Below, piece by piece: positions 1 to 64,000 of a stretch of DNA of 64,000 nucleotides; the first letter of the stretch is position 1; every line of letters starts with the position of its first letter. Source of the stretch: Rhizobium vallis (GTDB lineage: Bacteria; Pseudomonadota; Alphaproteobacteria; Rhizobiales; Rhizobiaceae); the NCBI RefSeq assembly GCF_003985155.1, contig NZ_ML133690.1, positions 124,001-188,000 of the forward strand, given 5' to 3'. A program made the translations under genes and the position numbers. The notes below the pieces were generated by a model. The model was not told the DNA's origin. It was given only the letters and a program-made list of their open reading frames with translations, and made no database searches.

Positions 1-1453
1 CCAGGAGCAATACGGCATTCCCCTTCGGCGCCTGAGCGGGTTGATGAGCCCGTGGTGCCTGAAGCGGCTCGATGATTTCGGCGGCGATATTTCCCGTTTC
101 CGCGTCGTCAGGATACAGCCGTCGCGGCTGCGCCAGATCGCCATCGCCAAGACCGAGCCCGGAGACGAGAACAATCAGGATATCTCGTCGCTGGTCGGCA
201 AGGTCGATATCCGCAAACTGGAGACCTATTCACAGAACGATCCCGATGCCTACAGCTATTCGGGAGGGCTGAACCGCGCCAACCAGGGCATCCTCGAATT
301 CGTCGAGATGTTCAAGGCGCCGATCAAGATGCTGCATCCGCTGCTGACGTCGACACAGGAAGGAAACTATATCGGCACCGAGAATATCGGCGCCATACCC
401 TTCTCCGGCATCGTCCTTGCGCATTCGAACGAGGCGGAATGGCAGACCTTCAAGGCCAACAAGAACAACGAAGCCTTCATCGACCGTATCTGCGTGATCA
501 AGGTGCCTTATTGCCTGCGCGTGACGGAAGAGCAGAAGATCTACGAAAAGCTGATCGAGGGATCGGAACTGGTGGACGCGCCATGCGCGCCGGCGACGCT
601 CGAAATGCTCGCCCGCTTCTCCGTGCTTTCACGCCTGCGCAAGCACGAGAATTCAACCTTCTTCTCGAAGATGCGCACCTATGACGGCGAGAGCCTGAAG
701 GAAACCGATCCGCGCGCCCGCAGCGTCCAGGAATATCGGGATGCGGCCGGCATCGACGAGGGCATGGACGGCATATCGACGCGCTTCGCCTTCAAGGTGC
801 TCGCCTCCACCTTCAATCACGACACCACCGACATCGGCGCCGATCCGGTTCATCTGATGTATGTGCTGGAGCAGTCGATCCGTCGCGAGCAGTTTTCCGA
901 CGACGTCGAGAAGCGCTATCTGGAGTTCATCAAGGCCGATCTTGCGCCACGTTACGCAGAGTTCATTGGAAATGAAATCCAGAAGGCCTATCTTGAATCC
1001 TACGCAGACTACGGACAGAATCTGTTCGACCGCTACGTGGATTATGCCGATGCCTGGATCGAAGACGTGGACTTCAAGGATCCCGATACCGGCCAGCTTC
1101 TCGACCGCGAGCTCCTCAATCAGGAACTGACGAAGATCGAAAAGCCGGCGGGGATCGCCAATCCGAAGGATTTCCGCAATGAGATCGTCAAGTTCTGCTT
1201 GAGATCGCGGGCAGCCAACGGCGGAAAGAATCCGTCATGGACGAGCTACGAGAAAATCCGGGAAGTCATCGAAAAGCGAATGTTCTCGCAGGTCGAGGAT
1301 CTTTTGCCGGTCATTTCCTTCGGGTCGAAGAAGGATTCCGAAACGGAAAAGAAGCACAGCGAATTCGTCTCGCGCATGGCCGCGCGAGGTTACACCGAGA
1401 GGCAGGTTCGACGCCTTGTGGAATGGTACATGCGCGTCAAACAGGCAAGTTAA
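1..1453 (+). CDS. prkA: PrkA-family serine protein kinase, 5' end outside window
   Basis: The frame is open from base 2 and gives 483 residues before the stop; the E. coli homologue YeaG is about 644, so roughly the first quarter, including Walker A, is missing. What remains is the end of the AAA+ ATPase core (a sensor-like AHSNEAEW near residue 145 of the visible part, an FIDRI arginine-finger-like motif shortly after) and the C-terminal PrkA kinase domain. YeaG and YeaH act in stationary-phase and nitrogen-starvation responses in enterobacteria. The downstream genes follow the conserved order prkA-yeaH-spoVR, which makes the identity firm. The gap to yeaH is 12 bp, so co-transcription is likely. 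Confidence 0.95.
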   Translation, partial: QEQYGIPLRRLSGLMSPWCLKRLDDFGGDISRFRVVRIQPSRLRQIAIAKTEPGDENNQDISSLVGKVDIRKLETYSQNDPDAYSYSGGLNRANQGILEFVEMFKAPIKMLHPLLTSTQEGNYIGTENIGAIPFSGIVLAHSNEAEWQTFKANKNNEAFIDRICVIKVPYCLRVTEEQKIYEKLIEGSELVDAPCAPATLEMLARFSVLSRLRKHENSTFFSKMRTYDGESLKETDPRARSVQEYRDAAGIDEGMDGISTRFAFKVLASTFNHDTTDIGADPVHLMYVLEQSIRREQFSDDVEKRYLEFIKADLAPRYAEFIGNEIQKAYLESYADYGQNLFDRYVDYADAWIEDVDFKDPDTGQLLDRELLNQELTKIEKPAGIANPKDFRNEIVKFCLRSRAANGGKNPSWTSYEKIREVIEKRMFSQVEDLLPVISFGSKKDSETEKKHSEFVSRMAARGYTERQVRRLVEWYMRVKQAS

Positions 1454-1465
1454 TGCGGAGCCATT

Positions 1466-2740
1466 ATGCACATTGTCGACCGGCGGCTGAATCCGCGCGG
1501 TAAAAGTCTGGAAAATCGGCAGCGGTTCCTTCGTCGCATGAAGGGCGCCGTGCAGCAGGCGGTCAAACGTTCTCTGCAAAACCGAAACATTCGAGATGTG
1601 CTCGACGGCGGGGAAATCAGCCTGCCGATCGATGGAATGGCCGAACCGAGCCTGAGAAGGGGCGACGGCGGCATTCGCGATCATATCCTGCCCGGAAACA
1701 GGGCCTTCGTCGAAGGCGACATTCTTCCGCGCCCGCCGGGGAGCCGGGGCGGAAAACCGAAGGATGCGGGCGAAGGCGATGGCGAGGACGGCTTCCGCTT
1801 CGTGCTGACGCGCGAGGAATTCCTCGACGTATTCCTGGACGATCTGGAACTGCCCGACCTTGCCAAGCGGCGCCTGGCCGAAACCGAGGAGGAAACGCCT
1901 TTCCGGGCCGGCTATTCCGTCTCCGGGTCGCCGTCCAACATCGCCATCGGCCGCACGACGAGGCTTGCGATGATGAGGCGCGTGGCGCTCGGTCGTCCGC
2001 GTCCCGAAGAGATCGAAGCCCTGCAGCGGCAGATCGAGGAATGCGAGGACGAGGAAATCCGCCTGACGCTGGAGGCAAAACTCAAGTCGCTCGAGGCAAA
2101 AAGCCGGCGCATTCCCTATATCGATCCGCTCGACATCAGGTATCGCCGCTTCGAAAACGAGCCGAAGCCCGTGGCAAAGGCCGTGATGTTCTGCCTCATG
2201 GACGTCTCGGGCTCCATGTCGGAACACATGAAGGACCTCGCGAAGCGGTTCTACCTGTTGCTCTACCTGTTCCTGTCCAGGCGTTACAAGAAGGTGGAGA
2301 TCGTCTTCATCCGCCATACCGACAGGGCCGAGGAGGTCGACGAGGAAACCTTCTTCTACGGCCCGGCGACGGGCGGCACGCTGGTATCGAGCGCCCTTGC
2401 AGCGATGCGGGCGATCATCGCGGCGCGTTTCGATCCGGCGGAGTGGAACATCTACGGCGCCCAGGCCTCGGACGGCGACAACGCCCATTCGGACGGAAAC
2501 CTGACCGGCCATCTCCTGCAGGAGATTTTGCCGCTCTGCCAGTATTTCGCCTATATCGAGGTCGGCGAAGAGGGCGGCGACTCCTCAATATCCCGGTCGC
2601 CCCTGTGGATGCTCTATGAGGGGATCCGCTCGGAACTGCAGCCGCTTTCGATGCGCAAGGTCTGCCGGCGAAGCGAGATATTCCCGGTCTTCCACGATCT
2701 CTTCCAGAAACGTGACGCACAGTCGAGGGCGACGCCATGA
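1466..2740 (+). CDS. YeaH/YhbH family protein (DUF444)
   Basis: 424 residues, the usual length for this family. The N-terminus (MHIVDRRLNPRGKSLENRQR) is the family signature. A von Willebrand A-like fold is indicated by the MIDAS-type DVSGSMS motif near residue 246. The protein is the genetic partner of PrkA and is thought to be functionally linked to the kinase; its biochemical activity is unknown. It overlaps the next gene by four bases (ATGA at 2737-2740), a sign of translational coupling within the prkA-yeaH-spoVR operon. A long open frame lies antisense to this gene but is a shadow of it. Confidence 0.94.
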   Translation: MHIVDRRLNPRGKSLENRQRFLRRMKGAVQQAVKRSLQNRNIRDVLDGGEISLPIDGMAEPSLRRGDGGIRDHILPGNRAFVEGDILPRPPGSRGGKPKDAGEGDGEDGFRFVLTREEFLDVFLDDLELPDLAKRRLAETEEETPFRAGYSVSGSPSNIAIGRTTRLAMMRRVALGRPRPEEIEALQRQIEECEDEEIRLTLEAKLKSLEAKSRRIPYIDPLDIRYRRFENEPKPVAKAVMFCLMDVSGSMSEHMKDLAKRFYLLLYLFLSRRYKKVEIVFIRHTDRAEEVDEETFFYGPATGGTLVSSALAAMRAIIAARFDPAEWNIYGAQASDGDNAHSDGNLTGHLLQEILPLCQYFAYIEVGEEGGDSSISRSPLWMLYEGIRSELQPLSMRKVCRRSEIFPVFHDLFQKRDAQSRATP

Positions 2741-4287
2741 CAGCCACGCTGAGGCCGAAAGAGCTGCTACTGTTCAAGGGTGCCGACTGGGACTTTTCAA
2801 CGCTGCAGCGCATCCACGACGCCTGCGAGGAGATTGCGCTTAACGAACTTGGCCTCGACGTCTATCCGAACCAGATCGAGGTCATCACGTCGGAGCAGAT
2901 GCTGGATGCCTATTCCTCGACCGGCATGCCGCTCTTCTACCGTCACTGGTCCTTCGGCAAGCACTTCGCCCATCACGAAGCCTTCTACCGCCGCGGCATG
3001 CGCGACCTTGCCTACGAGATCGTCATCAACAGCTCGCCCTGCATCTCCTACCTCATGGAGGAGAACACGGCGACGATGCAGACGCTGGTCATCGCGCACG
3101 CTGCCTTCGGCCACAACCACTTCTTCAAGAACAACTATCTCTTCAAGCTCTGGACCGATGCGGAGGGCATCCTCGATTACCTCGATTTCGCCAAGGGTTA
3201 TATCTCCCGCTGCGAGGAACGTTATGGCGAGGTGGCCGTCGAGCGCACGCTCGACGCGGCGCATGCGCTGATGTCGCACGGCGTGCATCGCTATGCCGGC
3301 AAGAACACGCTCGATCTCCGCCAGGAGGAGAAGCGGCTACAGGAACGCCGCGCCCACGAGGAGCAGATGTTCAACGACCTGTGGCGCACGGTTCCCGTCG
3401 GCAAGGCCAAGAAGGCTGGTGACATCGGGCTTGAAAAGCGCCGCGCCGCCCTTGGCCTCCCACAGGACAACATCCTTTATTTTCTCGAGAAATCCGCGCC
3501 GCGGCTGCAGCCTTGGCAGCGCGAAATCCTTCGCATCGTCCGCCATGTCGCACAATATTTCCATCCCCAGCGGCAGACCAAGGTGATGAACGAGGGAACC
3601 GCTACCTTCGTCCACTACCAGATCATGAACCGGCTGCACGAACGCGGGCAGATCAGCGACGGCAATTTCCTCGAATTCCTGAAGTCGCATGCCAATGTCG
3701 TGTTCCAGCCGAATTACGACGACCGCCGGTTCTCGGGCTTCAATCCGTATGCGCTCGGTTTTGCGATGATGCAGGATATCGAGAGGATCGTGACCGCGCC
3801 GACGGAAGAGGACCGCGCGTGGTTTCCCGACATTGCAGGACGCGGCGATGCGATGGGCGTCCTGCGCGACATCTGGGCCAATTACCGGGACGAGAGTTTC
3901 ATCAGCCAGTTCCTGAGCCCCAACCTGATCCGGCAGCTCAGGCTGTTCCATCTCTACGACGATCCGGAACAGACCGAGGGTGTGCTGGTTTCGGCGATCC
4001 ACAACGAGCGCGGCTATCTCCGCATCCGCCGCCAGCTCTCACGCGAATACGATATCGGCTGGACGGATCCGGCAATCGATATCGTCGACGTCGACCTCGC
4101 CGGCGACCGCCGCCTGCTCCTGCAGCACATCGTCGTGAACGACTGCTATCTCCAGGAAGCCGACATGAAGCACGTGCTGCAGCATCTCGCCGATCTCTGG
4201 GGTTACGACGTATTGCTTCAGGAAATCGACGATTCCAACGTCGTGGCCCGGGAGCACACGGCGAGCCCGCGCAAGAACGTTCAGTGA
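2737..4287 (+). CDS. SpoVR family protein
   Basis: 516 residues, close to the usual SpoVR/YcgB length. It has family-typical blocks such as FYRHWSFGKHF (about residues 67-77), AHAAFGHNHFFKNN (about 124-137) and NEGTATFVHY (about 285-294). The name comes from a Bacillus sporulation gene, but in proteobacteria the family accompanies prkA and yeaH and is not tied to sporulation. The start codon overlaps the yeaH stop, so this is the third gene of the operon. No clear terminator is visible in the 134 bp before the next gene. Confidence 0.94.
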   Translation: MTATLRPKELLLFKGADWDFSTLQRIHDACEEIALNELGLDVYPNQIEVITSEQMLDAYSSTGMPLFYRHWSFGKHFAHHEAFYRRGMRDLAYEIVINSSPCISYLMEENTATMQTLVIAHAAFGHNHFFKNNYLFKLWTDAEGILDYLDFAKGYISRCEERYGEVAVERTLDAAHALMSHGVHRYAGKNTLDLRQEEKRLQERRAHEEQMFNDLWRTVPVGKAKKAGDIGLEKRRAALGLPQDNILYFLEKSAPRLQPWQREILRIVRHVAQYFHPQRQTKVMNEGTATFVHYQIMNRLHERGQISDGNFLEFLKSHANVVFQPNYDDRRFSGFNPYALGFAMMQDIERIVTAPTEEDRAWFPDIAGRGDAMGVLRDIWANYRDESFISQFLSPNLIRQLRLFHLYDDPEQTEGVLVSAIHNERGYLRIRRQLSREYDIGWTDPAIDIVDVDLAGDRRLLLQHIVVNDCYLQEADMKHVLQHLADLWGYDVLLQEIDDSNVVAREHTASPRKNVQ

Positions 4288-4421
4288 TCAGCTGAAATTT
4301 TCGCTGAGACGCCTCGGGTGAATTGTGATAGCCGCCGGCTGGTGGTCATATCGCGATGGCGATCACGTGCAGTGACGGGACCGTAGACATTCCGCGCCCC
4401 TGATTTTGGAGGAGACGCAGC

Positions 4422-4814
4422 ATGGACCGTTTCACGGGAGGCTGCCTGTGCGGCGATGTCCGGATCGTGGCATCGGGACGCCCATACCGGGTCGGACTTT
4501 GTCACTGTCTCGACTGCCGCAAACATCACGGGGCGCTTTTTCACGCTTCCGCGATATTTCCCCAGGATGCAGTGACGATCGACGGCGAGACGCGCGACTA
4601 TGGCGGGCGTTTCTTCTGTCCCCGCTGCGGCTCGTCGGTTTTCTCGCGCACCGCGGATGAAATCGAAGTGAATCTGGGATCCCTTGATGCGCCCGACCAA
4701 CTAATGCCGACCTACGAACTCTGGACGGTTCGCCGCGAGTCCTGGCTGCCGCCATTTCTGCTTGCGAGGCGATACGATCGGGATCGTGAGGCCGCAGGCC
4801 GTTTTGAGGAATAG
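4422..4814 (+). CDS. GFA family (glutathione-dependent formaldehyde-activating-like) zinc protein
   Basis: 130 residues, the expected size for a GFA/CENP-V domain protein. Zinc-ligand cysteines stand in the family pattern: GGCLCGDVR near the N-terminus, CHCLDCRKHHGALF in the middle and CPRCGSSVF near residue 70. A good ribosome binding site (ggagga at 4409-4414) precedes the ATG. Some members bind glutathione, and others are of unknown role; the substrate cannot be told from sequence. It stands alone between the spoVR operon and a gene on the other strand. Confidence 0.88.
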   Translation: MDRFTGGCLCGDVRIVASGRPYRVGLCHCLDCRKHHGALFHASAIFPQDAVTIDGETRDYGGRFFCPRCGSSVFSRTADEIEVNLGSLDAPDQLMPTYELWTVRRESWLPPFLLARRYDRDREAAGRFEE

Positions 4815-4929
4815 GCAGGACGAGGGGAGGTGCAGAACAAGATGCCCCGCGCCTGCCCTGCGGCCAATTTACCTGGCCGGCAAGGATTCGACCGCATTCC
4901 AATCCTGCATCTTGGTCATGCCGTCATCC

Positions 4930-5697
4930 TCATTGGCGGCCGGCGGTTACGCCGCCGTCGACGGGAAGGATCGTGCCGGTGATCCACGAAGCCTGCTCGG
5001 AGGCGAGAAACAGGATCGCTTCCGCGACGTCGCGCGGCTGACCGTAGCGGCCGAGGGGATGGAAGGCGTTGAAAGTGGGAAGGACCTCCTTGACCTGAGT
5101 GTCGGACAGGAAGGTGTTGTAGACCGGAGTTTCGACGACGGCCGGCGCAACGGCATTGATGCGGATATTGTAGGGCGCAAGCTCGATGGCGAGGTTGCGG
5201 ACCATGGCGTGGACGCCGGCATTGGCGGCCGAATAGGCCGCCGACGGGGTCGCGCCGATCGCCTGGATCGCCCACATGGACCCCGTCTGGACGATTGCGC
5301 CGCCCCTGTCCTTCATCGCCTTCGCCGCCGCCTGGGCGGTGAAGAACTTGCCCTTGAGGATCGTGTCCAGATACCAATCGTAATCGGCTTCCGTGAGCTC
5401 GGTGAACGGCTTCGGATTGAAGACACCAGCATTGTTGACGAGGACATCGAGCTTTCCAAAACGGGAAATGGCGAGGTCAACAAGCGCGGCTCCGGTTTCC
5501 GGCTTGGCGATGTCGCCTGCGGAAACGGCGACATTCTTGCCGCTCGGGTCGATTTCCCTTGCCGCGGCTTCGAGCTTTTCGAGATTCCGTCCGTTGATGA
5601 CGACCTTCGCGCCCTCCGCAACGAAGCGCGCCGCCGCTTCCTTGCCGATGCCGGAACCACCGCCGGTGATGGCGACTACCTTACCTTCAAATCGCAT
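4930..5697 (-). CDS. SDR-family protein with altered catalytic tetrad
   Basis: 255 residues, a classical short-chain dehydrogenase/reductase length. The nucleotide-binding TGGGSGIG is at residues 11-18 and NNAG at 88-91. The catalytic set is unusual: Ser140 and Tyr155 are present, but the normal YxxxK lysine is Asn159 (YSAAN), and the usual Asn of the NxxG/NLKG block near residue 113 is also changed (TILKG). It may be a non-classical SDR or have little oxidoreductase activity. It is divergent from the TetR gene at 5803 and shares the intergenic region holding two palindromic operators, so repression by that TetR protein is likely. Confidence 0.88.
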
Positions 5698-5712
5698 GTT
5701 CGTCTCCTTTTG

Positions 5713-5732
5713 TCTATCTATCGATAGATAGA
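5713..5732. promoter_or_regulatory. Perfect 20-bp palindromic operator (TetR site 1)
   Basis: The sequence TCTATCTATCGATAGATAGA is its own reverse complement over 20 bases. It sits 15 bp upstream of the SDR start, where a repressor would block the SDR promoter. A near-identical site lies at 5771-5790. Binding by the adjacent TetR protein is an inference. Confidence 0.8.
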
Positions 5733-5770
5733 TGACGAATGCATAGCGATTGCTTTCCGGGTACGCAAGC

Positions 5771-5790
5771 CCTATCTATCGCTAGATAGA
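5771..5790. promoter_or_regulatory. Near-perfect palindromic operator (TetR site 2)
   Basis: CCTATCTATCGCTAGATAGA matches site 1 at 18 of 20 positions and keeps both TCTA...TAGA arms. It lies 12 bp before the tetR start, so autoregulation of tetR is likely. The two site centres are 58 bp apart. Confidence 0.75.
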
Positions 5791-5802
5791 GAAAGGGCAG
5801 GG

Positions 5803-6306
5803 ATGAGTGACACTGCAAATGCAATTCTGGACGCGGCTGAGGAGAGGATCCGCGAGGCCGGTTACAGCGGCTTCAGCTTCCGCGAGGTCGCGGCCGATAT
5901 CGGCGTGAAGAGCTCCAGCGTCCATTACCATTTTCCGACCAAGGAAAAGCTGGCGGCCGCCGTTGCCCGTCGTTACACGGATCGCTTCCTGGAAGCCGTG
6001 GACAACGAACTGGCTGGGGGCGGTGACATCGTCCGGGCTTGGCGGGAGGTTTTCCGCAAGGCTTTTCACCGCGACGGCAGGATGTGTCTCTGTGGCGCGC
6101 TGGCGGCGACGTCACACGATCTGGCGGAGGAAGTTAGAATCGAAGTGAAAAGGTTCTTCCTGCTCGGTATCGAGAGACTAACGGCCGGCGGCCTCGACAA
6201 AGACGCGGCGGTGCACGTTCTCGCTACCCTGGAAGGTGCGATGCTGACGGCGAACATCCTCGACGACCGGTCCATGTTCGACAGCGGCAGCGCAGCCCTC
6301 GCATGA
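5803..6306 (+). CDS. TetR/AcrR family transcriptional regulator
   Basis: 167 residues. The N-terminal helix-turn-helix is clear: ILDAAEERIREAGYSGFSFREVAADIGV followed closely by SVHYHFPTKEKL, the standard TetR DNA-recognition segment at about residues 7-47. The C-terminal ligand domain is short and contains a CLCGALAAT stretch seen in some TetR members. The ATG at 5803 follows a purine-rich gggcaggg. It is divergent from the SDR gene, with two matching palindromes between them, so it is predicted to repress both genes. The ligand is unknown. Confidence 0.92.
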   Translation: MSDTANAILDAAEERIREAGYSGFSFREVAADIGVKSSSVHYHFPTKEKLAAAVARRYTDRFLEAVDNELAGGGDIVRAWREVFRKAFHRDGRMCLCGALAATSHDLAEEVRIEVKRFFLLGIERLTAGGLDKDAAVHVLATLEGAMLTANILDDRSMFDSGSAALA

Positions 6307-6310
6307 TCCG

Positions 6311-7522
6311 TCACGGTGCGTACGCCGGCCGGGCCGCGCGCCAGACCAGGGGAACCAGAACCAGGGCGACCGCCGGAAGCACGATCCAGTTGATCGTTTC
6401 CCAGCCGGAGCTGTGCAGCAGCGATCCCGATGAGAAGGAGGCGCAGGCGACCGTTCCGAAGACGAGGAAATCGTTCGCGCCCTGAACCTTGCCACGCTCG
6501 GCCGGCGTATGGCAGTCGGCCACCATGGCGGTCGCGCCGATGAAGCCGAAGTTCCAGCCGATGCCGAGCAGCACCAGCGAGATCCAGAAATGGGCGATGT
6601 CGAAGCCGGCAAGCGCAACCGCTGCCGAGCCGCCGATCAGCAGCAGGCCGATAGCGGCCACTCGTTCCTTGCCGAAACGCACCATGAGCCGCCCGGTCAC
6701 GAAGCTCGGCCCGTACATGGCAAGGATATGCCATTGGATGCCCAGAGCCGCCTGGTCGATCGAATGTCCGTGTCCCACCATGGCGATCGGCGAGGCGGTC
6801 ATCACGAAGGTCATCAGGCCGTAGGATACGACGCCCGTGGCGATCGCCAGCAGATAGCGCGGCGAGGTCAGTATCTCGAAAAGCGGCCGCTCCGCGGCGC
6901 CTTCCCGACCCACGGCTCTCGGCGGCGAAGATCTGCGAAGCAGAAAGAGGATCGGGAAGGCCAGCGCGGCGAGGACCGCCTGGCTCACGAAGCTCCCCGC
7001 GAAGGGCGTCCCGGGAAGCGCATCGCGCGTCCAGATGACGAGCTGCGGCCCGATGATCGCCGCCGCGAGGCCGCCGATCATGACACGGGCGATCGCCCTC
7101 TGGCTCTCGGCGCCGCTCGCATTGTCGGTCGCGGCGAAACGGTAGCTCTGGACGTAGGACGAGTAAAAACCGGCAAGGCAGGTGCCGAGACAGAAGACGA
7201 TGAAACTGCCGAGAACGATGCCGATGGCGGCGATCAGGCCGGAGACCATGCCGATGACCGTGCCGAGCAGATAGCCCGCCCGCCGCCCGAAGCGGCGCAT
7301 CACATATGCCGCCGGCAGAGTTCCGAGCGCGAGCCCGAGGTTGAGCAGGCTGACCGGCAGGGTGATGAGATCGGGATCGGGCGAGAGCTGCTGCCCGACC
7401 AGGCCACCGAGCGACACGACGACGGGCGCGTTCGCGCCGCCGAAGGCCTGCGCGACAGTCAGAATCCATGAATTGTGTTTTGCGGTTTCTGGGGCGGGCG
7501 AAACTTGCGGAATGACGTTCAT
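6311..7522 (-). CDS. MFS transporter
   Basis: 403 residues with about twelve hydrophobic segments, typical of the major facilitator superfamily. A loop 2-3 signature is visible (YVMRRFGRRAGYLLG, near residues 74-88). The ATG overlaps the stop of the upstream amine-oxidase gene by four bases, so it is the last gene of the minus-strand operon SDR-cupin-oxidase-MFS. The substrate is unknown; the context suggests export or uptake of the compound handled by the three enzyme-like proteins. It runs convergent to the TetR gene, with only 4 bp between the stops. Confidence 0.9.
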   Translation of the reverse strand: MNVIPQVSPAPETAKHNSWILTVAQAFGGANAPVVVSLGGLVGQQLSPDPDLITLPVSLLNLGLALGTLPAAYVMRRFGRRAGYLLGTVIGMVSGLIAAIGIVLGSFIVFCLGTCLAGFYSSYVQSYRFAATDNASGAESQRAIARVMIGGLAAAIIGPQLVIWTRDALPGTPFAGSFVSQAVLAALAFPILFLLRRSSPPRAVGREGAAERPLFEILTSPRYLLAIATGVVSYGLMTFVMTASPIAMVGHGHSIDQAALGIQWHILAMYGPSFVTGRLMVRFGKERVAAIGLLLIGGSAAVALAGFDIAHFWISLVLLGIGWNFGFIGATAMVADCHTPAERGKVQGANDFLVFGTVACASFSSGSLLHSSGWETINWIVLPAVALVLVPLVWRAARPAYAP

Positions 7523-8622
7523 TCTCTATCCATTCTGGACCGGATCTCGGCGACTGCCCGCTTGGCGGCGATGACGGCGCCGGCGAGGTATCCCGGTTCG
7601 GAATCACTGGTTTCGCTTCCGGCCAGCAAAAGGCGGGCTTCCCACGGCCCGGATACCCAGCGCGAACTTCCCGGCATGGGATGTCCGCCGCCCGCACGGT
7701 CCGCTGCGGTCGATGTCAGCGAATCGGCGGCCCAATCTTTCAGCAGGGTCGCGCGCGGCTCAAGCGCCTCGTAGCCGAAAAGCCTCGCAAGCTGTGCGAG
7801 GCTTGCCTGCTTCAGGACCTCCTCGCCAAGTGCGGCGCGCTGATCCGCGCCGACGCCGAGGAAGCCGAAGAGGGCTGGCTTGCCGGAGGCTGTCGTCGCG
7901 TCGTGGATTTCGACCAGCGGCCCCACCATGCTCTGCGCTGTGCCGGAAAGCCCGTCCGTGCGCCAGAAGGGTTTGTCGTAGATGGCGAAGAACTTCGCAT
8001 GCGGCGCCATCCATGTCGGCGTGTCGCGCCAGCGGGCGGCCGTTGCCGGATCCTGCAAGGGCGTAAATGTGACCGTCGCCTCCAGCAGCCGCGGCGGTAA
8101 AGCCGCGACGACGAGCCCCGCCTGCAGGACCTCCGCGCTGCCGCCGCCCGTCTCGACGGTGAGCTTGACGCCGTCTTCGGCGAGGTCCATCGTCGTCACC
8201 TTCGCGCCGAGACGGATGCGTTCGGCCGGGAGCCTGCCTGCGAGCGCGCGCACTGCCGCCGCCGTGCCACCCCTAAGCCGCATCGACTGCTGATCCAGCG
8301 CCTCCGGCAGATAGCGCTGGGGCTTCTCGCGCGACATGCGTTCGAAGACGACGGCTCCCTCGCTGTTCTGGCCGAAGGAGCCAAGCCCGAATTCGCTAAC
8401 GAGCGTCGCCATAACAGGCTGTATCAGCGGCCAGTACCATGAAGGACCGAGATCGAAGCCGTCCTCTGCCGGCATGCCGGTTTCGTCGGCCGTCAGGATG
8501 CGGCCGCCAAGCCGCTCGCGCGCTTCCACAAGAATGACGTCGATACCGGAAGCATGAAGCGCCTGGGCCGTGTACAGGCCGGCGAGACCGCCGCCGACGA
8601 CGGCTACTTTGCAAGTCTCCAT
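7519..8622 (-). CDS. FAD-dependent amine oxidase-like protein
   Basis: 367 residues from the ATG at 8622 (METCKVAVVGGGLAGLY), which follows a ggggag ribosome binding site; an upstream extension is possible but overlaps the cupin gene. The N-terminal VVGGGLAGLYTAQAL is the Rossmann dinucleotide-binding motif, followed by an EARERLGGRI block. The C-terminal LLLAGSETSDSEPGYLAGAV (about residues 329-348) matches the flavin-binding end of monoamine oxidase-like proteins. It is third in the minus-strand operon, one base after the cupin stop. The true substrate amine is not predictable. Confidence 0.87.
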   Translation of the reverse strand: METCKVAVVGGGLAGLYTAQALHASGIDVILVEARERLGGRILTADETGMPAEDGFDLGPSWYWPLIQPVMATLVSEFGLGSFGQNSEGAVVFERMSREKPQRYLPEALDQQSMRLRGGTAAAVRALAGRLPAERIRLGAKVTTMDLAEDGVKLTVETGGGSAEVLQAGLVVAALPPRLLEATVTFTPLQDPATAARWRDTPTWMAPHAKFFAIYDKPFWRTDGLSGTAQSMVGPLVEIHDATTASGKPALFGFLGVGADQRAALGEEVLKQASLAQLARLFGYEALEPRATLLKDWAADSLTSTAADRAGGGHPMPGSSRWVSGPWEARLLLAGSETSDSEPGYLAGAVIAAKRAVAEIRSRMDRE

Positions 8623-8623
8623 G

Positions 8624-9325
8624 TCACTTCTCCCCAGGGCGTTCGGGATTGTCGAAGAGGCAGACGTCCTCATGCAGGAGCGGTGCGGATTTGTACCAGA
8701 CGCGCGCGCCTTGTCCTCCTGTCTTTGCCAGAAGCGGCTGTCCGGCGGGCAGGCGAAGCCAGCTCCAGCGGCCGAGCGTATCGCCCGTCTCGGTGAAGCC
8801 GCCTTCGATCACCAGCAGCTCGAGTCCTTTCGGATTGGCGATCTCGACCTCGGCATCCGGATGCCAGTCCTCCAGCATCACGCGCTCGTCCGAGCCATCG
8901 AAGAGTATCCTCGACGAGGCGACGCCGGCGCGCGCTTGGGATGGCCGGCCTTCGCCTGGTAGTCGGACGATGCGCTCGCGGTCGGCGGCCTTGAACTGCC
9001 AGAGCTTGACCAGGATCGTGCATCCGCCCTCGCTCTGCGGCGCATGTCCGCTTCCGGGCGGGTTGCGAACATAGGTGTCGGCGGGAAAGTCGCCGCTCTC
9101 GTCCTGGAAGACGCCGTCGAGGACGAGAAACTCCTCTCCGCCGGGATGTTCATGATGCGAGAACCTGCTTTGCGGGGCATAGCGGACGATGGATGTCGCC
9201 CGGGCCTTCTCTGCGCCGATCCGGAAAAGCATGCGCCGGTCCACGCCCTTTATCGGGCTCGGCACCCAGTCGAGCTCTGCGGCGTGGACGAGCGTGCGGC
9301 TGGAAAGGTCTTCGTTCAACAGCAT
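8624..9325 (-). CDS. Cupin-domain protein, ChrR-like
   Basis: 233 residues from the ATG at 9325; a TTG two codons upstream at 9331 is possible, but ggag is better spaced for the ATG. The cupin motif is visible as SHHEHPGGEEFLVLDG, with metal-binding His and Glu residues at about residues 56-71, and a second half resembling another cupin barrel follows. The bicupin layout and DRRMLFRIG start resemble the ChrR/anti-sigma cupin group. It lies between the SDR and the amine oxidase with gaps of 2 and 1 bp. It could be a dioxygenase or isomerase, or a small-molecule sensor. Confidence 0.82.
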   Translation of the reverse strand: MLLNEDLSSRTLVHAAELDWVPSPIKGVDRRMLFRIGAEKARATSIVRYAPQSRFSHHEHPGGEEFLVLDGVFQDESGDFPADTYVRNPPGSGHAPQSEGGCTILVKLWQFKAADRERIVRLPGEGRPSQARAGVASSRILFDGSDERVMLEDWHPDAEVEIANPKGLELLVIEGGFTETGDTLGRWSWLRLPAGQPLLAKTGGQGARVWYKSAPLLHEDVCLFDNPERPGEK

Positions 9326-9327
9326 GG

Positions 9328-10074
9328 TCAAAGCTCCGATCTGCCGCCGTCAACGACAATCTCCGCTCCGAGCATGTAGCTCGAAGCGTCGCTTGCCAGG
9401 AAGAGCACGGCGGACGCGATCTCCTCCGGCCTGCCCATGCGGCCGAGCGGTACTTGCGCGCCGACCCGATCCGCATAGCTGCGGAATTCTTCCTCGCTCT
9501 GATCCCGGCCGCGGTGGATCGGCGTCTCGATCGAACCGGGACTGACGGCATTGACCCTGATCTTCCTGTCGAGCAGTTCCGCCGACATGGTTCTGGCAAA
9601 GGAGCGGACCGCCGACTTCGAGGCGGACAGGATCGCCCGGCCGGGTGTTCCAACCTGGTTGAGCCAGGAGGTGTTGAGGACGATCGAGCTGCCCTCGCGC
9701 ATCAGCGGCAGCATCGACTGCACGGTGAAGAAGACGCCCTTCACGTTCACATCCATGATCCTGTGATAGGTGGCGTCATCCGTCGTTGCAATCGGCGTGC
9801 CGAGGGCAACGCCCGCATTTGCGAACAGGATATCCAGCGATCCGAATGCCTCCTTTATCTTGGCGCTCGCCAGGCTCAGCTCTTCGAGCGAAGAGACATC
9901 GGCCTGGATGGGAAGGACGTCGCTGCCAAGCTCGGCGACTGCAAGGGCGAGTCTTTCTTCGGATCGTCCGGTGATCGCGACGCGGGCGCCGTTATCGCGC
10001 AGTACGCGTGCGGCGGCGAGGCCGATGCCGCTCGAGCCGCCCGTGACCAATGCTGTCTTTCCCTGCAGAACCAT
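9328..10074 (-). CDS. SDR-family protein lacking the catalytic tyrosine
   Basis: 248 residues. TGGSSGIG at 11-18, NAG at 86-88, Asn110 and Ser136 fit a classical SDR, but the YxxxK motif reads LSASK: position 149 is Leu (codon ctg) while Lys153 is kept. Loss of the catalytic Tyr would be expected to abolish classical dehydrogenase activity, so the protein may have another role. It is the first gene of the four-gene minus-strand operon, and the divergent LysR gene starts at 10176, so LysR control from the 101-bp intergenic region is likely. Confidence 0.87.
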   Translation of the reverse strand: MVLQGKTALVTGGSSGIGLAAARVLRDNGARVAITGRSEERLALAVAELGSDVLPIQADVSSLEELSLASAKIKEAFGSLDILFANAGVALGTPIATTDDATYHRIMDVNVKGVFFTVQSMLPLMREGSSIVLNTSWLNQVGTPGRAILSASKSAVRSFARTMSAELLDRKIRVNAVSPGSIETPIHRGRDQSEEEFRSYADRVGAQVPLGRMGRPEEIASAVLFLASDASSYMLGAEIVVDGGRSEL

Positions 10075-10175
10075 GCGTCAAATCCTCTTGTTTGCCTACA
10101 TGCTAGCGCGAGGATTTGCGTTCGCGAGGAAAAGACGCCATATCGCATAGAAAGAAAAACTTTGTCGTGGTCGAT

Positions 10176-11087
10176 ATGAGAAACCTCACCAGATTGCGTT
10201 CACTTCAGGCGCTGGAGGCGTCTGCGCGGCACGGCAGCTTCGTCGGGGCGGCCACCGAACTCGACGTCACGCCGCCCGCCGTCGGTCAGTTGGTCCGCTC
10301 GCTGGAGGATTGGGTCGGATATCCATTGTTCAGGAGAAGCCGCTCCGGCGCCGAGCGCCTGGCGCCTGTCGACGAGGCACGGGAGGCTCTCGATGACATC
10401 GCCCAGGGGCTCGATCTTCTGGAGTCCGGCCTTCGCAAGCTGCGCGGCCGCAAGGCCCGTTCGGTCGTGGTGGTGACGGCATCGCAGGCGCTCGTTGCCA
10501 ACTGGCTTTTGTCTCGGCTCGATGACTTTTCGTCAGCCTATCCCGGCATCGATGTGCGGCTCGACGTTTCGGATCGGGTCATCGATCTCGCCCAGGGGGA
10601 GGCGGATATCGGCATCCGATGCGGTCTGGGCTCCTGGAAGGGCGTGCGGTCCACCTTCCTGATGGGCGAGGAGATCATCGCCGTCTGCCATAACAGGCTC
10701 GTGCCCACCGATCGCGATCTCACCGCAGGATGGATCGCGGAGCAGACGCTGATTCACGATGGAACGCCCCATCCAGGCGGGGAGTTTCCGAGCTGGGGCG
10801 AATGGCTCGCCCGATCCGGCGCCAACCACGCGCCCGCCGACGGCGGCTTGAAGATCAATTCGACCGCCGCCGTCATCCACGCGGCGGTCGCGGCAAGAGG
10901 GGTAGCCCTCGTGCGGAAAGCGCTCGTGGCGCAGGAACTGGAGAGCGGCCGACTGGTGCATCTGCTGCCGGAGGTTCGATGGCCCGTCAAATGGGCCTAT
11001 TACATTGTGGCTGCCCCCAAGGCGTTGCGGCGGCATGAAGTTGCCGCGTTTCACGACTGGCTGGCGGGATGCTCCTTGCCGCGATGA
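10176..11087 (+). CDS. LysR family transcriptional regulator
   Basis: 303 residues from the ATG at 10176; longer in-frame starts exist, but this one begins right before the HTH (MRNLTRLRSLQALEASARHG), as in GcvA-type LysR proteins. The winged HTH is at about 6-65, and the effector domain with the usual DVRLDVSDRVIDL segment follows. It is divergent from the SDR-cupin-oxidase-MFS operon and is the natural candidate for its regulator. It ends 20 bp before the convergent RidA gene. Confidence 0.9.
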   Translation: MRNLTRLRSLQALEASARHGSFVGAATELDVTPPAVGQLVRSLEDWVGYPLFRRSRSGAERLAPVDEAREALDDIAQGLDLLESGLRKLRGRKARSVVVVTASQALVANWLLSRLDDFSSAYPGIDVRLDVSDRVIDLAQGEADIGIRCGLGSWKGVRSTFLMGEEIIAVCHNRLVPTDRDLTAGWIAEQTLIHDGTPHPGGEFPSWGEWLARSGANHAPADGGLKINSTAAVIHAAVAARGVALVRKALVAQELESGRLVHLLPEVRWPVKWAYYIVAAPKALRRHEVAAFHDWLAGCSLPR

Positions 11088-11107
11088 TCGCCGCGGGTAC
11101 TGGCACG

Positions 11108-11596
11108 TTAATCCAGCATGACGACGGCCTCGACTTCGAAGAGCATCGGGTCGATCGCAAGCTTCGGGACGGGGATCAGCGTCTGCGCCGGCAGCGACCC
11201 GCCGAACATTTCCTTGACGTTTCTGGTCAACACTTCGAGCTTGGACATGTCATGATCGACCACGAAGACCGTGAGCTTGGCGACCTGATCCGGTCTTGCG
11301 CCGAGCGCATCGAGAGCCGTGTGTAAGTTTGCATAGGCCTGTTTCACCTGGACGGCGAAGTCGGGTGACAAGGCGCCGGTGCTGTCCTGGCCGCCCTGTC
11401 CGGAGATATAGGCCAGGCGGCCTTCGCGGGGCACGATCACGGCCGTGCTGTAGCCATTCGGCGTCGGGTCGTAGAGGTTTTGCGGATTGACGATGGTCAG
11501 CTTGAGATCATTCTCGCTCGCCGTCGCCGCAGTAAAAACTCCGATGGTCATGATGATTATCCCTCCGATAAGCAGATGCTTGATTGCGCGTGACAT
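11108..11596 (-). CDS. RidA-family protein with signal peptide
   Basis: 162 residues from the ATG at 11596. The N-terminus has a basic start and a long hydrophobic stretch (about residues 8-24) ending in ATASE, a plausible signal peptide, so the protein is predicted to be periplasmic. The rest is a RidA/YjgF domain (LAYISGQGGQD, AYANLHTALDALGA, LTVFVVDH). Cytosolic RidA proteins deaminate reactive enamines; the cationic residue expected near the C-terminus for that activity is not obvious here, so the role is open. It is divergent from the TetR gene and shares its operator region. Confidence 0.85.
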   Translation of the reverse strand: MSRAIKHLLIGGIIIMTIGVFTAATASENDLKLTIVNPQNLYDPTPNGYSTAVIVPREGRLAYISGQGGQDSTGALSPDFAVQVKQAYANLHTALDALGARPDQVAKLTVFVVDHDMSKLEVLTRNVKEMFGGSLPAQTLIPVPKLAIDPMLFEVEAVVMLD

Positions 11597-11656
11597 GGTT
11601 TTCTCTTGGGGTCTGAGGACCGCGGGCAAGATGCCCGCGGCTGCAGGATTGAGTTC

Positions 11657-11700
11657 ACTCGTACGATGTACGACTAAATTGCATCGTACATCGTACGAGT
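11657..11700. promoter_or_regulatory. Double palindromic TetR operator
   Basis: A 17-bp arm (ACTCGTACGATGTACGA, 11657-11673) is repeated as its exact reverse complement at 11684-11700, with a 10-bp spacer. Each arm is itself a palindrome-like site, TCGTAC-N3-GTACGA. This looks like two dimer sites placed symmetrically between the divergent ridA-like and tetR genes. Binding by the TetR protein encoded at 11770 is an inference. Confidence 0.82.
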
Positions 11701-11769
11701 CAACTGTTCGGGATCGACATTCCCGGTGTTGTCGGCGTAAATCGGTAGAGTGATCGGCAGGGAAGACGG

Positions 11770-12453
11770 ATGGCGGCCAAACGCAGCGGCGCTCAGAGCA
11801 AGCGCTCTCAACGGACACGGTCCGCGCAGGAGCTGCGCAACGAACCGGCGCTCTCGCTGGAACGGATCGTGGCGACCGCGGTAGAACTGCTGGACGCCGA
11901 GGGCGTCGACGGATTGACGATGCGCCGGCTCGCCGATCGCCTCGGATCGGGCGCGATGAGCCTCTATTGGCATGTCGACAACAAGGAGAAAGTCTTCGAT
12001 CTGGCGCTCGACTCGGTGCTCGAATATCGCGAGCCGGCTGAAATGGCGCAGTCTCAAGACTGGCGCGGCGAAGTCGTTCATATGCTTGAGGACTGGCGCG
12101 CCGGCATGCTGCGCCATCCTTGGTCGGCATCGTTGCTGCCGCGCCGGGCGCTCGGCCCGAACATCCTCCGGCGCCTGGAATTGCTGAGCAAGACCTTGTC
12201 CGGAGCCGGGGTTGCCGATGCGGATCTGAACGTCGCGATATGGTCGCTGTGGAACTATGTGTTGGGCGCGACCGTCACCCGGGCGAGCTTCGACCTTTCC
12301 GACGACGACATGGCCGCCGCGCAGCAGCGCCTTACGCGGCTTAGCGAACACTACCCGACAATCGAACGCTCTCGTCTGCTGCTCGACAATGATTGGGACG
12401 GCGCTTTCCGGAAAGGCCTCGACTTCCTGCTCGATGGTCTCGCTCCGAAATAA
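11770..12453 (+). CDS. TetR family regulator with TetR-class C-terminal domain
   Basis: 227 residues. A basic, disordered-looking N-terminal extension of about 25 residues precedes the HTH (SLERIVATAVELLDAEGVDG ... GSGAMSLYWHVDNKEKV, about 29-75). The C-terminal half, with the W-rich HPWSASLLPRR and LWNYVLGA blocks, resembles the tetracycline-repressor C-terminal domain group. It is divergent from the secreted RidA-like gene; the double operator between them suggests it represses both. Confidence 0.9.
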   Translation: MAAKRSGAQSKRSQRTRSAQELRNEPALSLERIVATAVELLDAEGVDGLTMRRLADRLGSGAMSLYWHVDNKEKVFDLALDSVLEYREPAEMAQSQDWRGEVVHMLEDWRAGMLRHPWSASLLPRRALGPNILRRLELLSKTLSGAGVADADLNVAIWSLWNYVLGATVTRASFDLSDDDMAAAQQRLTRLSEHYPTIERSRLLLDNDWDGAFRKGLDFLLDGLAPK

Positions 12454-12574
12454 CAATTATCGGTGGCAACGAAGACAAAGGCTTAGTAACGTAACACCGC
12501 TGCAATCGCCTATCTCGACCCCATTCAACCAGCTTCAGCCTTGCAGCGATCTCTAGGCGCGGAGACGAGAGACC

Positions 12575-13486
12575 ATGGATGAAACGCGGCGCAAGCTGAC
12601 GACGATCTTCTGTGCTGACGTGCAGGACTATACGCGGCTGATGGGGGCCGACGAGGAGGGGACACTCGCGACGCTGAAGCGTTGCCGGGAGGCGATGGGA
12701 CGCCTGATCGAAAGCCATGGCGGCCGCGTCGTCAACACCTGGGGCGACGGGCTGATCGCCGATTTCCCGAGCGTGGTCGAAGCGGTGCGCGCGGCCGTCG
12801 ATACGCAGAACGAACTTGCCGGCTTCAATGCCCGCCGCCCGAGCGATGGACGCATGCTTTTCCGCATCGGCATCAATCTCGGCGACGTGATCGTCGAGGG
12901 CGAAGACATCTACGGCGACGGCGTCAATATCGCCGCGCGGTTGCAGGGCTCGGCCGCGCCCGGCGGCATCGTCATATCGAGCACCGTCTATGATCAGGTC
13001 CGCAACAAGGTGGCTGTTGGTTTCGAGTTTCTCGGGCCACTGATGGTGAAGAATGTCGAAGAGGGCGTGCCGAGCTATGCGGTGAGAATTGGCGAGGGAA
13101 GCGACGAGGCTCCGCCCTCCGAACGGCCAGCCTTCGCGCGACCGCCGCAGCCGGCGGCCTTCATGACCGAACCGCGACCGGCGCCGCAGAGGCGAAGGTC
13201 GTTCGCCGTGCTCGGGGTTGTTGCCGCCGTGCTCGTCGGCATCAATCTCCTGACGTGGGACGGCGTTTTCTGGGCGCGCTTTCCGTTGCTTGTCTTCGCC
13301 GTCCTTGCAGCGCTTGTCTGGAATCGCGACCAGACGCGTTTCAACCGCCGGATAGCCACGCTCGCGATCCTGTCGCTCGGCATTATCGGCATCAACGTCC
13401 TCACCTGGAGCGGAACGTTCTGGGCGGTATGGCCGATACTGGGGTTTGCCGCCGTGATCGGCCTGCGGTGGTCGATGCGCCGATAG
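12575..13486 (+). CDS. Class III adenylate/guanylate cyclase with duplicated C-terminal membrane hairpins
   Basis: 303 residues. The N-terminal cyclase domain (about 1-170) shows the first metal aspartate in FCADVQDYTRL, the NTWGDGLIADF turn with the second aspartate, and GEDIYGDGVNIAARL. A Pro/Arg-rich linker leads to four hydrophobic segments (about 210-300) built as two repeats: GINLLTWDGVFWARFPLL and GINVLTWSGTFWAVWPIL. It is therefore a membrane-anchored cyclase with the catalytic domain first, opposite to the usual order. Product (cAMP or cGMP) and signal are not predictable. It stands alone. Confidence 0.9.
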   Translation: MDETRRKLTTIFCADVQDYTRLMGADEEGTLATLKRCREAMGRLIESHGGRVVNTWGDGLIADFPSVVEAVRAAVDTQNELAGFNARRPSDGRMLFRIGINLGDVIVEGEDIYGDGVNIAARLQGSAAPGGIVISSTVYDQVRNKVAVGFEFLGPLMVKNVEEGVPSYAVRIGEGSDEAPPSERPAFARPPQPAAFMTEPRPAPQRRRSFAVLGVVAAVLVGINLLTWDGVFWARFPLLVFAVLAALVWNRDQTRFNRRIATLAILSLGIIGINVLTWSGTFWAVWPILGFAAVIGLRWSMRR

Positions 13487-13786
13487 ATTTGCGCCCTCAT
13501 TTTTAAGGGGTACCGCGCGAATATTCGCCGATAAGCCGGCAGCGCCGAAGACGTTTGCGAACTTCGTTCAAGCAAAAGTGAGCGGCCGGGTTTATTTCCA
13601 TTCTTCGCTGATATTACAAATCGGTAATGCCAGGTGCTTATGCTTGCCGCTAAGCTGCAAACGCGCGATATTGTCGCACCAGGCGGGAATCTCGATGCCC
13701 AGTAATCCAGAACCCTGGGAATCTCGATCCCGTAGCGCCTCTTTCGACCGACCCTGGTCCAACCTCGAGTCCCTCCGGAGACGTGA
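13487..13786. promoter_or_regulatory. Upstream region of the RND operon, with direct repeat
   Basis: This 300-bp stretch has no convincing gene. The 12-mer GGGAATCTCGAT occurs twice, at 13685-13696 and 13717-13728, 32 bp apart (about three helical turns) and 58-101 bp upstream of the efflux adaptor start. This could be a tandem activator or repressor site. A ccggagac ribosome binding site precedes 13787. Confidence 0.45.
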
Positions 13787-14998
13787 ATGGCCTTTTGGAA
13801 GCAGTTGATACTTTCGCTCATCGTCATCTTTGCCGGCTTTGCCGCGTGGGTTTTCTTCGTGCCTGGTGCAGGCGAGATGATGCGCGCGGCAGGCATTCCC
13901 GAGGGCCTCGTTTCGATGATCGCGCCGAAGGCCGAGGAGACGGCGGATGCCGACGGTTCGTCGCGGGCAGAAGGGCAGCAGCGCGGCCAAGGCCAAGGAC
14001 AGGGGCAGAACCGCCGTAACGGCGGCGGGCGCAACGGCGCCATTCTGGTCGCGACGCAAGCCGTCGTCCAGGGCGTCGTCAACGACCGGCTGAACGCCAT
14101 CGGCACGGGCGATGCGATCCGCTCGGTTGCGGTGACCCCGCAGGCAACGGGCACGATCCGCGAAATCCTGATCAAATCGGGCGACATGGTGAAGGCCGGC
14201 CAGGTGCTCGCCAAACTCGACAGCGAGGAGCAGGTGATCGCCCGCGGCCAGGCAGACGTGGCGGTGAGGGCTGCCGTCGAGAAATCCAATCTCTATCACA
14301 ACATCAAATCCAGCGTGTCGCGCATGGATGTCTTCGATTCCGAGATCGCCGAGCAGGGTGCGCGGCTACAGCTGCAGGCCGCCGAACTCAATCTCGCACG
14401 GCGCAATATCACCGCCCCGATCGACGGGATCGTCGGTATCGTGCCGGTCAATATCGGCGACAATGTCACGACGACGACACCAATCGTCACACTCGACGAC
14501 CGTTCGGAAATCCTCGTCGACTTCTGGGTGCCGGAGCGTTTTGCCAATACGGTGAAGGTCGGCCAGCCGGTCGACGCCATGTCTGTCGCACGGCCGGGGC
14601 AGGTGTTTTCAGGCGCGATCGAGGCGGTCGACAACCGCATCGATGCGGCAAGCCGCACGCTGCGCCTGCGCGCCCGGATCGACAATTCGTCGGATGAGCT
14701 GCGCGCCGGCATGTCCTTCAATGTCAGCATGAAATTTCCCGGCGACAAATATCCGGCGGTCGATCCGCAGTCGGTGCAGTGGGATTCTCAAGGCTCCTTC
14801 GTCTGGCTGGTGACCGACGACAAGTCGCATAAGGTGCGGGTCAGCGTCGTGCAGCGCAATCCCGATTTCGTGCTCGTCAACGCCGATCTCAAAGATGGCG
14901 ACAAGATCGTGACGCAGGGCCTGCAGCGCGTGCGTGAAGGTGGGGCGGTTCGCGTTTCCGCCGATGTCGCCGCCAACGGGGAGGTCGCGACCCAATGA
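13787..14998 (+). CDS. RND efflux periplasmic adaptor (HlyD/MFP family)
   Basis: 403 residues. One N-terminal membrane anchor (about 6-26) is followed by an unusual Gln/Gly/Arg/Asn-rich linker at about 62-84. Then come the barrel-sandwich lipoyl halves (VTPQATGTIREILIKSGDMV and RRNITAPIDGIVGIVPVNIG) around a short helical hairpin, a beta-barrel domain and a membrane-proximal domain. It links the inner-membrane pump encoded next to an outer-membrane channel that is not encoded here. It overlaps the pump gene by four bases (ATGA), so the two are coupled. Confidence 0.93.
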   Translation: MAFWKQLILSLIVIFAGFAAWVFFVPGAGEMMRAAGIPEGLVSMIAPKAEETADADGSSRAEGQQRGQGQGQGQNRRNGGGRNGAILVATQAVVQGVVNDRLNAIGTGDAIRSVAVTPQATGTIREILIKSGDMVKAGQVLAKLDSEEQVIARGQADVAVRAAVEKSNLYHNIKSSVSRMDVFDSEIAEQGARLQLQAAELNLARRNITAPIDGIVGIVPVNIGDNVTTTTPIVTLDDRSEILVDFWVPERFANTVKVGQPVDAMSVARPGQVFSGAIEAVDNRIDAASRTLRLRARIDNSSDELRAGMSFNVSMKFPGDKYPAVDPQSVQWDSQGSFVWLVTDDKSHKVRVSVVQRNPDFVLVNADLKDGDKIVTQGLQRVREGGAVRVSADVAANGEVATQ

Positions 14999-17900
14999 GC
15001 GTGACCGAGCTGCCTCAGGACAGGGCGTCGGGCAAGCAGAGCTTCACCGCGCTTTTCGTTCGCCGGCCGATCCTGGCGCTGGTGTTCAACACGCTGATGG
15101 TGGTTGCCGGCCTTGCCGCTTACGTCGGCGTCGAAGTGCGCGAATTGCCTGACGTTGATCGTCCCGTCGTGACCGTGCGCACCACTTTCGACGGCGCATC
15201 GCCGCAGACGATCGACCAGGAGCTGACCAAGGTGATCGAAGGGGCGGTCGCGCGTGTCAGCGGCCTGAAGTCGATCTCGTCGACCTCTTCCTTCGGCCAG
15301 AGTCGGGTGACGCTCGAATTCTCCGATGCGATCGATCTCGCGGTCGCCGCCAACGACGTGCGCGACGCGATCGGCCGCATCACCCAGAACCTGCCGGACG
15401 AGGCCGATGCGCCGCAGATCGTCAAGGCGGATTCGGATTCCTCGCCGATCATGCGGCTCGCCGTCACCTCGACCAAGCTCAACATGGACGACCTGACGCA
15501 GCTCGTCGAGAACGAGGTGGTCGATCGGCTGGCCTCCGTCGACGGTGTAGCCGACGTCGAGGAATATGGCGACCAGGAGAAGGTCTTCCGCGTCGATGTC
15601 GACCAGGGCGCGCTTGCCAGCCGCGGTCTCACCATCGGTGACCTGATCAAGGCGCTCGACAACGCGGCACTCGACGTGCCGGCGGGATCGCTGAAGAGCA
15701 ATACGCAGGATATCGTCGTGCGGGCCACCGCCAACCTGCAGACACCGGCGGATTTTTCCAACGTCATGCTGCACGACCGCGTCCGGCTCGGCGACGTTGC
15801 GACCGTGACGCTCGGGCCCCGTGACGGCGAGACGGCGCTGCGCTCGAACGGAAAGCCCGGCATCGGGCTCGGCATCATCCGCCAGGCGCAGTCGAATACG
15901 CTCAACATCTCGACCGGCATCAAGGCCGCCGTCGAGCAGCTGTCGAAGACGCTGCCCGAGGGAACGTCGATCGCCATCACCAGCGACGACGCCGTCTTCA
16001 TCGATGGCGCGATCCATGAAGTGGCGCTGGCGCTGGTGCTTGCCGCCGTCATCGTTACCGCCGTCATCTATCTCTTCCTGCGTGACTGGCGGGCGACGCT
16101 GATCCCGGCGGTCAGCATGCCGGTGGCGCTGATCGGCACGCTGGCGGCGATCTACATGGTCGGCTTCTCGATCAACATCCTGACGCTGCTCGCCATCGTG
16201 CTGGCGACCGGCCTCGTCGTCGACGATGCGATCGTCGTGCTCGAAAACATCGTGCGCCGGCGCGCCGAAGGCATGGGGCCGCGTGCCGCCGCCGTGCTCG
16301 GCACGCGCGAGGTGTTCTTCGCCGTTATCGCCACGACCGCGACGCTCGCTGCCGTCTTCATCCCGCTCTCCTTCCTACCGGGGCAGGTCGGCGGCCTCTT
16401 CCGCGAATTCGGCTTCGTGCTCGCCTTCTCGGTCGGTCTGTCGTCGATCGTGGCGCTGACGCTGTGCCCGATGCTCGCCTCGCGCATGCTGACGAAGCCG
16501 ATGCTCGAGGATCACGGCTTGCTCGGCCGTTTCGGCGGCGCGCTTGCCAATCTTTACAAATGGGCGCTGCACGGTTGCCTCGGCGCGCCCTTCGTCGTCA
16601 TCCTGTTCTCGGTGATCTTCGCCGGTGCGGCTGTCATCGCCTTCTCCACAGTCAAGAGCGAGCTGACGCCGGAGGAGGACCGGTCGATGGTGATGATGCG
16701 GCTGACGACGCCGCAGGGGTCGAGCCTCGAATATACCCGCGACAAGATGCAGCTCCTCGAGGAATATTTGCAACCGCTCGTCGATGGCGGCGACATCCGC
16801 AATGTCTTCTCGATCTCCGGCCAGGGCGGTTCTTTGAACAGCGGCTTCATGGTGCTGACGCTGGCGCCCTGGGGAGAGCGGCACAGGACGCAGGCCGAGA
16901 TCGTCGGCGATATCAACCAGGCGGCCGCGAAGGTGCCGGCGTTGCGCGGCAACGCTATTTCCTCCAATAGCCTGCGTATCCGCGGCGCCGGCAGCGGCGT
17001 GCAGATGGCGCTTGTTGGTAACGATCACGAGGCGCTGACGGCGACCGCCGCCAAGCTGGTGCAGGCGCTCGACGCCACCGGCCGGTACGATACGCCGCGG
17101 CTGACCAACGAGCCCAGTCAGGCGCAGGTCTCGGTGGCGATCGACCGCGAGCGCGCCTCCGATCTCGGCATCGACATCACGGGCCTGTCGACGGCGATCC
17201 AGTCGCTGCTCGAAGGGCGTTCGGTGGTCGACGTCTTCGTCGACGGCCAATCCTATCCCGTGCTCTTGACCTCGACGACGCGGCCGATCGACGACCCGAC
17301 CGACCTCGAAAACGTCTTCCTGAAGACCGGCGACGGCAAGATCGTGCCGATGTCCGTCATCGCCACGATGAAGGAAGGGTCGGTGGCGCCGCAGCTGAAC
17401 CGCGAGCAGCAGCTCGCCTCGGTCGCGATCACCGCCGGCCTCAGGAACGGGATGTCGCTCGGCGATGCCGTGAAACAGGTGACCTCGCTTGCCGAGCCGC
17501 TGCTGCCGCCGGGTTCACGCCTGCTGCCGCTTGCGGAAGCAGCGACGCTCGAAGAGAATTCGAACGGCATGGCGCTGACTTTCGGCTTCGCCATCGTCAT
17601 CATCTTCCTGGTACTCGCCGCCCAGTTCGAAAGCGTGCTCTCCTCGCTGATCATCATGTCGACGGTGCCGCTCGGCCTTGCCTGCGCCGTCTTCGCGCTC
17701 GTTATCACCGGATCGAGCCTCAACATCTACAGCCAGATCGGCCTGGTGCTGCTGGTCGGCGTCATGGCGAAAAACGGCATCCTGATCGTCGAATTCGCCA
17801 ACCAGCTGCGCGACAGAGGCGAGGATGTGCGCTCCTCGATCGAGAAGGCCTGCGCGCTGCGCCTTCGCCCCGTCATGATGACGATGATCGCGACCATCCT

Positions 17901-18150
17901 CGGCGGCGTGCCGCTGGTCTTTGCCCATGGCGCGGGTGCGGAAGCGCGCGTGGCGCTCGGCTGGGTGATCGTCGGCGGTCTCGGCTTTGCGACGCTGGTG
18001 ACGCTGTTCATCACGCCGGTCGCCTATCTCCTGCTTGCCCGCTTCGCCAAGCCGCACGCCCATGAGGAAGCGCGCCTGCACGAGGAGATGTCGATTGCCG
18101 CACGCCCGCGCGCCGCACCCGACGAAAAGCAGCTTCAGGCCGCCGAATAA
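14995..18150 (+). CDS. RND efflux permease (AcrB/MexF-like)
   Basis: 1051 residues, the normal size of a hydrophobe/amphiphile efflux pump subunit with twelve membrane helices and two large periplasmic loops. The proton-relay Asp pair is present in helix 4 (GLVVDDAIVVLEN, about residue 408). The N-terminal FVRRPILALVFNTLMVVAG helix and the second-half GVMAKNGILIVEFANQLRD block are family hallmarks. The substrate range cannot be read from sequence. It forms an operon with the adaptor gene, and an intrinsic terminator follows at 18174. No regulator is adjacent. Confidence 0.95.
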   Translation: MSVTELPQDRASGKQSFTALFVRRPILALVFNTLMVVAGLAAYVGVEVRELPDVDRPVVTVRTTFDGASPQTIDQELTKVIEGAVARVSGLKSISSTSSFGQSRVTLEFSDAIDLAVAANDVRDAIGRITQNLPDEADAPQIVKADSDSSPIMRLAVTSTKLNMDDLTQLVENEVVDRLASVDGVADVEEYGDQEKVFRVDVDQGALASRGLTIGDLIKALDNAALDVPAGSLKSNTQDIVVRATANLQTPADFSNVMLHDRVRLGDVATVTLGPRDGETALRSNGKPGIGLGIIRQAQSNTLNISTGIKAAVEQLSKTLPEGTSIAITSDDAVFIDGAIHEVALALVLAAVIVTAVIYLFLRDWRATLIPAVSMPVALIGTLAAIYMVGFSINILTLLAIVLATGLVVDDAIVVLENIVRRRAEGMGPRAAAVLGTREVFFAVIATTATLAAVFIPLSFLPGQVGGLFREFGFVLAFSVGLSSIVALTLCPMLASRMLTKPMLEDHGLLGRFGGALANLYKWALHGCLGAPFVVILFSVIFAGAAVIAFSTVKSELTPEEDRSMVMMRLTTPQGSSLEYTRDKMQLLEEYLQPLVDGGDIRNVFSISGQGGSLNSGFMVLTLAPWGERHRTQAEIVGDINQAAAKVPALRGNAISSNSLRIRGAGSGVQMALVGNDHEALTATAAKLVQALDATGRYDTPRLTNEPSQAQVSVAIDRERASDLGIDITGLSTAIQSLLEGRSVVDVFVDGQSYPVLLTSTTRPIDDPTDLENVFLKTGDGKIVPMSVIATMKEGSVAPQLNREQQLASVAITAGLRNGMSLGDAVKQVTSLAEPLLPPGSRLLPLAEAATLEENSNGMALTFGFAIVIIFLVLAAQFESVLSSLIIMSTVPLGLACAVFALVITGSSLNIYSQIGLVLLVGVMAKNGILIVEFANQLRDRGEDVRSSIEKACALRLRPVMMTMIATILGGVPLVFAHGAGAEARVALGWVIVGGLGFATLVTLFITPVAYLLLARFAKPHAHEEARLHEEMSIAARPRAAPDEKQLQAAE

Positions 18151-18173
18151 GGCTTCGCATCGATTTCCAAAGA

Positions 18174-18203
18174 ACGCCGCCGGATCTTTTCCGGCGGCGT
18201 TTC
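18174..18203 (+). terminator. Intrinsic terminator after the RND operon
   Basis: An 11-bp perfect stem, ACGCCGCCGGA (18174-18184) with TCCGGCGGCGT (18190-18200), around a 5-base loop and followed by TTTC. It lies 24 bp after the permease stop. Confidence 0.85.
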
Positions 18204-18253
18204 TCATGGTGTATCAAGTCTTGCGAAATAGGCTAAATTAGCTCTCAAGATTA

Positions 18254-18363
18254 GCCGTTTTTTAAGCATAAACGGCAATGATTGTTACCAGCAACCGACT
18301 GGTCTTCTTCGTTTCTTGAAGGCCCATGCGCTGGGTTTCCAGCGGCCCCGGACATGAGTGTCC
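18254..18363 (+). promoter_or_regulatory. Structured upstream region/leader of the flagellin gene
   Basis: Three inverted repeats lie in the region before the flagellin start: GCCGTTT/AAACGGC (18254-18260, 18270-18276), CGCTGG/CCAGCG (18329-18334, 18339-18344) and GGAC/GTCC (18350-18353, 18360-18363). Some may be regulator sites and others leader hairpins; which is which cannot be decided here. Confidence 0.4.
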
Positions 18364-18422
18364 GCGCGGCGCGGTTCATTTTTTGTGCAGTTTGCGTTTG
18401 TTGTGTTTTGGAGTTTAGTCCC

Positions 18423-19421
18423 GTGAGTATTTATCAGCGCACCTCCGTGGATGCGGCGCTTTACGTGCTGCGCGATACCAATCGGAAGATGGCGGTCACG
18501 CAGAACCACATCACGACGGGTATGCGTGTCGCCAAAGCCAGTGACAACGCCGTCTATTGGTCGATCGCCACCACCGCACGCACCGACAACAAGGCGATTT
18601 CGGCAGTCCAGGATGCGCTCGGCATGGCCGCCGCCACGATGGGAACGGCCTATACCGGCGTCCAGAACGTCATCGACGTCGTCTCCGAGATCAAGGCCAA
18701 GCTGGTTGCCGCAACCGAAGACGGCATCGACAAGAACAAGATCAACGAAGAGATCAAGCAGTTGCAGGAGCAACTGCGCAGCGTGTCGGAATCGGCGACC
18801 TTCAACAGCGACAACTGGGTCATTCTCAACGACGACGCGACGCCGACGCAGCCGCGCCAGATCCCTGCCTCCTTCATCCGCAACGCCGACGGGACGGTCT
18901 CCGTGGGCATGCTGAGCTACCACATCGACACGACGCCTGTGGGAGCCACGACCTCTAAAGACGCGCGCTACCTGATCGACGACCGCGCCACCGGCTCGGG
19001 CGAATACGGCGTGCTGACTTCGGCTTATTTCGCCACGGAACTCGGCGCTTCGCAGGACTACGTGCTGATGACGAGCAAGAACGGCACCACGGCAGGCCAG
19101 GTGGTGATCTCGGTGTCATCGAGCACGACGAAGGGCCAGATCGGCCAGATGATCAGCGTCGTCGATGCGGCGATGACGCAGCTGACGACGGTCGGCTCGG
19201 CCTTCGGCGCGCTGGAAAGGCGCATCAACCTGCAGAACGACTTCGCCACCAAGCTGCACGACAACATCACCGCCGGCATCGGCCGGCTCGTCGATGCCGA
19301 CATGGAGGAGGAGTCCAGCAAGCTCAGGGCGCAGCAGACCCAGCAGCAACTCGGCCTGCAATCGCTGAACATCGCCAATGCCTCTTACGATACGGTGAGG
19401 CAGCTGTTCCAGAATTTCTAA
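18423..19421 (+). CDS. Flagellin, isolated copy
   Basis: 332 residues from a GTG start at 18423, chosen because ggag at 18409-18412 precedes it and the flagellin N-terminus (SIYQRTSVDAALYVLRD) begins there; no ATG fits. Conserved D0/D1 ends are clear: NHITTGMRVAKASDNAVYWS at the N-terminal side and GRLVDADMEEESSKLRAQQT with QSLNIAN at the C-terminus. The variable middle is short, as in rhizobial complex flagellins. No other motility gene is nearby, so this is one of the dispersed flagellins that R. leguminosarum carries outside the main cluster (flaE/flaH-like; the exact symbol cannot be assigned). Confidence 0.92.
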   Translation: MSIYQRTSVDAALYVLRDTNRKMAVTQNHITTGMRVAKASDNAVYWSIATTARTDNKAISAVQDALGMAAATMGTAYTGVQNVIDVVSEIKAKLVAATEDGIDKNKINEEIKQLQEQLRSVSESATFNSDNWVILNDDATPTQPRQIPASFIRNADGTVSVGMLSYHIDTTPVGATTSKDARYLIDDRATGSGEYGVLTSAYFATELGASQDYVLMTSKNGTTAGQVVISVSSSTTKGQIGQMISVVDAAMTQLTTVGSAFGALERRINLQNDFATKLHDNITAGIGRLVDADMEEESSKLRAQQTQQQLGLQSLNIANASYDTVRQLFQNF

Positions 19422-19726
19422 GGGCGCGATCCAGCCATCCGCCCTCGTGGTTCGATACGGTCCTTTGGTTCGTCACTGCAATCGATTCTCTGGATCGATT
19501 GCCCCACGCCGCGGACCGTTCCTCACCCTCACGGTGAGGGCTGATCGTCGCACCTTGCCGGCGCGCCAGCCCCGCCGATCCGCTAAAACTGGTGATATCA
19601 GCGCATTGGTGCAACATGGCTGCTGTTTTGGCGCCTGAAATTCCCGTATCAAGAGAAGATCTTCATTTTCTTGCCGTAATCCTTGCCATTTGCTCGCATC
19701 AGTTTTGAACGGAGACTGTCCTGTCC
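19422..19726. repeat. Gene-free stretch holding a nested palindromic repeat
   Basis: The 305-bp gap contains nested inverted repeats: CCCTC (19442-19446) with GAGGG (19536-19540), ACGGTCC (19457-19463) with GGACCGT (19513-19519) and GCAATCGAT (19478-19486) with ATCGATTGC (19494-19502). This is the style of a dispersed rhizobial intergenic palindrome. The remaining bases before 19727 hold the promoter and a ggag ribosome binding site of the lipoprotein gene; nothing else was seen. Confidence 0.55.
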
Positions 19727-20392
19727 ATGATCAAGAAATTCCTACTTCTGGCTGTCGCAGCAAGCTATCTCAGCGCCTGCACGACGACCGATCCCTATAC
19801 TGGTGAACAGAAGGTCTCCAACACGGCGGGCGGCGCGGCGCTCGGCGCGCTCGGCGGCGCTCTTGTCGGCGTGGCCGTCGGCGGCGGCGGGCACGGCAAG
19901 CGCAATGCGGCGCTGATCGGCGCCGGCATCGGGGCTCTGGCCGGTGGTGCGATCGGCAACTACATGGACCAGCAGGAAGCCGAGCTTCGCGCCCAGCTCG
20001 AAGGCACCGGGATTTCGGTGACCCGCAACGGCGACAACATCATTCTGAACATGCCCTCGAACATCACCTTCGACGTCGACCAGGACGCGGTGAAGCCGGG
20101 CTTCTATCCGACGCTGAATTCGGTGGCGATCGTGCTGCGCAAGTTCAATCGCACGCTGATCGACGTCAACGGCCATACGGATTCGACCGGCAGCCTGCAG
20201 CATAACCAGGACCTGTCGCAGCGCCGCGCGCTTTCGGTTGCCGATTACCTCGGCGGCCAGGGCATCGACCAGCGCCGCGTCTCCGCCGTCGGCTTCGGCC
20301 CGTCGCAGCCCGTCGCCTCGAATGCGAGCGAGGCCGGCCGCGCCCAGAACCGCCGCGTCGAGATCCAGATCGCGCCGATCACGCAGGGCTGA
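19727..20392 (+). CDS. OmpA-family lipoprotein with glycine zipper (YiaD-like)
   Basis: 221 residues. The signal peptide ends in the lipobox LSAC, so Cys18 should be lipidated. A glycine-zipper region (about 33-82, GGAALGALGGALVGVAVGGG and IGAGIGALAGGAIGNYMDQQ) is followed by an OmpA C-terminal peptidoglycan-binding domain (about 105-215) with the NGHTDSTGS and LSQRRALSVADYL motifs. It probably anchors the outer membrane to the cell wall. The gene is monocistronic, with a hairpin at 20498-20523 between it and the convergent antitoxin gene. Confidence 0.92.
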   Translation: MIKKFLLLAVAASYLSACTTTDPYTGEQKVSNTAGGAALGALGGALVGVAVGGGGHGKRNAALIGAGIGALAGGAIGNYMDQQEAELRAQLEGTGISVTRNGDNIILNMPSNITFDVDQDAVKPGFYPTLNSVAIVLRKFNRTLIDVNGHTDSTGSLQHNQDLSQRRALSVADYLGGQGIDQRRVSAVGFGPSQPVASNASEAGRAQNRRVEIQIAPITQG

Positions 20393-20497
20393 GTCTTTTC
20401 GGCAATTGAGAGAGATGATCATCGACGCGCTCTGTTGCGGATTGATGATTATAAATTCGAAAAAGGGTCGCGCCCAAGATTGCTCGGGCAGCCCAGT

Positions 20498-20523
20498 GAG
20501 AAGGCGGGTTTTCCCGCCTTCTC
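20498..20523. terminator. Hairpin between convergent genes
   Basis: An 11-bp perfect stem (GAGAAGGCGGG, 20498-20508; CCCGCCTTCTC, 20513-20523) with a TTTT loop. There is no T-run on either side, so it may be a weak or factor-assisted bidirectional terminator between the OmpA-like gene and the antitoxin gene. Confidence 0.6.
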
Positions 20524-20531
20524 ATCGATGG

Positions 20532-20858
20532 TTAGGTTGATGCTGCAGCCTGTTCCTTGGAGCGTTTAGGCATCCGGGTGACTTTGACGGTCACATGACG
20601 ATCAAGCGCATTGAGAACCCGCACAAGCCGGTCGATGGTGAAGCGGCCAAGGTATGCGTTGCGAATACGGGAAAGATCGGCGGCAGTTACACCGGTCACC
20701 TTTTCTCCGTCGCGTACCGTCAGTTTACGTCGGTCGAGTGCCGCAATGATCTCGGCGGCAAGCTGGGCTTTCATTTGCCTGGTATCGGCGTCGGGGTCGC
20801 CAAGATCGGCGTAAATGTTGCCGCTGCCTCGAACGATTTCGAAGTCATCGTCATTCAT
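20532..20858 (-). CDS. HigA-type XRE antitoxin
   Basis: 108 residues. The helix-turn-helix (about 45-90) contains RDGEKVTGVTAADLSRIRNA followed by FTIDRLVRVLNALDRHVTVK, the form found in antitoxins paired with phage-derived Gp49-like HigB toxins. The start overlaps the toxin stop by four bases. It should bind its own promoter palindrome (21199-21216) and neutralise the toxin. Confidence 0.87.
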   Translation of the reverse strand: MNDDDFEIVRGSGNIYADLGDPDADTRQMKAQLAAEIIAALDRRKLTVRDGEKVTGVTAADLSRIRNAYLGRFTIDRLVRVLNALDRHVTVKVTRMPKRSKEQAAAST

Positions 20859-21190
20859 CGCAACATCTCCTTTATTCGTTTCAAACGGGCTTGGATGAGC
20901 TCAACGTCCTTTTGAGGCGTCGCTATTCCTTTGGTGGATTTCTTCTGGAAAGCGTGAACCACCCAAATGGCATCTCCCAGCTGAACCGCATAAATGGCCC
21001 GGTAAGCATCCGTGCGGTAGGGCAGGGCGATTTCGAACACGCCCGAGCCCAAACCTTTCATGGGTTTCGCAATATCAGCCTTTTGACCCATGCCGGCGAT
21101 GGCAAGCGCGTCTTTCATTCTGTCCTGAACGGACTTGGGGAAGTCCCCGAAGTCTTTCAACGCCGCTTTAACCCACGCAATCTCTTTCAT
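20855..21190 (-). CDS. HigB-type toxin (RelE/ParE superfamily, Gp49-like)
   Basis: 111 residues. The pattern MKEIAWVKAALKDFGDFP, PMKGLGSGVFEIALPY, YRAIYAVQ and VVHAFQKKSTKGIATP is that of phage-derived Gp49-like/HigB toxins, which act as ribosome-dependent or free mRNA endonucleases. Toxin-first order is typical of higBA. It is coupled to the antitoxin by a 4-base overlap. Confidence 0.88.
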   Translation of the reverse strand: MKEIAWVKAALKDFGDFPKSVQDRMKDALAIAGMGQKADIAKPMKGLGSGVFEIALPYRTDAYRAIYAVQLGDAIWVVHAFQKKSTKGIATPQKDVELIQARLKRIKEMLR

Positions 21191-21198
21191 AGGGTGAT

Positions 21199-21216
21199 GT
21201 TGTCATATATGACAAC
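21199..21216. promoter_or_regulatory. 18-bp perfect palindrome, higBA operator
   Basis: GTTGTCATATATGACAAC is fully self-complementary and lies 9 bp upstream of the toxin start, overlapping the likely ribosome-binding or promoter region. It is the expected binding site for the antitoxin complex; that is inference. Confidence 0.75.
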
Positions 21217-21284
21217 GCCAAACAAGTGCTTCCTGAAAAATCAAGGGCAGTTAGAGAAACAAGGATCATGCGTGGCTCTCCCCA

Positions 21285-21707
21285 TCAAAGCTGCATCGTC
21301 GCGCCCTTGGTGATCTTGTCGACGATCTTCTTGTCGGCGCGTAGCGCGATGCCGACGACCTTGGCATCGTCGGGGGCATATTCGGCAAAGACGGCGCGAT
21401 TGGCCGTGTCGTGGCCGGTTGCAAACATTTCCTCGATGAAGACAGAAGACGTGACATCACGTTCGAGCGCGCGGCGGTGGATCGTCGATATCGTCGCGTC
21501 GTCGGCCGACAAGACGATGATCGGCTGGATGGATAGCGGGTTGTAGAGATTGCCGGCGCGATCCTTGTAGGGCTCGCCGATGATTTCAGGATATTGGCCG
21601 GCAATGCCTGTCGACAGGAAGGCTGTGACATTCAGCTTCTGCCAGCCGGCAAGATTGTTTCGCAGGACGATCGCAATTTTGGTATCAAACATTCCAGTCT
21701 CTTTCAT
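21285..21707 (-). CDS. DUF2000 family protein
   Basis: 140 residues; a second ATG five codons in (21692) has a better-placed gag and may be the real start. Family-like features include DTKIAIVLRNNLAGWQKLNV at the start, and VLSADDATISTIHRRALER and VFIEEMFATGHDTANRA later. The fold is related to peptidyl-tRNA hydrolase II, but no function is established. It is divergent from the AraC gene, with only 17 bp between starts, so the two may be co-regulated. Confidence 0.82.
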   Translation of the reverse strand: MKETGMFDTKIAIVLRNNLAGWQKLNVTAFLSTGIAGQYPEIIGEPYKDRAGNLYNPLSIQPIIVLSADDATISTIHRRALERDVTSSVFIEEMFATGHDTANRAVFAEYAPDDAKVVGIALRADKKIVDKITKGATMQL

Positions 21708-21724
21708 CGGGTGTCGATAACGCG

Positions 21725-22612
21725 TTGAACCAGGATCTAACGCCGCAGGCCTTCGAGGGTCTTGAACGTTTGTGCGAGCCGCAGGGGCGCAGCGGCATCC
21801 TGACTGCGCCGTCCTTTCCGGGTATCGAGCGCATCGAGGCGCAATTCTCCGGCAATGTCTTCGAGCCGCACCGGCATGATACCTATGCGCTCGGCGTCAC
21901 GCTGCATGGCGTGCAGACCTTCACCTATCGCGGCGAGCGGCGCTTCAGCCTGCCGGGGCAGGTGATCGTGCTGCACCCGGACGAAGAGCATGACGGCGGG
22001 GCGGGAACCGAGGACGGGCTGCATTATCGCATGCTCTATCTGGAGCCAGCGCTGTTGATGGAATGCCTTGAGGCGGAAAAGATAGGCCTTCCCTTCGTCG
22101 ATCAGCCCGTGATCGCCGACGACGCACTGGCGCAGGTGCTGCTCGCAGCACTCAGTGAACTCGACCGGGAGCTGGACGAGCTTTTCGTCGATGATTTCGT
22201 CAGCCGGGTGGCGGGCGGGTTGTCGCGGCATTCGCAGGTGCGGCGCCGGGCTCTCGGCACGGTTGCCTGGAGGCAGGTGCGGGCGGCGCGCGACTATCTG
22301 GAGGCGCATGCGTTGCGGCCCGTGCGCTCCGGTGAATTGGCGAGCATTACCGGCCTCGATCGTTTCACCCTGTCACGGCATTTCCGCACGGCCTTTGCCA
22401 CCAGCCCGCACCGCTACATGCTGATGCGGCGGCTGCAGCAGGCAAAGGCGCTGATGGGCGAAGGCGAGGGGTTTGCCGATGTGGCCGCCGCCACGGGCTT
22501 TGCCGACCAGGCGCATTTCATCCGGCATTTCAAGAAAGCCTATGGGGTGACGCCGGGGCGCTGGGCCGGGCTTCAGCGGACAGCGCAGGTCAGCAACGGC
22601 AGCGTATCATAG
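21725..22612 (+). CDS. AraC family transcriptional regulator
   Basis: 295 residues from a TTG start at 21725; no upstream ATG or GTG fits the frame and the first internal ATG is deep in the sensor domain. The N-terminal cupin-like sensor has HRHDTYALGVTLHGVQTFTY and VIVLHPDEEHDGG. The C-terminal double HTH (about 190-285) ends with FADVAAATGFADQAHFIRHF and GVTPGRW, the AraC signature. It is divergent from the DUF2000 gene, its probable target. Its stop overlaps the 3' end of the convergent WYL gene. Confidence 0.9.
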   Translation: MNQDLTPQAFEGLERLCEPQGRSGILTAPSFPGIERIEAQFSGNVFEPHRHDTYALGVTLHGVQTFTYRGERRFSLPGQVIVLHPDEEHDGGAGTEDGLHYRMLYLEPALLMECLEAEKIGLPFVDQPVIADDALAQVLLAALSELDRELDELFVDDFVSRVAGGLSRHSQVRRRALGTVAWRQVRAARDYLEAHALRPVRSGELASITGLDRFTLSRHFRTAFATSPHRYMLMRRLQQAKALMGEGEGFADVAAATGFADQAHFIRHFKKAYGVTPGRWAGLQRTAQVSNGSVS

Positions 22613-23314
22613 CGCTCGGCGCGAACGGGAAAGTTCGGCTTCACGCCATTGCAGCCATTGCTGTCTCAATTTGCCTCTGGACAGGCCGATGGTCTCTTCG
22701 AGAACCTTGAGATCGAGAATGCGTTCGGTGCGAAAATGGCGAAAGGCCTGTTTCGATTCGCACCACGCGATCAAAAGACAGCGCGCATCCTCATAGCCGA
22801 GCAGCACCGGCCACACGATACGGCTGGTTACCGCGCCATTCGCCGCGCGATATTCAAGCTCAATCTTTCGCCCCTCCCTGATCGCCCGCCGGATTGGGCG
22901 GCTGTCGAGCGTCAGGCTGTCCATGACCTCGCCAGGTTTCAGGCTGACGGCGGGTTCGGCAATGAACGGTAGAAGATCGTCCGGTACGGTGGATGCAATC
23001 TTTGCGATGACATCTCTGGCCGCAGTGTTGATGGCCGGATCACCCAGCTTTGCCACCATCTGAACGCCCAGCAGAACGGCCTCGATCTCCTCTGCTGTCA
23101 GCATCAGCGGGGGCATATCGTATCGTGGGTCGAGGACGTAGCCAAAGCCAGCTTCCCCTTCGATGGGAACGCGCTGGCCAATCAGGTGGGCAATGTCACG
23201 ATAGACGGTTCGTCGGGCGACCTCGAGTTCGTCCGCAAGCTGCGCCGAGGTGACCGGACGGTTTGATCTTCGAAGTATCTGGATGATCTGAAAAAGCCGT
23301 TCCGCTTTTCGCAT
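22607..23314 (-). CDS. WYL-domain transcriptional regulator (YafY-like)
   Basis: 235 residues from the ATG at 23314, which follows aggag. The N-terminal winged HTH (MRKAERLFQIIQILRRSNRP ... LEVARRTVYRDIAHL) and the C-terminal WYL domain, with RKIELEYRAANG and LLGYEDARCLLIAWCE, define the family. WYL proteins sense nucleic-acid or small-molecule ligands. It is divergent from the VOC gene, which is the likely target. Confidence 0.9.
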   Translation of the reverse strand: MRKAERLFQIIQILRRSNRPVTSAQLADELEVARRTVYRDIAHLIGQRVPIEGEAGFGYVLDPRYDMPPLMLTAEEIEAVLLGVQMVAKLGDPAINTAARDVIAKIASTVPDDLLPFIAEPAVSLKPGEVMDSLTLDSRPIRRAIREGRKIELEYRAANGAVTSRIVWPVLLGYEDARCLLIAWCESKQAFRHFRTERILDLKVLEETIGLSRGKLRQQWLQWREAELSRSRRAL

Positions 23315-23402
23315 GGCTGGTGACTCCTGCTGCCACAACGCTGGCAGGATGACTATGTCACAAGAGTAGGCAAAGAGATCATTATGCGTGAAGGAGAAAA
23401 TG

Positions 23403-23801
23403 ATGAAACTCGCATCCACCCGTCTCGTCGCTTCGGATATCGAAAGCATGGTGGCCTTCTATGAGCTCGTGACGGGCTGTCGCGCGGACTGGCTTGCTCC
23501 CGTCTTTGCCGAGATCGTCACACCCGGCGCCGTCGTGGCGATAGGGAGCGCGGAAACGGTCGCGCTCTTCAAGGAGGGCAGTGCGGAGCCACGCGCCAAT
23601 AAAACCGCCGTTCTTGAATTCATGGTATCGGACGTCGACGCTGAATTCGCTCGGCTCAAGGATCATGTCGAGGTGGTGCATGAGCCCAAGGATTTGCCGT
23701 GGGGAAATCGCACGGTTCAGTTCTCCGACCCGGAGGGGACCCGCGTGGCGCTTTATACGCCCGTTACCGAGGCTGCGAGGCAACGCTTCAGCGGTCGATA
23801 G
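23403..23801 (+). CDS. VOC family protein (glyoxalase/bleomycin-resistance fold)
   Basis: 132 residues starting at the ATG at 23403, which is 6 bp after AAGGAG (23391-23396). It shows the start of a VOC module (STRLVASDIESMVAFYELVT) and the closing LPWGNRTVQFSDPEGTRVAL. This group includes dioxygenases, glyoxalases and antibiotic-sequestering proteins; the substrate is unknown. It pairs with the divergent WYL regulator. Confidence 0.87.
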   Translation: MKLASTRLVASDIESMVAFYELVTGCRADWLAPVFAEIVTPGAVVAIGSAETVALFKEGSAEPRANKTAVLEFMVSDVDAEFARLKDHVEVVHEPKDLPWGNRTVQFSDPEGTRVALYTPVTEAARQRFSGR

Positions 23802-23994
23802 GCGCAGCTGGCCACGGTATTTATCCGTAAAACGGCATTATCATATGCATTGCGCATGCCTACAGCAAGAAAGCCTGATGACATAACTTGTCTCCCGGAT
23901 CCGAGCGACCGGCATCTGCCGAAAGCTCTCTCCAGTATGACGCCTGGCTGTGCAATCGGCAGCCAGTGACAGGGAAAAGGTTCGAGGCACAACT

Positions 23995-24948
23995 ATGTCA
24001 GCAAATGATAAGCCACTCATCGCAATTGTCGGTGCCACCAGCAAACAGGGGCGCAGCGTCGCATCAACGCTCCTTCGCAGTGAGCGTTTTCGCGTACGCG
24101 CCCTAACCCGAAGAAAGGATTCACCCGAGGCTTTAAGTCTGGAGAAACTTGGGGCTGAAATTGTAACCGTTCCCCTCCAGCTTGGCTTCCAGAAGGATCT
24201 CGTTGCTGCCTTCGAAGGCGCGGACGGGGCATTTCTGATGACGCCGCCCGTCATGCCGCCGGCGACGATAGAGGTTCCTATCGGCCGCCAACTGGCGGAT
24301 GCAGCGGTTGAGGCAGGCGTCGGACATATTGTTTTCAGCACGCTCGAGAATGTCGATGCCATCTCCGGCGGGACGAAGTTTGCTCCGCACTTCACCGACA
24401 AAGCGCGCGTTGCAGACTATATTCGCGGTCTGCCGATCTCTCATTCCTTCGTTATGCTGGCATTCTTCTACACAAATCTTCTCGAATATTATCCGCCGCG
24501 CATGGAAGGCGACACGCTCCTGCTGCCGATCTATCTTCCCGAAGATTTTCGAGCGCCTTTTGTCGATCCGCTCACGGCGACCGGGCCGGCCGTGCTGGAA
24601 ATCTTCTCAAATCCCGAGCGCTACAACGGGAAAACGCTGCCGATCGTTGGCGATATCATCTCTCCGCGCGAGATGGTCGAAACCTTTCGAGAGGTAACCG
24701 GCCTCAAGGCAGAATATCGAAACGCTTTCACCAGGGATGGCCTGCTGCAGCATTTTCCGGAGTTTGGCGCCAACGAGCTTTTCGTGCGAGAGCTTCTGGG
24801 GATGGTCGAGTATGCGGTCGAATATGGTTATTTCGGCAAGGAGCATGATCTGGAATGGAGCCGTCGCCTGAACCCCGACACGCTCGACTGGAAGCAGTAT
24901 CTTCGCACTACCGGCTGGCGCGGCGACAAGCGATCTTTCGGGCTCTAA
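23995..24948 (+). CDS. NmrA-like NAD(P)-binding protein
   Basis: 317 residues from the ATG at 23995 (gagg upstream). The N-terminal AIVGATSKQGRSVASTLL is the atypical-SDR dinucleotide motif. The body (TPPVMPPATIEVPIGRQLAD, HIVFSTLENVDAISGG) matches NmrA/HSCARG-like redox sensors and related quinone or isoflavone reductase-like enzymes. It runs tail-to-tail with a LysR gene, one base apart, so that gene may or may not regulate it. Confidence 0.86.
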   Translation: MSANDKPLIAIVGATSKQGRSVASTLLRSERFRVRALTRRKDSPEALSLEKLGAEIVTVPLQLGFQKDLVAAFEGADGAFLMTPPVMPPATIEVPIGRQLADAAVEAGVGHIVFSTLENVDAISGGTKFAPHFTDKARVADYIRGLPISHSFVMLAFFYTNLLEYYPPRMEGDTLLLPIYLPEDFRAPFVDPLTATGPAVLEIFSNPERYNGKTLPIVGDIISPREMVETFREVTGLKAEYRNAFTRDGLLQHFPEFGANELFVRELLGMVEYAVEYGYFGKEHDLEWSRRLNPDTLDWKQYLRTTGWRGDKRSFGL

Positions 24949-24949
24949 A

Positions 24950-25870
24950 TCACGATGGGCGGATTCCCGGCAACTTAGAAATCTCGGCGACAAGAAAGTC
25001 GGTGAGAAGGCGAACGCGGGCAATAGCGGAACGCTCGGGTACGATGAGCAGGCTCAGCGGGACCGGCGACGGGCGATAGTCTTCGAGCACGACCTCGAGC
25101 CGACCGTCGTCCAGGAGATCGTGGATCAGCCAAAGGTGGGTGGGACCAATGCCGCGGCCTGCGGCAAGGGCTTCGCGCGCCGCAAGCCCGTGATCGACGC
25201 GCAGCTTCCCATTGACCGGAACGGTTACATTCGCGCCATTGTGGGAGGTGAGAGCGATCTGATCGCTCCCGGCTATATTGGACATGATGACGGTTTCGTA
25301 TCGCGAGAGATCGTCCGGGCGCTGCGGCCGCCCGTGGGCGGAGAAATAGGCCGGAGCGCCGACGATCAGCCGATGGCTTTTTCCGAGCGCATGAAGCTTC
25401 ATGGAACTGTCGGCGAGAGGTCCAAGCCGGATCGCTAGGTCAACGCCTTCGCGAACCAGGTCGATGCGCTCGTCGGTCAAGTTGAGATCGACGCTGATAT
25501 CAGGATGCTGGTCCTGAAATTCGAAGATGAGGCGGGTGATGTGCATCACGCCAAGCGCTGCAGTACATGAAAGCCTGACAGCGCCTGCGGCCGCCCGCCG
25601 CGCATTCCGGGCTTCCTCGGCCGCCTGCTCGACCAGGCGCAATACCTGGAGGCAGTTGGCATAATAGCGGCTGCCTTCGTCGGTAAGCGTCACGCGACGC
25701 GTGGTTCGGCTGAGGAGAGGCACACCGACTGCGGCCTCGAGTTCATTGAGCTGCCGCGTCACGGTGGATTGACCGACGCCGAGTTCCCTTGCCACCATAG
25801 ACAGGTTGCCTCGTTCGGCAACGCGAACAAAGGTGCGCATTCTGTCGAGAGACAGTCCCGAGTTATCCAT
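24950..25870 (-). CDS. LysR family transcriptional regulator
   Basis: 306 residues. The N-terminal HTH reads MRTFVRVAERGNLSMVAREL then GQSTVTRQLNELEAAVGVPL. The C-terminal effector-binding domain resembles the CrgA-like group (DISVDLNLTDERIDLVREGV, DLAIRLGPL). It is convergent with the NmrA-like gene. The nearest gene that it could share a promoter region with is not divergent, so its target is unclear. Confidence 0.9.
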   Translation of the reverse strand: MDNSGLSLDRMRTFVRVAERGNLSMVARELGVGQSTVTRQLNELEAAVGVPLLSRTTRRVTLTDEGSRYYANCLQVLRLVEQAAEEARNARRAAAGAVRLSCTAALGVMHITRLIFEFQDQHPDISVDLNLTDERIDLVREGVDLAIRLGPLADSSMKLHALGKSHRLIVGAPAYFSAHGRPQRPDDLSRYETVIMSNIAGSDQIALTSHNGANVTVPVNGKLRVDHGLAAREALAAGRGIGPTHLWLIHDLLDDGRLEVVLEDYRPSPVPLSLLIVPERSAIARVRLLTDFLVAEISKLPGIRPS

Positions 25871-25957
25871 TTTTCAGCACGATGATGCTCATTGAATCAA
25901 TCTAGGGAATAACCGGGCCTGAGGCTAGTGAGCCTGCCGAACTGATGGCTTCCGAAC

Positions 25958-27052
25958 TTAGGCCGGGTTTTCCGCAAGGCCGGAGCGGCGTGCGATGAAG
26001 CGGGCGAGCATTGGGCCGATCAGCAGAATGACCAGGAAACGGCCGGTCTGCATCGCCATCACGAAGGGCACGTCGACATTGCTCGACGCGGCGATGATGG
26101 CAACGGAGTCGGCGCCGCCGGGGCTGGTGGCGAGATAGGCCGTCAGCGGATCGATGCCGGCAAACACGTGAAGGGCTGCCGCCATGCAGCCGCAAAGCGC
26201 CATCAGCAGCACGATGCAGGCAGCGACCCGCGGCAGGGCGCGCGCCACGTGGCTGAGGATCGAGCGGGTGAAACGCAGGCCGATGCTCCAGCCGACGAGC
26301 GCATAGGCGATGGCGAGCAGCCACATCGCCAGCTCGATCTTCAGAAGGCCGATGCCCTGCAGGAAGGCGCCGAGAAAGAGCGGCACGATGATCATGCCGC
26401 CCTGGATGCGCAGGCGCCGCACGCCATAGGCGCAGAAGCCGGCAAAGGTGATGGTCGCCGCAAAGGCCGGCCAATCGACCGCGGGAAAGAGGATGAGCGG
26501 CGGCGACTCGGCGCCGTCGGCCGCCACCCAGAGGCGCGAGATCACCGAAGCGCCGACGGCGACGAAGACGACCCTGAGATATTGCATGAAGGCGACGAGG
26601 CGGGCATCGGCGCCATAGGCTTCCGACATGATGACCATGGCGGAGGCCGCACCCGGCGAGGAGCCCCAGACGGCGGTCGTTCCCGGCAGCACCTGCCAGC
26701 GCGTGAGCAGCCAGCCGAGGCCGGTGGCGATGGCGATGACCGAGAAGACGAACAGCAGGAAGAGCGGCGCGTCCTTCGCCATGGCACCGAGAATATCAGG
26801 GGTGATGGTGCGCGCCATCATGAGGCCGACCAAGACCTGGCCGAACTGCAACGGCAAGAGCGGCACGCGAAGCTTTCCCTTGCCGACCGTCAGCGCCAGC
26901 AGGATGGCGGCGACCATCGGTCCGATCAGCAGCGAGGCGGGCAGGGCGAAGAGTTCAAGGAAGACGACGAAGGCGGTGGAGAGCGCGAGCAGCAGCGCCC
27001 ATTTCGGCAGGCCGGCATCGCGCAGCAGGCGGCGTACGTCGCTGAATGGCAT
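25958..27052 (-). CDS. AbrB-type membrane protein
   Basis: 364 residues, almost entirely hydrophobic, with about ten membrane segments. It shows an internal two-fold repeat (LLIGPMVAAILLAL in the first half, GGMIIVPLFLGAFL in the second) and the TTAVWGSSPGAASAMVIMSE and ATSPGGADSVAIIAASSNVD blocks characteristic of the AbrB (PF05145) membrane family, often misannotated as ammonia monooxygenase. Physiological role unknown. It is a single gene, with a LysR gene upstream on the same strand. Confidence 0.85.
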   Translation of the reverse strand: MPFSDVRRLLRDAGLPKWALLLALSTAFVVFLELFALPASLLIGPMVAAILLALTVGKGKLRVPLLPLQFGQVLVGLMMARTITPDILGAMAKDAPLFLLFVFSVIAIATGLGWLLTRWQVLPGTTAVWGSSPGAASAMVIMSEAYGADARLVAFMQYLRVVFVAVGASVISRLWVAADGAESPPLILFPAVDWPAFAATITFAGFCAYGVRRLRIQGGMIIVPLFLGAFLQGIGLLKIELAMWLLAIAYALVGWSIGLRFTRSILSHVARALPRVAACIVLLMALCGCMAAALHVFAGIDPLTAYLATSPGGADSVAIIAASSNVDVPFVMAMQTGRFLVILLIGPMLARFIARRSGLAENPA

Positions 27053-27263
27053 GATCCCCGTATCTTTCCTGGCCGGTGCAAGCCGTGAGGCTGAAGATGG
27101 GAGGAAGCTCCGGCGTGACGAAGAGAGGCTGGCCGCAGGGGCCAGCTGGCGCGGCTTCGATATAGGTGGGTGCGGCGAGCGCGGTCAATTGCGAAATCTG
27201 GCTTCTCGTCACCCCGCCATGCGAATCTGATTCAAGCGGCCGCTTCAAGCCATTGTTATCTCA

Positions 27264-28166
27264 TCAGAGACGCACTTCTCGGCCAAGGAAATCGAGCAAT
27301 GCGCGCACGCGCGCCGGCAGCGGACCGCCTTGGCCCATATAGAGGGCGTAGAACTCCTCGGTGTCGCCGGGATTGGCTTCTTCCATCACTTGTATCAGTC
27401 GGCCGGCATCGATATCGGCGCGCACGGTGAAGGCGGCCAGTCGGGCAAGGCCGGCGCCAGCAAGCGCGAGATGGCGCATGGCTTCGCCGTCTGCGACCTG
27501 CACGCCGGGCGTGATCGGCACCGTCACCGTTTCGCCATCCTCGCGCATCGGCCAACCCTCGACGGCGCGGGCATAGGAAAAGCCGATGCGGCAATGGCGG
27601 CGGAGATCGCCGACGCTGCGCGGCTCGCCGTGACGCTTGAGATAATCGGGAGAGGCAACGATGAGCTTGCCGGCGGCGCCGAGCTTGCGGGCGATCAGGC
27701 TGGAATTCTTCAAAGGGCCGGCGCGGATCGCGACATCGGCGCGCTCCTCCATCAGGTCGACGATCCTGTCGGTATGGGAAATATCGAGCGTCACGGCGGG
27801 ATGAAGCGCCATGAAAGCGGGCACGAGCGGCGCCAGCACATGATTGCCGAAGGAGCCGCTGGTGTTGATGCGGATGCGGCCGGAAGCCTGTTCACCCGAT
27901 GAAGCCTGACGCTCGGCCTCGGCGATATCGGCAAGGATGGCGATGCTGCGCTCATAGAAGGCACAGCCCTCCGGCGTCAGCTGCAGCTTACGGGTCGAAC
28001 GGTTGACGAGGCGGGCGCCGAGGCGCACCTCCAGCCGGGCGACGAGCTTGCTGACCGCCGACGGCGTCATGCGCTGAACTTGCGCGGCAGCGGAAAAACC
28101 GCCACGCTCGACGACGCTGACGAAGACTTCCATTTCGCCTGAGCGATTGACGTCCTGACGGCTCAT
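27264..28166 (-). CDS. LysR family transcriptional regulator
   Basis: 300 residues. The HTH reads MEVFVSVVERGGFSAAAQVQ and TPSAVSKLVARLEVRLGARL; the effector domain contains LDISHTDRIVDLMEERADVA, placing it in the CrgA-like subgroup. It is divergent from the aldo/keto reductase gene, with 92 bp between starts, and probably regulates it. Confidence 0.9.
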   Translation of the reverse strand: MSRQDVNRSGEMEVFVSVVERGGFSAAAQVQRMTPSAVSKLVARLEVRLGARLVNRSTRKLQLTPEGCAFYERSIAILADIAEAERQASSGEQASGRIRINTSGSFGNHVLAPLVPAFMALHPAVTLDISHTDRIVDLMEERADVAIRAGPLKNSSLIARKLGAAGKLIVASPDYLKRHGEPRSVGDLRRHCRIGFSYARAVEGWPMREDGETVTVPITPGVQVADGEAMRHLALAGAGLARLAAFTVRADIDAGRLIQVMEEANPGDTEEFYALYMGQGGPLPARVRALLDFLGREVRL

Positions 28167-28258
28167 GATGAATTCAAATCACAGATGATATGCTTTCAGG
28201 CAATCTATATCACCATTCTCACCGGGTCTATCTCTGCAAAAAAACAGGAGATTGAATC

Positions 28259-29293
28259 ATGGAATACAGAAATCTTGGTGCATCGGGCTTGAGGGTGCCG
28301 GTGCTGAGCTTCGGGGCCGGCACTTTTGGCGGCAGCGGACCGCTGTTCGGCGCCTGGGGCACGACGGATGCGCAAGAGGCGCGGCGGCTCGTCGACATCT
28401 GCCTCGAAGCCGGCGTCAATCTCTTCGACACGGCCGATGTCTATTCGGCCGGTGCTTCCGAAGAGGTGCTCGGCCAGGCAATCCGCGGCCGGCGCGACGC
28501 CGTGCTGATCTCGACGAAGACGGCGCTGCCGATGGGCGACGGGCCGCAGGACTGGGGCGCCTCGCGGGCGCGGCTGATCCGGGCAACGGAGGATGCGCTG
28601 CGCCGGCTCGGCACCGACTATATCGACCTGTTGCAACTCCATGCTTTCGATGCCTCGACGCCGGTCGAGGAGGTTCTGTCGACACTCGATGGGCTCGTTT
28701 CATCCGGCAAGATCCGCTATGTCGGTGTTTCCAACTTTGCCGGCTGGGAACTGATGAAGTCGCTGGCAGCCGCCGAACGCCACGGCCATCCGCGTTACGT
28801 CGCCCATCAGGTCTATTATTCGCTGGCGGGGCGCGATTATGAGTGGGAGCTGATGCCGCTCGGCGCCGATCAGGGTGTCGGAGCGCTCGTCTGGAGCCCG
28901 CTCGCCTGGGGGCGGCTGACCGGCAAGATCCGCCGCGGCGAGCCGCTGCCCGCGGCAAGCCGGCTGCACGAGACGGCGCAATACGGCCCGCCGGTCGACG
29001 ACGAGAAGCTGTTCGACATCGTCGAGGTGCTCGACGCCATCGCGGCCGAGACCGGCAGGACGGTGCCGCAGATTGCCATCAACTGGCTGCTCGGCCGGCC
29101 GACGGTATCGAGTGTCATCATCGGCGCGCGCAACGAGGAGCAGCTGCGGCAAAACCTTGATGCGGTCGGCTGGAGCCTTTCGAAAGAGCAGATCGAAAGG
29201 CTCGATGCCGTCAGCGCGGTCATGGCGCCCTATCCCTATTTCCCTTATCGCAGGCAGGAAGGCTTCGCGCGGCTCAACCCTCCGATTGTATGA
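28259..29293 (+). CDS. Aldo/keto reductase
   Basis: 344 residues, a full-length AKR barrel. The catalytic tetrad is visible: Asp and Tyr in FDTADVYSAG, Lys in LISTKTALPMG and His in LLQLHAFD. The later VGVSNFAGWEL and WSPLAWGRLTGK blocks are typical of the YajO/YghZ-like group. A strong aggag precedes the ATG. Reduction of aldehydes or ketones with NADPH is expected; the substrate is unknown. It is divergent from a LysR gene. Confidence 0.91.
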   Translation: MEYRNLGASGLRVPVLSFGAGTFGGSGPLFGAWGTTDAQEARRLVDICLEAGVNLFDTADVYSAGASEEVLGQAIRGRRDAVLISTKTALPMGDGPQDWGASRARLIRATEDALRRLGTDYIDLLQLHAFDASTPVEEVLSTLDGLVSSGKIRYVGVSNFAGWELMKSLAAAERHGHPRYVAHQVYYSLAGRDYEWELMPLGADQGVGALVWSPLAWGRLTGKIRRGEPLPAASRLHETAQYGPPVDDEKLFDIVEVLDAIAAETGRTVPQIAINWLLGRPTVSSVIIGARNEEQLRQNLDAVGWSLSKEQIERLDAVSAVMAPYPYFPYRRQEGFARLNPPIV

Positions 29294-29334
29294 GGGCCTC
29301 CAGTCATTTGATGGGGCGATCGTCTGAGGGCAGA

Positions 29335-29362
29335 CCTTTGCGCGGCCGGGGCCGCGCAAAGG
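29335..29362. terminator. Bidirectional terminator hairpin
   Basis: A perfect 13-bp inverted repeat, CCTTTGCGCGGCC (29335-29347) and GGCCGCGCAAAGG (29350-29362), lies between the convergent aldo/keto reductase and RidA genes. The tight loop probably opens by a pair or two. Confidence 0.75.
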
Positions 29363-29363
29363 T

Positions 29364-29753
29364 TCAGTTCCTGTCGGCGCGGTAGGCGACGCAGTCGACC
29401 TCGACCTTGCAATCGACCATCATCCGCGACTGGACGCAGGCGCGCGCCGGCGGGTTCTTGCCGAAATATTCGGCGTAGACGCCGTTGAAACTCCAGAAGT
29501 CGCGCGGATCGTCCAGCCAGACGCCGACCCGCACCACGTCCTCAATGCCGTAGCCTGCCTCGTGCAGGATGGCGATCAGGTTTTCGATGGCCTTGCGGGT
29601 CTGCGCGACGATGCCGCCGTCGATGATCTCGCCCTTTTCCATCGGCACCTGGCCGGATACGTGAAGCCAGCCGCCGGCTTCCACCGCACGTGCGAAGGGC
29701 AAAGCCTGTCCACCGGCACCGGTTTCTCCGGCGCCGTAACGCTTGATCGTCAT
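29364..29753 (-). CDS. RidA family protein
   Basis: 129 residues from the ATG at 29753 (agagag upstream); longer in-frame sequence is not family-like. RidA features are WLHVSGQVPMEKG, QTRKAIENLIAILHEAGYG and the C-terminal PPARACVQSRMMVDCKVEVD, which includes the arginine of the active enamine/imine deaminase site. It lies downstream of the amino-acid ABC transporter genes on the same strand (54 bp after the ATPase stop), consistent with removing reactive imines formed during amino-acid breakdown. Confidence 0.9.
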   Translation of the reverse strand: MTIKRYGAGETGAGGQALPFARAVEAGGWLHVSGQVPMEKGEIIDGGIVAQTRKAIENLIAILHEAGYGIEDVVRVGVWLDDPRDFWSFNGVYAEYFGKNPPARACVQSRMMVDCKVEVDCVAYRADRN

Positions 29754-29807
29754 CGGATCTCTCTTTCTTTTTTGCTTCGAAAGCAACGGCGCGTCCGCGC
29801 CGCCCCA

Positions 29808-30578
29808 TCAGTTGAAACTTGACGTCTTGAGGAATTCGGCGAGACGCTGCGTCTTCGGCTGCACGAACATCTCCTTCGGATCACCTTCCTCGCAGATCAC
29901 GCCCTTGTTCATGAAGATCACGCGGGAGGAGACTTCGTAGGCGAAGCGCATTTCGTGCGTGACGAGCAGCATGCTCATGCCATCGGCGGCAAGCCCCTTG
30001 ATGACCTGCAGAACTTCGCCGACGAGCTCGGGATCGAGCGCCGAGGTGACTTCGTCGAACAGCATCAGCCGCGGGTTCATGGCGATGGCGCGGGCGATCG
30101 CGACGCGCTGCTGCTGGCCGCCGGAAAGCTGGCCGGGATAGTGATCGGCGCGCGACGCCAGTCCGACGCGGTCGAGCCATTTCTCGGCGACGGCGCGCGC
30201 CTCGTCGCGCGGCATCTTCTTCACCTTGACGAGGCCGAGCATGATGTTGCGGGCAGCCGTCATATGCGGAAACAGGTTGAATTGCTGGAAGGCCATGCCG
30301 GTCAGCGCCCGCTGACGTGCGATTTCCTTTTCGCTCTTGCGCCGGCGCACGCTGCCGGACTGCTCATAGCCGATCTCTTCGCCATCGAGTCGGATGTGGC
30401 CGCCCTGGAAGTCCTCAAGCATGTTGATGCAGCGCAGCATCGTGGTCTTGCCGGAGCCGGAGGAGCCGATGATGGAGATCACCTCTCCCTGCTGCATCGT
30501 GCAATCGACGCCCTTCAACACTTCGACGGGGCCATATTGCTTGTGAAGCCCCTGAATTTCGAGAAGTACCTTGCTCAT
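29808..30578 (-). CDS. Polar amino-acid ABC transporter, ATP-binding subunit
   Basis: 256 residues from the ATG at 30578. Walker [10 protein letters not shown] (38-46), signature LSGGQQQR (151-158), Walker [13 protein letters not shown] (171-182) and the switch histidine in VTHEM are all present. The sequence is closest to GlnQ/HisP-type ATPases. Open frame upstream of this ATG overlaps the permease and is not part of it. It is third of the four transporter genes, after two permeases. Confidence 0.94.
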
Positions 30579-30589
30579 GATCCGAGCCC

Positions 30590-31255
30590 TCACGATGGAA
30601 CGACCGTCTTGCGCTCGACGTATTTGCCGAGGCGCTCGATGCCGTAATTGATGACGAAATAGAGAAGCCCCGCGAAGAAATAGAACTGGAGGCTCATGAA
30701 ATTGCGCGAGATGATCTCCTGCGTGCGCAGCAGCAGCTCGGTGACGCCGATGACGGAAAGCAGAGTCGAAGCCTTGACCATTTCGGCCGCCGTATTGACC
30801 CAGGCGGGCAGGAACTGGCGCAGCGCCTGCGGCCAGAGGACATAGGCGAAGGTCTGGCGGAAGGTGAGGCCGATCGCCTTGGCCGCTTCCGTCTGGCCCT
30901 TGGGGATCGCCTGCAGGCCGCCGCGCACGATCTCGCCCACATGCGATGAGCAGAACACCGCAAGAGCGAGCACGCCGGCCTGGAACGGGCCAAGCTCGAT
31001 ACCGATGGTGGAAAGCACGTAATAGCTCGCCAGCACCAGCACCAGAACCGGCGTTCCCCGGATGAAATCGGTGTAGGCCCGCACGATCAGGCGCAGCACA
31101 GGGTTGCCGTAGACAAGCGCGAGCCCGACGAGCACGCCGAGGAGCGATCCGGCGACGATCGCCAGCGACGAGATCGAAACCGTGACGCCGAGCCCCTTGA
31201 GGACGACGAAGCGGGCGATCCAAAGCTGGTCGAGAAAAGCAGTAAGACCGGTCAT
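30590..31255 (-). CDS. Polar amino-acid ABC transporter permease
   Basis: 221 residues from the ATG at 31255 (gaggtg just upstream); a TTG seven codons earlier is less likely. The PAAT permease hallmark is present: [20 protein letters not shown] near residue 60 and the EAA loop [20 protein letters not shown] at about 107-126. About five membrane helices. It forms a heterodimeric channel with the permease encoded at 31260. Confidence 0.93.
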
Positions 31256-31259
31256 GACA

Positions 31260-31922
31260 TCACCTCGGAACGGCAAGCCGGCGCTCGACGACGCGCATCA
31301 GCGCGGCGAGCACGGAGCAGGTTACGACATAGAGGCCGGAGGCGACCATCCAGGTTTCGATGACGCGGAAGGTCTCGACATTGATTTTTCTCGCCTCGAA
31401 GGTGAGTTCGGGCACCGCGATCGCGGCGGCGAGCGAGGTGTCCTTGAACAGCGAAATGATCGTCGAGGACAGCGAGGGCAGGACGTTGCGCAGCATCAGC
31501 GGCGTGATGATCGAGACGCGGATCTGCATCGGCGTCAGGCCAATCGCCAGGCCCGCTTCCGTCAAGCCCTTCGGGATGGAGAGCAGGCCCGCCCGGAACA
31601 CTTCGGCGAGATAAGCGCCGGAATAGATCGACAGCACCGCGACGAAGCTCTGGATCTTGCCGATCCTGATACCGAGCTGCGGCAGTGCGAAGAAGGCGAA
31701 AAGAACGAGAACGAGGATCGGCAGGTTGCGGATGATCGTGACGTAGAGTGCTGCGGGACGCTGCAACCATCGGCTTTTCGAGATGAGCGCGAAGGCGATG
31801 ATGAGGCCGATCGCAGCGCCGATGAGGATGGAAATGAAAGCCAGGCCGAGGCTGAGCAGCAAACCTTCGAGCAACTGGTCGAAGCTGCGCCAGACGGCGG
31901 CGAAATTGAGCGTATAACCCAT
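31260..31922 (-). CDS. Polar amino-acid ABC transporter permease
   Basis: 220 residues from the ATG at 31922. It contains the family segment IIRNLPILVLVLFAFFALP and the EAA loop EVFRAGLLSIPKGLTEAGLA, about five membrane helices. It is four bases upstream of the second permease start and coupled to it. The long imperfect hairpin at 31960-31998 separates it from the binding-protein gene. Confidence 0.93.
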   Translation of the reverse strand: MGYTLNFAAVWRSFDQLLEGLLLSLGLAFISILIGAAIGLIIAFALISKSRWLQRPAALYVTIIRNLPILVLVLFAFFALPQLGIRIGKIQSFVAVLSIYSGAYLAEVFRAGLLSIPKGLTEAGLAIGLTPMQIRVSIITPLMLRNVLPSLSSTIISLFKDTSLAAAIAVPELTFEARKINVETFRVIETWMVASGLYVVTCSVLAALMRVVERRLAVPR

Positions 31923-31959
31923 GGCGCAACCCTGCAATCAAGGGTGAAGAACGGGCGGA

Positions 31960-31998
31960 GGAGACCTCCGGAGGGGAGAACATTCCCCGGAGGCCTCC
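31960..31998 (-). promoter_or_regulatory. Intercistronic hairpin after the binding-protein gene
   Basis: GGAGACCTCCGGAGGGGA (31960-31977) pairs imperfectly with TTCCCCGGAGGCCTCC (31983-31998). Such hairpins between the binding-protein and permease genes commonly stabilise the upstream message or partly terminate transcription, giving more binding protein than channel. That role is inferred from position. Confidence 0.6.
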
Positions 31999-32015
31999 TT
32001 CCATCCCAGGCGACC

Positions 32016-32864
32016 TTACTTGTATTCGACTGGGAAGCCGATCTGGGGCGGCGTCAGATCCTTGCCGAACCATGTCTTGAACGACTTGGCGTAGAAGTCG
32101 AATTCGACGCCGGTCATCGCCTCGTGCAGAGCCGTGTTGACGAAATTCAGCCAATCCTGATCGCCGCGCTTGACGCCGCAGGCGTAGGTTTGCGGATTCC
32201 AGCCGTAGCCCGCATCCTTATAGCGGCCGGGATTCTGCGTCATATACCAGGCAAGCGACGACTGGTCGGTCGCGACAGCGTCGGCGCGGCCCGATTCCAG
32301 CGCCTGATAGATCAGGTCGACGGATTCGTATTGGTCGACGGTCGCTTCCGGCAGGGCGGCATGGACCATGGTCTCGGCATAGACGTTCTGCAGCACCGAA
32401 ATCGTCACGGATGAGCCGGCGGCCTTGAGCGCGGCATAGTCGGCATATTTGCCGTCAGACTTCAGCATCAGGCCGACACCCTCACGGTAATAGGGGATGG
32501 TGAAGGCGATCTGCTGCGCGCGTTCGCCGGTGACGGTCATGAACTGGCAGGTGATGTCGACCTTGTCGGTGGTGATGTTCGGGATGCGGGCATCGGACGA
32601 TTGGTTGACGAACTCGATCTTATCAGGATCGCCGAACAGCGCCTTGGCGACGATGTGGCCCATATCGATGTCGAAGCCCTGAAGCTTGTCATCCGCGCTC
32701 TTGAAGTGCCACGGCGCGTTGGTGCTGCCGGTGCCCATGACGAGATGGCCGCGAGCCAGCACTTCATCGAGCTTGCTCTTGGCGTCCTGGGCGGCCGCAG
32801 GCATGGCGGAAAGAACGAGAGCGGTTGCCAGCGAAAGCGCGCTGGCGCGGAGCGAGACGGTCAT
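32016..32864 (-). CDS. Amino-acid ABC transporter substrate-binding protein
   Basis: 282 residues from the ATG at 32864, after aggggaa. The signal peptide (about 1-26, ending PAAAQ) is followed by a type 2 periplasmic binding fold (KLDEVLARGHLVMGTGSTNA, LQGFDIDMGHIVAKALFG, DITCQFMTVTGERAQQIAFT). It is the first gene of the operon and should set ligand specificity for a polar amino acid or related compound. Overlapping palindromes upstream (32899-32921) suggest repressor control. Confidence 0.92.
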   Translation of the reverse strand: MTVSLRASALSLATALVLSAMPAAAQDAKSKLDEVLARGHLVMGTGSTNAPWHFKSADDKLQGFDIDMGHIVAKALFGDPDKIEFVNQSSDARIPNITTDKVDITCQFMTVTGERAQQIAFTIPYYREGVGLMLKSDGKYADYAALKAAGSSVTISVLQNVYAETMVHAALPEATVDQYESVDLIYQALESGRADAVATDQSSLAWYMTQNPGRYKDAGYGWNPQTYACGVKRGDQDWLNFVNTALHEAMTGVEFDFYAKSFKTWFGKDLTPPQIGFPVEYK

Positions 32865-32898
32865 GATGGTTCCCCTTGTTTGACGCTCTGATTTGGAA

Positions 32899-32921
32899 TC
32901 CAATATATTGGACACGTGTCC
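32899..32921. promoter_or_regulatory. Two overlapping palindromes upstream of the amino-acid transporter operon
   Basis: TCCAATATATTGGA (32899-32912) and GGACACGTGTCC (32910-32921) are each perfectly self-complementary and share three bases. They lie 35-57 bp before the binding-protein start and about 250 bp before the divergent FAD dehydrogenase. The form resembles GntR- or LacI-type operators, but no such regulator is in the window. The rest of the 307-bp gap (32865-33171) shows no gene. Confidence 0.55.
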
Positions 32922-33171
32922 TGTTTATCGGATTTGCATATCGAGCGACATCGCCGGTGACTTGTCAATAGGCAGGCCCAAGAAAAAGGCATGCTTGAGA
33001 AACGACGGCAGCCGCGGAGGGGTCGCGCGCTTGGAAAGGGCGGGCGTCTATAACAAAGGGGGAATGAAATCTTCTCCTAATCTTAGCTGGACAGCAGCTT
33101 TGACTTGCCGCATACCCGGCCTATCTGCGGAAATAGACACGCATTCGCGGAATGGCAGGGAGATCAAAGGG

Positions 33172-34584
33172 ATGGCGCTGAAGGACGCGAAGGCCGGCAT
33201 ACGCAACGAGGCGGGAATCGCCGTTGTGCTCGGCATTCTCAAGCAGAGTTTCGGCGAGCGGTTCCAGACCGGCCAGTCCTTCCGGGCCCAGCATGCCCAT
33301 ACGACGACCTATATTCCATCGCAATTGCCCGATGGCGTGCTCTTTGCCGAGAGTGCCGAGGATGTGAAAGCGGCGGTCAGGGTCTGCGCGGCCCATAAGG
33401 TGCCGGTAATCGGTTTCGGCGTAGGCACGTCGCTGGAGGGCCAGGTTAACGCCGCCAATGGCGGGATTTCGATCGATTTCAGCCGCATGAACCGAGTGCT
33501 CGAAGTCAATCCCGAAGATCTCGACTGTACCGTCGAGCCGGGCGTGACGCGCGAGGCGCTGAACATCCACCTGCGCGATACCGGTCTGTTCTTTCCGATC
33601 GATCCCGGCGCCAACGCCTCGATCGGCGGCATGGCCTCGACGCGGGCCTCCGGTACCAATGCCGTGCGCTACGGCACGATGAAGGACAACGTGCTTGCCG
33701 TCACCGCGGTCACTGCCAATGGCGAGGAGATCCGCACCGCCCGGCGCGCCCGCAAATCCTCAGCCGGCTACGACATGACGCGGCTTTTCGTCGGCGCCGA
33801 GGGCACGCTCGGCATCCTGACCTCGGTGACGCTGCGCCTGCAGGCGATCCCGCAGAAGATTGCCGGCGGGGCCTGCGCCTTCCCGAGCATCAAGGCCGCC
33901 TGCGACGCCGTCATCATGACGATCCAGATGGGCATTCCGGTGGCGCGCATCGAACTGCTGGACACGGTGCAGATGCGGGCCTGCAACGCCTATTCCGGGC
34001 TTTCCTATGCCGAAAGCCCGACGCTCTTCCTCGAATTCCACGGCACCGACGAGACGGTGCCGCTGCAATCGGCAGCCTTTGCCGAGATCGCCGCGGAATG
34101 CGGCGGGGCCGAATTCCTGTGGACCGCCAATGCCGAGGAGCGGACGAAGCTCTGGAAGGCGCGTCACGACGCCTATTGGGCCGCCCGCGGGCTGGCGCCC
34201 GGGCTTGCCGCACTTTCGACCGATGTTTGTGTTCCGATATCGAGGCTTGCCGATTGCGTTTCCGAAACGCAGGCGGATATCGAAGAGCACGGGTTGCTGG
34301 GCCCGATCGTCGGCCATGCCGGCGACGGGAATTTTCATGTGCTGCTGCTGTTCGACGACAAAAGCGCCGAGGACATTGCCAAGGCCGAGAGCTTCGTGGA
34401 GCGGCTCAACCGCCGGGCGCTCGACATGGATGGGACATGCACCGGTGAACATGGGATCGGGCAGGGCAAGATGGCGTTCCTGGAACAGGAGCTCGGCGGG
34501 ACGGTGGATCTGATGCGACAGGTGAAGCAGGCGCTCGATCCGGACGATATCTTCAATCCCGGCAAGATTTTCCACCATGACTGA
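33172..34584 (+). CDS. FAD-binding D-2-hydroxyacid dehydrogenase (D-lactate dehydrogenase/GlcD-like)
   Basis: 470 residues from the ATG at 33172, the normal family length; upstream in-frame sequence lacks family character. The PCMH-type FAD domain shows VIGFGVGTSLEGQVNAANGG and DPGANASIGGMASTRASGTN with NAVRYGTMKDNV. The C-terminal FAD-oxidase domain has GHAGDGNFHVLLLFD and GTCTGEHGIGQGKM. These enzymes oxidise D-lactate, glycolate or similar acids and pass electrons to the membrane chain. It is divergent from the amino-acid transporter operon, so both could serve one catabolic route. Confidence 0.91.
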   Translation: MALKDAKAGIRNEAGIAVVLGILKQSFGERFQTGQSFRAQHAHTTTYIPSQLPDGVLFAESAEDVKAAVRVCAAHKVPVIGFGVGTSLEGQVNAANGGISIDFSRMNRVLEVNPEDLDCTVEPGVTREALNIHLRDTGLFFPIDPGANASIGGMASTRASGTNAVRYGTMKDNVLAVTAVTANGEEIRTARRARKSSAGYDMTRLFVGAEGTLGILTSVTLRLQAIPQKIAGGACAFPSIKAACDAVIMTIQMGIPVARIELLDTVQMRACNAYSGLSYAESPTLFLEFHGTDETVPLQSAAFAEIAAECGGAEFLWTANAEERTKLWKARHDAYWAARGLAPGLAALSTDVCVPISRLADCVSETQADIEEHGLLGPIVGHAGDGNFHVLLLFDDKSAEDIAKAESFVERLNRRALDMDGTCTGEHGIGQGKMAFLEQELGGTVDLMRQVKQALDPDDIFNPGKIFHHD

Positions 34585-34644
34585 AAACGGAAGATTCTCA
34601 TGAACTTGGGCCTTGCCCCCGAATCCCGTTCTTCATTAAAGAGT

Positions 34645-34696
34645 TAGAGCATGATGTCTCCCGAAAACCGCTCACACCTTTCGGCACCATGCTCTA
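34645..34696. repeat. Rhizobiaceae intergenic palindromic element
   Basis: Ends TAGAGCATG (34645-34653) and CATGCTCTA (34688-34696) are exact inverted repeats, and an inner CCGAAA (34661-34666) pairs with TTTCGG (34679-34684). I recognise this as the short palindrome (agagcatgat...gcggttttcggg type) scattered through Rhizobium and relatives. It lies between the dehydrogenase and the AsmA gene. Confidence 0.8.
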
Positions 34697-34733
34697 GTGT
34701 CGGCAACCGTATTCCGAATGGAGAATCCTTGCA

Positions 34734-37700
34734 TTGGTAGGCCGGTTCCTCGTCTTTCTGGGGGGAGTGATCGTCGCGGCGCTTTTTCTGGCGCTGCTTG
34801 CACCGCTGTTCATCGACTGGACGGATTTCCGCAAGAATTTCGAGGACCAGGCAAGCCGCATCATCGGCAAGAAGGTGACTGTCCACGGCACGGTGGATGC
34901 GCGCCTCTTACCTTTTCCTTCGGTCACGCTGCATGACGTGCGCGTCGGCCAGGAAGCGGACGGTACGCCGATCGTCAAGGTCGAGCAGTTCTCCATGGAT
35001 GCCGAGCTTGCGCCCTTCCTGTCGGGCGAGGCGCTGATCTTCGACATGCGCGTCGTCAATCCGAAGGTGCGCCTGAGATTGCTGAAAGACGGCACGCTCG
35101 ACTGGATGCGCGGCAGCCGCCCGGAAATTCCGGCAAAGACCGTCGTTCTCGAAAACGTCCATGTCAGCGGCGGCGAGGTCGAGTTCCTCGACGACCAGTC
35201 GGGCCGCTCGCGCAGCATCACCGGCCTCAATGCCGAAATGTCCGCCAAGTCGCTGGCCGGCCCCTGGCGCATTGAGGGCGACGCGGCGCTCGACGGCCAG
35301 CATGGCAGCTTCTCGATCTCCAGCAGCCAGCCGGACGAAAAGGGCGCGCTGCGCGTGCGCACCAAGCTTTCGCCGGACAAGCACCCGGTCAACATCGATC
35401 TCGACGGCGAGCTGAAGCTCGTCGACAGCAAGCCGAACTATCAGGGCCAGCTTTCGGCGGCGATCGAAGACGGCAATGCGGCCAAGCCCGCCGACAAGCG
35501 TGTTCAGCCGCCGCGCGTCAAGGGCCGCTTCGAGCTCACCAACGAGCGCATCCGCATCCCCGAATACCGGATGGAGATCGGGCCGACCGACGATCCCTAT
35601 GTCATAACAGGCGAGGCGACGCTCGATACCGGCAATGCGCCGGAATTCCTGCTGACCGCCGACGGGCAGCAGATCGACGTCAACCGCATCGCCAATCAGG
35701 GCGCTTCCGGCAAGACGACGCGTGATCCGGCGGTTTCGGCGCGCCAGCGGCTGAATTCGCTGATCGACATCGTTAGCCAGGTGCCGATCCCGCAGGTGCC
35801 TGGAAAGGCGAGCGTCAAGCTGCCGGCGATCGTCGCCGGCGACACGACGCTGCGCGACGTGCAGCTGGAACTCGAACCGGCCGGTACCGGCTGGATGATC
35901 GACAGCGCCACCGGCACGCTGCCGGGGCGCACCCAGGTCGAAGGCAAAGGCAAGCTCCTGCTCATGGGTGAGCCCTCGTTCAACGGCCAGATCGTGGTGG
36001 CCTCCAGCCAGCCGACCGGGCTTGCCTCCTGGCTTGCCGGCTCGGTCGACCCGGCCATCCGGCAATTGCGGCAGGCGGGCTTTTCGGCCAATGTCAGCCT
36101 GACCCACGAATTGCAGCGTTTCGAAAATCTCGAAGTCGCCATCGGTCCGGCGACGCTGAAGGGGCGGCTGGAGCGGCAGGCGATCTCCGGCCAGACGCCG
36201 ACGCTGTCGGTGGCGCTGAACGGCGACACGCTCGATCTCGATGCGCTGCAGGCGCTGACCGGCCTGCTGACCGGCCAGGATGCCGGCGACAATGTGCTCG
36301 ACCACAAGATCGCCGCCCAGCTCAAGGCAGACAAATTCAACGCTTTCGGCGTCAGCGCCGAGAATGTCGAGACGACGTTTACGATCGCCGACGGCGCGCT
36401 TGCCGTCGACCGGCTGGCGATCAAGAATATCGCGGGCGCCGAGCTGACGGCGACGGGCAGGGCTGAGGGCTCGCTGCTCGACTATAAGGGCGCCGGCGAA
36501 ATCACTTTCAAATCGGCCGATCCCGGCGGCTTCTTCACCATGCTGCGCGAGCATCTGCCGCATCACCCGGTCCTCGACCGGCTGGTGCGCAATGCCGGTT
36601 GGTACGGCAATACGGCGCTGCGCGGCGCGCTGACGCTCGGCGGCGACGAGGGCAATGCGCTGACCGTGACGCTTGCCGGCGTCTCGAACGGCAGCCGCGT
36701 CAATCTCGACTACCGCATGTCCGATCTCCTGGCGCTGACCGGCAACGGCACGACGAGCCTGGAAGCGACGCTGGAAAACGCCGTGCCATCCGTCCTGTTC
36801 GGCCAGTCCGGGCTCGATCCGCTGCCCGTCGATGTCGGCGCCAACGGCCGCCTGACGCTTAAGGTTCAGGTGTCGGGCAACGACCCGGCCGAAGCGGCCC
36901 TGACCTTTGCAACCGACCGGACCTCGTTTACCGCCAACGGCAAGGTCGACGTCCGGCCGGAAAGCTTCATGAACGGGAAGATCGCGCTGTCGCTCGACAG
37001 CGCCGATATCGATCCCTATCTCATCATGAACGGCATCGCCTTGCCGCAGACCGGGGCAGGGCTGCCCTTCGGCCTGCAGGCCAAAGCCGCCGTCGACGGC
37101 GACAAGATCGTCTTCTCCAATCTCAAAGGCCATGCGGCCGACAATGAATTTTCAGGCGCGCTGACCTTCGACCGAAAGGCTGCGAAGACGACGGCAAACG
37201 GCGAGCTGACGCTTGCCAAGGCCGATGCCGGCTGGCTTGGCGAAGCGGTGTTCGGCCAGATCACCGATCCCGCCAAGGGCACGCTGACGACGGCGCCGCT
37301 CGGCCTGCCTGTTTTCAAGGATCTCGACGTCAATGTGAAACTGACGGCCAAGCAGTTCTGGCCCGGCCTGCCGGAAACGGCGGTTTCCGATTTCACCAGC
37401 AACGTCGCCTACAAGGGCGACGAGCTGCAGCTCAACGACATCGCCGGCAACTGGGACGGCGGAAAGCTCGCCGGCAACCTGCTCTTCACCAATGCCGACG
37501 GCACCGGCTTCCTGCAGACGAAGCTCTCGCTTGCCGATTCCGATCTTGCCGGCATCGTCTGGCTGCGCGACGGCGCGCCGATCGCCAATGGCAAGTTTGG
37601 ACTGTCGCTTTCGATGGAGGCTTCCGGCAAGACGATCGGCGAGATCGCCAGCTCACTCAACGGCTCGGGCGAACTGAAGCTCGGCGAGAGCAGCATACGC

Positions 37701-38441
37701 GGGCTGAACCTTGCCATCCTGCCGCCACTGCTTGCCGCGACCGATACGATGCAGGAGCAGATCACCGCCGGCAAGGTGCATCCGATCGTCGAGACGCTGC
37801 TCAGCAACGGCGAGGCGAAGCTGCCGCCGCTCAGCATTCCTTTCAACGTTACCGATGGGACGCTGAGGGTGCAGAATGTCGCCATCGCCAACGATCTTGG
37901 CCGCATCACCGCCGATGCGCAGATCGAGTTGCCGGAAGAGCGGATCAGCGCGACGCTCGGCGTCGGGCTCAATCCGGGCACGGAAGCGCTTGCCGGCGCT
38001 GAGCCGGCGCTCAGGCTGAATTTTTCCGGCATGCTGCCGTCGCCAGGCAAGACGATGGATGTGACCGATATCACCAGCTATCTCTCGCTGCGCGCCTTCG
38101 AGCGCGAGCGCCGCCGCGTCGAGCGGCTGCAGGCGATCGTGCTGGAAAAACAGCGGCTGCGCCGCGAGGCCGCGCTCTACCGCTTCAACGACGCCGAGCG
38201 GGTCAAGGCGGCGGAGATCGAGCGGCAACGGCAGGCGGAGGAAGAGCGCCTGCGCATGCTGGCCCAGCAGGCGGCCGAAGAGAAGGCCGCCGCCGATGCC
38301 GCCCGCGCGGCAGCCGAGGCGAAAGCCAAGGCGGATTCCGATGCGAGGGCTGCGGCCGAGGCGGAAGCGGCGCGGCGCAGCGGTCAGGCCCAGCCCGGTC
38401 CGCTCAATTTCGACCAGGTGCCGGGCGTTCAGGCGCAATAA
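34734..38441 (+). CDS. AsmA family protein
   Basis: 1235 residues from a TTG start at 34734 (ggag ten bases before); no ATG fits. One N-terminal membrane anchor (about 5-26) ends in FIDWTDFRKNFEDQAS, the AsmA N-terminal signature, followed by the long repetitive beta-rich body. The C-terminus (about 1115-1220) is a highly charged Ala/Glu/Arg helix or coiled coil (RRRVERLQAIVLEKQRLRRE, EEKAAADAARAAAEAKAKAD). AsmA-like proteins form bridges that move lipids between the membranes. It is monocistronic and convergent with the RHH gene. A 741-codon antisense open frame is a shadow. Confidence 0.92.
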   Translation: MVGRFLVFLGGVIVAALFLALLAPLFIDWTDFRKNFEDQASRIIGKKVTVHGTVDARLLPFPSVTLHDVRVGQEADGTPIVKVEQFSMDAELAPFLSGEALIFDMRVVNPKVRLRLLKDGTLDWMRGSRPEIPAKTVVLENVHVSGGEVEFLDDQSGRSRSITGLNAEMSAKSLAGPWRIEGDAALDGQHGSFSISSSQPDEKGALRVRTKLSPDKHPVNIDLDGELKLVDSKPNYQGQLSAAIEDGNAAKPADKRVQPPRVKGRFELTNERIRIPEYRMEIGPTDDPYVITGEATLDTGNAPEFLLTADGQQIDVNRIANQGASGKTTRDPAVSARQRLNSLIDIVSQVPIPQVPGKASVKLPAIVAGDTTLRDVQLELEPAGTGWMIDSATGTLPGRTQVEGKGKLLLMGEPSFNGQIVVASSQPTGLASWLAGSVDPAIRQLRQAGFSANVSLTHELQRFENLEVAIGPATLKGRLERQAISGQTPTLSVALNGDTLDLDALQALTGLLTGQDAGDNVLDHKIAAQLKADKFNAFGVSAENVETTFTIADGALAVDRLAIKNIAGAELTATGRAEGSLLDYKGAGEITFKSADPGGFFTMLREHLPHHPVLDRLVRNAGWYGNTALRGALTLGGDEGNALTVTLAGVSNGSRVNLDYRMSDLLALTGNGTTSLEATLENAVPSVLFGQSGLDPLPVDVGANGRLTLKVQVSGNDPAEAALTFATDRTSFTANGKVDVRPESFMNGKIALSLDSADIDPYLIMNGIALPQTGAGLPFGLQAKAAVDGDKIVFSNLKGHAADNEFSGALTFDRKAAKTTANGELTLAKADAGWLGEAVFGQITDPAKGTLTTAPLGLPVFKDLDVNVKLTAKQFWPGLPETAVSDFTSNVAYKGDELQLNDIAGNWDGGKLAGNLLFTNADGTGFLQTKLSLADSDLAGIVWLRDGAPIANGKFGLSLSMEASGKTIGEIASSLNGSGELKLGESSIRGLNLAILPPLLAATDTMQEQITAGKVHPIVETLLSNGEAKLPPLSIPFNVTDGTLRVQNVAIANDLGRITADAQIELPEERISATLGVGLNPGTEALAGAEPALRLNFSGMLPSPGKTMDVTDITSYLSLRAFERERRRVERLQAIVLEKQRLRREAALYRFNDAERVKAAEIERQRQAEEERLRMLAQQAAEEKAAADAARAAAEAKAKADSDARAAAEAEAARRSGQAQPGPLNFDQVPGVQAQ

Positions 38442-38461
38442 AACGCCCATCAGAATCCGAT

Positions 38462-38746
38462 TCAAACGATAGGCTTCAAGTCTTTGTTTTCATGCATGTC
38501 GTCGCCCCGAGGCGACGTGCCTGACGGCTGGCGGCCGCTGCCACCCTTCGCCCAGGCGAGCACGTGGAGCCGCAGCGCCGAGGAAAGATTGCTGTCGGCC
38601 GGGCGATGGTCGTCGATCTCGGAAATCAGCGCGGCGAGCGGGATCGAGCGGCTTGCGGCGATCGTCTTCAGCTCGGCCCAGAATTCGTCCTCCAGCGAGA
38701 AGCTGGTGCGATGGCCGTGCAATGTCGCCGAATGCTTACGGATCAT
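38462..38746 (-). CDS. Ribbon-helix-helix domain protein
   Basis: 94 residues. HRTSFSLEDEFWAELKTIAA, then SIPLAALISEID, is the RHH pattern of a small alphaproteobacterial family (PF13467-like). The C-terminal tail, with GSGRQPSGTSPRG, is polar and probably flexible. It is likely a small DNA-binding protein; its targets are unknown. It lies 102 bp downstream of the DUF4169 gene on the same strand. Confidence 0.82.
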   Translation of the reverse strand: MIRKHSATLHGHRTSFSLEDEFWAELKTIAASRSIPLAALISEIDDHRPADSNLSSALRLHVLAWAKGGSGRQPSGTSPRGDDMHENKDLKPIV

Positions 38747-38848
38747 GACGCGGCATCCAGGTTGAGCTTTTCGTGAATTGATTCAAGGAAACCGCATAAG
38801 TGGCTGATCGCAGAATCCATTCCGGCCCTTCAAGCTTTGCCTGAGCCG

Positions 38849-39043
38849 TCAGGCGCCGTCGTCATCGGTTTCGATCCGGCCGCTACGATGGGCCTTGTCG
38901 GCCTTCTCGTTCAGGGCATGGGTGAGCTGCTTCTCGGCCTTGGTGCGGCCGAAGGAGATGCGGTTCTGCTCGGCCTGCTTCTCCTTTTCGGAGCGAGCCT
39001 GCTTCTTACGGAACTGGCGCAGATTGACGATTTCGGCGCGCAT
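38849..39043 (-). CDS. DUF4169 family small basic protein
   Basis: 64 residues from the ATG at 39043. The sequence AEIVNLRQFRKKQARSEKEK and NRISFGRTKAEK is the conserved core of this alphaproteobacterial family. It is highly charged and probably helical. Function is unknown. It usually sits next to the RHH gene and sspB, as here, so the three may form a conserved neighbourhood; a terminator separates it from sspB. Confidence 0.85.
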   Translation of the reverse strand: MRAEIVNLRQFRKKQARSEKEKQAEQNRISFGRTKAEKQLTHALNEKADKAHRSGRIETDDDGA

Positions 39044-39064
39044 GCGATGCCTGGCTTCCTCATG

Positions 39065-39089
39065 AAAAAGGGAGGCTTGGCCTCCCTTT
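39065..39089 (-). terminator. Intrinsic terminator of sspB
   Basis: Read on the minus strand, AAAGGGAGGC (39080-39089) pairs with GCCTCCCTTT (39067-39076) around a 3-base loop and is followed by a run of T (39065-39069). It lies just after the sspB stop at 39094. Confidence 0.82.
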
Positions 39090-39093
39090 GAAA

Positions 39094-39606
39094 TCACTGC
39101 TTCTTGCGGAAGGAGTCGAGCGAAACGACGGAGCCTGGTTTCTTCTCCTCGCCATCGGCGGGCTTTGCCGCGGCGTCGTCGGGCTTTCCGGCCGCATCCA
39201 CCGGATAGGCGGTGATTTCGCCAGACGGCAGCTCTTCGCCATCGGCGAGCGGCACGTCGAACTCGAGTTCGAAATTGACGGAAGGATCGTAGAAGCCGCG
39301 GATGGCATTGAACGGGATGACCAGCTTCTCAGGAACGTCGGAGAAGGAAAGGCCGATCTCGAAATGCGTCTCGGTGATCTTCAGGTCCCAGAACTGGTGC
39401 TGGATGACGATGGTCATCTGCTCGGGATATTTCGACTTCAGGTGCTGGGAGATGCGCACGCCGGCCGCGCCCGTGAGGAAGGTGATGAAGAAGTGATGGT
39501 CGCCGGGCAGACGGCCCGTCGTCCCTACCTCCGCCAAAACCTTGCGGATGACGCCACGAAGTGCATCCTGCGCCAGAATGTCGTAGCGGATATGATCCTG
39601 CCCCAT
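39094..39606 (-). CDS. sspB: SspB family ClpXP adaptor
   Basis: 170 residues, the alphaproteobacterial SspB form. The N-terminal IRYDILAQDALRGVIRKVLA and the core HHFFITFLTGAAGVRISQHL and VIQHQFWDLKITETHFEIGL are characteristic. A disordered Ala/Asp/Lys-rich linker leads to a C-terminal VVSLDSFRKKQ tail, the likely ClpX-docking end. SspB delivers ssrA-tagged proteins to ClpXP; the tmRNA gene that makes the tag is the next gene upstream. Confidence 0.92.
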   Translation of the reverse strand: MGQDHIRYDILAQDALRGVIRKVLAEVGTTGRLPGDHHFFITFLTGAAGVRISQHLKSKYPEQMTIVIQHQFWDLKITETHFEIGLSFSDVPEKLVIPFNAIRGFYDPSVNFELEFDVPLADGEELPSGEITAYPVDAAGKPDDAAAKPADGEEKKPGSVVSLDSFRKKQ

Positions 39607-39699
39607 GCTTTTCCTGTCTTTCGTCGGTTCTGAAGTCTTTTCACAAGGTATATGCCACGTTCAGGCGCCTTGGGAAAGTCCGGAGCCGAGTCACGCTAA

Positions 39700-40058
39700 T
39701 AACGAACATACATGATTATTGCGGCAGGGAGAAGGTGAAGGCTTCTGTTGCCAGGTGCCTTCGGACCCCGCCTAGAGGTGCGAACCACTAGGACTTTGAT
39801 TGAAGTGTCACACCGCGATTAAGCAGCGAGACGAGCTTCCGCATAGTTGTCGTTTGCAACTACAATTTTAGCCCGATAACGGCGGTACAATGCCGAGCAA
39901 AAAGACGATCTTTACACCCTTGTCGATCCTGTTTCGCCCCCATCAAAAGCCGGCCTCGAGGACCGCCGGTTTTTGGTGGAGGCGCCGGGTACCGCCCCCG
40001 GGTCCAATAGGTTTATTACACCGCTCATTTATCGCCATAGCCGGCCCGAAAGCCGGCA
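39700..40058 (-). ncRNA. ssrA: Permuted two-piece tmRNA (ends approximate)
   Basis: On the minus strand an open tag of 13 codons at 39819-39857 reads ANDNYAEARLAA-stop, the alphaproteobacterial degradation tag. The gene is circularly permuted. The acceptor piece comes first and ends with an encoded CCA (39974-39976). A 32-nt spacer (39942-39973) follows. The coding piece then begins with GGGGGCG at 39941. This 5' GGGGGCG pairs with CGCCTCC of the acceptor, including the G3-U70 wobble needed for alanine charging. A -10-like CTATAT lies at 40065-40070, and a GCCGGC hairpin marks the 5' end near 40058. The 3' end of the coding piece is estimated. Confidence 0.93.
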
Positions 40059-40205
40059 GGGTTGATATAGTGATTTCCTCTGCCCAAGGAAAGGGCAAAC
40101 GTCACAAAAGCTTTATCTCCCCAGGCAGAAATTGCGGGAAAACGCACGAGGGGCTGGCTTCCCGCCGCCGAAGACTTAAAATCAGGGAAACGGAATCAGC
40201 GCGAC

Positions 40206-40856
40206 ATGAAGCAATATCTCGATCTCCTCGCCCACGTGATGGAAAAGGGCTCCGACCGGGGCGACCGCACCGGTACCGGCACCCGCTCGGTCTTCGGCCA
40301 CCAGATGCGCTTCGACCTCGAAGAGGGCTTTCCCGTCCTCACCACCAAGAAGCTGCATCTGCGTTCGATCATCCACGAGTTGCTGTGGTTCCTGAAGGGC
40401 GAGACGAACATCGGCTACCTCAAGGAGCACGGCGTTTCCATCTGGGACGAATGGGCCGACGAGAATGGTGATCTCGGGCCGGTCTACGGCGCCCAGTGGC
40501 GCTCGTGGCCGACGGCCGACGGCGGCCACATCGACCAGATCGCCAATCTCGTCAAAGGCATCGTCAACAATCCGAATTCGCGCCGCCACATCGTTTCGGC
40601 CTGGAATCCGGCTGAAGTGGACCAGATGGCGCTGCCGCCCTGCCACTGCCTGTTCCAGTTCTACGTTGCCGACGGCAGGCTCTCCTGCCAGCTCTACCAG
40701 CGCTCGGCCGATATTTTTCTCGGCGTGCCCTATTTTTCCACGGTAACACCTACCAATGTGAGTGAAATAGCCAACGATAACAAGGGGTTGCCTGTTTCGA
40801 ACTTGGTAACGTTATCAGATGTGAGTGGCAGATTGACCGCAAAAATAGCGGCTTGA
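40206..40856 (+). pseudogene. thyA: Native thymidylate synthase, truncated by island insertion
   Basis: Codons 1-175 are a normal rhizobial ThyA ([20 protein letters not shown], catalytic Cys146 in [19 protein letters not shown]). From about 40731 the sequence leaves the family: the expected FNIASYALL and the C-terminal dUMP/folate-binding part (about 89 residues) are missing and are replaced by 41 unrelated codons ending at 40856. The product should be inactive. Its promoter still reads into the island, toward the intact thyA-like gene 48 bp downstream. The 3' part of thyA is not in this window and is presumably beyond the other island end. Confidence 0.92.
40742..40827. repeat. Pair of direct repeats at the island's left end
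   Basis: GGTAAC-N8-ATGTGAGTG occurs at 40742-40764 and again at 40805-40827, 63 bp apart, within the first 100 bp of the island. A related inverted segment (CTCACT ... GTTACGG) follows at 40863-40887 and includes the small hairpin CTCAC-TC-GTGAG (40864-40875 region). These may be arm-type recombinase binding sites. The thyA side also shows TATTTTTC twice (40712-40719 and 40731-40738), straddling the junction. Confidence 0.6.
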
Positions 40857-40904
40857 CTTCCGCTCACTCGTGAGTCTTCGGTTACGGAAATTGCGGAGAC
40901 CCAA

Positions 40905-41822
40905 ATGAAGCGCCATCCCGAATACCAGTACCTCGAGATCATGTCCGACCTGCTTGACGGCGGTGACCGTCGAATGGACCGTACGGGTGAGGGCACTCTG
41001 TCTTTGTTCGGCAGGCAAATGCGCTTCGATCTCTCGGACGGCACGATTCCGATCTTCACGACGAAGAAGGTCTATTGGAAAACGTCGGCGAAGGAGATGC
41101 TGTGGTTCCTGACCGGGCAAACCAACATCGACGGCTTGTTGCGCGAGAATGTTCGTATTTGGACCGATTGGCCGCTTGCGAAATATCGCAAAGCGACGGG
41201 CGAGGAAATTTCCCAGGATGCATTCGAGGATCGAATACTGGCAAGCGAGGCATTCGCAGCAGAGTGGGGCGATCTAGGTCCAGTGTATGGGAAACAATGG
41301 CGTCGATGGAAGGATAATGACGGGAACGACCATGATCAGATTGCGACCGTCATATCGACGCTGAAGTCAAACCCGACCAGCCGACGGATACTTTTCCATG
41401 CATGGAATGTTGGTGAGCTGGATCGGATGGCTCTCCATCCCTGCCACATGACGTATCAATTCCACGTGTCGTGGCCAGACGGACCAGAAGGTCGTCCGCG
41501 CCTTTCGATGATGGTTAATCAACGTTCCTGTGACATCTTCCTTGGCGCGCCATTTAATATATGCCAGCAGGCGCTGCTTTTGGCTATGGTGGCCCAGCAG
41601 GTTGATATGGATCGCGGCGAGCTCATTTGGGTGGGCGGAGATACGCACCTGTATCTCAACCACCTCGACCAGGCCCGGCTGCAGCTCTCCCGAACTCCGA
41701 AACCGTTCCCTCGACTTGAACTGGCGCGCAAGCCCACGTCGATTGACGGTTACAGGATCGAGGATTTTGAAGTGCTGGACTACCAGTCACATGAGCGGAT
41801 TGAGGCTCCAGTAGCCGTCTAA
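40905..41822 (+). CDS. thyA: Island-borne thymidylate synthase
   Basis: 305 residues, complete: TTKKVYWKTSAKEMLWFLTG, catalytic Cys180 in LHPCHMTYQFHVSW, RSCDIFLGAPFNICQQALLL and the GGDTHLYLNHLDQ dUMP-binding block are all present. It carries the longer insert (about residues 88-120) found in one ThyA subgroup and is only distantly related to the truncated native copy, so it is not a duplicate. It converts dUMP to dTMP and should restore thymidine synthesis lost by the insertion. ggag precedes the ATG. It is 11 bp before the large recombinase-like gene, so it is probably co-transcribed with it. Confidence 0.95.
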   Translation: MKRHPEYQYLEIMSDLLDGGDRRMDRTGEGTLSLFGRQMRFDLSDGTIPIFTTKKVYWKTSAKEMLWFLTGQTNIDGLLRENVRIWTDWPLAKYRKATGEEISQDAFEDRILASEAFAAEWGDLGPVYGKQWRRWKDNDGNDHDQIATVISTLKSNPTSRRILFHAWNVGELDRMALHPCHMTYQFHVSWPDGPEGRPRLSMMVNQRSCDIFLGAPFNICQQALLLAMVAQQVDMDRGELIWVGGDTHLYLNHLDQARLQLSRTPKPFPRLELARKPTSIDGYRIEDFEVLDYQSHERIEAPVAV

Positions 41823-41833
41823 AGGCTTTCCTG

Positions 41834-44800
41834 ATGCAGATTGATCGAGGCAGTCACAGCGCCGAGCACTCCGCGCTGCAGGATATGCTTGCCCGCCATT
41901 TCGCGGAACGAGAGTTGGTGCCAATGTCCAATGCCGACCGCGTCGATCGCGGTTGGTACTTGGCTGCTGTTGGATTGCCATTCCACTACAAGCTCGCAGA
42001 TCATATCTTCGATCATTTCGACAAGCTTGCCGCCGATGAAATGATTATCGACGAAAGACTGATCGATAGGCTCGATAGCTATGTCAACCTCGCGATAGCG
42101 GCGAGAACGCTCGTCGTGCGCGTTGACAAGCTAAACCGACAACGCATTTACGACGCTCTCGACTTGGGCCGAGGAGCGGCACAGAACCATCCGTTGATAG
42201 TCTCCCAACTAGAGTTATGGGATTCGAGAATCGCCGAAATCGATTACGTGCCTGACTGGGCGGCAATACGGCTCCACGATAAGAACACCCTCTCGGCGTC
42301 TATACCGAAAAGGTCTGTATTTCGGGACCGAGTCGCTATCGAGGAAAACGACACCTCGATCGCCCGTTTAAAGGCGGTTCTCGCAAGCCACTTGGAGTGC
42401 CGCTCATTCATCGTTAACGGGAAAGGCATGCTCTCTAGTTGCGACTATGCTCGAATAATCGGGATTGACCGTACTCACATGACGTCGGCTCACCGGGTAA
42501 TATTGAGAGACTATCAGCGTCATGTTGGCCCACCCTTGTCGACAACTGAGCGAAAAATACCGCAAATTCGAGAATGGTTCAAATCCCACGTCAAGAGACG
42601 AACGCTCCAGATGCGGGGCCCAAAAATCGAACTGAAAGCCCTGCAGAAGGATTTCTCGATCTCTAAGCGGCAGCGGGACGGGTGTCAGGCTCTGCTGGAC
42701 TTGATTGACGAGTTCAATATTGAACTGGATCGGATCGGATATGTTGGGGACGAAGACCACAAGATTGAAATGGCGCTCATAAATGCTCTGCCTAAAGCGA
42801 GCCTGCTGAGAAATGGAATAGCGATTGATCGAGAAGCTCTGGCACGGACTATTAAGTGCAAGAAGTCGATCTTCATGCGCTCTCCGTTTAAGCAGCACAT
42901 AGACGCGGCGGATGAAGCGCATCTTGCGATGATTTCGAATCATCCCGCTTGGGTCTGTTTTCCTGGTCGAGGTATCAACTTCGAGCCGCTGATGAAAGCG
43001 GGTTGGTCAGAGGAGATAGTCCACAGGGTTTGTGCGGCTTTCAAAGACAATTTCGTCGGACAGCCTGCCCAGAAGCGAATGCGATTGGCGGTCGATGTCC
43101 GTCAAATCATGCGTAAATTGGCGGCGATAGGCTCCAGATGTGTTCGCATGGCATTCGCCGCGATCAATCGGAGAGAGGCGATATCAGACAATGATTGGCG
43201 CGCTGCCCTGGATGAAGTCGGGCATGGTATAAATCGCGCTAAAGCGGTGAACTACAACTCGATCGTGGCCTGCTTCGAGCGGGAACACATCTTTCCGGTG
43301 ACGAAACATCGGATCAAGCTTCCTCCTAAACGACGAGATCAGAATGGAAACCGAACCGTCGCCGAGGTTCTACCTCGACTGGGCAAGGTCGGCGAAGAAA
43401 CGCAAAGGCCTGAACTTTCATCGCTTGCTAAACAGTACGTTTCCTTTGCAAACTGGGTGCTTCTTCAGAAGGCTAATTGGGTTGACGGCGTTACCGAGTT
43501 TCGAGGCGACGACTTTCTTGTAGTGCTGCAGAGTGAGATCGAAAAATGGCAGGGCGAGCTTCCCAAGGACCCTGTCGAAGCAATCTCGCAAATCATCAGC
43601 AGGCGACTGTCCTTGATAGAGGACGCAGCGGAGGCCGTTTTCGTTTTTTGGAGAAATCATTACGTTGAGGGGCAGCAACTCCTCTCCGAAGGCGTCGATC
43701 CGACGGAATACGAAGGCGTTTTGTTCGGGGCAGATTCGACAAGCAGCGAATACCTAAAAGCACTCCGCACGTACTTTCCGACTGATCCCGACAAGAGGCG
43801 ACAAGGGTTGGCAAACCTAGTTCGTCTTATCCATGACCGCTACGGCGGACTAATTCCGTTGGCCGGAAGTTCCGAAGAGCGATTTTTCAGCGTTCGTTGC
43901 CAGGAATACAGCTCTCAATTGTTGGTGCAGGCGTATTTGATTCCGCATCGGGATGTTCACGCCGCTGTCATGACGATGTACTTGGCGGAGTCTGGATGCA
44001 ACGTTGCAGTTGCGCGCACGCTTTTCCATGACTGTATCGAAGAGACCGACATCCATGGCTTCCAAAAAATAACTGGGTCCAAGGCGCGAGCAAAAGGCAA
44101 ACCGATTGTCATCAATCTGCCCGAGGATTCAAGAGCGCTGACGGCCTTGTGTTGGTTGCGTGACAACAATGCGGTCGCGCGAAAGGCCGCACCAGACGGC
44201 ATTCGTGATCTGCTTTTCATAACGAGACTCAAAAGCGATATCGTCGAGATCAAGGCCCAATGGTTCCTAGACAACTTCAAGAAACTCTTGGGCGGCATCC
44301 CTGATTTGTCGATGCTCGGCATAACTCCCGTCATGCTCAGGCCGTCTGTTCTGCTCCGTTATGCGCTGGAGAATGACGGCGACCTGAGGGTCGGGCTCGC
44401 CTACGGGCAACATGATCCCAGTCAGACGGGCGTCTACCAGGTCCGGTTCCCAACGAAGTACATCTACGATCAGCTGTACTCTCAGTTTCAGGAACGGTTC
44501 CAAAAAATAATCGCCGGCATGGCGGCGCAACTGCGCGTCAAGAAACCGCAAGCTCTTGGCCCCAACGCCAAGCCGATCGGCATCGGCGGCGTATGCAACG
44601 CAGGTGGTTGCAGTGAATTGAAGTGCTGGAACAATTGCTCGAATCTCGTCGTGATCCCAGAAATAAACGCGCTTGCCGATTGGCAGATTTGGAACCGGTC
44701 ACTCAAAGAAGTCCGTGCTGATTGGGAACGTGACCGGATCGAGAGATGGGAAGCTATGTGGCTCCCCTTTCTCTGCTTCACCGACGTGCTAGCGGTAAAG

Positions 44801-44905
44801 ATGCGGCAAGGCTCCAACGCGCTCGAAAGACTTTGGGATGCAGCGACGGAGTTAGCAGAGAGCCTTATGTCCAGCGAAGGATTTGTCATGCCGAGGCCAT
44901 TCTGA
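41834..44905 (+). CDS. Large recombinase-like protein (1023 aa)
   Basis: 1023 residues. The C-terminal third looks like a diverged tyrosine recombinase: VMLRPSVLLRYA corresponds to the box II arginine region, and GQHDPSQTGVYQVRF, with Tyr near residue 866, to the H...T..Y end. The first catalytic Arg is uncertain (AVARTLFHDCIEE is a candidate). A putative zinc knuckle follows near residue 920 (CNAGGCSELKCWNNC). The first 700 residues are unrecognised. It ends in TGATG shared with the next gene, so the two are translationally coupled. Its place right after the replacement thyA suggests it belongs to the integration machinery. Confidence 0.72.
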   Translation: MQIDRGSHSAEHSALQDMLARHFAERELVPMSNADRVDRGWYLAAVGLPFHYKLADHIFDHFDKLAADEMIIDERLIDRLDSYVNLAIAARTLVVRVDKLNRQRIYDALDLGRGAAQNHPLIVSQLELWDSRIAEIDYVPDWAAIRLHDKNTLSASIPKRSVFRDRVAIEENDTSIARLKAVLASHLECRSFIVNGKGMLSSCDYARIIGIDRTHMTSAHRVILRDYQRHVGPPLSTTERKIPQIREWFKSHVKRRTLQMRGPKIELKALQKDFSISKRQRDGCQALLDLIDEFNIELDRIGYVGDEDHKIEMALINALPKASLLRNGIAIDREALARTIKCKKSIFMRSPFKQHIDAADEAHLAMISNHPAWVCFPGRGINFEPLMKAGWSEEIVHRVCAAFKDNFVGQPAQKRMRLAVDVRQIMRKLAAIGSRCVRMAFAAINRREAISDNDWRAALDEVGHGINRAKAVNYNSIVACFEREHIFPVTKHRIKLPPKRRDQNGNRTVAEVLPRLGKVGEETQRPELSSLAKQYVSFANWVLLQKANWVDGVTEFRGDDFLVVLQSEIEKWQGELPKDPVEAISQIISRRLSLIEDAAEAVFVFWRNHYVEGQQLLSEGVDPTEYEGVLFGADSTSSEYLKALRTYFPTDPDKRRQGLANLVRLIHDRYGGLIPLAGSSEERFFSVRCQEYSSQLLVQAYLIPHRDVHAAVMTMYLAESGCNVAVARTLFHDCIEETDIHGFQKITGSKARAKGKPIVINLPEDSRALTALCWLRDNNAVARKAAPDGIRDLLFITRLKSDIVEIKAQWFLDNFKKLLGGIPDLSMLGITPVMLRPSVLLRYALENDGDLRVGLAYGQHDPSQTGVYQVRFPTKYIYDQLYSQFQERFQKIIAGMAAQLRVKKPQALGPNAKPIGIGGVCNAGGCSELKCWNNCSNLVVIPEINALADWQIWNRSLKEVRADWERDRIERWEAMWLPFLCFTDVLAVKMRQGSNALERLWDAATELAESLMSSEGFVMPRPF

Positions 44906-46893
44906 TGTTGAAGCCGATCGTCGTGAAACAAATGACTTCGGAGCATCGCTCCACATTCCCGGAGGACGCCGAGCGGACGGCTCCGTGGTTGGGCGCTCCG
45001 TACTCCGCTATGAAGTGGCCAATCACAAGCGACAAACCAAACCCTGGCGAAACAGCAATTGAGATCGATTTTGATATTCCGGCCGCTGGCGGCAGACTGA
45101 CGCAATATCCCGCCCTCATCAGGGCGGCGAAGGAGTTTGCCTTCTGGCGGAGGCAGCTTGGTGCGAAAAAGCAGATGCATGACGCACAAACCCATGTCGG
45201 GTACATTCGGACCATGCTCAACTTCCTATGCGCTCTCACGCACCGCGGCTTCAAATCCCTAGATGGATTGCCCTCCAGCGTGTACGAAGCGATGCTCCGC
45301 GATTGGACTATGGGTACCGAGAGTCTTTTGCAGAGCTCATCAAAGGTCGAAAGCTTTCTCGATAAATTTGAGAGCCGACGAAGCCTTCCACATTTCCTGA
45401 AAACACGCATGAATGGCAACTGGTTCTTAGCGCGCGAGAACGTGATGACCGCATGCGGATTGCCGCCTTTGAGCATCGGGCGTGTTACCAAGGTAGTCAT
45501 GGACCAAGCCGCAGCGCGTCTGGGGTGTGCGAACATCGGTGAAGGCGCAGGGTCAACACTCACGGAACTTACAACTGAGTATCTCGGCACCCTGAAAACC
45601 CAGTTTCGCTGGATGTATAAGCATCGGACTCGCATGCGATGCGAGAATTTTGCGTTCGATCCAGACATTATAAAGGTGTCCACGAAAACAGACACAAAGC
45701 CGACGCCCGTCATTCCCCCAGAACTTGCGTTCAAGATGCTTGCTGGCTGCGCCCGTGAGTACGAGGACACCTTTCAACCGCTCCAAGCCATCCCGATGAA
45801 TATGCGTGACCTGTCTTGGGAGGCTGCTGCATACCGTTTTGTCGCGACAGTCCGCGCTATGACGCTTGCCGTTACGGCCCGCCGTGGGGAAGAACTCAAC
45901 CTAATGCGACGCGACTGCCTTCGCGGTAGCGACGAAGATGGTTGGTATGCGAATATTTTCATAGTGAAGAACGTGAAAGATTGGGTTTGGATACCTATCC
46001 CGCCATATGTGGCGCAGGCGATACAGAGCGTTATCGACCTCTCCCCGAACATGACAGACGATCAGCCCCTGTTTGCATTCTATCGTCCACGACTGAGGAG
46101 TGTTCGGCATCCAAAGGAATGGGGGGCCGTGCTCAATACCCTCGCAAAAGACCACGATGCCATTTCATACCTTGCGGCCAACGATAACCACGAGGACTGG
46201 AACTGGACAGAGCGGCAGTTCCGACGGTTCACAGCAGTTATGTACTTCAACGGCTACGGTGGCAGCGCTGCGGTTATTTCGCACATCTTGAGACACTTCA
46301 ACTTGGCCCAGACCTGGGGATACATGAAATACGATCCGAGCCTCGACAGAATGTGGAGAGACGTTCGAGCGAAGTTCCTTGAGCAAATTGCCGAGGAGGC
46401 GCTCGCTGGCACCCTTGAAGGTCCCATGGGCAGAAAATTGGTCCGCGACGCCAAGAAGCTTGTGCAGCACGCGACCAAGAACCTCGAGCAGACGCTCAAG
46501 GACCAGATGCGAGACCTTGAGGTCATCGAGCCCAAGAACATGGTGCACGCCATCCAAGAGGTGATGAGGCGCAAGGCTCTGGTGATCATCCCAAAAGGTT
46601 GGGTACTGTGCTCCTGCCCAGCTTCTGCAAGCGCCGCGCGACGTGCGGCTTGCCGGAAGCAGGCGGGAGTCGGCACGGTGCGCGAGATCGGGCCCGACTT
46701 CGGGAGGGCAGGTCCGCAGGTCTGCGCCGGATGTATCTTCGCCATCGAGAACGAGGCTACGCGGAAATTCGCTACGCAGGAAATGGAGAAGTTCAAGCTC
46801 TCCTGTGTCTCGCCATGCATGAAAGGCACAGTTCTCGGCAACATCCAGCAAACCCAGCTGGTCACCTTCATGAAGATACAGGAAGCTGCCTAG
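44905..46893 (+). CDS. Tyrosine recombinase with C-terminal zinc-binding region
   Basis: 662 residues from the ATG at 44905, which shares its A with the upstream stop and has gagg at 44893. Tyrosine-recombinase boxes are visible: TARRGEELNLMRRD (box I Arg near 326), RQFRRFTAVMYF (box II, His replaced) and ISHILRHFNLAQTWGYMKY with the nucleophile Tyr near 473-476. The C-terminus is Cys-rich (VLCSCPASASAARRAACRKQ ... PQVCAGCIFA ... KLSCVSPC), suggesting a zinc site, as in large Tn554 TnpB-like integrases. It is second in the thyA2-recombinase operon. Confidence 0.85.
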   Translation: MLKPIVVKQMTSEHRSTFPEDAERTAPWLGAPYSAMKWPITSDKPNPGETAIEIDFDIPAAGGRLTQYPALIRAAKEFAFWRRQLGAKKQMHDAQTHVGYIRTMLNFLCALTHRGFKSLDGLPSSVYEAMLRDWTMGTESLLQSSSKVESFLDKFESRRSLPHFLKTRMNGNWFLARENVMTACGLPPLSIGRVTKVVMDQAAARLGCANIGEGAGSTLTELTTEYLGTLKTQFRWMYKHRTRMRCENFAFDPDIIKVSTKTDTKPTPVIPPELAFKMLAGCAREYEDTFQPLQAIPMNMRDLSWEAAAYRFVATVRAMTLAVTARRGEELNLMRRDCLRGSDEDGWYANIFIVKNVKDWVWIPIPPYVAQAIQSVIDLSPNMTDDQPLFAFYRPRLRSVRHPKEWGAVLNTLAKDHDAISYLAANDNHEDWNWTERQFRRFTAVMYFNGYGGSAAVISHILRHFNLAQTWGYMKYDPSLDRMWRDVRAKFLEQIAEEALAGTLEGPMGRKLVRDAKKLVQHATKNLEQTLKDQMRDLEVIEPKNMVHAIQEVMRRKALVIIPKGWVLCSCPASASAARRAACRKQAGVGTVREIGPDFGRAGPQVCAGCIFAIENEATRKFATQEMEKFKLSCVSPCMKGTVLGNIQQTQLVTFMKIQEAA

Positions 46894-46895
46894 TC

Positions 46896-47339
46896 TCAGG
46901 CGGGTGGAGACTCTTTCAGGACGTAACCATCGCCTTCGTGGGCGAATTCGTCTTTCGCTCTTGTCATCACTCTAGTGATGGTCTTTGCCGGCTGCTTGCC
47001 GCCTACGACAATACCCGAAGCTCGCAATGCATCGAGTATCTCGGTGCGCCGCACCGGTCGTCCATGTCTGGTTGCCAAGTCTCGGGCTACCGCACGGATC
47101 GCCTTCGAAACGGAACTATCGTCAAGGTTGAGTTCCTCAAGGAGTGGTGAGGGCTCGGTGTCAAAACGATGCGCATCCAGGAGCCGGGTCAGCTTCCCAG
47201 TCTTGAACTGCTTGATCTTGTCGAGCTGTTCCACCTGACGATCGATCGCCGCTATCTCGGACTTGAGCCGGACGATGGCTTCGCTAAGGAGGTCATCGAC
47301 ACCTTGTGTCGTCGTCGTCTCTATGTTCGCTCTTGGCAA
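46896..47339 (-). CDS. Coiled-coil plus winged-helix (HARE-like) protein
   Basis: 147 residues. Residues 17-50 form a predicted coiled coil (LLSEAIVRLKSEIAAIDRQV). Residues 78-141 look like a winged helix of the HARE-HTH kind: GRPVRRTEILDALRASGIVV, then GGKQPAKTITRVMTRAKDEF and GDGYVL. HARE domains occur in restriction, chromatin and RNA-polymerase proteins and are thought to bind modified or melted DNA. It is convergent with the first recombinase operon (2 bp between stops) and divergent from the second, so it could regulate excision. The assignment is by eye. Confidence 0.7.
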   Translation of the reverse strand: MPRANIETTTTQGVDDLLSEAIVRLKSEIAAIDRQVEQLDKIKQFKTGKLTRLLDAHRFDTEPSPLLEELNLDDSSVSKAIRAVARDLATRHGRPVRRTEILDALRASGIVVGGKQPAKTITRVMTRAKDEFAHEGDGYVLKESPPA

Positions 47340-47598
47340 CTGTCATCCGTCCGTGCTAGTAATTCTCCCCGTGGTGGACTCGATGTCCTCCAAGGTGGGG
47401 AGCTACCTCGCCGGAGCGGTGTCGTCGCCCACCATCTGGGTTGTCGAAGATAAGTAACATTTCATTGGCTCGTTTTCCAGCGGGAACGTGCGGGGTTCCG
47501 TTCGCCTTCCGTCATGCTGGGCCATCGAGGCGGTGAGGGGGAATAGCGGCCCGCCAACGGCGTGGATAGGCATGAATTTGATTGCAAGAGGAGTTGGT
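47340..47598. other. Divergent intergenic region between the winged-helix gene and the second recombinase operon
   Basis: This 259-bp stretch must hold both promoters. I see no clear consensus boxes or strong palindrome in it. A short open frame in phase with the downstream gene exists from 47488 but lacks a ribosome binding site. Confidence 0.4.
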
Positions 47599-48117
47599 AT
47601 GCAGTCGAACGTCGATAAATTGCCTTGTGATAAAGAGCGGATTGCAGCGAAGAAGGCATACTATGCGGGGCTGTGTAACGGAACCATTCGGCTGGCTCGG
47701 TGGGACGAAGTTCCGCGCACTCTCAACACCATTCGTGACATGCATCGCCCGGAACTGGGCCTTTTCAGGATCGGTCACCGAAATCACTGGACCACGACGA
47801 GTTCGCCATTCAAGGACGATGTAGCTGCCATCCAGGAACATGTCTCCAAGATCAACGAGAAGTACCCGCTCGTTAAAAAGCAACCGAAGCCTGAACGTAC
47901 TTCGCAGGTCGTCAAGGCAGCGAAAGGCCGCATAGAATCGGCAGTCAGCCAGGAAATTGTTTTTGCCGAGAACTTCCATACGGACGGGGAGGCTTCGAAA
48001 TTGGACCGTAACGAGCTTGCGCAGACGAAGGTGCGCAATGGTGAGCTGGCTGAGACAATCCGGAAGCACGAGGCCGAGATCGCACGCCTCCGTGTCCAGC
48101 TTTTCAGGGGCGTCTGA
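47599..48117 (+). CDS. Small coiled-coil protein coupled to a recombinase
   Basis: 172 residues from the ATG at 47599, preceded by gaggag. There is no recognised domain in the first part (CDKERIAAKKAYYAGLCNGT, then WDEVPRTLNTIRDMHRPELG). The last 25 residues are a good coiled coil (RNGELAETIRKHEAEIARLR). The stop shares its last base with the next ATG (TGATG), so it is made together with the 580-residue recombinase. Size, position and coiled coil recall the small accessory proteins of multi-recombinase elements such as Tn554 TnpC; homology is not shown. Confidence 0.72.
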   Translation: MQSNVDKLPCDKERIAAKKAYYAGLCNGTIRLARWDEVPRTLNTIRDMHRPELGLFRIGHRNHWTTTSSPFKDDVAAIQEHVSKINEKYPLVKKQPKPERTSQVVKAAKGRIESAVSQEIVFAENFHTDGEASKLDRNELAQTKVRNGELAETIRKHEAEIARLRVQLFRGV

Positions 48118-49859
48118 TGCGTTACGCGGAGCTCCCAAACATATGGCAGGAGGACCTGTCAGGCCTTAGTGGCGCGGCGCTAGGAAGAGTCTACGTCGAG
48201 CGAGCCACGGAAAGACTGGTTTCGCGAGCAATTGATCCATCACTGTATGAGGACTGGGGGAAAATCGATGTCGACCGCGCATGCCAGTTGATCGGCTGCA
48301 AGCGGTCGGCGCTCTACCAGAACACAGGAATTCGAACGATCATCAGTGATCTGCAGGAGCAAGACGCAAAGCTCAAGCCTGCGGATGGTTCTGAACACGA
48401 ACAGGCCGCCGAGCCGAAAAGCAACGTTATTCAGTTCCCCATGGAACGCGCCAGGCCACCGTCCCGATATATTGTCGGCAAGATCGTGGTGGTGAAGGTC
48501 AAGTTGGCGCTGTCGAAGGCAGTTTCGCGTGACTATTCGATCCCAACGCTGTTCTGGGAAGATGGTATCGATCGCGAAGTCTCTCACTACATAAGGGCGC
48601 TAGCGCTGGAGGAGCGCCCTCTCAGCACGCTACTCGAGTATCTGAAAATCCTAAGGGAATTCAGACGCTTTTGCCGTCAGAACGGTATTCCCTGGCTGCT
48701 TGTCAATGACGATACCCTGCGTGCGTATCGGGCTTTAAAGCTGAACAAGGGCATCAAGACACGCCGCATCAACACGATCACCGGCGTCATCTTTCAGTTC
48801 TATGCGTGGGCAGAGCGCGTCGGGATGCTCCGCAATCACGTACAGCTCTACGAGCCAGGCGATTACCCGCCGGAACTGTGGGAGCATCCGTTCGCCATTA
48901 CTTCTGACGAGTTCACGAAGAAAGACGGCGCGAAAATCCGGGTGAGCCGCCTCAGAATACCGGACACCTCTCCCAAGGCGAACCGCCCCACAGTTACCGA
49001 TGCTAAGCTCAAACTCGTCAAATACGCAGAGGAAGGCTCGAGGCACGAGGAGCGCAACTCACTTGCGTACTCGTGGATTGCCGTCACAGGCGCTCGAAGC
49101 TTCGAACTGCTTCAGGTGATCGTAGGCAAGCTCCCCACGCGCGAGCAATTGGATCGCATTTTTGCCGGCGCGCTCGATTGGACAATCGAGGTCAAGAGGA
49201 AGGGTGGGCGTGACGGCAAGCTTGTTCCTACTGCCGATCTCCTACGGCGGACGCTCAATTTCGCCGAAAACGAGCGGGCCGCCATCGTCAAGAGGTGTGA
49301 GAGCCTCGGCCTCCCAGTTGAGGACGGCTTGTTCCTGACTGACAAGGGTACAACCCTTGCCGTCAGCTCGTTTCAAGGTCTCGCGCGGCTCGCCTTCCAA
49401 CGAGCGGGCGTAGCCGGAAGCGCCCATCGCATCCGAGCGATTCCTGCCCGTAAGGCTGTGGAGGTGGCGCTCGATGTCGCCGATGTCGGCGACGTCGAAC
49501 TTGGGCCTGATACCATCTGGAAACATGCCATCCTGATGCGGGCCGCAGACATCCTCGATCATAGGTCGACGCGAACGCTCGAGCATTACCTCAACGACCT
49601 GATCAACAGCCGCGTCCAGAAGTCCGCCGCGTCCAAGCTTCACATGGTCGAGTCCGCGATCTCCGAGAAGGAGCTGACGCTGGCTGCGCTGGAGCGACGG
49701 ATCGAAGCGCGTACCAAGGAACTCGACATCAACCGCTTGATTGCGGATTTCCGACGGACGGGGACGCTCGCTGGTGCCACGGCGGAGGAGGTTCGCACGC
49801 TGGAGGAATTCCAAGACGAGTTCGATACCGCCATGAGGGAGTTCAAGATCGCTGCATAG
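48117..49859 (+). CDS. Tyrosine recombinase (580 aa)
   Basis: 580 residues. The N-terminal part (1-130) is unrecognised. A SAM-like core-binding region at about 150-250 (SHYIRALALEERPLSTLLEY, KTRRINTITGVIFQFYAWAE) precedes the catalytic domain: VTGARSFELLQVIV (box I Arg near 324), AHRIRAIPARKAVE (HxxR near 435) and LDHRSTRTLEHYLND with the nucleophile Tyr near 490. The C-terminal helix (about 515-545) is coiled-coil-like. It is the most canonical recombinase of the island and is coupled to the small coiled-coil gene. Confidence 0.88.
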   Translation: MRYAELPNIWQEDLSGLSGAALGRVYVERATERLVSRAIDPSLYEDWGKIDVDRACQLIGCKRSALYQNTGIRTIISDLQEQDAKLKPADGSEHEQAAEPKSNVIQFPMERARPPSRYIVGKIVVVKVKLALSKAVSRDYSIPTLFWEDGIDREVSHYIRALALEERPLSTLLEYLKILREFRRFCRQNGIPWLLVNDDTLRAYRALKLNKGIKTRRINTITGVIFQFYAWAERVGMLRNHVQLYEPGDYPPELWEHPFAITSDEFTKKDGAKIRVSRLRIPDTSPKANRPTVTDAKLKLVKYAEEGSRHEERNSLAYSWIAVTGARSFELLQVIVGKLPTREQLDRIFAGALDWTIEVKRKGGRDGKLVPTADLLRRTLNFAENERAAIVKRCESLGLPVEDGLFLTDKGTTLAVSSFQGLARLAFQRAGVAGSAHRIRAIPARKAVEVALDVADVGDVELGPDTIWKHAILMRAADILDHRSTRTLEHYLNDLINSRVQKSAASKLHMVESAISEKELTLAALERRIEARTKELDINRLIADFRRTGTLAGATAEEVRTLEEFQDEFDTAMREFKIAA

Positions 49860-49890
49860 GGAGGGCGCAGGTCGCCTGTCATGGATGAAG

Positions 49891-49957
49891 TCTTCAATTT
49901 GTCCTCCATTGAGGTCTTTAATTTGTCCCCCATCAAGATGTTCATTTTGTCCCCCAT
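49891..49957. repeat. Three 19-bp direct repeats with exact 24-bp period
   Basis: Copies start at 49891, 49915 and 49939 and end at 49909, 49933 and 49957; the consensus is TCTTYAATTTGTCCCCCAT. The five-base spacers differ. Two mismatches or more separate the first and third copies. This is too short and too regular for a CRISPR array and looks like a tandem protein-binding site. It lies between the second recombinase operon and the next cargo operon. Confidence 0.75.
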
Positions 49958-49990
49958 TCGTCGTTCCGGGATTTGGGGTCAGGAATTGAT

Positions 49991-50017
49991 GGCTTCGTAA
50001 GTTGACTAATTAAAGAC
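49991..50017. promoter_or_regulatory. Shared upstream element, copy 1
   Basis: GGCTTCGTAAGTTGACTAAT continuing to AATTAAAGAC at 50017. A closely similar element in the same orientation is at 62711-62736, also upstream of a cargo operon start. Its reverse complement begins GTCTTTAATT, the same core as the repeats at 49891-49957. It is 74 bp before the ATG at 50092. Confidence 0.6.
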
Positions 50018-50091
50018 ACCGTCGCGAGAGCAGGTTCAGGTTGGCGACTTCCAAAAACAAAGACGTCGCGTCTTCAAACCGAGAGGGAAAA

Positions 50092-50619
50092 ATGGAAGAC
50101 CCCCGATATTTCTACAAGCATCGCTCCAAGGAGTTGGACATCCGGAAGTTGAATGCAGCTATCGACAATTGGGTGCGTGAGGAGCGGAAGCGCGGATCGA
50201 CGAATGGGCAGATGAGGCATCGCATCATCCGCGAGATAGTGTGCGCGACGGGTGTATCGCGGGCACGCGCGGAGCACGCCTATTGGCTGTTCCTGAAGAT
50301 AAGGAAAACTCAGGCGCTGGCGAAGATGAGCGGCTCGGATGCTCGATATATTATGAAAGACGACCGCTTGGTTGAGGTTCTGCTGATGCTGCGTAAAGCA
50401 GAGTCAAGGTCCTCTGCAGTCGTTCCGGAGGGTCCCTCCAAGCTACGCAAGCCTCGCGGCGCGATCTGCATCGCTCCAATTCAGTCTGCCAATGATCACG
50501 GACGGAACCAGAATCGATACCAAGGCTGCCTCTTCGACCTTAACGCCCACCAGCCTTGGTGGGAACGGTGGCATAGGGAGTACGCAAAAATTCATGATCC
50601 AGATGCCGGCGGCAGATGA
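50092..50619 (+). CDS. Hypothetical protein (island cargo)
   Basis: 175 residues from the ATG at 50092, chosen because gagaggg precedes it; a TTG at 50041 would add 17 residues. The first half is basic and helical (DIRKLNAAIDNWVREERKRG, MRHRIIREIVCATGVSRARA), possibly a helix-turn-helix; the end is Trp-rich (HQPWWERWHREYAK). No family recognised. It overlaps the upstream-most possible start of the next gene and probably forms an operon with it. A promoter element shared with another cargo operon lies 74 bp upstream. Confidence 0.65.
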   Translation: MEDPRYFYKHRSKELDIRKLNAAIDNWVREERKRGSTNGQMRHRIIREIVCATGVSRARAEHAYWLFLKIRKTQALAKMSGSDARYIMKDDRLVEVLLMLRKAESRSSAVVPEGPSKLRKPRGAICIAPIQSANDHGRNQNRYQGCLFDLNAHQPWWERWHREYAKIHDPDAGGR

Positions 50620-50681
50620 TCGTCGATCAGTCGGAACGCCCGGCGCAGAACAAAAGACGCGCTCATATTGGAAGGGATCGC

Positions 50682-51509
50682 ATGCGTATCTATCTGCAAG
50701 GCTCCGGAACCGCACTCAACTTGGCTAAGAACGTCAAGAACAGATATAAGGGACGGATCAAGCTGAACCACGCCATGCATATGGTGGCGCACGCCTTTGG
50801 CTATGACCATTATCAGCAATTGAAGAGCATGGACGGACTGGTCGACCCGAGTTCAACGGACTTGGAGGCTTCACCCGAAGAGCGATCTGCACGTTTTGCT
50901 CAATACATCCAAGCGATCACGGAATACGGCTTCACGACAGAGGAAGCAGAGGAAATGATCTCGACCGTAGGGATCGGTGGATTCTGGGGGGCTGCCGTTA
51001 GTGAGAACGAAACGCTGAAGCGCACCACGATTGCCGAGCGAGCACTTCGCCCGTCGCCCAACAAGATGCAGTTTGTCAGCCCCCTAGATTTGGAGCGGTT
51101 TCGTGTAAACCTCCAAGGCGGCGTGGAAACGCTGGGAATTGAGCTGCCTATACGGACTCGACACCTGATGGCGAAGTTGTTCGGTTACGAGAGCTTTCCT
51201 GAAATGTACGACTGTGCGGGCCACGGTGTTCCGTCGGCTCCGGACAGTCACGTATCACCGGAAGCGCTCGACGCGAGGGTTCAGGAATATCTGGCGGTCT
51301 TGCTCGCGGCTGGCTTCTCCGAAGACCAGGGTAGAGAATTGCTGCAGATTGTGTCGTACGGTGGCTGGTGGGGCCTGGAGGAAGGCGAATGGACTCGCGA
51401 GGGTGTCCGGGCCCGGCAGGAAGGGTACGTGGATCGAATCGAGGGATCGCGATCATGGCGTCGCCTTCGCGCACTTCGACCTGGAGATTTCGGTTACCGT
51501 CGTCGTTGA
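50682..51509 (+). CDS. Internally duplicated protein of unknown function
   Basis: 275 residues from the ATG at 50682 (ggaaggg just before); an ATG at 50616 overlapping the previous stop would add 22 residues. The protein is two copies of one module. Residues 4-103 run from YLQGSGTALNLAKN through HMVAHAFGYDHYQQL to GFTTEEAEEMISTVGIGGFW. Residues 142-231 run from VNLQGGVETLGI through HLMAKLFGYESFPEM to GFSEDQGRELLQIVSYGGWW. The first part resembles the short helical tail found in some glyoxalase-superfamily proteins. Function unknown. Confidence 0.7.
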   Translation: MRIYLQGSGTALNLAKNVKNRYKGRIKLNHAMHMVAHAFGYDHYQQLKSMDGLVDPSSTDLEASPEERSARFAQYIQAITEYGFTTEEAEEMISTVGIGGFWGAAVSENETLKRTTIAERALRPSPNKMQFVSPLDLERFRVNLQGGVETLGIELPIRTRHLMAKLFGYESFPEMYDCAGHGVPSAPDSHVSPEALDARVQEYLAVLLAAGFSEDQGRELLQIVSYGGWWGLEEGEWTREGVRARQEGYVDRIEGSRSWRRLRALRPGDFGYRRR

Positions 51510-51568
51510 TGTGCGCCAAATTTAGCGAATGAAAACCGCAGTAGGTCTCAAATGCTCGCACGGGCCTT

Positions 51569-52135
51569 TCATGTGGCCGGCCCCAATTCGACCCCGTCAT
51601 AGATGTCGCTCAAGGCGAGCCTCGTTTCGATCGCAGGCAGCTCGATGACATCGGCGAGCCCGCGATATGCTGAAGCGTCCCAGCGTTCACTTCTTCGATC
51701 ATGAACCAATACGCAGGCGGTTTCGGTATCTACCAGCAGAACCGACGTAATCTTCGGTGTCGACTTGTATTCGAACAGGCGTCGATGCGGGTCAAAACCT
51801 CTCGTCAAAGGCGACAGAACGTCAACGACGACCCGAGGCTCCATAGCTAGCATTGCTTCGTCATTGCGCGCACCGCAATCGACAACGAGGTCAGGGAAAC
51901 GGATCGTGCAAGCGGTTGTCAAAATCCCCGTGCCGATCGAAGTCGGGCGGTAACTTTTTGCGCGCGACCGGGTGTGTAGCAAGGCCAACGTGTTGGCGGC
52001 AATGTATCGATGACGCTGGTTTGTCCGGGGCTTCTCGACCACTCTGCCATCGACAAGTTCCCACACGCCTTCGCGACCTCTAATGAACCGAAAGAAATCG
52101 TGCTGAGACATGAGGGTTTCGGAGTGCAATGCCAT
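51569..52135 (-). CDS. Uma2 family (DUF820) putative endonuclease
   Basis: 188 residues from the ATG at 52135; another ATG at 52111 is possible. The PD-(D/E)XK-like core is visible as FPDLVVDCG (Asp near residue 102), PRVVVDVLSPLTRGFDPHRR and LFEYKSTPKITSVLLVD, the usual Uma2 order. The family is abundant in cyanobacteria and mobile DNA; nuclease activity is predicted rather than shown for most members. The codon for the Glu of the ExK motif is Asp or absent in VVDV, so activity is uncertain. Confidence 0.78.
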   Translation of the reverse strand: MALHSETLMSQHDFFRFIRGREGVWELVDGRVVEKPRTNQRHRYIAANTLALLHTRSRAKSYRPTSIGTGILTTACTIRFPDLVVDCGARNDEAMLAMEPRVVVDVLSPLTRGFDPHRRLFEYKSTPKITSVLLVDTETACVLVHDRRSERWDASAYRGLADVIELPAIETRLALSDIYDGVELGPAT

Positions 52136-52265
52136 CCTGAAGGCTAGCGTGCGGAGCCGACAAAGCAAAGGGCGATTTCCGTCGGATAGGAGCATCAGAA
52201 GCCAATCAACGCAGCATCCGCTGGAATATGAAGAAGTTGTCCTTGGTGTTGCCGCATCGCTGCAA

Positions 52266-52727
52266 TCAAGACTTCGCGCTAAAATCGTCTGTGCGGGCGC
52301 TGGGCGGGAACTTTGCCCGCAGTCGTTTCATGTCGACATTGCGGCAGTGTCCGCACTTGCAGAAACCAGACAAGACATACCACGCGGGCACATTTCCGAG
52401 CTCCGTGTCATCCAGGCGATGGGCATCCGGCGGGAACCTGAGGAATTCGAGAGGCGAGAGCAGTTTCTCGATAGCTTTGAAGGCTGACAGTGGGATTTCC
52501 ATCCGGCAACGCAAATGCCCGCTGACGTCGACACGCCCGCAGCCCATCGTTCGAGCCACGGTGACGGGCAAGCTCTGAACACTGACGTCGCCAATTCGTT
52601 CGAGCATACTGTCGACGCGGTACTCTTTTCGGATTGAGCAGCCGCCACATAGGACGGTGACGCTGTGGCCCTTGTAGAAGGACAGCCATCGAATGCCCGA
52701 GCGCCAATGTAGATGACTATCCACCAT
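52266..52727 (-). CDS. Putative zinc-binding protein, unknown function
   Basis: 153 residues. Cys pairs look like a zinc ribbon: VTVLCGGCSIRKEY near residue 25, TMGCGRVDVSGHLRCRM near 60-75, and CKCGHCRNVDMKRL near residue 123. The order of the two CxxC-like sites is unusual. No family recognised. It lies on the same strand as the Uma2-type gene (130 bp upstream), possibly co-transcribed. Confidence 0.6.
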   Translation of the reverse strand: MVDSHLHWRSGIRWLSFYKGHSVTVLCGGCSIRKEYRVDSMLERIGDVSVQSLPVTVARTMGCGRVDVSGHLRCRMEIPLSAFKAIEKLLSPLEFLRFPPDAHRLDDTELGNVPAWYVLSGFCKCGHCRNVDMKRLRAKFPPSARTDDFSAKS

Positions 52728-52738
52728 TATCGGAGAAT

Positions 52739-52825
52739 ATGGAACATAACAAGAACAAGATCAACGCGATTGTCGGTTGGTTTACCTGCCACTACGTCCG
52801 TCCGCACCAACCACAACGCATGTAA
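52739..52825 (+). CDS. Possible 28-residue peptide
   Basis: ATG at 52739 with cggag four bases before, ending in TAA at 52825: MEHNKNKINAIVGWFTCHYV, then eight more residues. It is too short to judge by composition. It could equally be a chance frame in the promoter region of the zinc-ribbon gene. Confidence 0.2.
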   Translation: MEHNKNKINAIVGWFTCHYVRPHQPQRM

Positions 52826-52908
52826 GTGTGGGAAACCGCTGGATTTTTGTGGCCCGCGTTATCAAGCGCGCTAAGACAGGTTTGTTTCCCTAATCGAGAC
52901 CGATCACG

Positions 52909-54213
52909 ATGAATTTCGAGACCTTCGAGCTTGTTTCCTATCCGTTTGTCGAGACGAGAAAGGAATTTCCCAATCTTGTGCTTGGGAGCGCCGATCGCTC
53001 CGAGGTACCGCAAACAGGATATCGCGGTTATTTTGATTTCCTTCAATCCAGGATCAAGGAAGCCATCCGTGACGATAACCTTCCATCGTTGCTGTCAAAC
53101 TACATGACGGCGATCAGCCAAGCCTCGACGAACATCGGCCCCGGTTTGATGTCCCCGCTCACCGTGAGCCATGTCAACGAATTCGCGGCTCGGTGGAGTT
53201 CACTGCTGGAAGGGGCAGCTCCGGTACAGCACCTTGAGGCGATTCTTGCTGCGGCGGCGGCATTCCTTGTCGAAACGAGTAAGGCGAACCAGGGCGAATT
53301 CAATCTGGGCGGCACCCGATACGGCGCGGCGATCATCGCCGAAATGGGGAGCTACAACGCGTGGCTTGTTTCCGAGGACATCAATGGAGGAACTCGAAGG
53401 CAGCAGATGACCGCGCTCGATCAGTTCGCAGCACAGACAAAGGAATCTTTCGATAACGCCGCCGAAATCATAAGAACAGGCCAACAAGTCATCGGCGAGC
53501 TTAGAACGGAGAATGCCACGGCACTGAAAGAGGTAGCCGAGGCCCGATTGGAACTCGAGCGCGCCCAGTCATTCTTCAAATCCGCCCTTAACTCGTCGAA
53601 CCAGTCTCTCAAGACCACAACAGAGGGCTTCCAGGCGTTAAGTGCGGAAGTCTCGACCCGAAAAGGCGACGTCGATGCCTTCAAAGAGGCGCTCCGGGAA
53701 GAGGCCAAGATCGAGGCCGCCAAACAGCTCTGGGACGAGCGAGCGACCGCGGCATCACGGGGATTTTGGGCGTCCGCCATGCTGTTGTTCTTGACGCTGG
53801 TCGTCGTTCCCGTCGTCGGTTTCGTAAAACTAGAGAGCGTCATCGAGGTTCTTCGCCACATCGCCGAAACGACCTTGCTCGGGATCGATCAGTCAAAGGC
53901 CGAAGGCGGCATCCTTCTCGGACTGGCGATCAATCGCATCGTCATCGTGACCGTGCCGCTGGCTCTATATTTCTGGATGGTCCGAATATTGGTCCGCTTC
54001 AATCTGCGCTCCCAGATGCTGATGGACGATGCTCGGCAGCGCCACACTATGATGAACACCTATTTCCATCTGATCGAGAAGCAGTCGGCCGTGAAAGAGG
54101 ATCGAGCACTCATCCTCAACGCGTTGTTCCGCCCGACGCCGGGGCAGCAGAACGACTCCGTCGATCCGCCCAATTTCACCGAGCTAATGGATAAGGCGAT
54201 CGGCCGGCAGTGA
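52909..54213 (+). CDS. DUF6161-like membrane protein with coiled coil
   Basis: 434 residues. The N-terminal domain (1-165) is soluble and unrecognised. A long coiled coil at about 165-275 (ALKEVAEARLELERAQSFFK) leads to two membrane segments (about 287-307 and 341-360). The C-terminus (SQMLMDDARQRHTMMNTYFH, then ERALILNALFRPT-like KEDRALILNALFRPT) matches the conserved end of DUF6161-type proteins as I know them. The topology suggests a membrane-anchored sensor or scaffold. It stands alone in the island. Confidence 0.65.
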   Translation: MNFETFELVSYPFVETRKEFPNLVLGSADRSEVPQTGYRGYFDFLQSRIKEAIRDDNLPSLLSNYMTAISQASTNIGPGLMSPLTVSHVNEFAARWSSLLEGAAPVQHLEAILAAAAAFLVETSKANQGEFNLGGTRYGAAIIAEMGSYNAWLVSEDINGGTRRQQMTALDQFAAQTKESFDNAAEIIRTGQQVIGELRTENATALKEVAEARLELERAQSFFKSALNSSNQSLKTTTEGFQALSAEVSTRKGDVDAFKEALREEAKIEAAKQLWDERATAASRGFWASAMLLFLTLVVVPVVGFVKLESVIEVLRHIAETTLLGIDQSKAEGGILLGLAINRIVIVTVPLALYFWMVRILVRFNLRSQMLMDDARQRHTMMNTYFHLIEKQSAVKEDRALILNALFRPTPGQQNDSVDPPNFTELMDKAIGRQ

Positions 54214-54235
54214 AGGGTAGAGGGGCAGGTAAAAC

Positions 54236-54507
54236 CTAATGGCGGGTATGCAGCAGGGGCTCATCGTCGTCGAAGTTGCCGTTGCTCGCCGCGTCATAGC
54301 TGTTGACGCTTCTGCCTCCGCCCCTCGTGCCGAACGCGGTCAGCTGGACCATGACAGCACGCGCGCGGTCGATTGCCTCGTCCTGAGTGAGCTCCTGGCC
54401 GCGCCCACGTGAACGGTGACGGCATCGCCATCATCGCCATCATCGCCAATGAAGTCGACCTTCCAACCATCGGGCTGCCGTTCAGTTCTGGTATCGGCCA
54501 GGTGCAT
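54236..54507 (-). pseudogene. Small gene broken by a one-base deletion
   Basis: Starting at 54507 the frame reads MHLADTRTERQPDGWKVDFI and an acidic stretch to VTVHVGA. A shift at about 54398-54402 (a G missing on the coding strand) is needed to continue as GQELTQDEAIDRARAVMVQL, then SYDAASNGNFDDDEPLLHTR, to a TAG at 54236. The two halves together form a sensible protein of about 90 residues. It could be a true frameshift or a sequencing error. It lies just downstream of the Ku genes, 1 bp after the Ku stop. Confidence 0.65.
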
Positions 54508-54508
54508 G

Positions 54509-55321
54509 TCACGACGCCTTCTTGCCGTTAAGTTCGGACGCCAACGATTTCTTGAGGGCATCCATGATGTTGACCACGTTGGAAGGAGCGCGCGCGTCGT
54601 CCTTCTTTCCCTTGGCCGTCTTTTTAGGCTTCAGCAGCTTCTTCTTCTCGGCGATCAGCTTGAGAAGACTGGCTTGGATTGGGTCGCTTGCCATATCCGG
54701 AGACCAATGTGACGTCTTCTTTTTGATCAGCTGCTGCACTAGCGGGACCAGGTCGGGATCGGCCTCGTCGTGGATGTCTTCGAAATAGCTCTCCTCAGGA
54801 CGTACTTCGTCTCCGAACCTCAGCGACCAGAGCACGATGCCTTCATCACGCGGCTCGAGGATGACGGCGCGCTCGCGGCGACCGATCACCAGCTTGGAGA
54901 CCCCGACGACCTCGTCAGACCTCATGGCGTCCCGAATGACCGCGAAGGCTTCATTACCGACCGGATCGTCTGGCATGAGGTAGTGCGGCTTCTCGAGATA
55001 GACCCAGTCTATGCTGTCGGCCGGCACAAACTTTTCGATATCGATCGTTTTGACGGTGTCCAGAGCAACACGGTCAAGCTCGTCATCGGTTAGGATAATG
55101 TAGTCGTTCTCGCCGCGAGCGTAGCCCTTTGCCTCGTTTTGGTCCTTCACGGGCTTCCCGGTGACGGAATCGATGTATTGCGAGACTACTCGGTTGCCCG
55201 TCTGTCGATTGATGGTGTGAAATCGCACCTTCTCGCTCTCGCTTGTCGCGGGCGTCATCGCGACAGGGCAGGTAACCAACGAGAGCTTGAGGTAGCCTTT
55301 CCAATAATAGCGCGGTGCCAT
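54509..55321 (-). CDS. Ku protein (bacterial NHEJ), copy 1
   Basis: 270 residues, standard bacterial Ku length. RYYWKGYLKLSLVTCPVAMT at the start, VRFHTINRQTGNRVVSQYID, and KPHYLMPDDPVGNEAFAVIR are Ku-core motifs. The Lys-rich tail (KKKLLKPKKTAKGKKDD) is the minimal C-terminus that stimulates LigD and DNA binding. Ku rings hold double-strand ends for non-homologous end joining. It is 11 bp after a second Ku gene, preceded by ggagga, so the two are co-expressed. No ligD is in the window. Confidence 0.95.
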   Translation of the reverse strand: MAPRYYWKGYLKLSLVTCPVAMTPATSESEKVRFHTINRQTGNRVVSQYIDSVTGKPVKDQNEAKGYARGENDYIILTDDELDRVALDTVKTIDIEKFVPADSIDWVYLEKPHYLMPDDPVGNEAFAVIRDAMRSDEVVGVSKLVIGRRERAVILEPRDEGIVLWSLRFGDEVRPEESYFEDIHDEADPDLVPLVQQLIKKKTSHWSPDMASDPIQASLLKLIAEKKKLLKPKKTAKGKKDDARAPSNVVNIMDALKKSLASELNGKKAS

Positions 55322-55332
55322 GGTCTCCTCCG

Positions 55333-56241
55333 TCAGCTTGCCTTACGACGCGGAGCAGCCCCGGAAGAGGCGGCTTTCGAAGCCACTCCGCGCGTCGCGC
55401 GTTCCCGACCGCTGCCTTTGTTGGCGTTGGCGGCAGTGCGCTTGGGTTTGTTCTCTGCAGCTCGCATCATGCCGGCACTCTCGCGCAGGGCCGCCAGCAG
55501 GTCGTTCGGCTTCGAGACCTCGACTTTCTTGCGTGCAGGGAGTGACTTGCCCTCGATCTTGGCTTTGACGAGATCAGCCAGGGCGGCCTCGTACCTGTCA
55601 TCGAAGCTGGCCGGGTCGAACTCGCCCTTTTTGGTGCCGATGATATGCTTGGCGAGATCGAGCATTTCACCCTCGATCTTGAGTTTTGGTATCTCTTCGA
55701 ACGCCTTTTTTGACGAGCGGACCTCGTAGTCGTAGTTCATGGTCGTCGCAATCAGGCCCTTGCCATGCGGGCGTATCAACACGGTGCGCATCCTGCGGAA
55801 GAGGACGGCCCTGGCAATCGCTGCCACTTTGGAGTTTTTCATCGCATCACGCAGAGCCAAGAACGCGTCCGCGCTCATTTTGTCCGGCGTCAGGTAATAG
55901 GGTTTGTCGAAATAGACGTCGTCAACTTCGGAGCACGGAATGAAGGCATCGACCTCCAGTGTTTTGTTGCTCTCCGGGATCGTCGCGGCCACTTCCTCCG
56001 GATCGATGATGATGTATTGGCCATTCTCGATCTCGAAGCCTTTAGTCTGGTCTTCGCGCTCAACGCGCTCCTCGGTCTCGCTATCGATAAAGACGCGGCT
56101 GACCCGATTGCCCGTGGCCTTGTTGATTGTATTGAAGGTAATGCGCTCCGACGTGCTCGCCGCCGTGTAGAGGGCGACACCGCAACTGACTTCGCCGAAC
56201 TTGAGAAAGCCCTTCCACTGGGCCCGATGTCCCGATGCCAT
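55333..56241 (-). CDS. Ku protein (bacterial NHEJ), copy 2
   Basis: 302 residues from the ATG at 56241 (ggag upstream). AQWKGFLKFGEVSCGVALYT, ITFNTINKATGNRVSRVFID and KPYYLTPDKMSADAFLALRD define the Ku core. Its tail is long, with Ser/Ala/Arg/Lys bias (AANANKGSGRERATRG), unlike copy 1. The pair is divergent in sequence, so it is not a recent duplication. In Sinorhizobium, paired Ku genes encode a heterodimer, and that is a reasonable guess here. It is the first gene of the Ku operon. Confidence 0.95.
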   Translation of the reverse strand: MASGHRAQWKGFLKFGEVSCGVALYTAASTSERITFNTINKATGNRVSRVFIDSETEERVEREDQTKGFEIENGQYIIIDPEEVAATIPESNKTLEVDAFIPCSEVDDVYFDKPYYLTPDKMSADAFLALRDAMKNSKVAAIARAVLFRRMRTVLIRPHGKGLIATTMNYDYEVRSSKKAFEEIPKLKIEGEMLDLAKHIIGTKKGEFDPASFDDRYEAALADLVKAKIEGKSLPARKKVEVSKPNDLLAALRESAGMMRAAENKPKRTAANANKGSGRERATRGVASKAASSGAAPRRKAS

Positions 56242-56288
56242 GACGATACTCCGAATCACTTGGTCGCGATTCAAAGACGTACGGAGGT

Positions 56289-56313
56289 GATTCGTTCCGA
56301 CTCGAAACGAATC
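56289..56313. promoter_or_regulatory. Inverted repeat upstream of the Ku operon
   Basis: GATTCGTT (56289-56296) and AACGAATC (56306-56313) face each other over a 9-base spacer, 48-72 bp before the Ku start. It could be an operator or the end of an upstream transcript. The surrounding 206-bp gap has no gene. Confidence 0.45.
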
Positions 56314-56447
56314 ATTTTCAATCAGTTATCGGCTCTTTTTCTGACAGAGATTCATCGGGAAGCGTGTGCTAGCCCGAGCGCCATCCTGGAGCGAAAGCCA
56401 AGACATCGATCCACGGAGAACGAAATGCCGCGATCGACACCGCGGCA

Positions 56448-56987
56448 TCATGCCTGGCTTGGCTCCTGAGGTGGCGATCCATTCCGTCTACCGATGGAGT
56501 TAGTCCGGTCCATTATCGTTGCAAGCGAGACTGGCCTAAGTGCCTGTGCATCGACACCAACATCGTACTGTCGGGACAGGGGCTTGAGCCGAGCGTGTGA
56601 GTGACCATGGAGATTTACGGACTTTTTGCCCATCTTGTTCCATGTTCGAAACGGGTAATGGCAAAGAATGAGCAGATGACCATCTACGACCAACTCGGCA
56701 TAGTGCTGCACGGTTGCCCAGCCGGACGCCTGCGTTGTCGTCACCGGGTCATTGTTGCCGACGATCAGGTGTTTCCGGCCATTCAATTCCGAAAGCAGCC
56801 GATCGCAGTCGTCGCCACGCGGAAGGATGAAATCGCCGAGATGCCAGACGTCATCGTCATGTCCAACTACTGAATTCCAGTACTCTATGAGCGTGGCGTC
56901 GTGCGTTGACACGTCCGCGAATGGTCGTTTGTCGATCCGTAGAACCCTGGGATCGCCGAAGTGTGTATCGCTCGTGAAATAGATCAT
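56448..56987 (-). CDS. Small calcineurin-like metallophosphoesterase
   Basis: 179 residues. The five metal-binding motifs are in order: DTHFGD (7-12), VWHLGDF (GD near 51), GNND (near 77), CHYPF (near 109) and HGHSH (near 126). The size matches single-domain phosphoesterases that act on cyclic nucleotides, DNA ends or phosphoproteins. Its position next to Ku genes suggests DNA-end processing, but that is only guilt by association. Confidence 0.85.
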   Translation of the reverse strand: MIYFTSDTHFGDPRVLRIDKRPFADVSTHDATLIEYWNSVVGHDDDVWHLGDFILPRGDDCDRLLSELNGRKHLIVGNNDPVTTTQASGWATVQHYAELVVDGHLLILCHYPFRTWNKMGKKSVNLHGHSHARLKPLSRQYDVGVDAQALRPVSLATIMDRTNSIGRRNGSPPQEPSQA

Positions 56988-57320
56988 CAGTCGAAGGCAA
57001 CTTTCCTAACGAAGTCGTGGGGCCGACCACTTTCGTATACTACCGTACGGAACACCTACAGGAGGAACGTCCGCGCCTATCGGCTTTGAGAGATCGCGGA
57101 CGTGTCAACCGGACGCGACGGGGATGGTGAACGCAGCGGCCTTTCCGGTTTCTCGCTGCGGGCAACTAAATGCCAGGCGAGCACCCGACCCGTCCGATCC
57201 GCGGTTTCATTCTATCGACGAGGTTGATACATGCAATCGACGGAAAGCAGCGGTAGGCTGGTTCCGGTTTTACGCGGTGGTCCCATTTGCGAAGACGTCG
57301 CCAACGTCCTTTACGACCGT
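56988..57320. other. 333-bp stretch with no convincing gene
   Basis: The region lies between the phosphoesterase start and the NTPase stop. An open frame starts at 57231 on the plus strand, but it runs antisense into the NTPase 3' end and has no clear ribosome binding site. I see no strong terminator. Confidence 0.4.
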
Positions 57321-60300
57321 CTACTTTCGGCGGTTGTAGATGCGTATCTCATCCGTGAAGATCGTCGGCTTCGAAGACGAAATAATGGACCGAGCCTCCA
57401 GCCAGCGAACAAATTCTTGATTATCCGGCGTATTGGCGATTGTCGGCTGTCGCCAACCCGGCTCAATCTGCGAGAAGGGGTCCGGCAGTTGACTGATTGT
57501 AGACTTCACCTCGCCGTCGGACAGCAGGCCGTGGCATTTATTGAACAGCACTATTCGGGCCTTCAATGGTCCAGGGCTCAAGACAATCGCTTGGGCGGCC
57601 TCCGATGGGAGGTGACCGAGATCGACGTCGGTGCGATACAAGATATCGGCGACCAATGATGCGCGGCGAGGCTGGCCCGCCAACGAGGTCAGGTCCATCT
57701 TTTCGATAATTTTGAGTTTTCGATCGTCGGTGATACCTGTGGCCAGCAATCTTTCGCGGAATTCATCGTCGATAGAATACTGGTCTTGTTGCGCAAGATA
57801 TTGATCGATGTTCTTGGCGACGAACATGACCTGCAATTCCGTGTGCTCCGACAAGAACGTAAACGCTTTCGTCGAGAATGTGATCTTCTGCTCCTCGATC
57901 AGTATCCGCATCTTGTCTGCGCCCAGCTCGTCAGGGAATTGAGAGAACCGCTTAGGCAGGGCTCGCAGATATGCGCGGTACGTGTCGGCGTCGAATTCAG
58001 CGTTGCCGATCACGAATTGACGCAGCCCAAACGCGTCTTTCCCATCATCGATCATGATCGGTGAGAGAACGTCCGTAACGCCGGGCTCTGCGAGGAAGGC
58101 CGTCAACGACTGAGCATCGAAGCTCTCCGTTGCTAGGTATGTTCGACAGTTCTCCCAAGAGGCTGCGATCTTATGCAATCTGAACACAGTCGATTGGAGA
58201 CGAAGCGGAATTTGCTCTAGGGAAGGCAGGACAGCTGTTTGTTGCTCGATGAAGCGTTCCAGATGTTCAACCTCGATATCATCGTGGTTGATGACTTCGA
58301 TGATTGGGGCGACATCCTCCTCGGTGTTTCCGGGCAGTAGCAAAACGGTCTTGAGGTACCCATCAAAGTCGGCTCGTACTTTGTCGAGCAATGGCCGGTA
58401 AGCGACCTGTAACAGGGTGGAGTAGTTTTTCGTATCCAGGGCCGTTGCTTCACCCACCCCTAGAACATCGCGCACAATGAATTCTAGGTTCTCAAGGGTG
58501 ACCTTGTAAAAGCCGTGGTCGCTGAGTAACCTAGCGATTGCGGGATACGGTTCAATGCTATCGAGTCGGTCAACCTCGAACGAGAAGAGCGCTAGCTGGC
58601 TGGGCTCGAAATCTACCTGAAGAGCCAATATTCGCGGCAGGTTTCTCGCCAAAAAGCCCTGAAAGCCGGGTGCCTTGCGAGGCAGTATCTGCAGCACGCT
58701 CTTGGGCAAATGCGCGATCATGCGCGCGACGTGAACGGCACTGTCGGGAGCCGCGATTGCGGCCGACACGAAACCAGACCATCGCTCGACCAAAGTCGTC
58801 AGAAGCTCGCGATTGCACTTTCCCGTCTGATAGTAGACCGCAAAGAAGGCCTCGCACTCGGAGAAATTCGATGAAACATAGTCGACAAATTTGGCGATCT
58901 GGGTCCGGTAATCCGCTTGATTGCTGAACATGCAATCGACGAGCGCTTTGTTGAGGACGTACTTTTGGCGGAAGTCATCCTCGCGCATCGCGGCAATTAC
59001 TTCTTTTGGGTTGTCGATCTGAAAGTCGGGTTCCGGATAGATGAAGCTCCGGATTTGAATCAGATATTTGTTGTCAGACGGGGAGAGGCGACCACTGTGG
59101 AAGAGTGACGTGTACTGGTAGTAGGTGTCGTCCAAGAAACCTTCGATGACGAGAAACCGAACGAGGTCTCTGTTTTCACCAAACGCATTGAACAGCTCTT
59201 CCATCTCGCGGGAATTTGCACGGATCAGTTCATTGAATTTCGCTGTGCGTAGCGTCGATAGCTTGGTCCTGAGGTCCCTGATTGTTTTGGCCGCGCCGTC
59301 TCTATGGTCGGCGGCCTTTAATTCAATCTGAGCTTTCCTCTCTTGGTATGTCGCCTTCGGGTACACACTTTTTTGGAAGTCACGAAGGATCACGTTCTGC
59401 CGTTGATTGTAGTAACCGTGCCTCACCAGAATCTGATCTTTCTCTATGATTTGATCGAAGTCTGGGCGTGTAGGAAGGCTCACAATCGGGATGTTCTCCT
59501 GGCCGTTTATCACGAGGTAAGTGAAATCTTGCGGCACCATAGCCAGCAGAGCCATGGCGTAAATGTTTCGGAGCTCTTGGACGTCAGCCGGCACGAGCTT
59601 CTCGACGTCGTTGATTTGCCGCTCCAATTCAGAGATTTCGGCTTTGCATTTGGCCTCGGCACTCGTGACGTAGTCGTCATGCCGCGCGAGTATTTCTGCA
59701 AGCTTTCCCTTTCCCCGGTGCAAGTCCTCGAAATCGCTTGGTAGCACGTTCTTATAGATGAGAATGGCGAGCAGTTTGTTCGCATCGAGAATGTTTTCGC
59801 CATCGGTTTCCAAATTGGCGACGTAGATGCCGTACTCGTTGAAGATGTTATGGATGAGCCGCAGATCATTGAGATAGCGAGACACCTCCCGCAGGAACTG
59901 CCGATCAAGTCGAGTGTCCAACGCCAAGCGTTGGCCATGTTCGAGGACCTTGTCAATCGAGTTGGAGCTGTTGATGATAGGAATGACGGGAACGATGAAC
60001 TCGAAAAACTTCGTCCTGTCGGTGTTAACGAACATGTTGTCTCGAAGCGCATAAAGGAAGCGTATCTGTCGTTTGACCCCGGCGTTGGCGTTGACCAAGC
60101 TATTGATTTCGCGAAGGGTAACGAAAATCTCCGGGTTGTTGAACCTATCCAGGTCCTCGATGATAACGAGATCGTATTTCGTAGCTTGGAAAAAATATAT
60201 AATTTCGTCCAAGTGCCTGTTCAGGATCGATTCTTCCTTTGCAGTCTCAGGCGTGATTTCAATGTCCTTCAATGATATGCTTTTAAGCGAAAGGCCGAGG

Positions 60301-60965
60301 CTTTTGATGTAGACCTGATGGAAGGCGAGCCAGACGAAAAGAAATCCAATTGTAAACGTCGCTAGGTTGAGCCAATTCGTCGCAAGGTCGAGCGGTTCGA
60401 AGAATTTGCCGCTTAGGACCTCATCGCTTTTCTTGATGACGTGCCAGCACGAGAACAAGCCAGCCATGATGAACAGCGAAGTGAACTTTGACCACCATTT
60501 AGGTGTCTCGATGCGTTTGAAACGCGACAACGGTAGACTGTTGGCATCAGCGCCGTACAGCATCTGCTGCAGAATGCTTCGTTCTATCTCCTGCTTGCTG
60601 ACGGTGCCTTTCTGAGGGGTGGGTTTCTTAGGAGCGCCTTTTTTAGAAGCGTCTGCCTCGGATTCACCAGTCGTGACCGAACCGTCGGCCTCAGGTAGGA
60701 AGGCTGCAAGCGATATTTGGAGAACCGGGCGTCCATACTTTTTTCGGAAAGTCTTGATGATGCTGCTTTTTCCCGAGCCATATGGGCCGGTCAAAGCAAT
60801 ATTCGAGACGTTCGGGTTGTTGGTGGCCTTCAATAATGCGGTAGAGTAGATGCCGTGCTTGTCCGCCTCATCAGTAGGCGCGAGGTCAATATATCTCGGC
60901 GATTTATCATCCGCTTTCCGGCCCGAAGTTAATAACCACCATACGTGGAAGAAAGATATATTCAT
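57321..60965 (-). CDS. YobI-like/KAP-type P-loop NTPase
   Basis: 1214 residues from the ATG at 60965; the open frame extends further upstream without homology. The domain order is: short N-terminal helix, Walker A GPYGSGKS (60-67), a basic low-complexity loop (about 100-122), two membrane segments (about 161-178 and 203-220), Walker B LVIIEDLDRF (266-275), then about 900 mostly helical residues. Membrane helices between Walker A and B are the KAP signature. The start matches the YobI type (DLAPTDEADKHGIYSTALLK). Such large NTPases are often tied to phage defence or toxin systems, but no role is proven for this one. Confidence 0.85.
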   Translation of the reverse strand: MNISFFHVWWLLTSGRKADDKSPRYIDLAPTDEADKHGIYSTALLKATNNPNVSNIALTGPYGSGKSSIIKTFRKKYGRPVLQISLAAFLPEADGSVTTGESEADASKKGAPKKPTPQKGTVSKQEIERSILQQMLYGADANSLPLSRFKRIETPKWWSKFTSLFIMAGLFSCWHVIKKSDEVLSGKFFEPLDLATNWLNLATFTIGFLFVWLAFHQVYIKSLGLSLKSISLKDIEITPETAKEESILNRHLDEIIYFFQATKYDLVIIEDLDRFNNPEIFVTLREINSLVNANAGVKRQIRFLYALRDNMFVNTDRTKFFEFIVPVIPIINSSNSIDKVLEHGQRLALDTRLDRQFLREVSRYLNDLRLIHNIFNEYGIYVANLETDGENILDANKLLAILIYKNVLPSDFEDLHRGKGKLAEILARHDDYVTSAEAKCKAEISELERQINDVEKLVPADVQELRNIYAMALLAMVPQDFTYLVINGQENIPIVSLPTRPDFDQIIEKDQILVRHGYYNQRQNVILRDFQKSVYPKATYQERKAQIELKAADHRDGAAKTIRDLRTKLSTLRTAKFNELIRANSREMEELFNAFGENRDLVRFLVIEGFLDDTYYQYTSLFHSGRLSPSDNKYLIQIRSFIYPEPDFQIDNPKEVIAAMREDDFRQKYVLNKALVDCMFSNQADYRTQIAKFVDYVSSNFSECEAFFAVYYQTGKCNRELLTTLVERWSGFVSAAIAAPDSAVHVARMIAHLPKSVLQILPRKAPGFQGFLARNLPRILALQVDFEPSQLALFSFEVDRLDSIEPYPAIARLLSDHGFYKVTLENLEFIVRDVLGVGEATALDTKNYSTLLQVAYRPLLDKVRADFDGYLKTVLLLPGNTEEDVAPIIEVINHDDIEVEHLERFIEQQTAVLPSLEQIPLRLQSTVFRLHKIAASWENCRTYLATESFDAQSLTAFLAEPGVTDVLSPIMIDDGKDAFGLRQFVIGNAEFDADTYRAYLRALPKRFSQFPDELGADKMRILIEEQKITFSTKAFTFLSEHTELQVMFVAKNIDQYLAQQDQYSIDDEFRERLLATGITDDRKLKIIEKMDLTSLAGQPRRASLVADILYRTDVDLGHLPSEAAQAIVLSPGPLKARIVLFNKCHGLLSDGEVKSTISQLPDPFSQIEPGWRQPTIANTPDNQEFVRWLEARSIISSSKPTIFTDEIRIYNRRK

Positions 60966-61204
60966 CAAGCCGATAGCCCGAATAACAAATGCAATGATTG
61001 CATTTTGTATCACGGGGGTGAGTGCCGAAAACCTGAAGTTAAAGTTGTGCACAGGTCGCGACGTCTTCAGTAGGCCAGGTATCGTCGGCCAGACCTTCAA
61101 CTGTTGGCGCGAAGCTGAAGACGGCAGTCGGCATAATGCATGAGTAATGGGGCAAGCTCCTAGATAATCGCGGTGCGACAGAGATGAAGGGAGACGACGA
61201 AGTT

Positions 61205-61432
61205 TTACGCTCCGTCTGACCACCTAAGGCAAGCCGACGGCAACTTCCTCGATATGGATTTTGATAGCAGCGCCCGGATCATCGACGTGATCGTTTCGCC
61301 AATAGTGGCATTCGCATCACGTGGCGCAAGGTCTACGTCTAAGTCGAAAACCCCCGCCCAGTCACCGCAATGGCATTTGCGCGCTATCAGAACTGGCGCG
61401 CGCTGAAGCGTTTTTCGGTCGACGTCACTCAT
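61205..61432 (-). CDS. Hypothetical small protein (75 aa)
   Basis: 75 residues from the ATG at 61432, which follows a strong ggagg and overlaps the upstream stop by four bases. There is a CHCGDW motif with two cysteines near residue 20 and an IGETITSMIRALLSKSI helix after it. Not recognised. It is the last gene of a four-gene minus-strand operon of small unknowns, about 240 bp before the NTPase start on the same strand. Confidence 0.6.
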   Translation of the reverse strand: MSDVDRKTLQRAPVLIARKCHCGDWAGVFDLDVDLAPRDANATIGETITSMIRALLSKSISRKLPSACLRWSDGA

Positions 61433-61746
61433 ATTACCTCCTTCAAGACCCATCCGGCCTTCGGTCGTTTCCAACCACGTTTCGCTGCCCGCATATCCGC
61501 CTCGGCCGTGGCTCTGCGTTTCGCGTCCATCAGCCCGGTTGCCCATACGGTTATCCGGAACCTTCCGACCGCAAATACGTAGCGGTCCAGGTTCGGTCTG
61601 CGGCCCGTGGCGTAGCCTGCCCGGAACACGTTCCTGGCGACCGTTTCACTGACGTGTTCGCCATACCTTGGTTTCTCGGCGCTCCACCATTTTCTGAAGG
61701 CGTCGTCGAATTTCTGCTTTTGCTGAGGGCGCACCTTGTCCAGCAT
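61429..61746 (-). CDS. Hypothetical protein (105 aa)
   Basis: 105 residues from the ATG at 61746, one base after the previous stop; an upstream start at 61782 is possible. It is basic, with Trp-rich segments (FDDAFRKWWSAEKPRYGEHV, RGWKRPKAGWVLKEV). No family recognised. The tight packing with its neighbours on both sides supports it as a real gene. Confidence 0.6.
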   Translation of the reverse strand: MLDKVRPQQKQKFDDAFRKWWSAEKPRYGEHVSETVARNVFRAGYATGRRPNLDRYVFAVGRFRITVWATGLMDAKRRATAEADMRAAKRGWKRPKAGWVLKEVI

Positions 61747-61747
61747 C

Positions 61748-61951
61748 TCAGACGTCCCGGTCGAACTTCGGTGTCCACCCACGCGTCATCCCGCGGCTCA
61801 TAGCGGCTTCCGCTAGCGCCAGCTGCATCCTGAGATGCTTGATGTCCCCGAGGAGCGTCGCGATCGTCGCCTTCGCATCATCGTCATGGAACGCGAGGGC
61901 AGCCTCTACCTCGTAGTCCTGATCAATCTGCTTCGCGGTGTTATTCGACAT
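61748..61951 (-). CDS. Hypothetical small protein (67 aa)
   Basis: 67 residues from the ATG at 61951 (gagaag upstream). An acidic first half, then a helix (TIATLLGDIKHLRMQLALAE) that could form a coiled coil. Not recognised. It overlaps the end of the 150-residue gene upstream by 11 bp. Confidence 0.55.
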   Translation of the reverse strand: MSNNTAKQIDQDYEVEAALAFHDDDAKATIATLLGDIKHLRMQLALAEAAMSRGMTRGWTPKFDRDV

Positions 61952-62393
61952 GGCCAGCTTCTCTGAGGATACGATGGAAATCCCGCAGGACCGCGTCAAC
62001 GTCCCCTGATCTGGCAAACCAGATTGGGGGCGCAATGGCCGGCTCGCTGCCGACAGAGCTGTAATAGCCGCACGCCCGATTGGAGTCAGGATCGAGCACC
62101 ACCTCGAAATATCCGACCGGGCCGCCCGAACTCATGTCGAAGACGTTCGCGGAATAGGCGGACCAATCCTTGTAGTTGGTCTTCGACACGAAGGTCGCGA
62201 TCAGCAGCGGATGGATTTCGGCTATCGTCGCGCGCGCTGGCGGCGTCCAGTAGAGACCGGATATCTCCTCAGCGCGCAGGTGTACGATCGGCGTTTTGGT
62301 CACAGCCGTTGTCCTCAAGCTCTTAGTGAGTGTTCTTATTATGTTCTCTTTGCCGACGGAGTCAACTACGTTGACACGTTGAGCCACGAACAT
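61941..62393 (-). CDS. Hypothetical protein (150 aa)
   Basis: 150 residues, starting at the ATG at 62393, with no strong ribosome binding site. It is a mixed alpha/beta-looking protein with GYFEVVLDPDSNRACGYYSS and DVDAVLRDFHRILREAGH. Not recognised. It is the first gene of the four-gene operon, so the promoter should lie in the 62394-62847 gap. Confidence 0.55.
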   Translation of the reverse strand: MFVAQRVNVVDSVGKENIIRTLTKSLRTTAVTKTPIVHLRAEEISGLYWTPPARATIAEIHPLLIATFVSKTNYKDWSAYSANVFDMSSGGPVGYFEVVLDPDSNRACGYYSSVGSEPAIAPPIWFARSGDVDAVLRDFHRILREAGHVE

Positions 62394-62847
62394 GTTGTCG
62401 ATAGGAAAAGACGGGCGGCCGCAGGCCCCCCGAGCCGCGCCTTATAATTTGAATCCGTTCCGAAACTATCGCCGTAAGACCATCGGTGGTTCGCTAGGTT
62501 AGGGGAATTGAAGACGTGAATGACAGCGTCTATTCGCCGGGGTGCTTTGCAAAGGGGGATCGTGAAGCAGGCGGCAACCAAGCGGGTCCAACCCCGATCC
62601 AAGCGATAGCACCGTTATCGCAAATGCCGTGGACACCCCGTTGGCCATATTCCATGAAGTTGTTGGGCAGCAAGTCCCTGATCATGCCGTGGGGTCTTCA
62701 ATTCGACCGAGGCTTCGCAGAGACTTAATTAAAGACGTGAGGAAATGGCATCTAAGTCAATGAAGTCTTTATTTAAAAATCCTTGACGAACGTTCGCCCC
62801 ATGCTACTCCTTTATGTATGTGATGGCGACGGGCGACGGAGACGGGC
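62394..62847. other. 454-bp divergent intergenic region
   Basis: No convincing gene; a 70-codon open frame at 62516 has no ribosome binding site or family character. It must hold promoters for the minus-strand four-gene operon and for the plus-strand gene at 62848. The 26-bp element at 62711-62736 and several other GTCTTYAATT-type cores (for example near 62696 and 62768) lie in its right half. Confidence 0.5.
62711..62736. promoter_or_regulatory. Shared upstream element, copy 2
   Basis: GGCTTCGCAGAGACTTAATT continuing to AAAGAC at 62736. It matches copy 1 (49991-50017) at both ends with a small indel in the middle, in the same orientation, 12.7 kb away. It is 111 bp before the start of the paralogous pair at 62848. 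Confidence 0.6.
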
Positions 62848-63417
62848 ATGGATGATGAGAAAAATTCGGTAGCGGACATGGCCCTACACGACGTGACGAT
62901 TGAGGAAGTCGAAGCGTTCATCGACGAGCTACCAAACGAGTATAGGTTCCTGGCGATCTTCGTTTACGCGACCGCCGCCCCGCCGGAGGCTGCGGTCAGC
63001 CTCGAGGTTGAGGCCGTAACGAGGCTGTTTGCCAAACTGGGGAACGCCCGCGCGATGCAACGGCTATCCAACGTTCCGAGCCATCCGGACTGGGAGTTGC
63101 TGCTGCCCGTATATATAGCTGGCAGGCGGGCTGACCTCCTCAAGCGCAAAAACATTCCGCCGCGCGATGAACCCCCGCAAGTCTACCTAGATCGCGCAGC
63201 TCGGCCGTTCACATTGGAAAAGGTCAACGGAGCCTTCCTTCGGCTGAGCAGAAAGTTGAATCTGCCGATCCCATTCTCCCTTGAGACGATCGCCCGTGTG
63301 GTCGCTACGCAGTCTATGTTGAGACTGATGGCGATGCCGGAACATCAACCTGACTTCTCTCTGCATTATTGGTCTGTGTGCGGCAGGTTTGAATATGAAA
63401 GGGAGCGACATGTGTGA
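62848..63417 (+). CDS. Hypothetical protein, first of a tandem paralogous pair
   Basis: 189 residues. There is an N-terminal helical part (EVEAFIDELPNEYRFLAIFV), then SLEVEAVTRLFAKLG, LSNVPSHPDWELLLPVYIAG, VYLDRAARPFTLEKVNGAFL and SLETIARVVATQSML. It is clearly homologous to the gene at 63410 over most of its length. No family recognised; the YLDR..RP.TLEKVN segment is faintly like the approach to a recombinase active site but catalytic residues are not seen. gacggg precedes the start region. Confidence 0.68.
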   Translation: MDDEKNSVADMALHDVTIEEVEAFIDELPNEYRFLAIFVYATAAPPEAAVSLEVEAVTRLFAKLGNARAMQRLSNVPSHPDWELLLPVYIAGRRADLLKRKNIPPRDEPPQVYLDRAARPFTLEKVNGAFLRLSRKLNLPIPFSLETIARVVATQSMLRLMAMPEHQPDFSLHYWSVCGRFEYERERHV

Positions 63418-64000
63418 CGACGAGAAACCCTTTCGACACACCAGACTTCGGAGGACTATCGGCTACATCGGTAGAGACGGGCTAGACCTGGAAGAGGTGT
63501 ATGAGGGCGAGGTGGCTTTATGCGAGGTCGACGCTTTCATCCGGTCTTTACCAACAGAGTACCGACAGCTCGCGCTTTTCGTCAGGGCGACTGCAGCCGA
63601 CCCGGAGGTAGCCATCAGCCTCGAGGTGGCGTTCGTAAGGGAGCAGCTTGCTCGACTCGGAGGCTTCCTTACGATGCAAAATCTGTCCAACGTCCCAACG
63701 GACCCACACTGGGAACATCTGTTGCAAATCCAGATCGAAGGAAGGCGGGCCTCGTTTCTTCGGCGCAGGGGAATTCCGGCAGGTGAGGAGCCGACCCGGG
63801 TGTACCTTGACCGCAACGCGCGGCCGATGACGCTGAAAAACGTCAATGCTGCTTTGGCTCGAGCCAGCAAACGAATAAGGCTGGGCGCTCCGATCACTCT
63901 CGAAACTATTGCCGAAGTGGTGACCAGGTCCTCGATGAGGAAGTCGGCTAGCGCTGCTGCCTCAGAGGATGGCTATCTGATGACATCGCTGGATTATTAC
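63410..64000 (+). CDS. Hypothetical protein, second of the tandem pair, cut by window end
   Basis: The frame starts at the ATG at 63410 (ggga upstream), overlaps the previous stop by 8 bp, and stays open to the last base, giving 197 residues with no stop. It mirrors the first paralogue: EVDAFIRSLPTEYRQLALFV, SLEVAFVREQLARLG, LSNVPTDPHWEHLLQIQIEG, VYLDRNARPMTLKNVNAALA and TLETIAEVVTRSSM. It has a longer N-terminus (MCDDEKPFRHTRLRRTIGYI). The overlap indicates an operon; the 3' end is missing. Confidence 0.7.
   Translation, partial: MCDDEKPFRHTRLRRTIGYIGRDGLDLEEVYEGEVALCEVDAFIRSLPTEYRQLALFVRATAADPEVAISLEVAFVREQLARLGGFLTMQNLSNVPTDPHWEHLLQIQIEGRRASFLRRRGIPAGEEPTRVYLDRNARPMTLKNVNAALARASKRIRLGAPITLETIAEVVTRSSMRKSASAAASEDGYLMTSLDYY

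Follow-up and report, generated by a model that had tools for sequence, protein, structure and literature searches.

A genomic island that splits thyA in Rhizobium vallis and carries a diverged copy of the broken gene

The window analysed here, that is the whole stretch of 64,000 nucleotides (G000:C5:124001-188000, G000 being the genome of Rhizobium vallis itself), holds the 5' part of the host's thymidylate synthase gene, thyA, and directly behind it the left portion of a genomic island that opens with a second, complete thyA and a group of recombinase-like genes. In window numbering, the features are these:

40206..40727, + strand: 5' part of the native thyA, codons 1-174, matching positions 1-178 of the PF00303 profile; the 3' counterpart is at G000:C5:289239-289508
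40722..40739, no strand: attL, made up of the host arm GGCGTG, the 6-bp spacer CCCTAT and the element arm TTTTCC
40728..64000, no strand: window portion of the island, which ends at window-numbering 165238 (G000:C5:289238) and totals about 124.5 kb
40905..41822, + strand: cargo thyA, 305 aa, the sole complete thymidylate synthase gene found in the genome (PF00303, 351.5 bits)
41834..44905, + strand: o1, a long protein of 1023 aa with a tyrosine-recombinase-like part (predicted model, pLDDT 70.9)
44905..46893, + strand: o2, a tyrosine recombinase (about 660 aa if read from the ATG at 44905; predicted model, pLDDT 55.1)
46896..47339, - strand: small ORF, 30-33% identical to its relatives in the islands of G022 and G089
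47488..48117, + strand: o3, 209 aa, start possibly further in, with relatives in five of five islands of the genus
48117..49859, + strand: o4, a tyrosine recombinase of 580 aa (PF02899, 21.4 bits, just under the 22.3-bit cut-off)

The interrupted native frame continues into island DNA, where its stop ends at 40856, and GC content is 0.574 in the island against 0.622 in the left flank. A preliminary description of this DNA had rightly recognised both the interruption and the complete, distantly related thyA inside the island (the cargo ThyA is 44% identical to the native part); its positions need amendment, as the last native codon is 174, ending at 40727, rather than 175, and the cargo gene begins 177 bp and not 174 bp into the island. 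The same description expected the missing 3' part of thyA at the island's far end, and there it lies, in register and about 124.5 kb on (G000:C5:289233-289508), with the contig, strand and orientation of the 5' part and followed by folA and then hflK, in the gene order seen behind uninterrupted thyA in relatives. Joined by a script, the native halves encode an open 264-aa ThyA in which nothing is inserted or missing; it is identical at 247 of 264 residues to the ThyA of G007 and to that of G099. Across the whole genome the PF00303 profile has three matches, covering profile positions 1-178 in the native 5' part, 175-266 in the native 3' part and 2-266 in the cargo gene, and the ThyX family (PF02511) has none; consequently, no complete thymidylate synthase gene other than the cargo thyA was found in this genome. 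The core observation, that an island splits thyA and supplies a cargo thyA, is confirmed at the level of sequence. On the other side of thyA, a tmRNA gene (39728-40068, - strand) is divergent from it and leaves only short room for a thyA promoter.

Given that both native halves lie in open frames in this genome, they might be imagined to complement each other into a working enzyme, with the cargo gene dispensable. We consider this extremely improbable: 38 genomes of the genus are without any complete native copy, and the cut adjoins what we take to be the conserved substrate-binding Asn, by position as in E. coli ThyA, which counts against complementation. For the tmk island of Pseudomonas putida, to which we return below, the corresponding idea was rejected experimentally (PMC10653934).

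In intact relatives the site (attB) reads GGCGTG-CCNTTC-AACATC with small variation. The expectation of uninterrupted thyA genes among relatives was borne out, an exact pattern finding the intact target in 144 of 200 of them; one such empty site, in G015, has flanking genes nearly identical to those of the island carrier G022. Nine left and seven right island ends could be compared, one of each from the shrunken island of G138, and G098 gives one more of each; all of these ends interrupt thyA at one shared place. The left ends consist of GGCGTG, six bases and TTT[T/C]C[C/A] in nine of nine, and the right ends of a GGAAAA-type arm, CCNTTC and then AACATC or AATATC in seven of seven. The spacer at attR is of the host kind, CCNTTC, in all seven, and the spacer at attL is another 6 bp in six of the nine and CCNTTC in the remaining three. 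In a circular form, the arms of the element would be inverted repeats flanking 6 bp. The 3' half is not missing from the genome and empty sites exist, which argues for precise integration rather than decay, and decay without integration is ruled out by halves that rejoin exactly and by ends that match across nine islands. A survey of the order with the attR pattern, which misses altered scars such as that of G024, detected 3 of 397 genomes (G000, G138 and G476), with six genomes of the genus in the draw.

The genes behind the cargo thyA appear to form a four-gene set of three tyrosine-recombinase-like proteins (o1, o2 and o4, the assignment being weak for o1) and the small o3, the structural models being of modest confidence. 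The best five PDB matches of the o1 model are XerH (three chains), XerD and the Tn1549 integrase, a weak fold match with a best E value of 0.0076 and none at 0.001 or better, and the best matches of the o2 model are the Tn1549 integrase, Cre and XerH. Conserved columns of the o2 alignment are R, K, Q..R and Y; those invariant in the o4 alignment are R, K, H..R, H and Y. The GInts (ginABCD; PMC5385486) likewise have a set of four genes, three for tyrosine recombinases and one for a small protein, along with high target specificity and variable cargo, and in five of five islands of the genus o1, o2 and o4 are recombinase-like, with a weak fold for o1, and o3 is small. The sets differ from GInts in gene order and sizes, o1 being about 1000 aa, and GInt insertion probably does not fully inactivate the target, whereas thyA is broken; no replacement gene is described for GInts in the available part of that paper (PMC5385486). 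Profiles of o2 and o4 also find gammaproteobacterial sets of similar layout, for example L163 (o2 6.7e-19, o4 5.7e-12), and the o2 profile matches 4 of 398 genomes of the phylum, own included; for the class of G463 the figure is 8 of 369, seven of them weak. Unrelated GInt sets can share one target, ssb (PMC5385486). In G463 itself (L041 5564-11552), a distant recombinase set lies directly upstream of the genome's only ssb match.

The ends of the island resemble those of SEs, the strand-biased circularizing integrative elements, which have inverted arms around a 6-bp spacer, as found at the thyA island ends, and keep the host's 6 bp at one end and the element's own 6 bp at the other (PMC10214605). 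SEs are also without a conjugation system (PMC10214605), to which the thyA island may be likened: VirB4-type genes (PF03135) match on contigs C13 and C16, and there is no match on C5, the island's contig, so that the type IV secretion expected of an ICE was not found there. According to the same source, SEs are reported mainly from Gammaproteobacteria, and no ginC-ginD blocks turned up in Alphaproteobacteria (PMC10214605); the thyA islands place GInt/SE-like machinery in the latter class. If the element copies itself out as SEs are thought to, there may be no precise excision at all.

The arrangement is not confined to one genome. In a sample of 200 genomes, 120 from the genus (own included) and 80 from the order, relatives of o1 occur in five, own included and all within the genus, and in each of the five a complete cargo thyA stands behind the native 5' half, with the native 3' half in another place. 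The native halves are separated by 95 kb in G085 and by 83 kb in G089, and in G005 and G022 they fall on separate contigs of draft assemblies. The recombinase set stands beside the left end in four of the five; in G089 it is at the right end, by the native 3' half, with the cargo thyA still at the left end. Scanning the contig collection with the o1 alignment gave six loci, two of them duplicating G022 and G005. Tardiphaga robiniae, where o4 is spread over two frames, Rhizobiales AFS022961 and Brucella oryzae have the native 5' half, a cargo thyA and the set, and Arenibaculum (L036) has a distant recombinase set with no thyA match alongside. The Brucella oryzae island (L035) shows many frame breaks in the cargo thyA and in o1-o4, from sequencing errors or decay. 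Among the five islands of the genus, long stretches of o1, o2 and o4 align at about 22-43% identity; in the four islands compared, cargo ThyA proteins are 65-80% identical to one another, native parts 86-93%, and cargo versus native 42-45%. In all, a cargo thyA is present in eight of eight thyA islands that have the four-gene set, which supports the earlier suggestion that this gene is both a permit for insertion and a penalty on loss. On this distribution, breaking thyA and carrying a spare is a recurrent strategy.

Whether the pairing could instead be an accidental double, a chance hit on thyA by an element whose own thyA is a passenger serving that element, for example in its DNA synthesis, deserves consideration because thyA-like genes are common in phages and plasmids (3719 phage and 923 plasmid records). 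These matches, however, are all below 60% identity, the same site is paired with the same gene in all eight islands, and the cargo gene is promoter-proximal even where the recombinase genes are at the opposite end; we judge the accident very unlikely. A phage or plasmid source of the cargo thyA is likewise unsupported, the best listed matches being 50.7% and 58.4% identical. On the Rhizobium leguminosarum plasmid pRlX5 (L169 8854-11146), a cargo-like thyA (58%) lies near genes that by eye are dut-like and recA-like; as an island of the present group this locus was rejected, with no o1, o2 or o4 match.

The cargo gene itself is preceded by a Shine-Dalgarno-like GGAG. Its dN/dS is 0.017-0.079 in seven of eight pairs, the eighth having saturated dS, and the cargo genes are under strong purifying selection. 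The preliminary description had the native promoter reading straight into the replacement gene. Gene order and the retained leader fit that proposal, and the proposed use of the native promoter rests on these two, as a sigma-70 scan of 39600-42000 around thyA gave 0 promoter-like matches (shuffles 1.2). The Gly-Val codons of the target are present in 22 of 22 native genes and in 0 of 44 cargo genes, and mean arm mismatches to the target are 3.75 in the 44 cargo genes versus 0.82 in the 22 native ones. Since the ranges (2-6 and 0-2) meet at 2, self-immunity of the cargo gene against re-insertion is only suggestive and weakly supported.

Beyond the islands, the genus holds many genomes in which the cargo type stands by itself. 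The 56 genomes without the exact target pattern comprised the five island carriers, 49 that were searched with PF00303, and G144 and G195 (67% and 76% complete), which were left out. On 41 genomes of the genus the PF00303 search returned 38 with a complete cargo-type synthase and no complete native one, and three with a native type at a variant site. The 120 genus genomes thus divide into 77 with native thyA (74 by pattern, three by family score), five with set-bearing islands and 38 with the cargo type only, in keeping with the earlier claim that losing the cargo gene would be costly. G168 (53% identical, different gene order) was excluded from the cargo counts, G175 (83% complete) gave no thymidylate synthase match with PF00303, and weak additional family matches in G090 and G112 were rejected as native remnants, being 26-27% identical to native ThyA.

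In 37 of the 38 loci the cargo-type gene is directly behind sspB, in the native slot. The exception is G003 (82% complete, 1320 contigs), in which the gene lies away from sspB, between transketolase-like and aldolase-like genes (L174 4548-5483), and is 84% identical to the G005 cargo; the cargo-type gene can evidently also move alone. folA follows 0.7-3.1 kb past the cargo gene in 30 of the 37 native-slot loci, other genes do so within the fetched stretch in six, and the G098 contig ends. In 30 of 36 loci tested the native leader can be aligned as far as a point from -11 to +5 relative to the native ATG, and the alignment breaks off 23-72 bp ahead of the cargo ATG; it looks as though a deletion had removed the native coding part from between the leader and the spare gene. 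Direct relics, either native codons or island scars, survive in two of the 37 native-slot loci. In G024 the cargo gene is preceded by 27 native codons and followed by a fragment of o1 (E 6.8e-17), after which come the 3' part of the native gene and folA. In G098, native codons 1-14 are joined to pre-target codons; an attL scar (GGCGTA-CTACCC-TTTTCC) stands between these and the cargo gene, behind which the contig ends, with no o1, o2 or o4 match in the 1.2 kb behind the gene. A second contig of G098 carries an attR scar (GGAAAA-CCCTTC) and a native 3' part with a broken frame, and then folA. The genome G138 belongs to a different family; its island has shrunk, and both parts of the native gene, a cargo thyA and a piece of o1 lie in a span of about 5.2 kb. 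Over 37 loci (36 of the genus plus G138), profiles of o1, o2 and o4 matched in G024 and G138 only, and a search for attL scars upstream of the cargo gene succeeded in two (G098 and G138), the pattern occurring five times in the 875 kb that these loci cover.

The direction of these changes can be approached through trees. A ThyA tree was built from 67 proteins, without Brucella oryzae because its gene reads in pieces; in it the 22 native proteins form one side of a branch with support 100, and island and cargo-only genes are interleaved (5 changes). The tree built on the neighbouring proteins AsmA and SspB (62 rows, in which AFS022961 should be disregarded because of a poor AsmA reading, branch 5.1) requires 8 changes for native versus cargo or island and 6 for native plus island versus cargo-only; it puts the island carrier G022 nearly identical to the native G015, G024 with the native G036, and G098 in a clade with five native genomes. 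A different history could be drawn from such data, in which the cargo type is an old Rhizobium version of the gene, the islands took it from cargo-only species, and the series of states runs backwards. The interleaving of cargo-only and island proteins in a ThyA tree without an inferred root, together with the cargo-type gene of G003 outside the native slot, would suit it. Against it, G024 and G098 keep native thyA pieces and island scars next to the cargo gene, and outside the genus Tardiphaga and G138 have cargo types that branch below the Rhizobium ones; the relics, and for G024 the grouping with native-type G036 in the flank tree, indicate that the native gene came first in G024 and G098 at least. 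As a general account, the reversed history is unlikely. For the large cargo-only clade, part of the genus may nonetheless have had a cargo-type thyA from early on, the native type coming back later; gain and loss are indistinguishable there because the tree roots are not fixed, and the clade may represent a single old event. The direction from native to cargo is certain only where relics remain.

Taken together, the features legible in the DNA (an interrupted thyA with a cargo gene, island ends of a shared kind, relics, and displacement in place) lead to an explanation that we hold with considerable confidence: site-specific islands with the four-gene set break thyA and carry a diverged spare, which later displaces the native gene, probably more than once. 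The element, presumably mobile, would be inserted by the four-gene set at a single place in the conserved G-V-P-F-N-I codons of thyA. Insertion destroys an essential-like gene, and this would be why the element carries a complete, diverged thyA, placed first, behind the host promoter and the truncated 5' half, where the host promoter would read it and its enzyme would restore dTMP synthesis. Being without the Gly-Val codons of the target, the cargo gene may itself be a poor target for re-insertion. Most of the island would be dispensable and its thyA not, so that selection for thymidylate synthase would keep the spare while the rest decays; because the island can be lost and its thyA cannot, the cargo gene would repeatedly have displaced the native one.

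Mobile elements usually keep off essential genes or use gene ends, and islands that restore gene ends are already known. A whole-gene spare is different from a restored gene end, and the thyA islands represent a repeated alternative, namely to break the gene and supply a spare. We recognised no description of thyA as the target of a spare-carrying island in the open-licence PMC literature, which is not proof of absence. The closest precedent is a 65-kb genomic island in tmk of P. putida KT2440, with the dNMPK gene PP_1964 as cargo, which its authors term a first case (PMC10653934). Like the thyA island, it splits an essential thymidine-nucleotide gene, carries a gene for that step, is accompanied by genes for two tyrosine recombinases plus a protein without assigned activity, and has counterparts in strains with the cargo gene alone in the native slot (PMC10653934). 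The two differ in that the tmk cargo is a phage-T4-like dNMPK and the last gene of its island, whereas the thyA cargo is a diverged copy of the same family and comes first behind the truncated host gene; essentiality, moreover, was proven experimentally for tmk (PMC10653934), while the thyA case is known from sequence alone, with the broken gene and its same-step cargo matched by gene family and not by activity. A search for tmk-type islands with the DNMK family (PF21448) matched 5 of 274 genomes, and the loci inspected (L157-L159 and part of L160) looked phage-like.

thyA is thus the second enzyme for a strategy earlier described for tmk. That a diverged, target-proof spare of a broken essential gene is a general strategy of tyrosine-recombinase islands, driving in-place replacement of genus-wide housekeeping genes by mobile-element versions, seems to us somewhat better than an even proposition. 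If true, the strategy frees islands from gene ends and tRNA genes, the islands become hard to lose, and the housekeeping genes of whole genera are swapped in place for mobile-element versions. The states found here form a series, from the empty site through the full and the shrunken island to the spare alone, which makes displacement of a core gene by horizontal transfer testable and also lets one test how an island becomes indispensable without a toxin.

Elsewhere on the island, a 1300-aa P-loop ATPase (window 57321-61223, - strand) resembles the anti-phage protein Tmn (PADLOC 4.8e-85; Pfam YobI-ATPase), and a SIR2-domain protein at window-numbering 120898-124665 (L007 from 16898 into L008) resembles the defence protein Dsr1 (3.1e-55) over its first 1034 residues; a 434-aa protein with DUF6161 (window 52909-54213, + strand) matches AbiZ weakly (1.2e-08). 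A pair of neighbouring Ku genes lies at window 54509-56274 (- strand). At window 62848-64588 three small proteins that look alike by eye stand in tandem, and a protein resembling them is found near the recombinase set in the island of G022.
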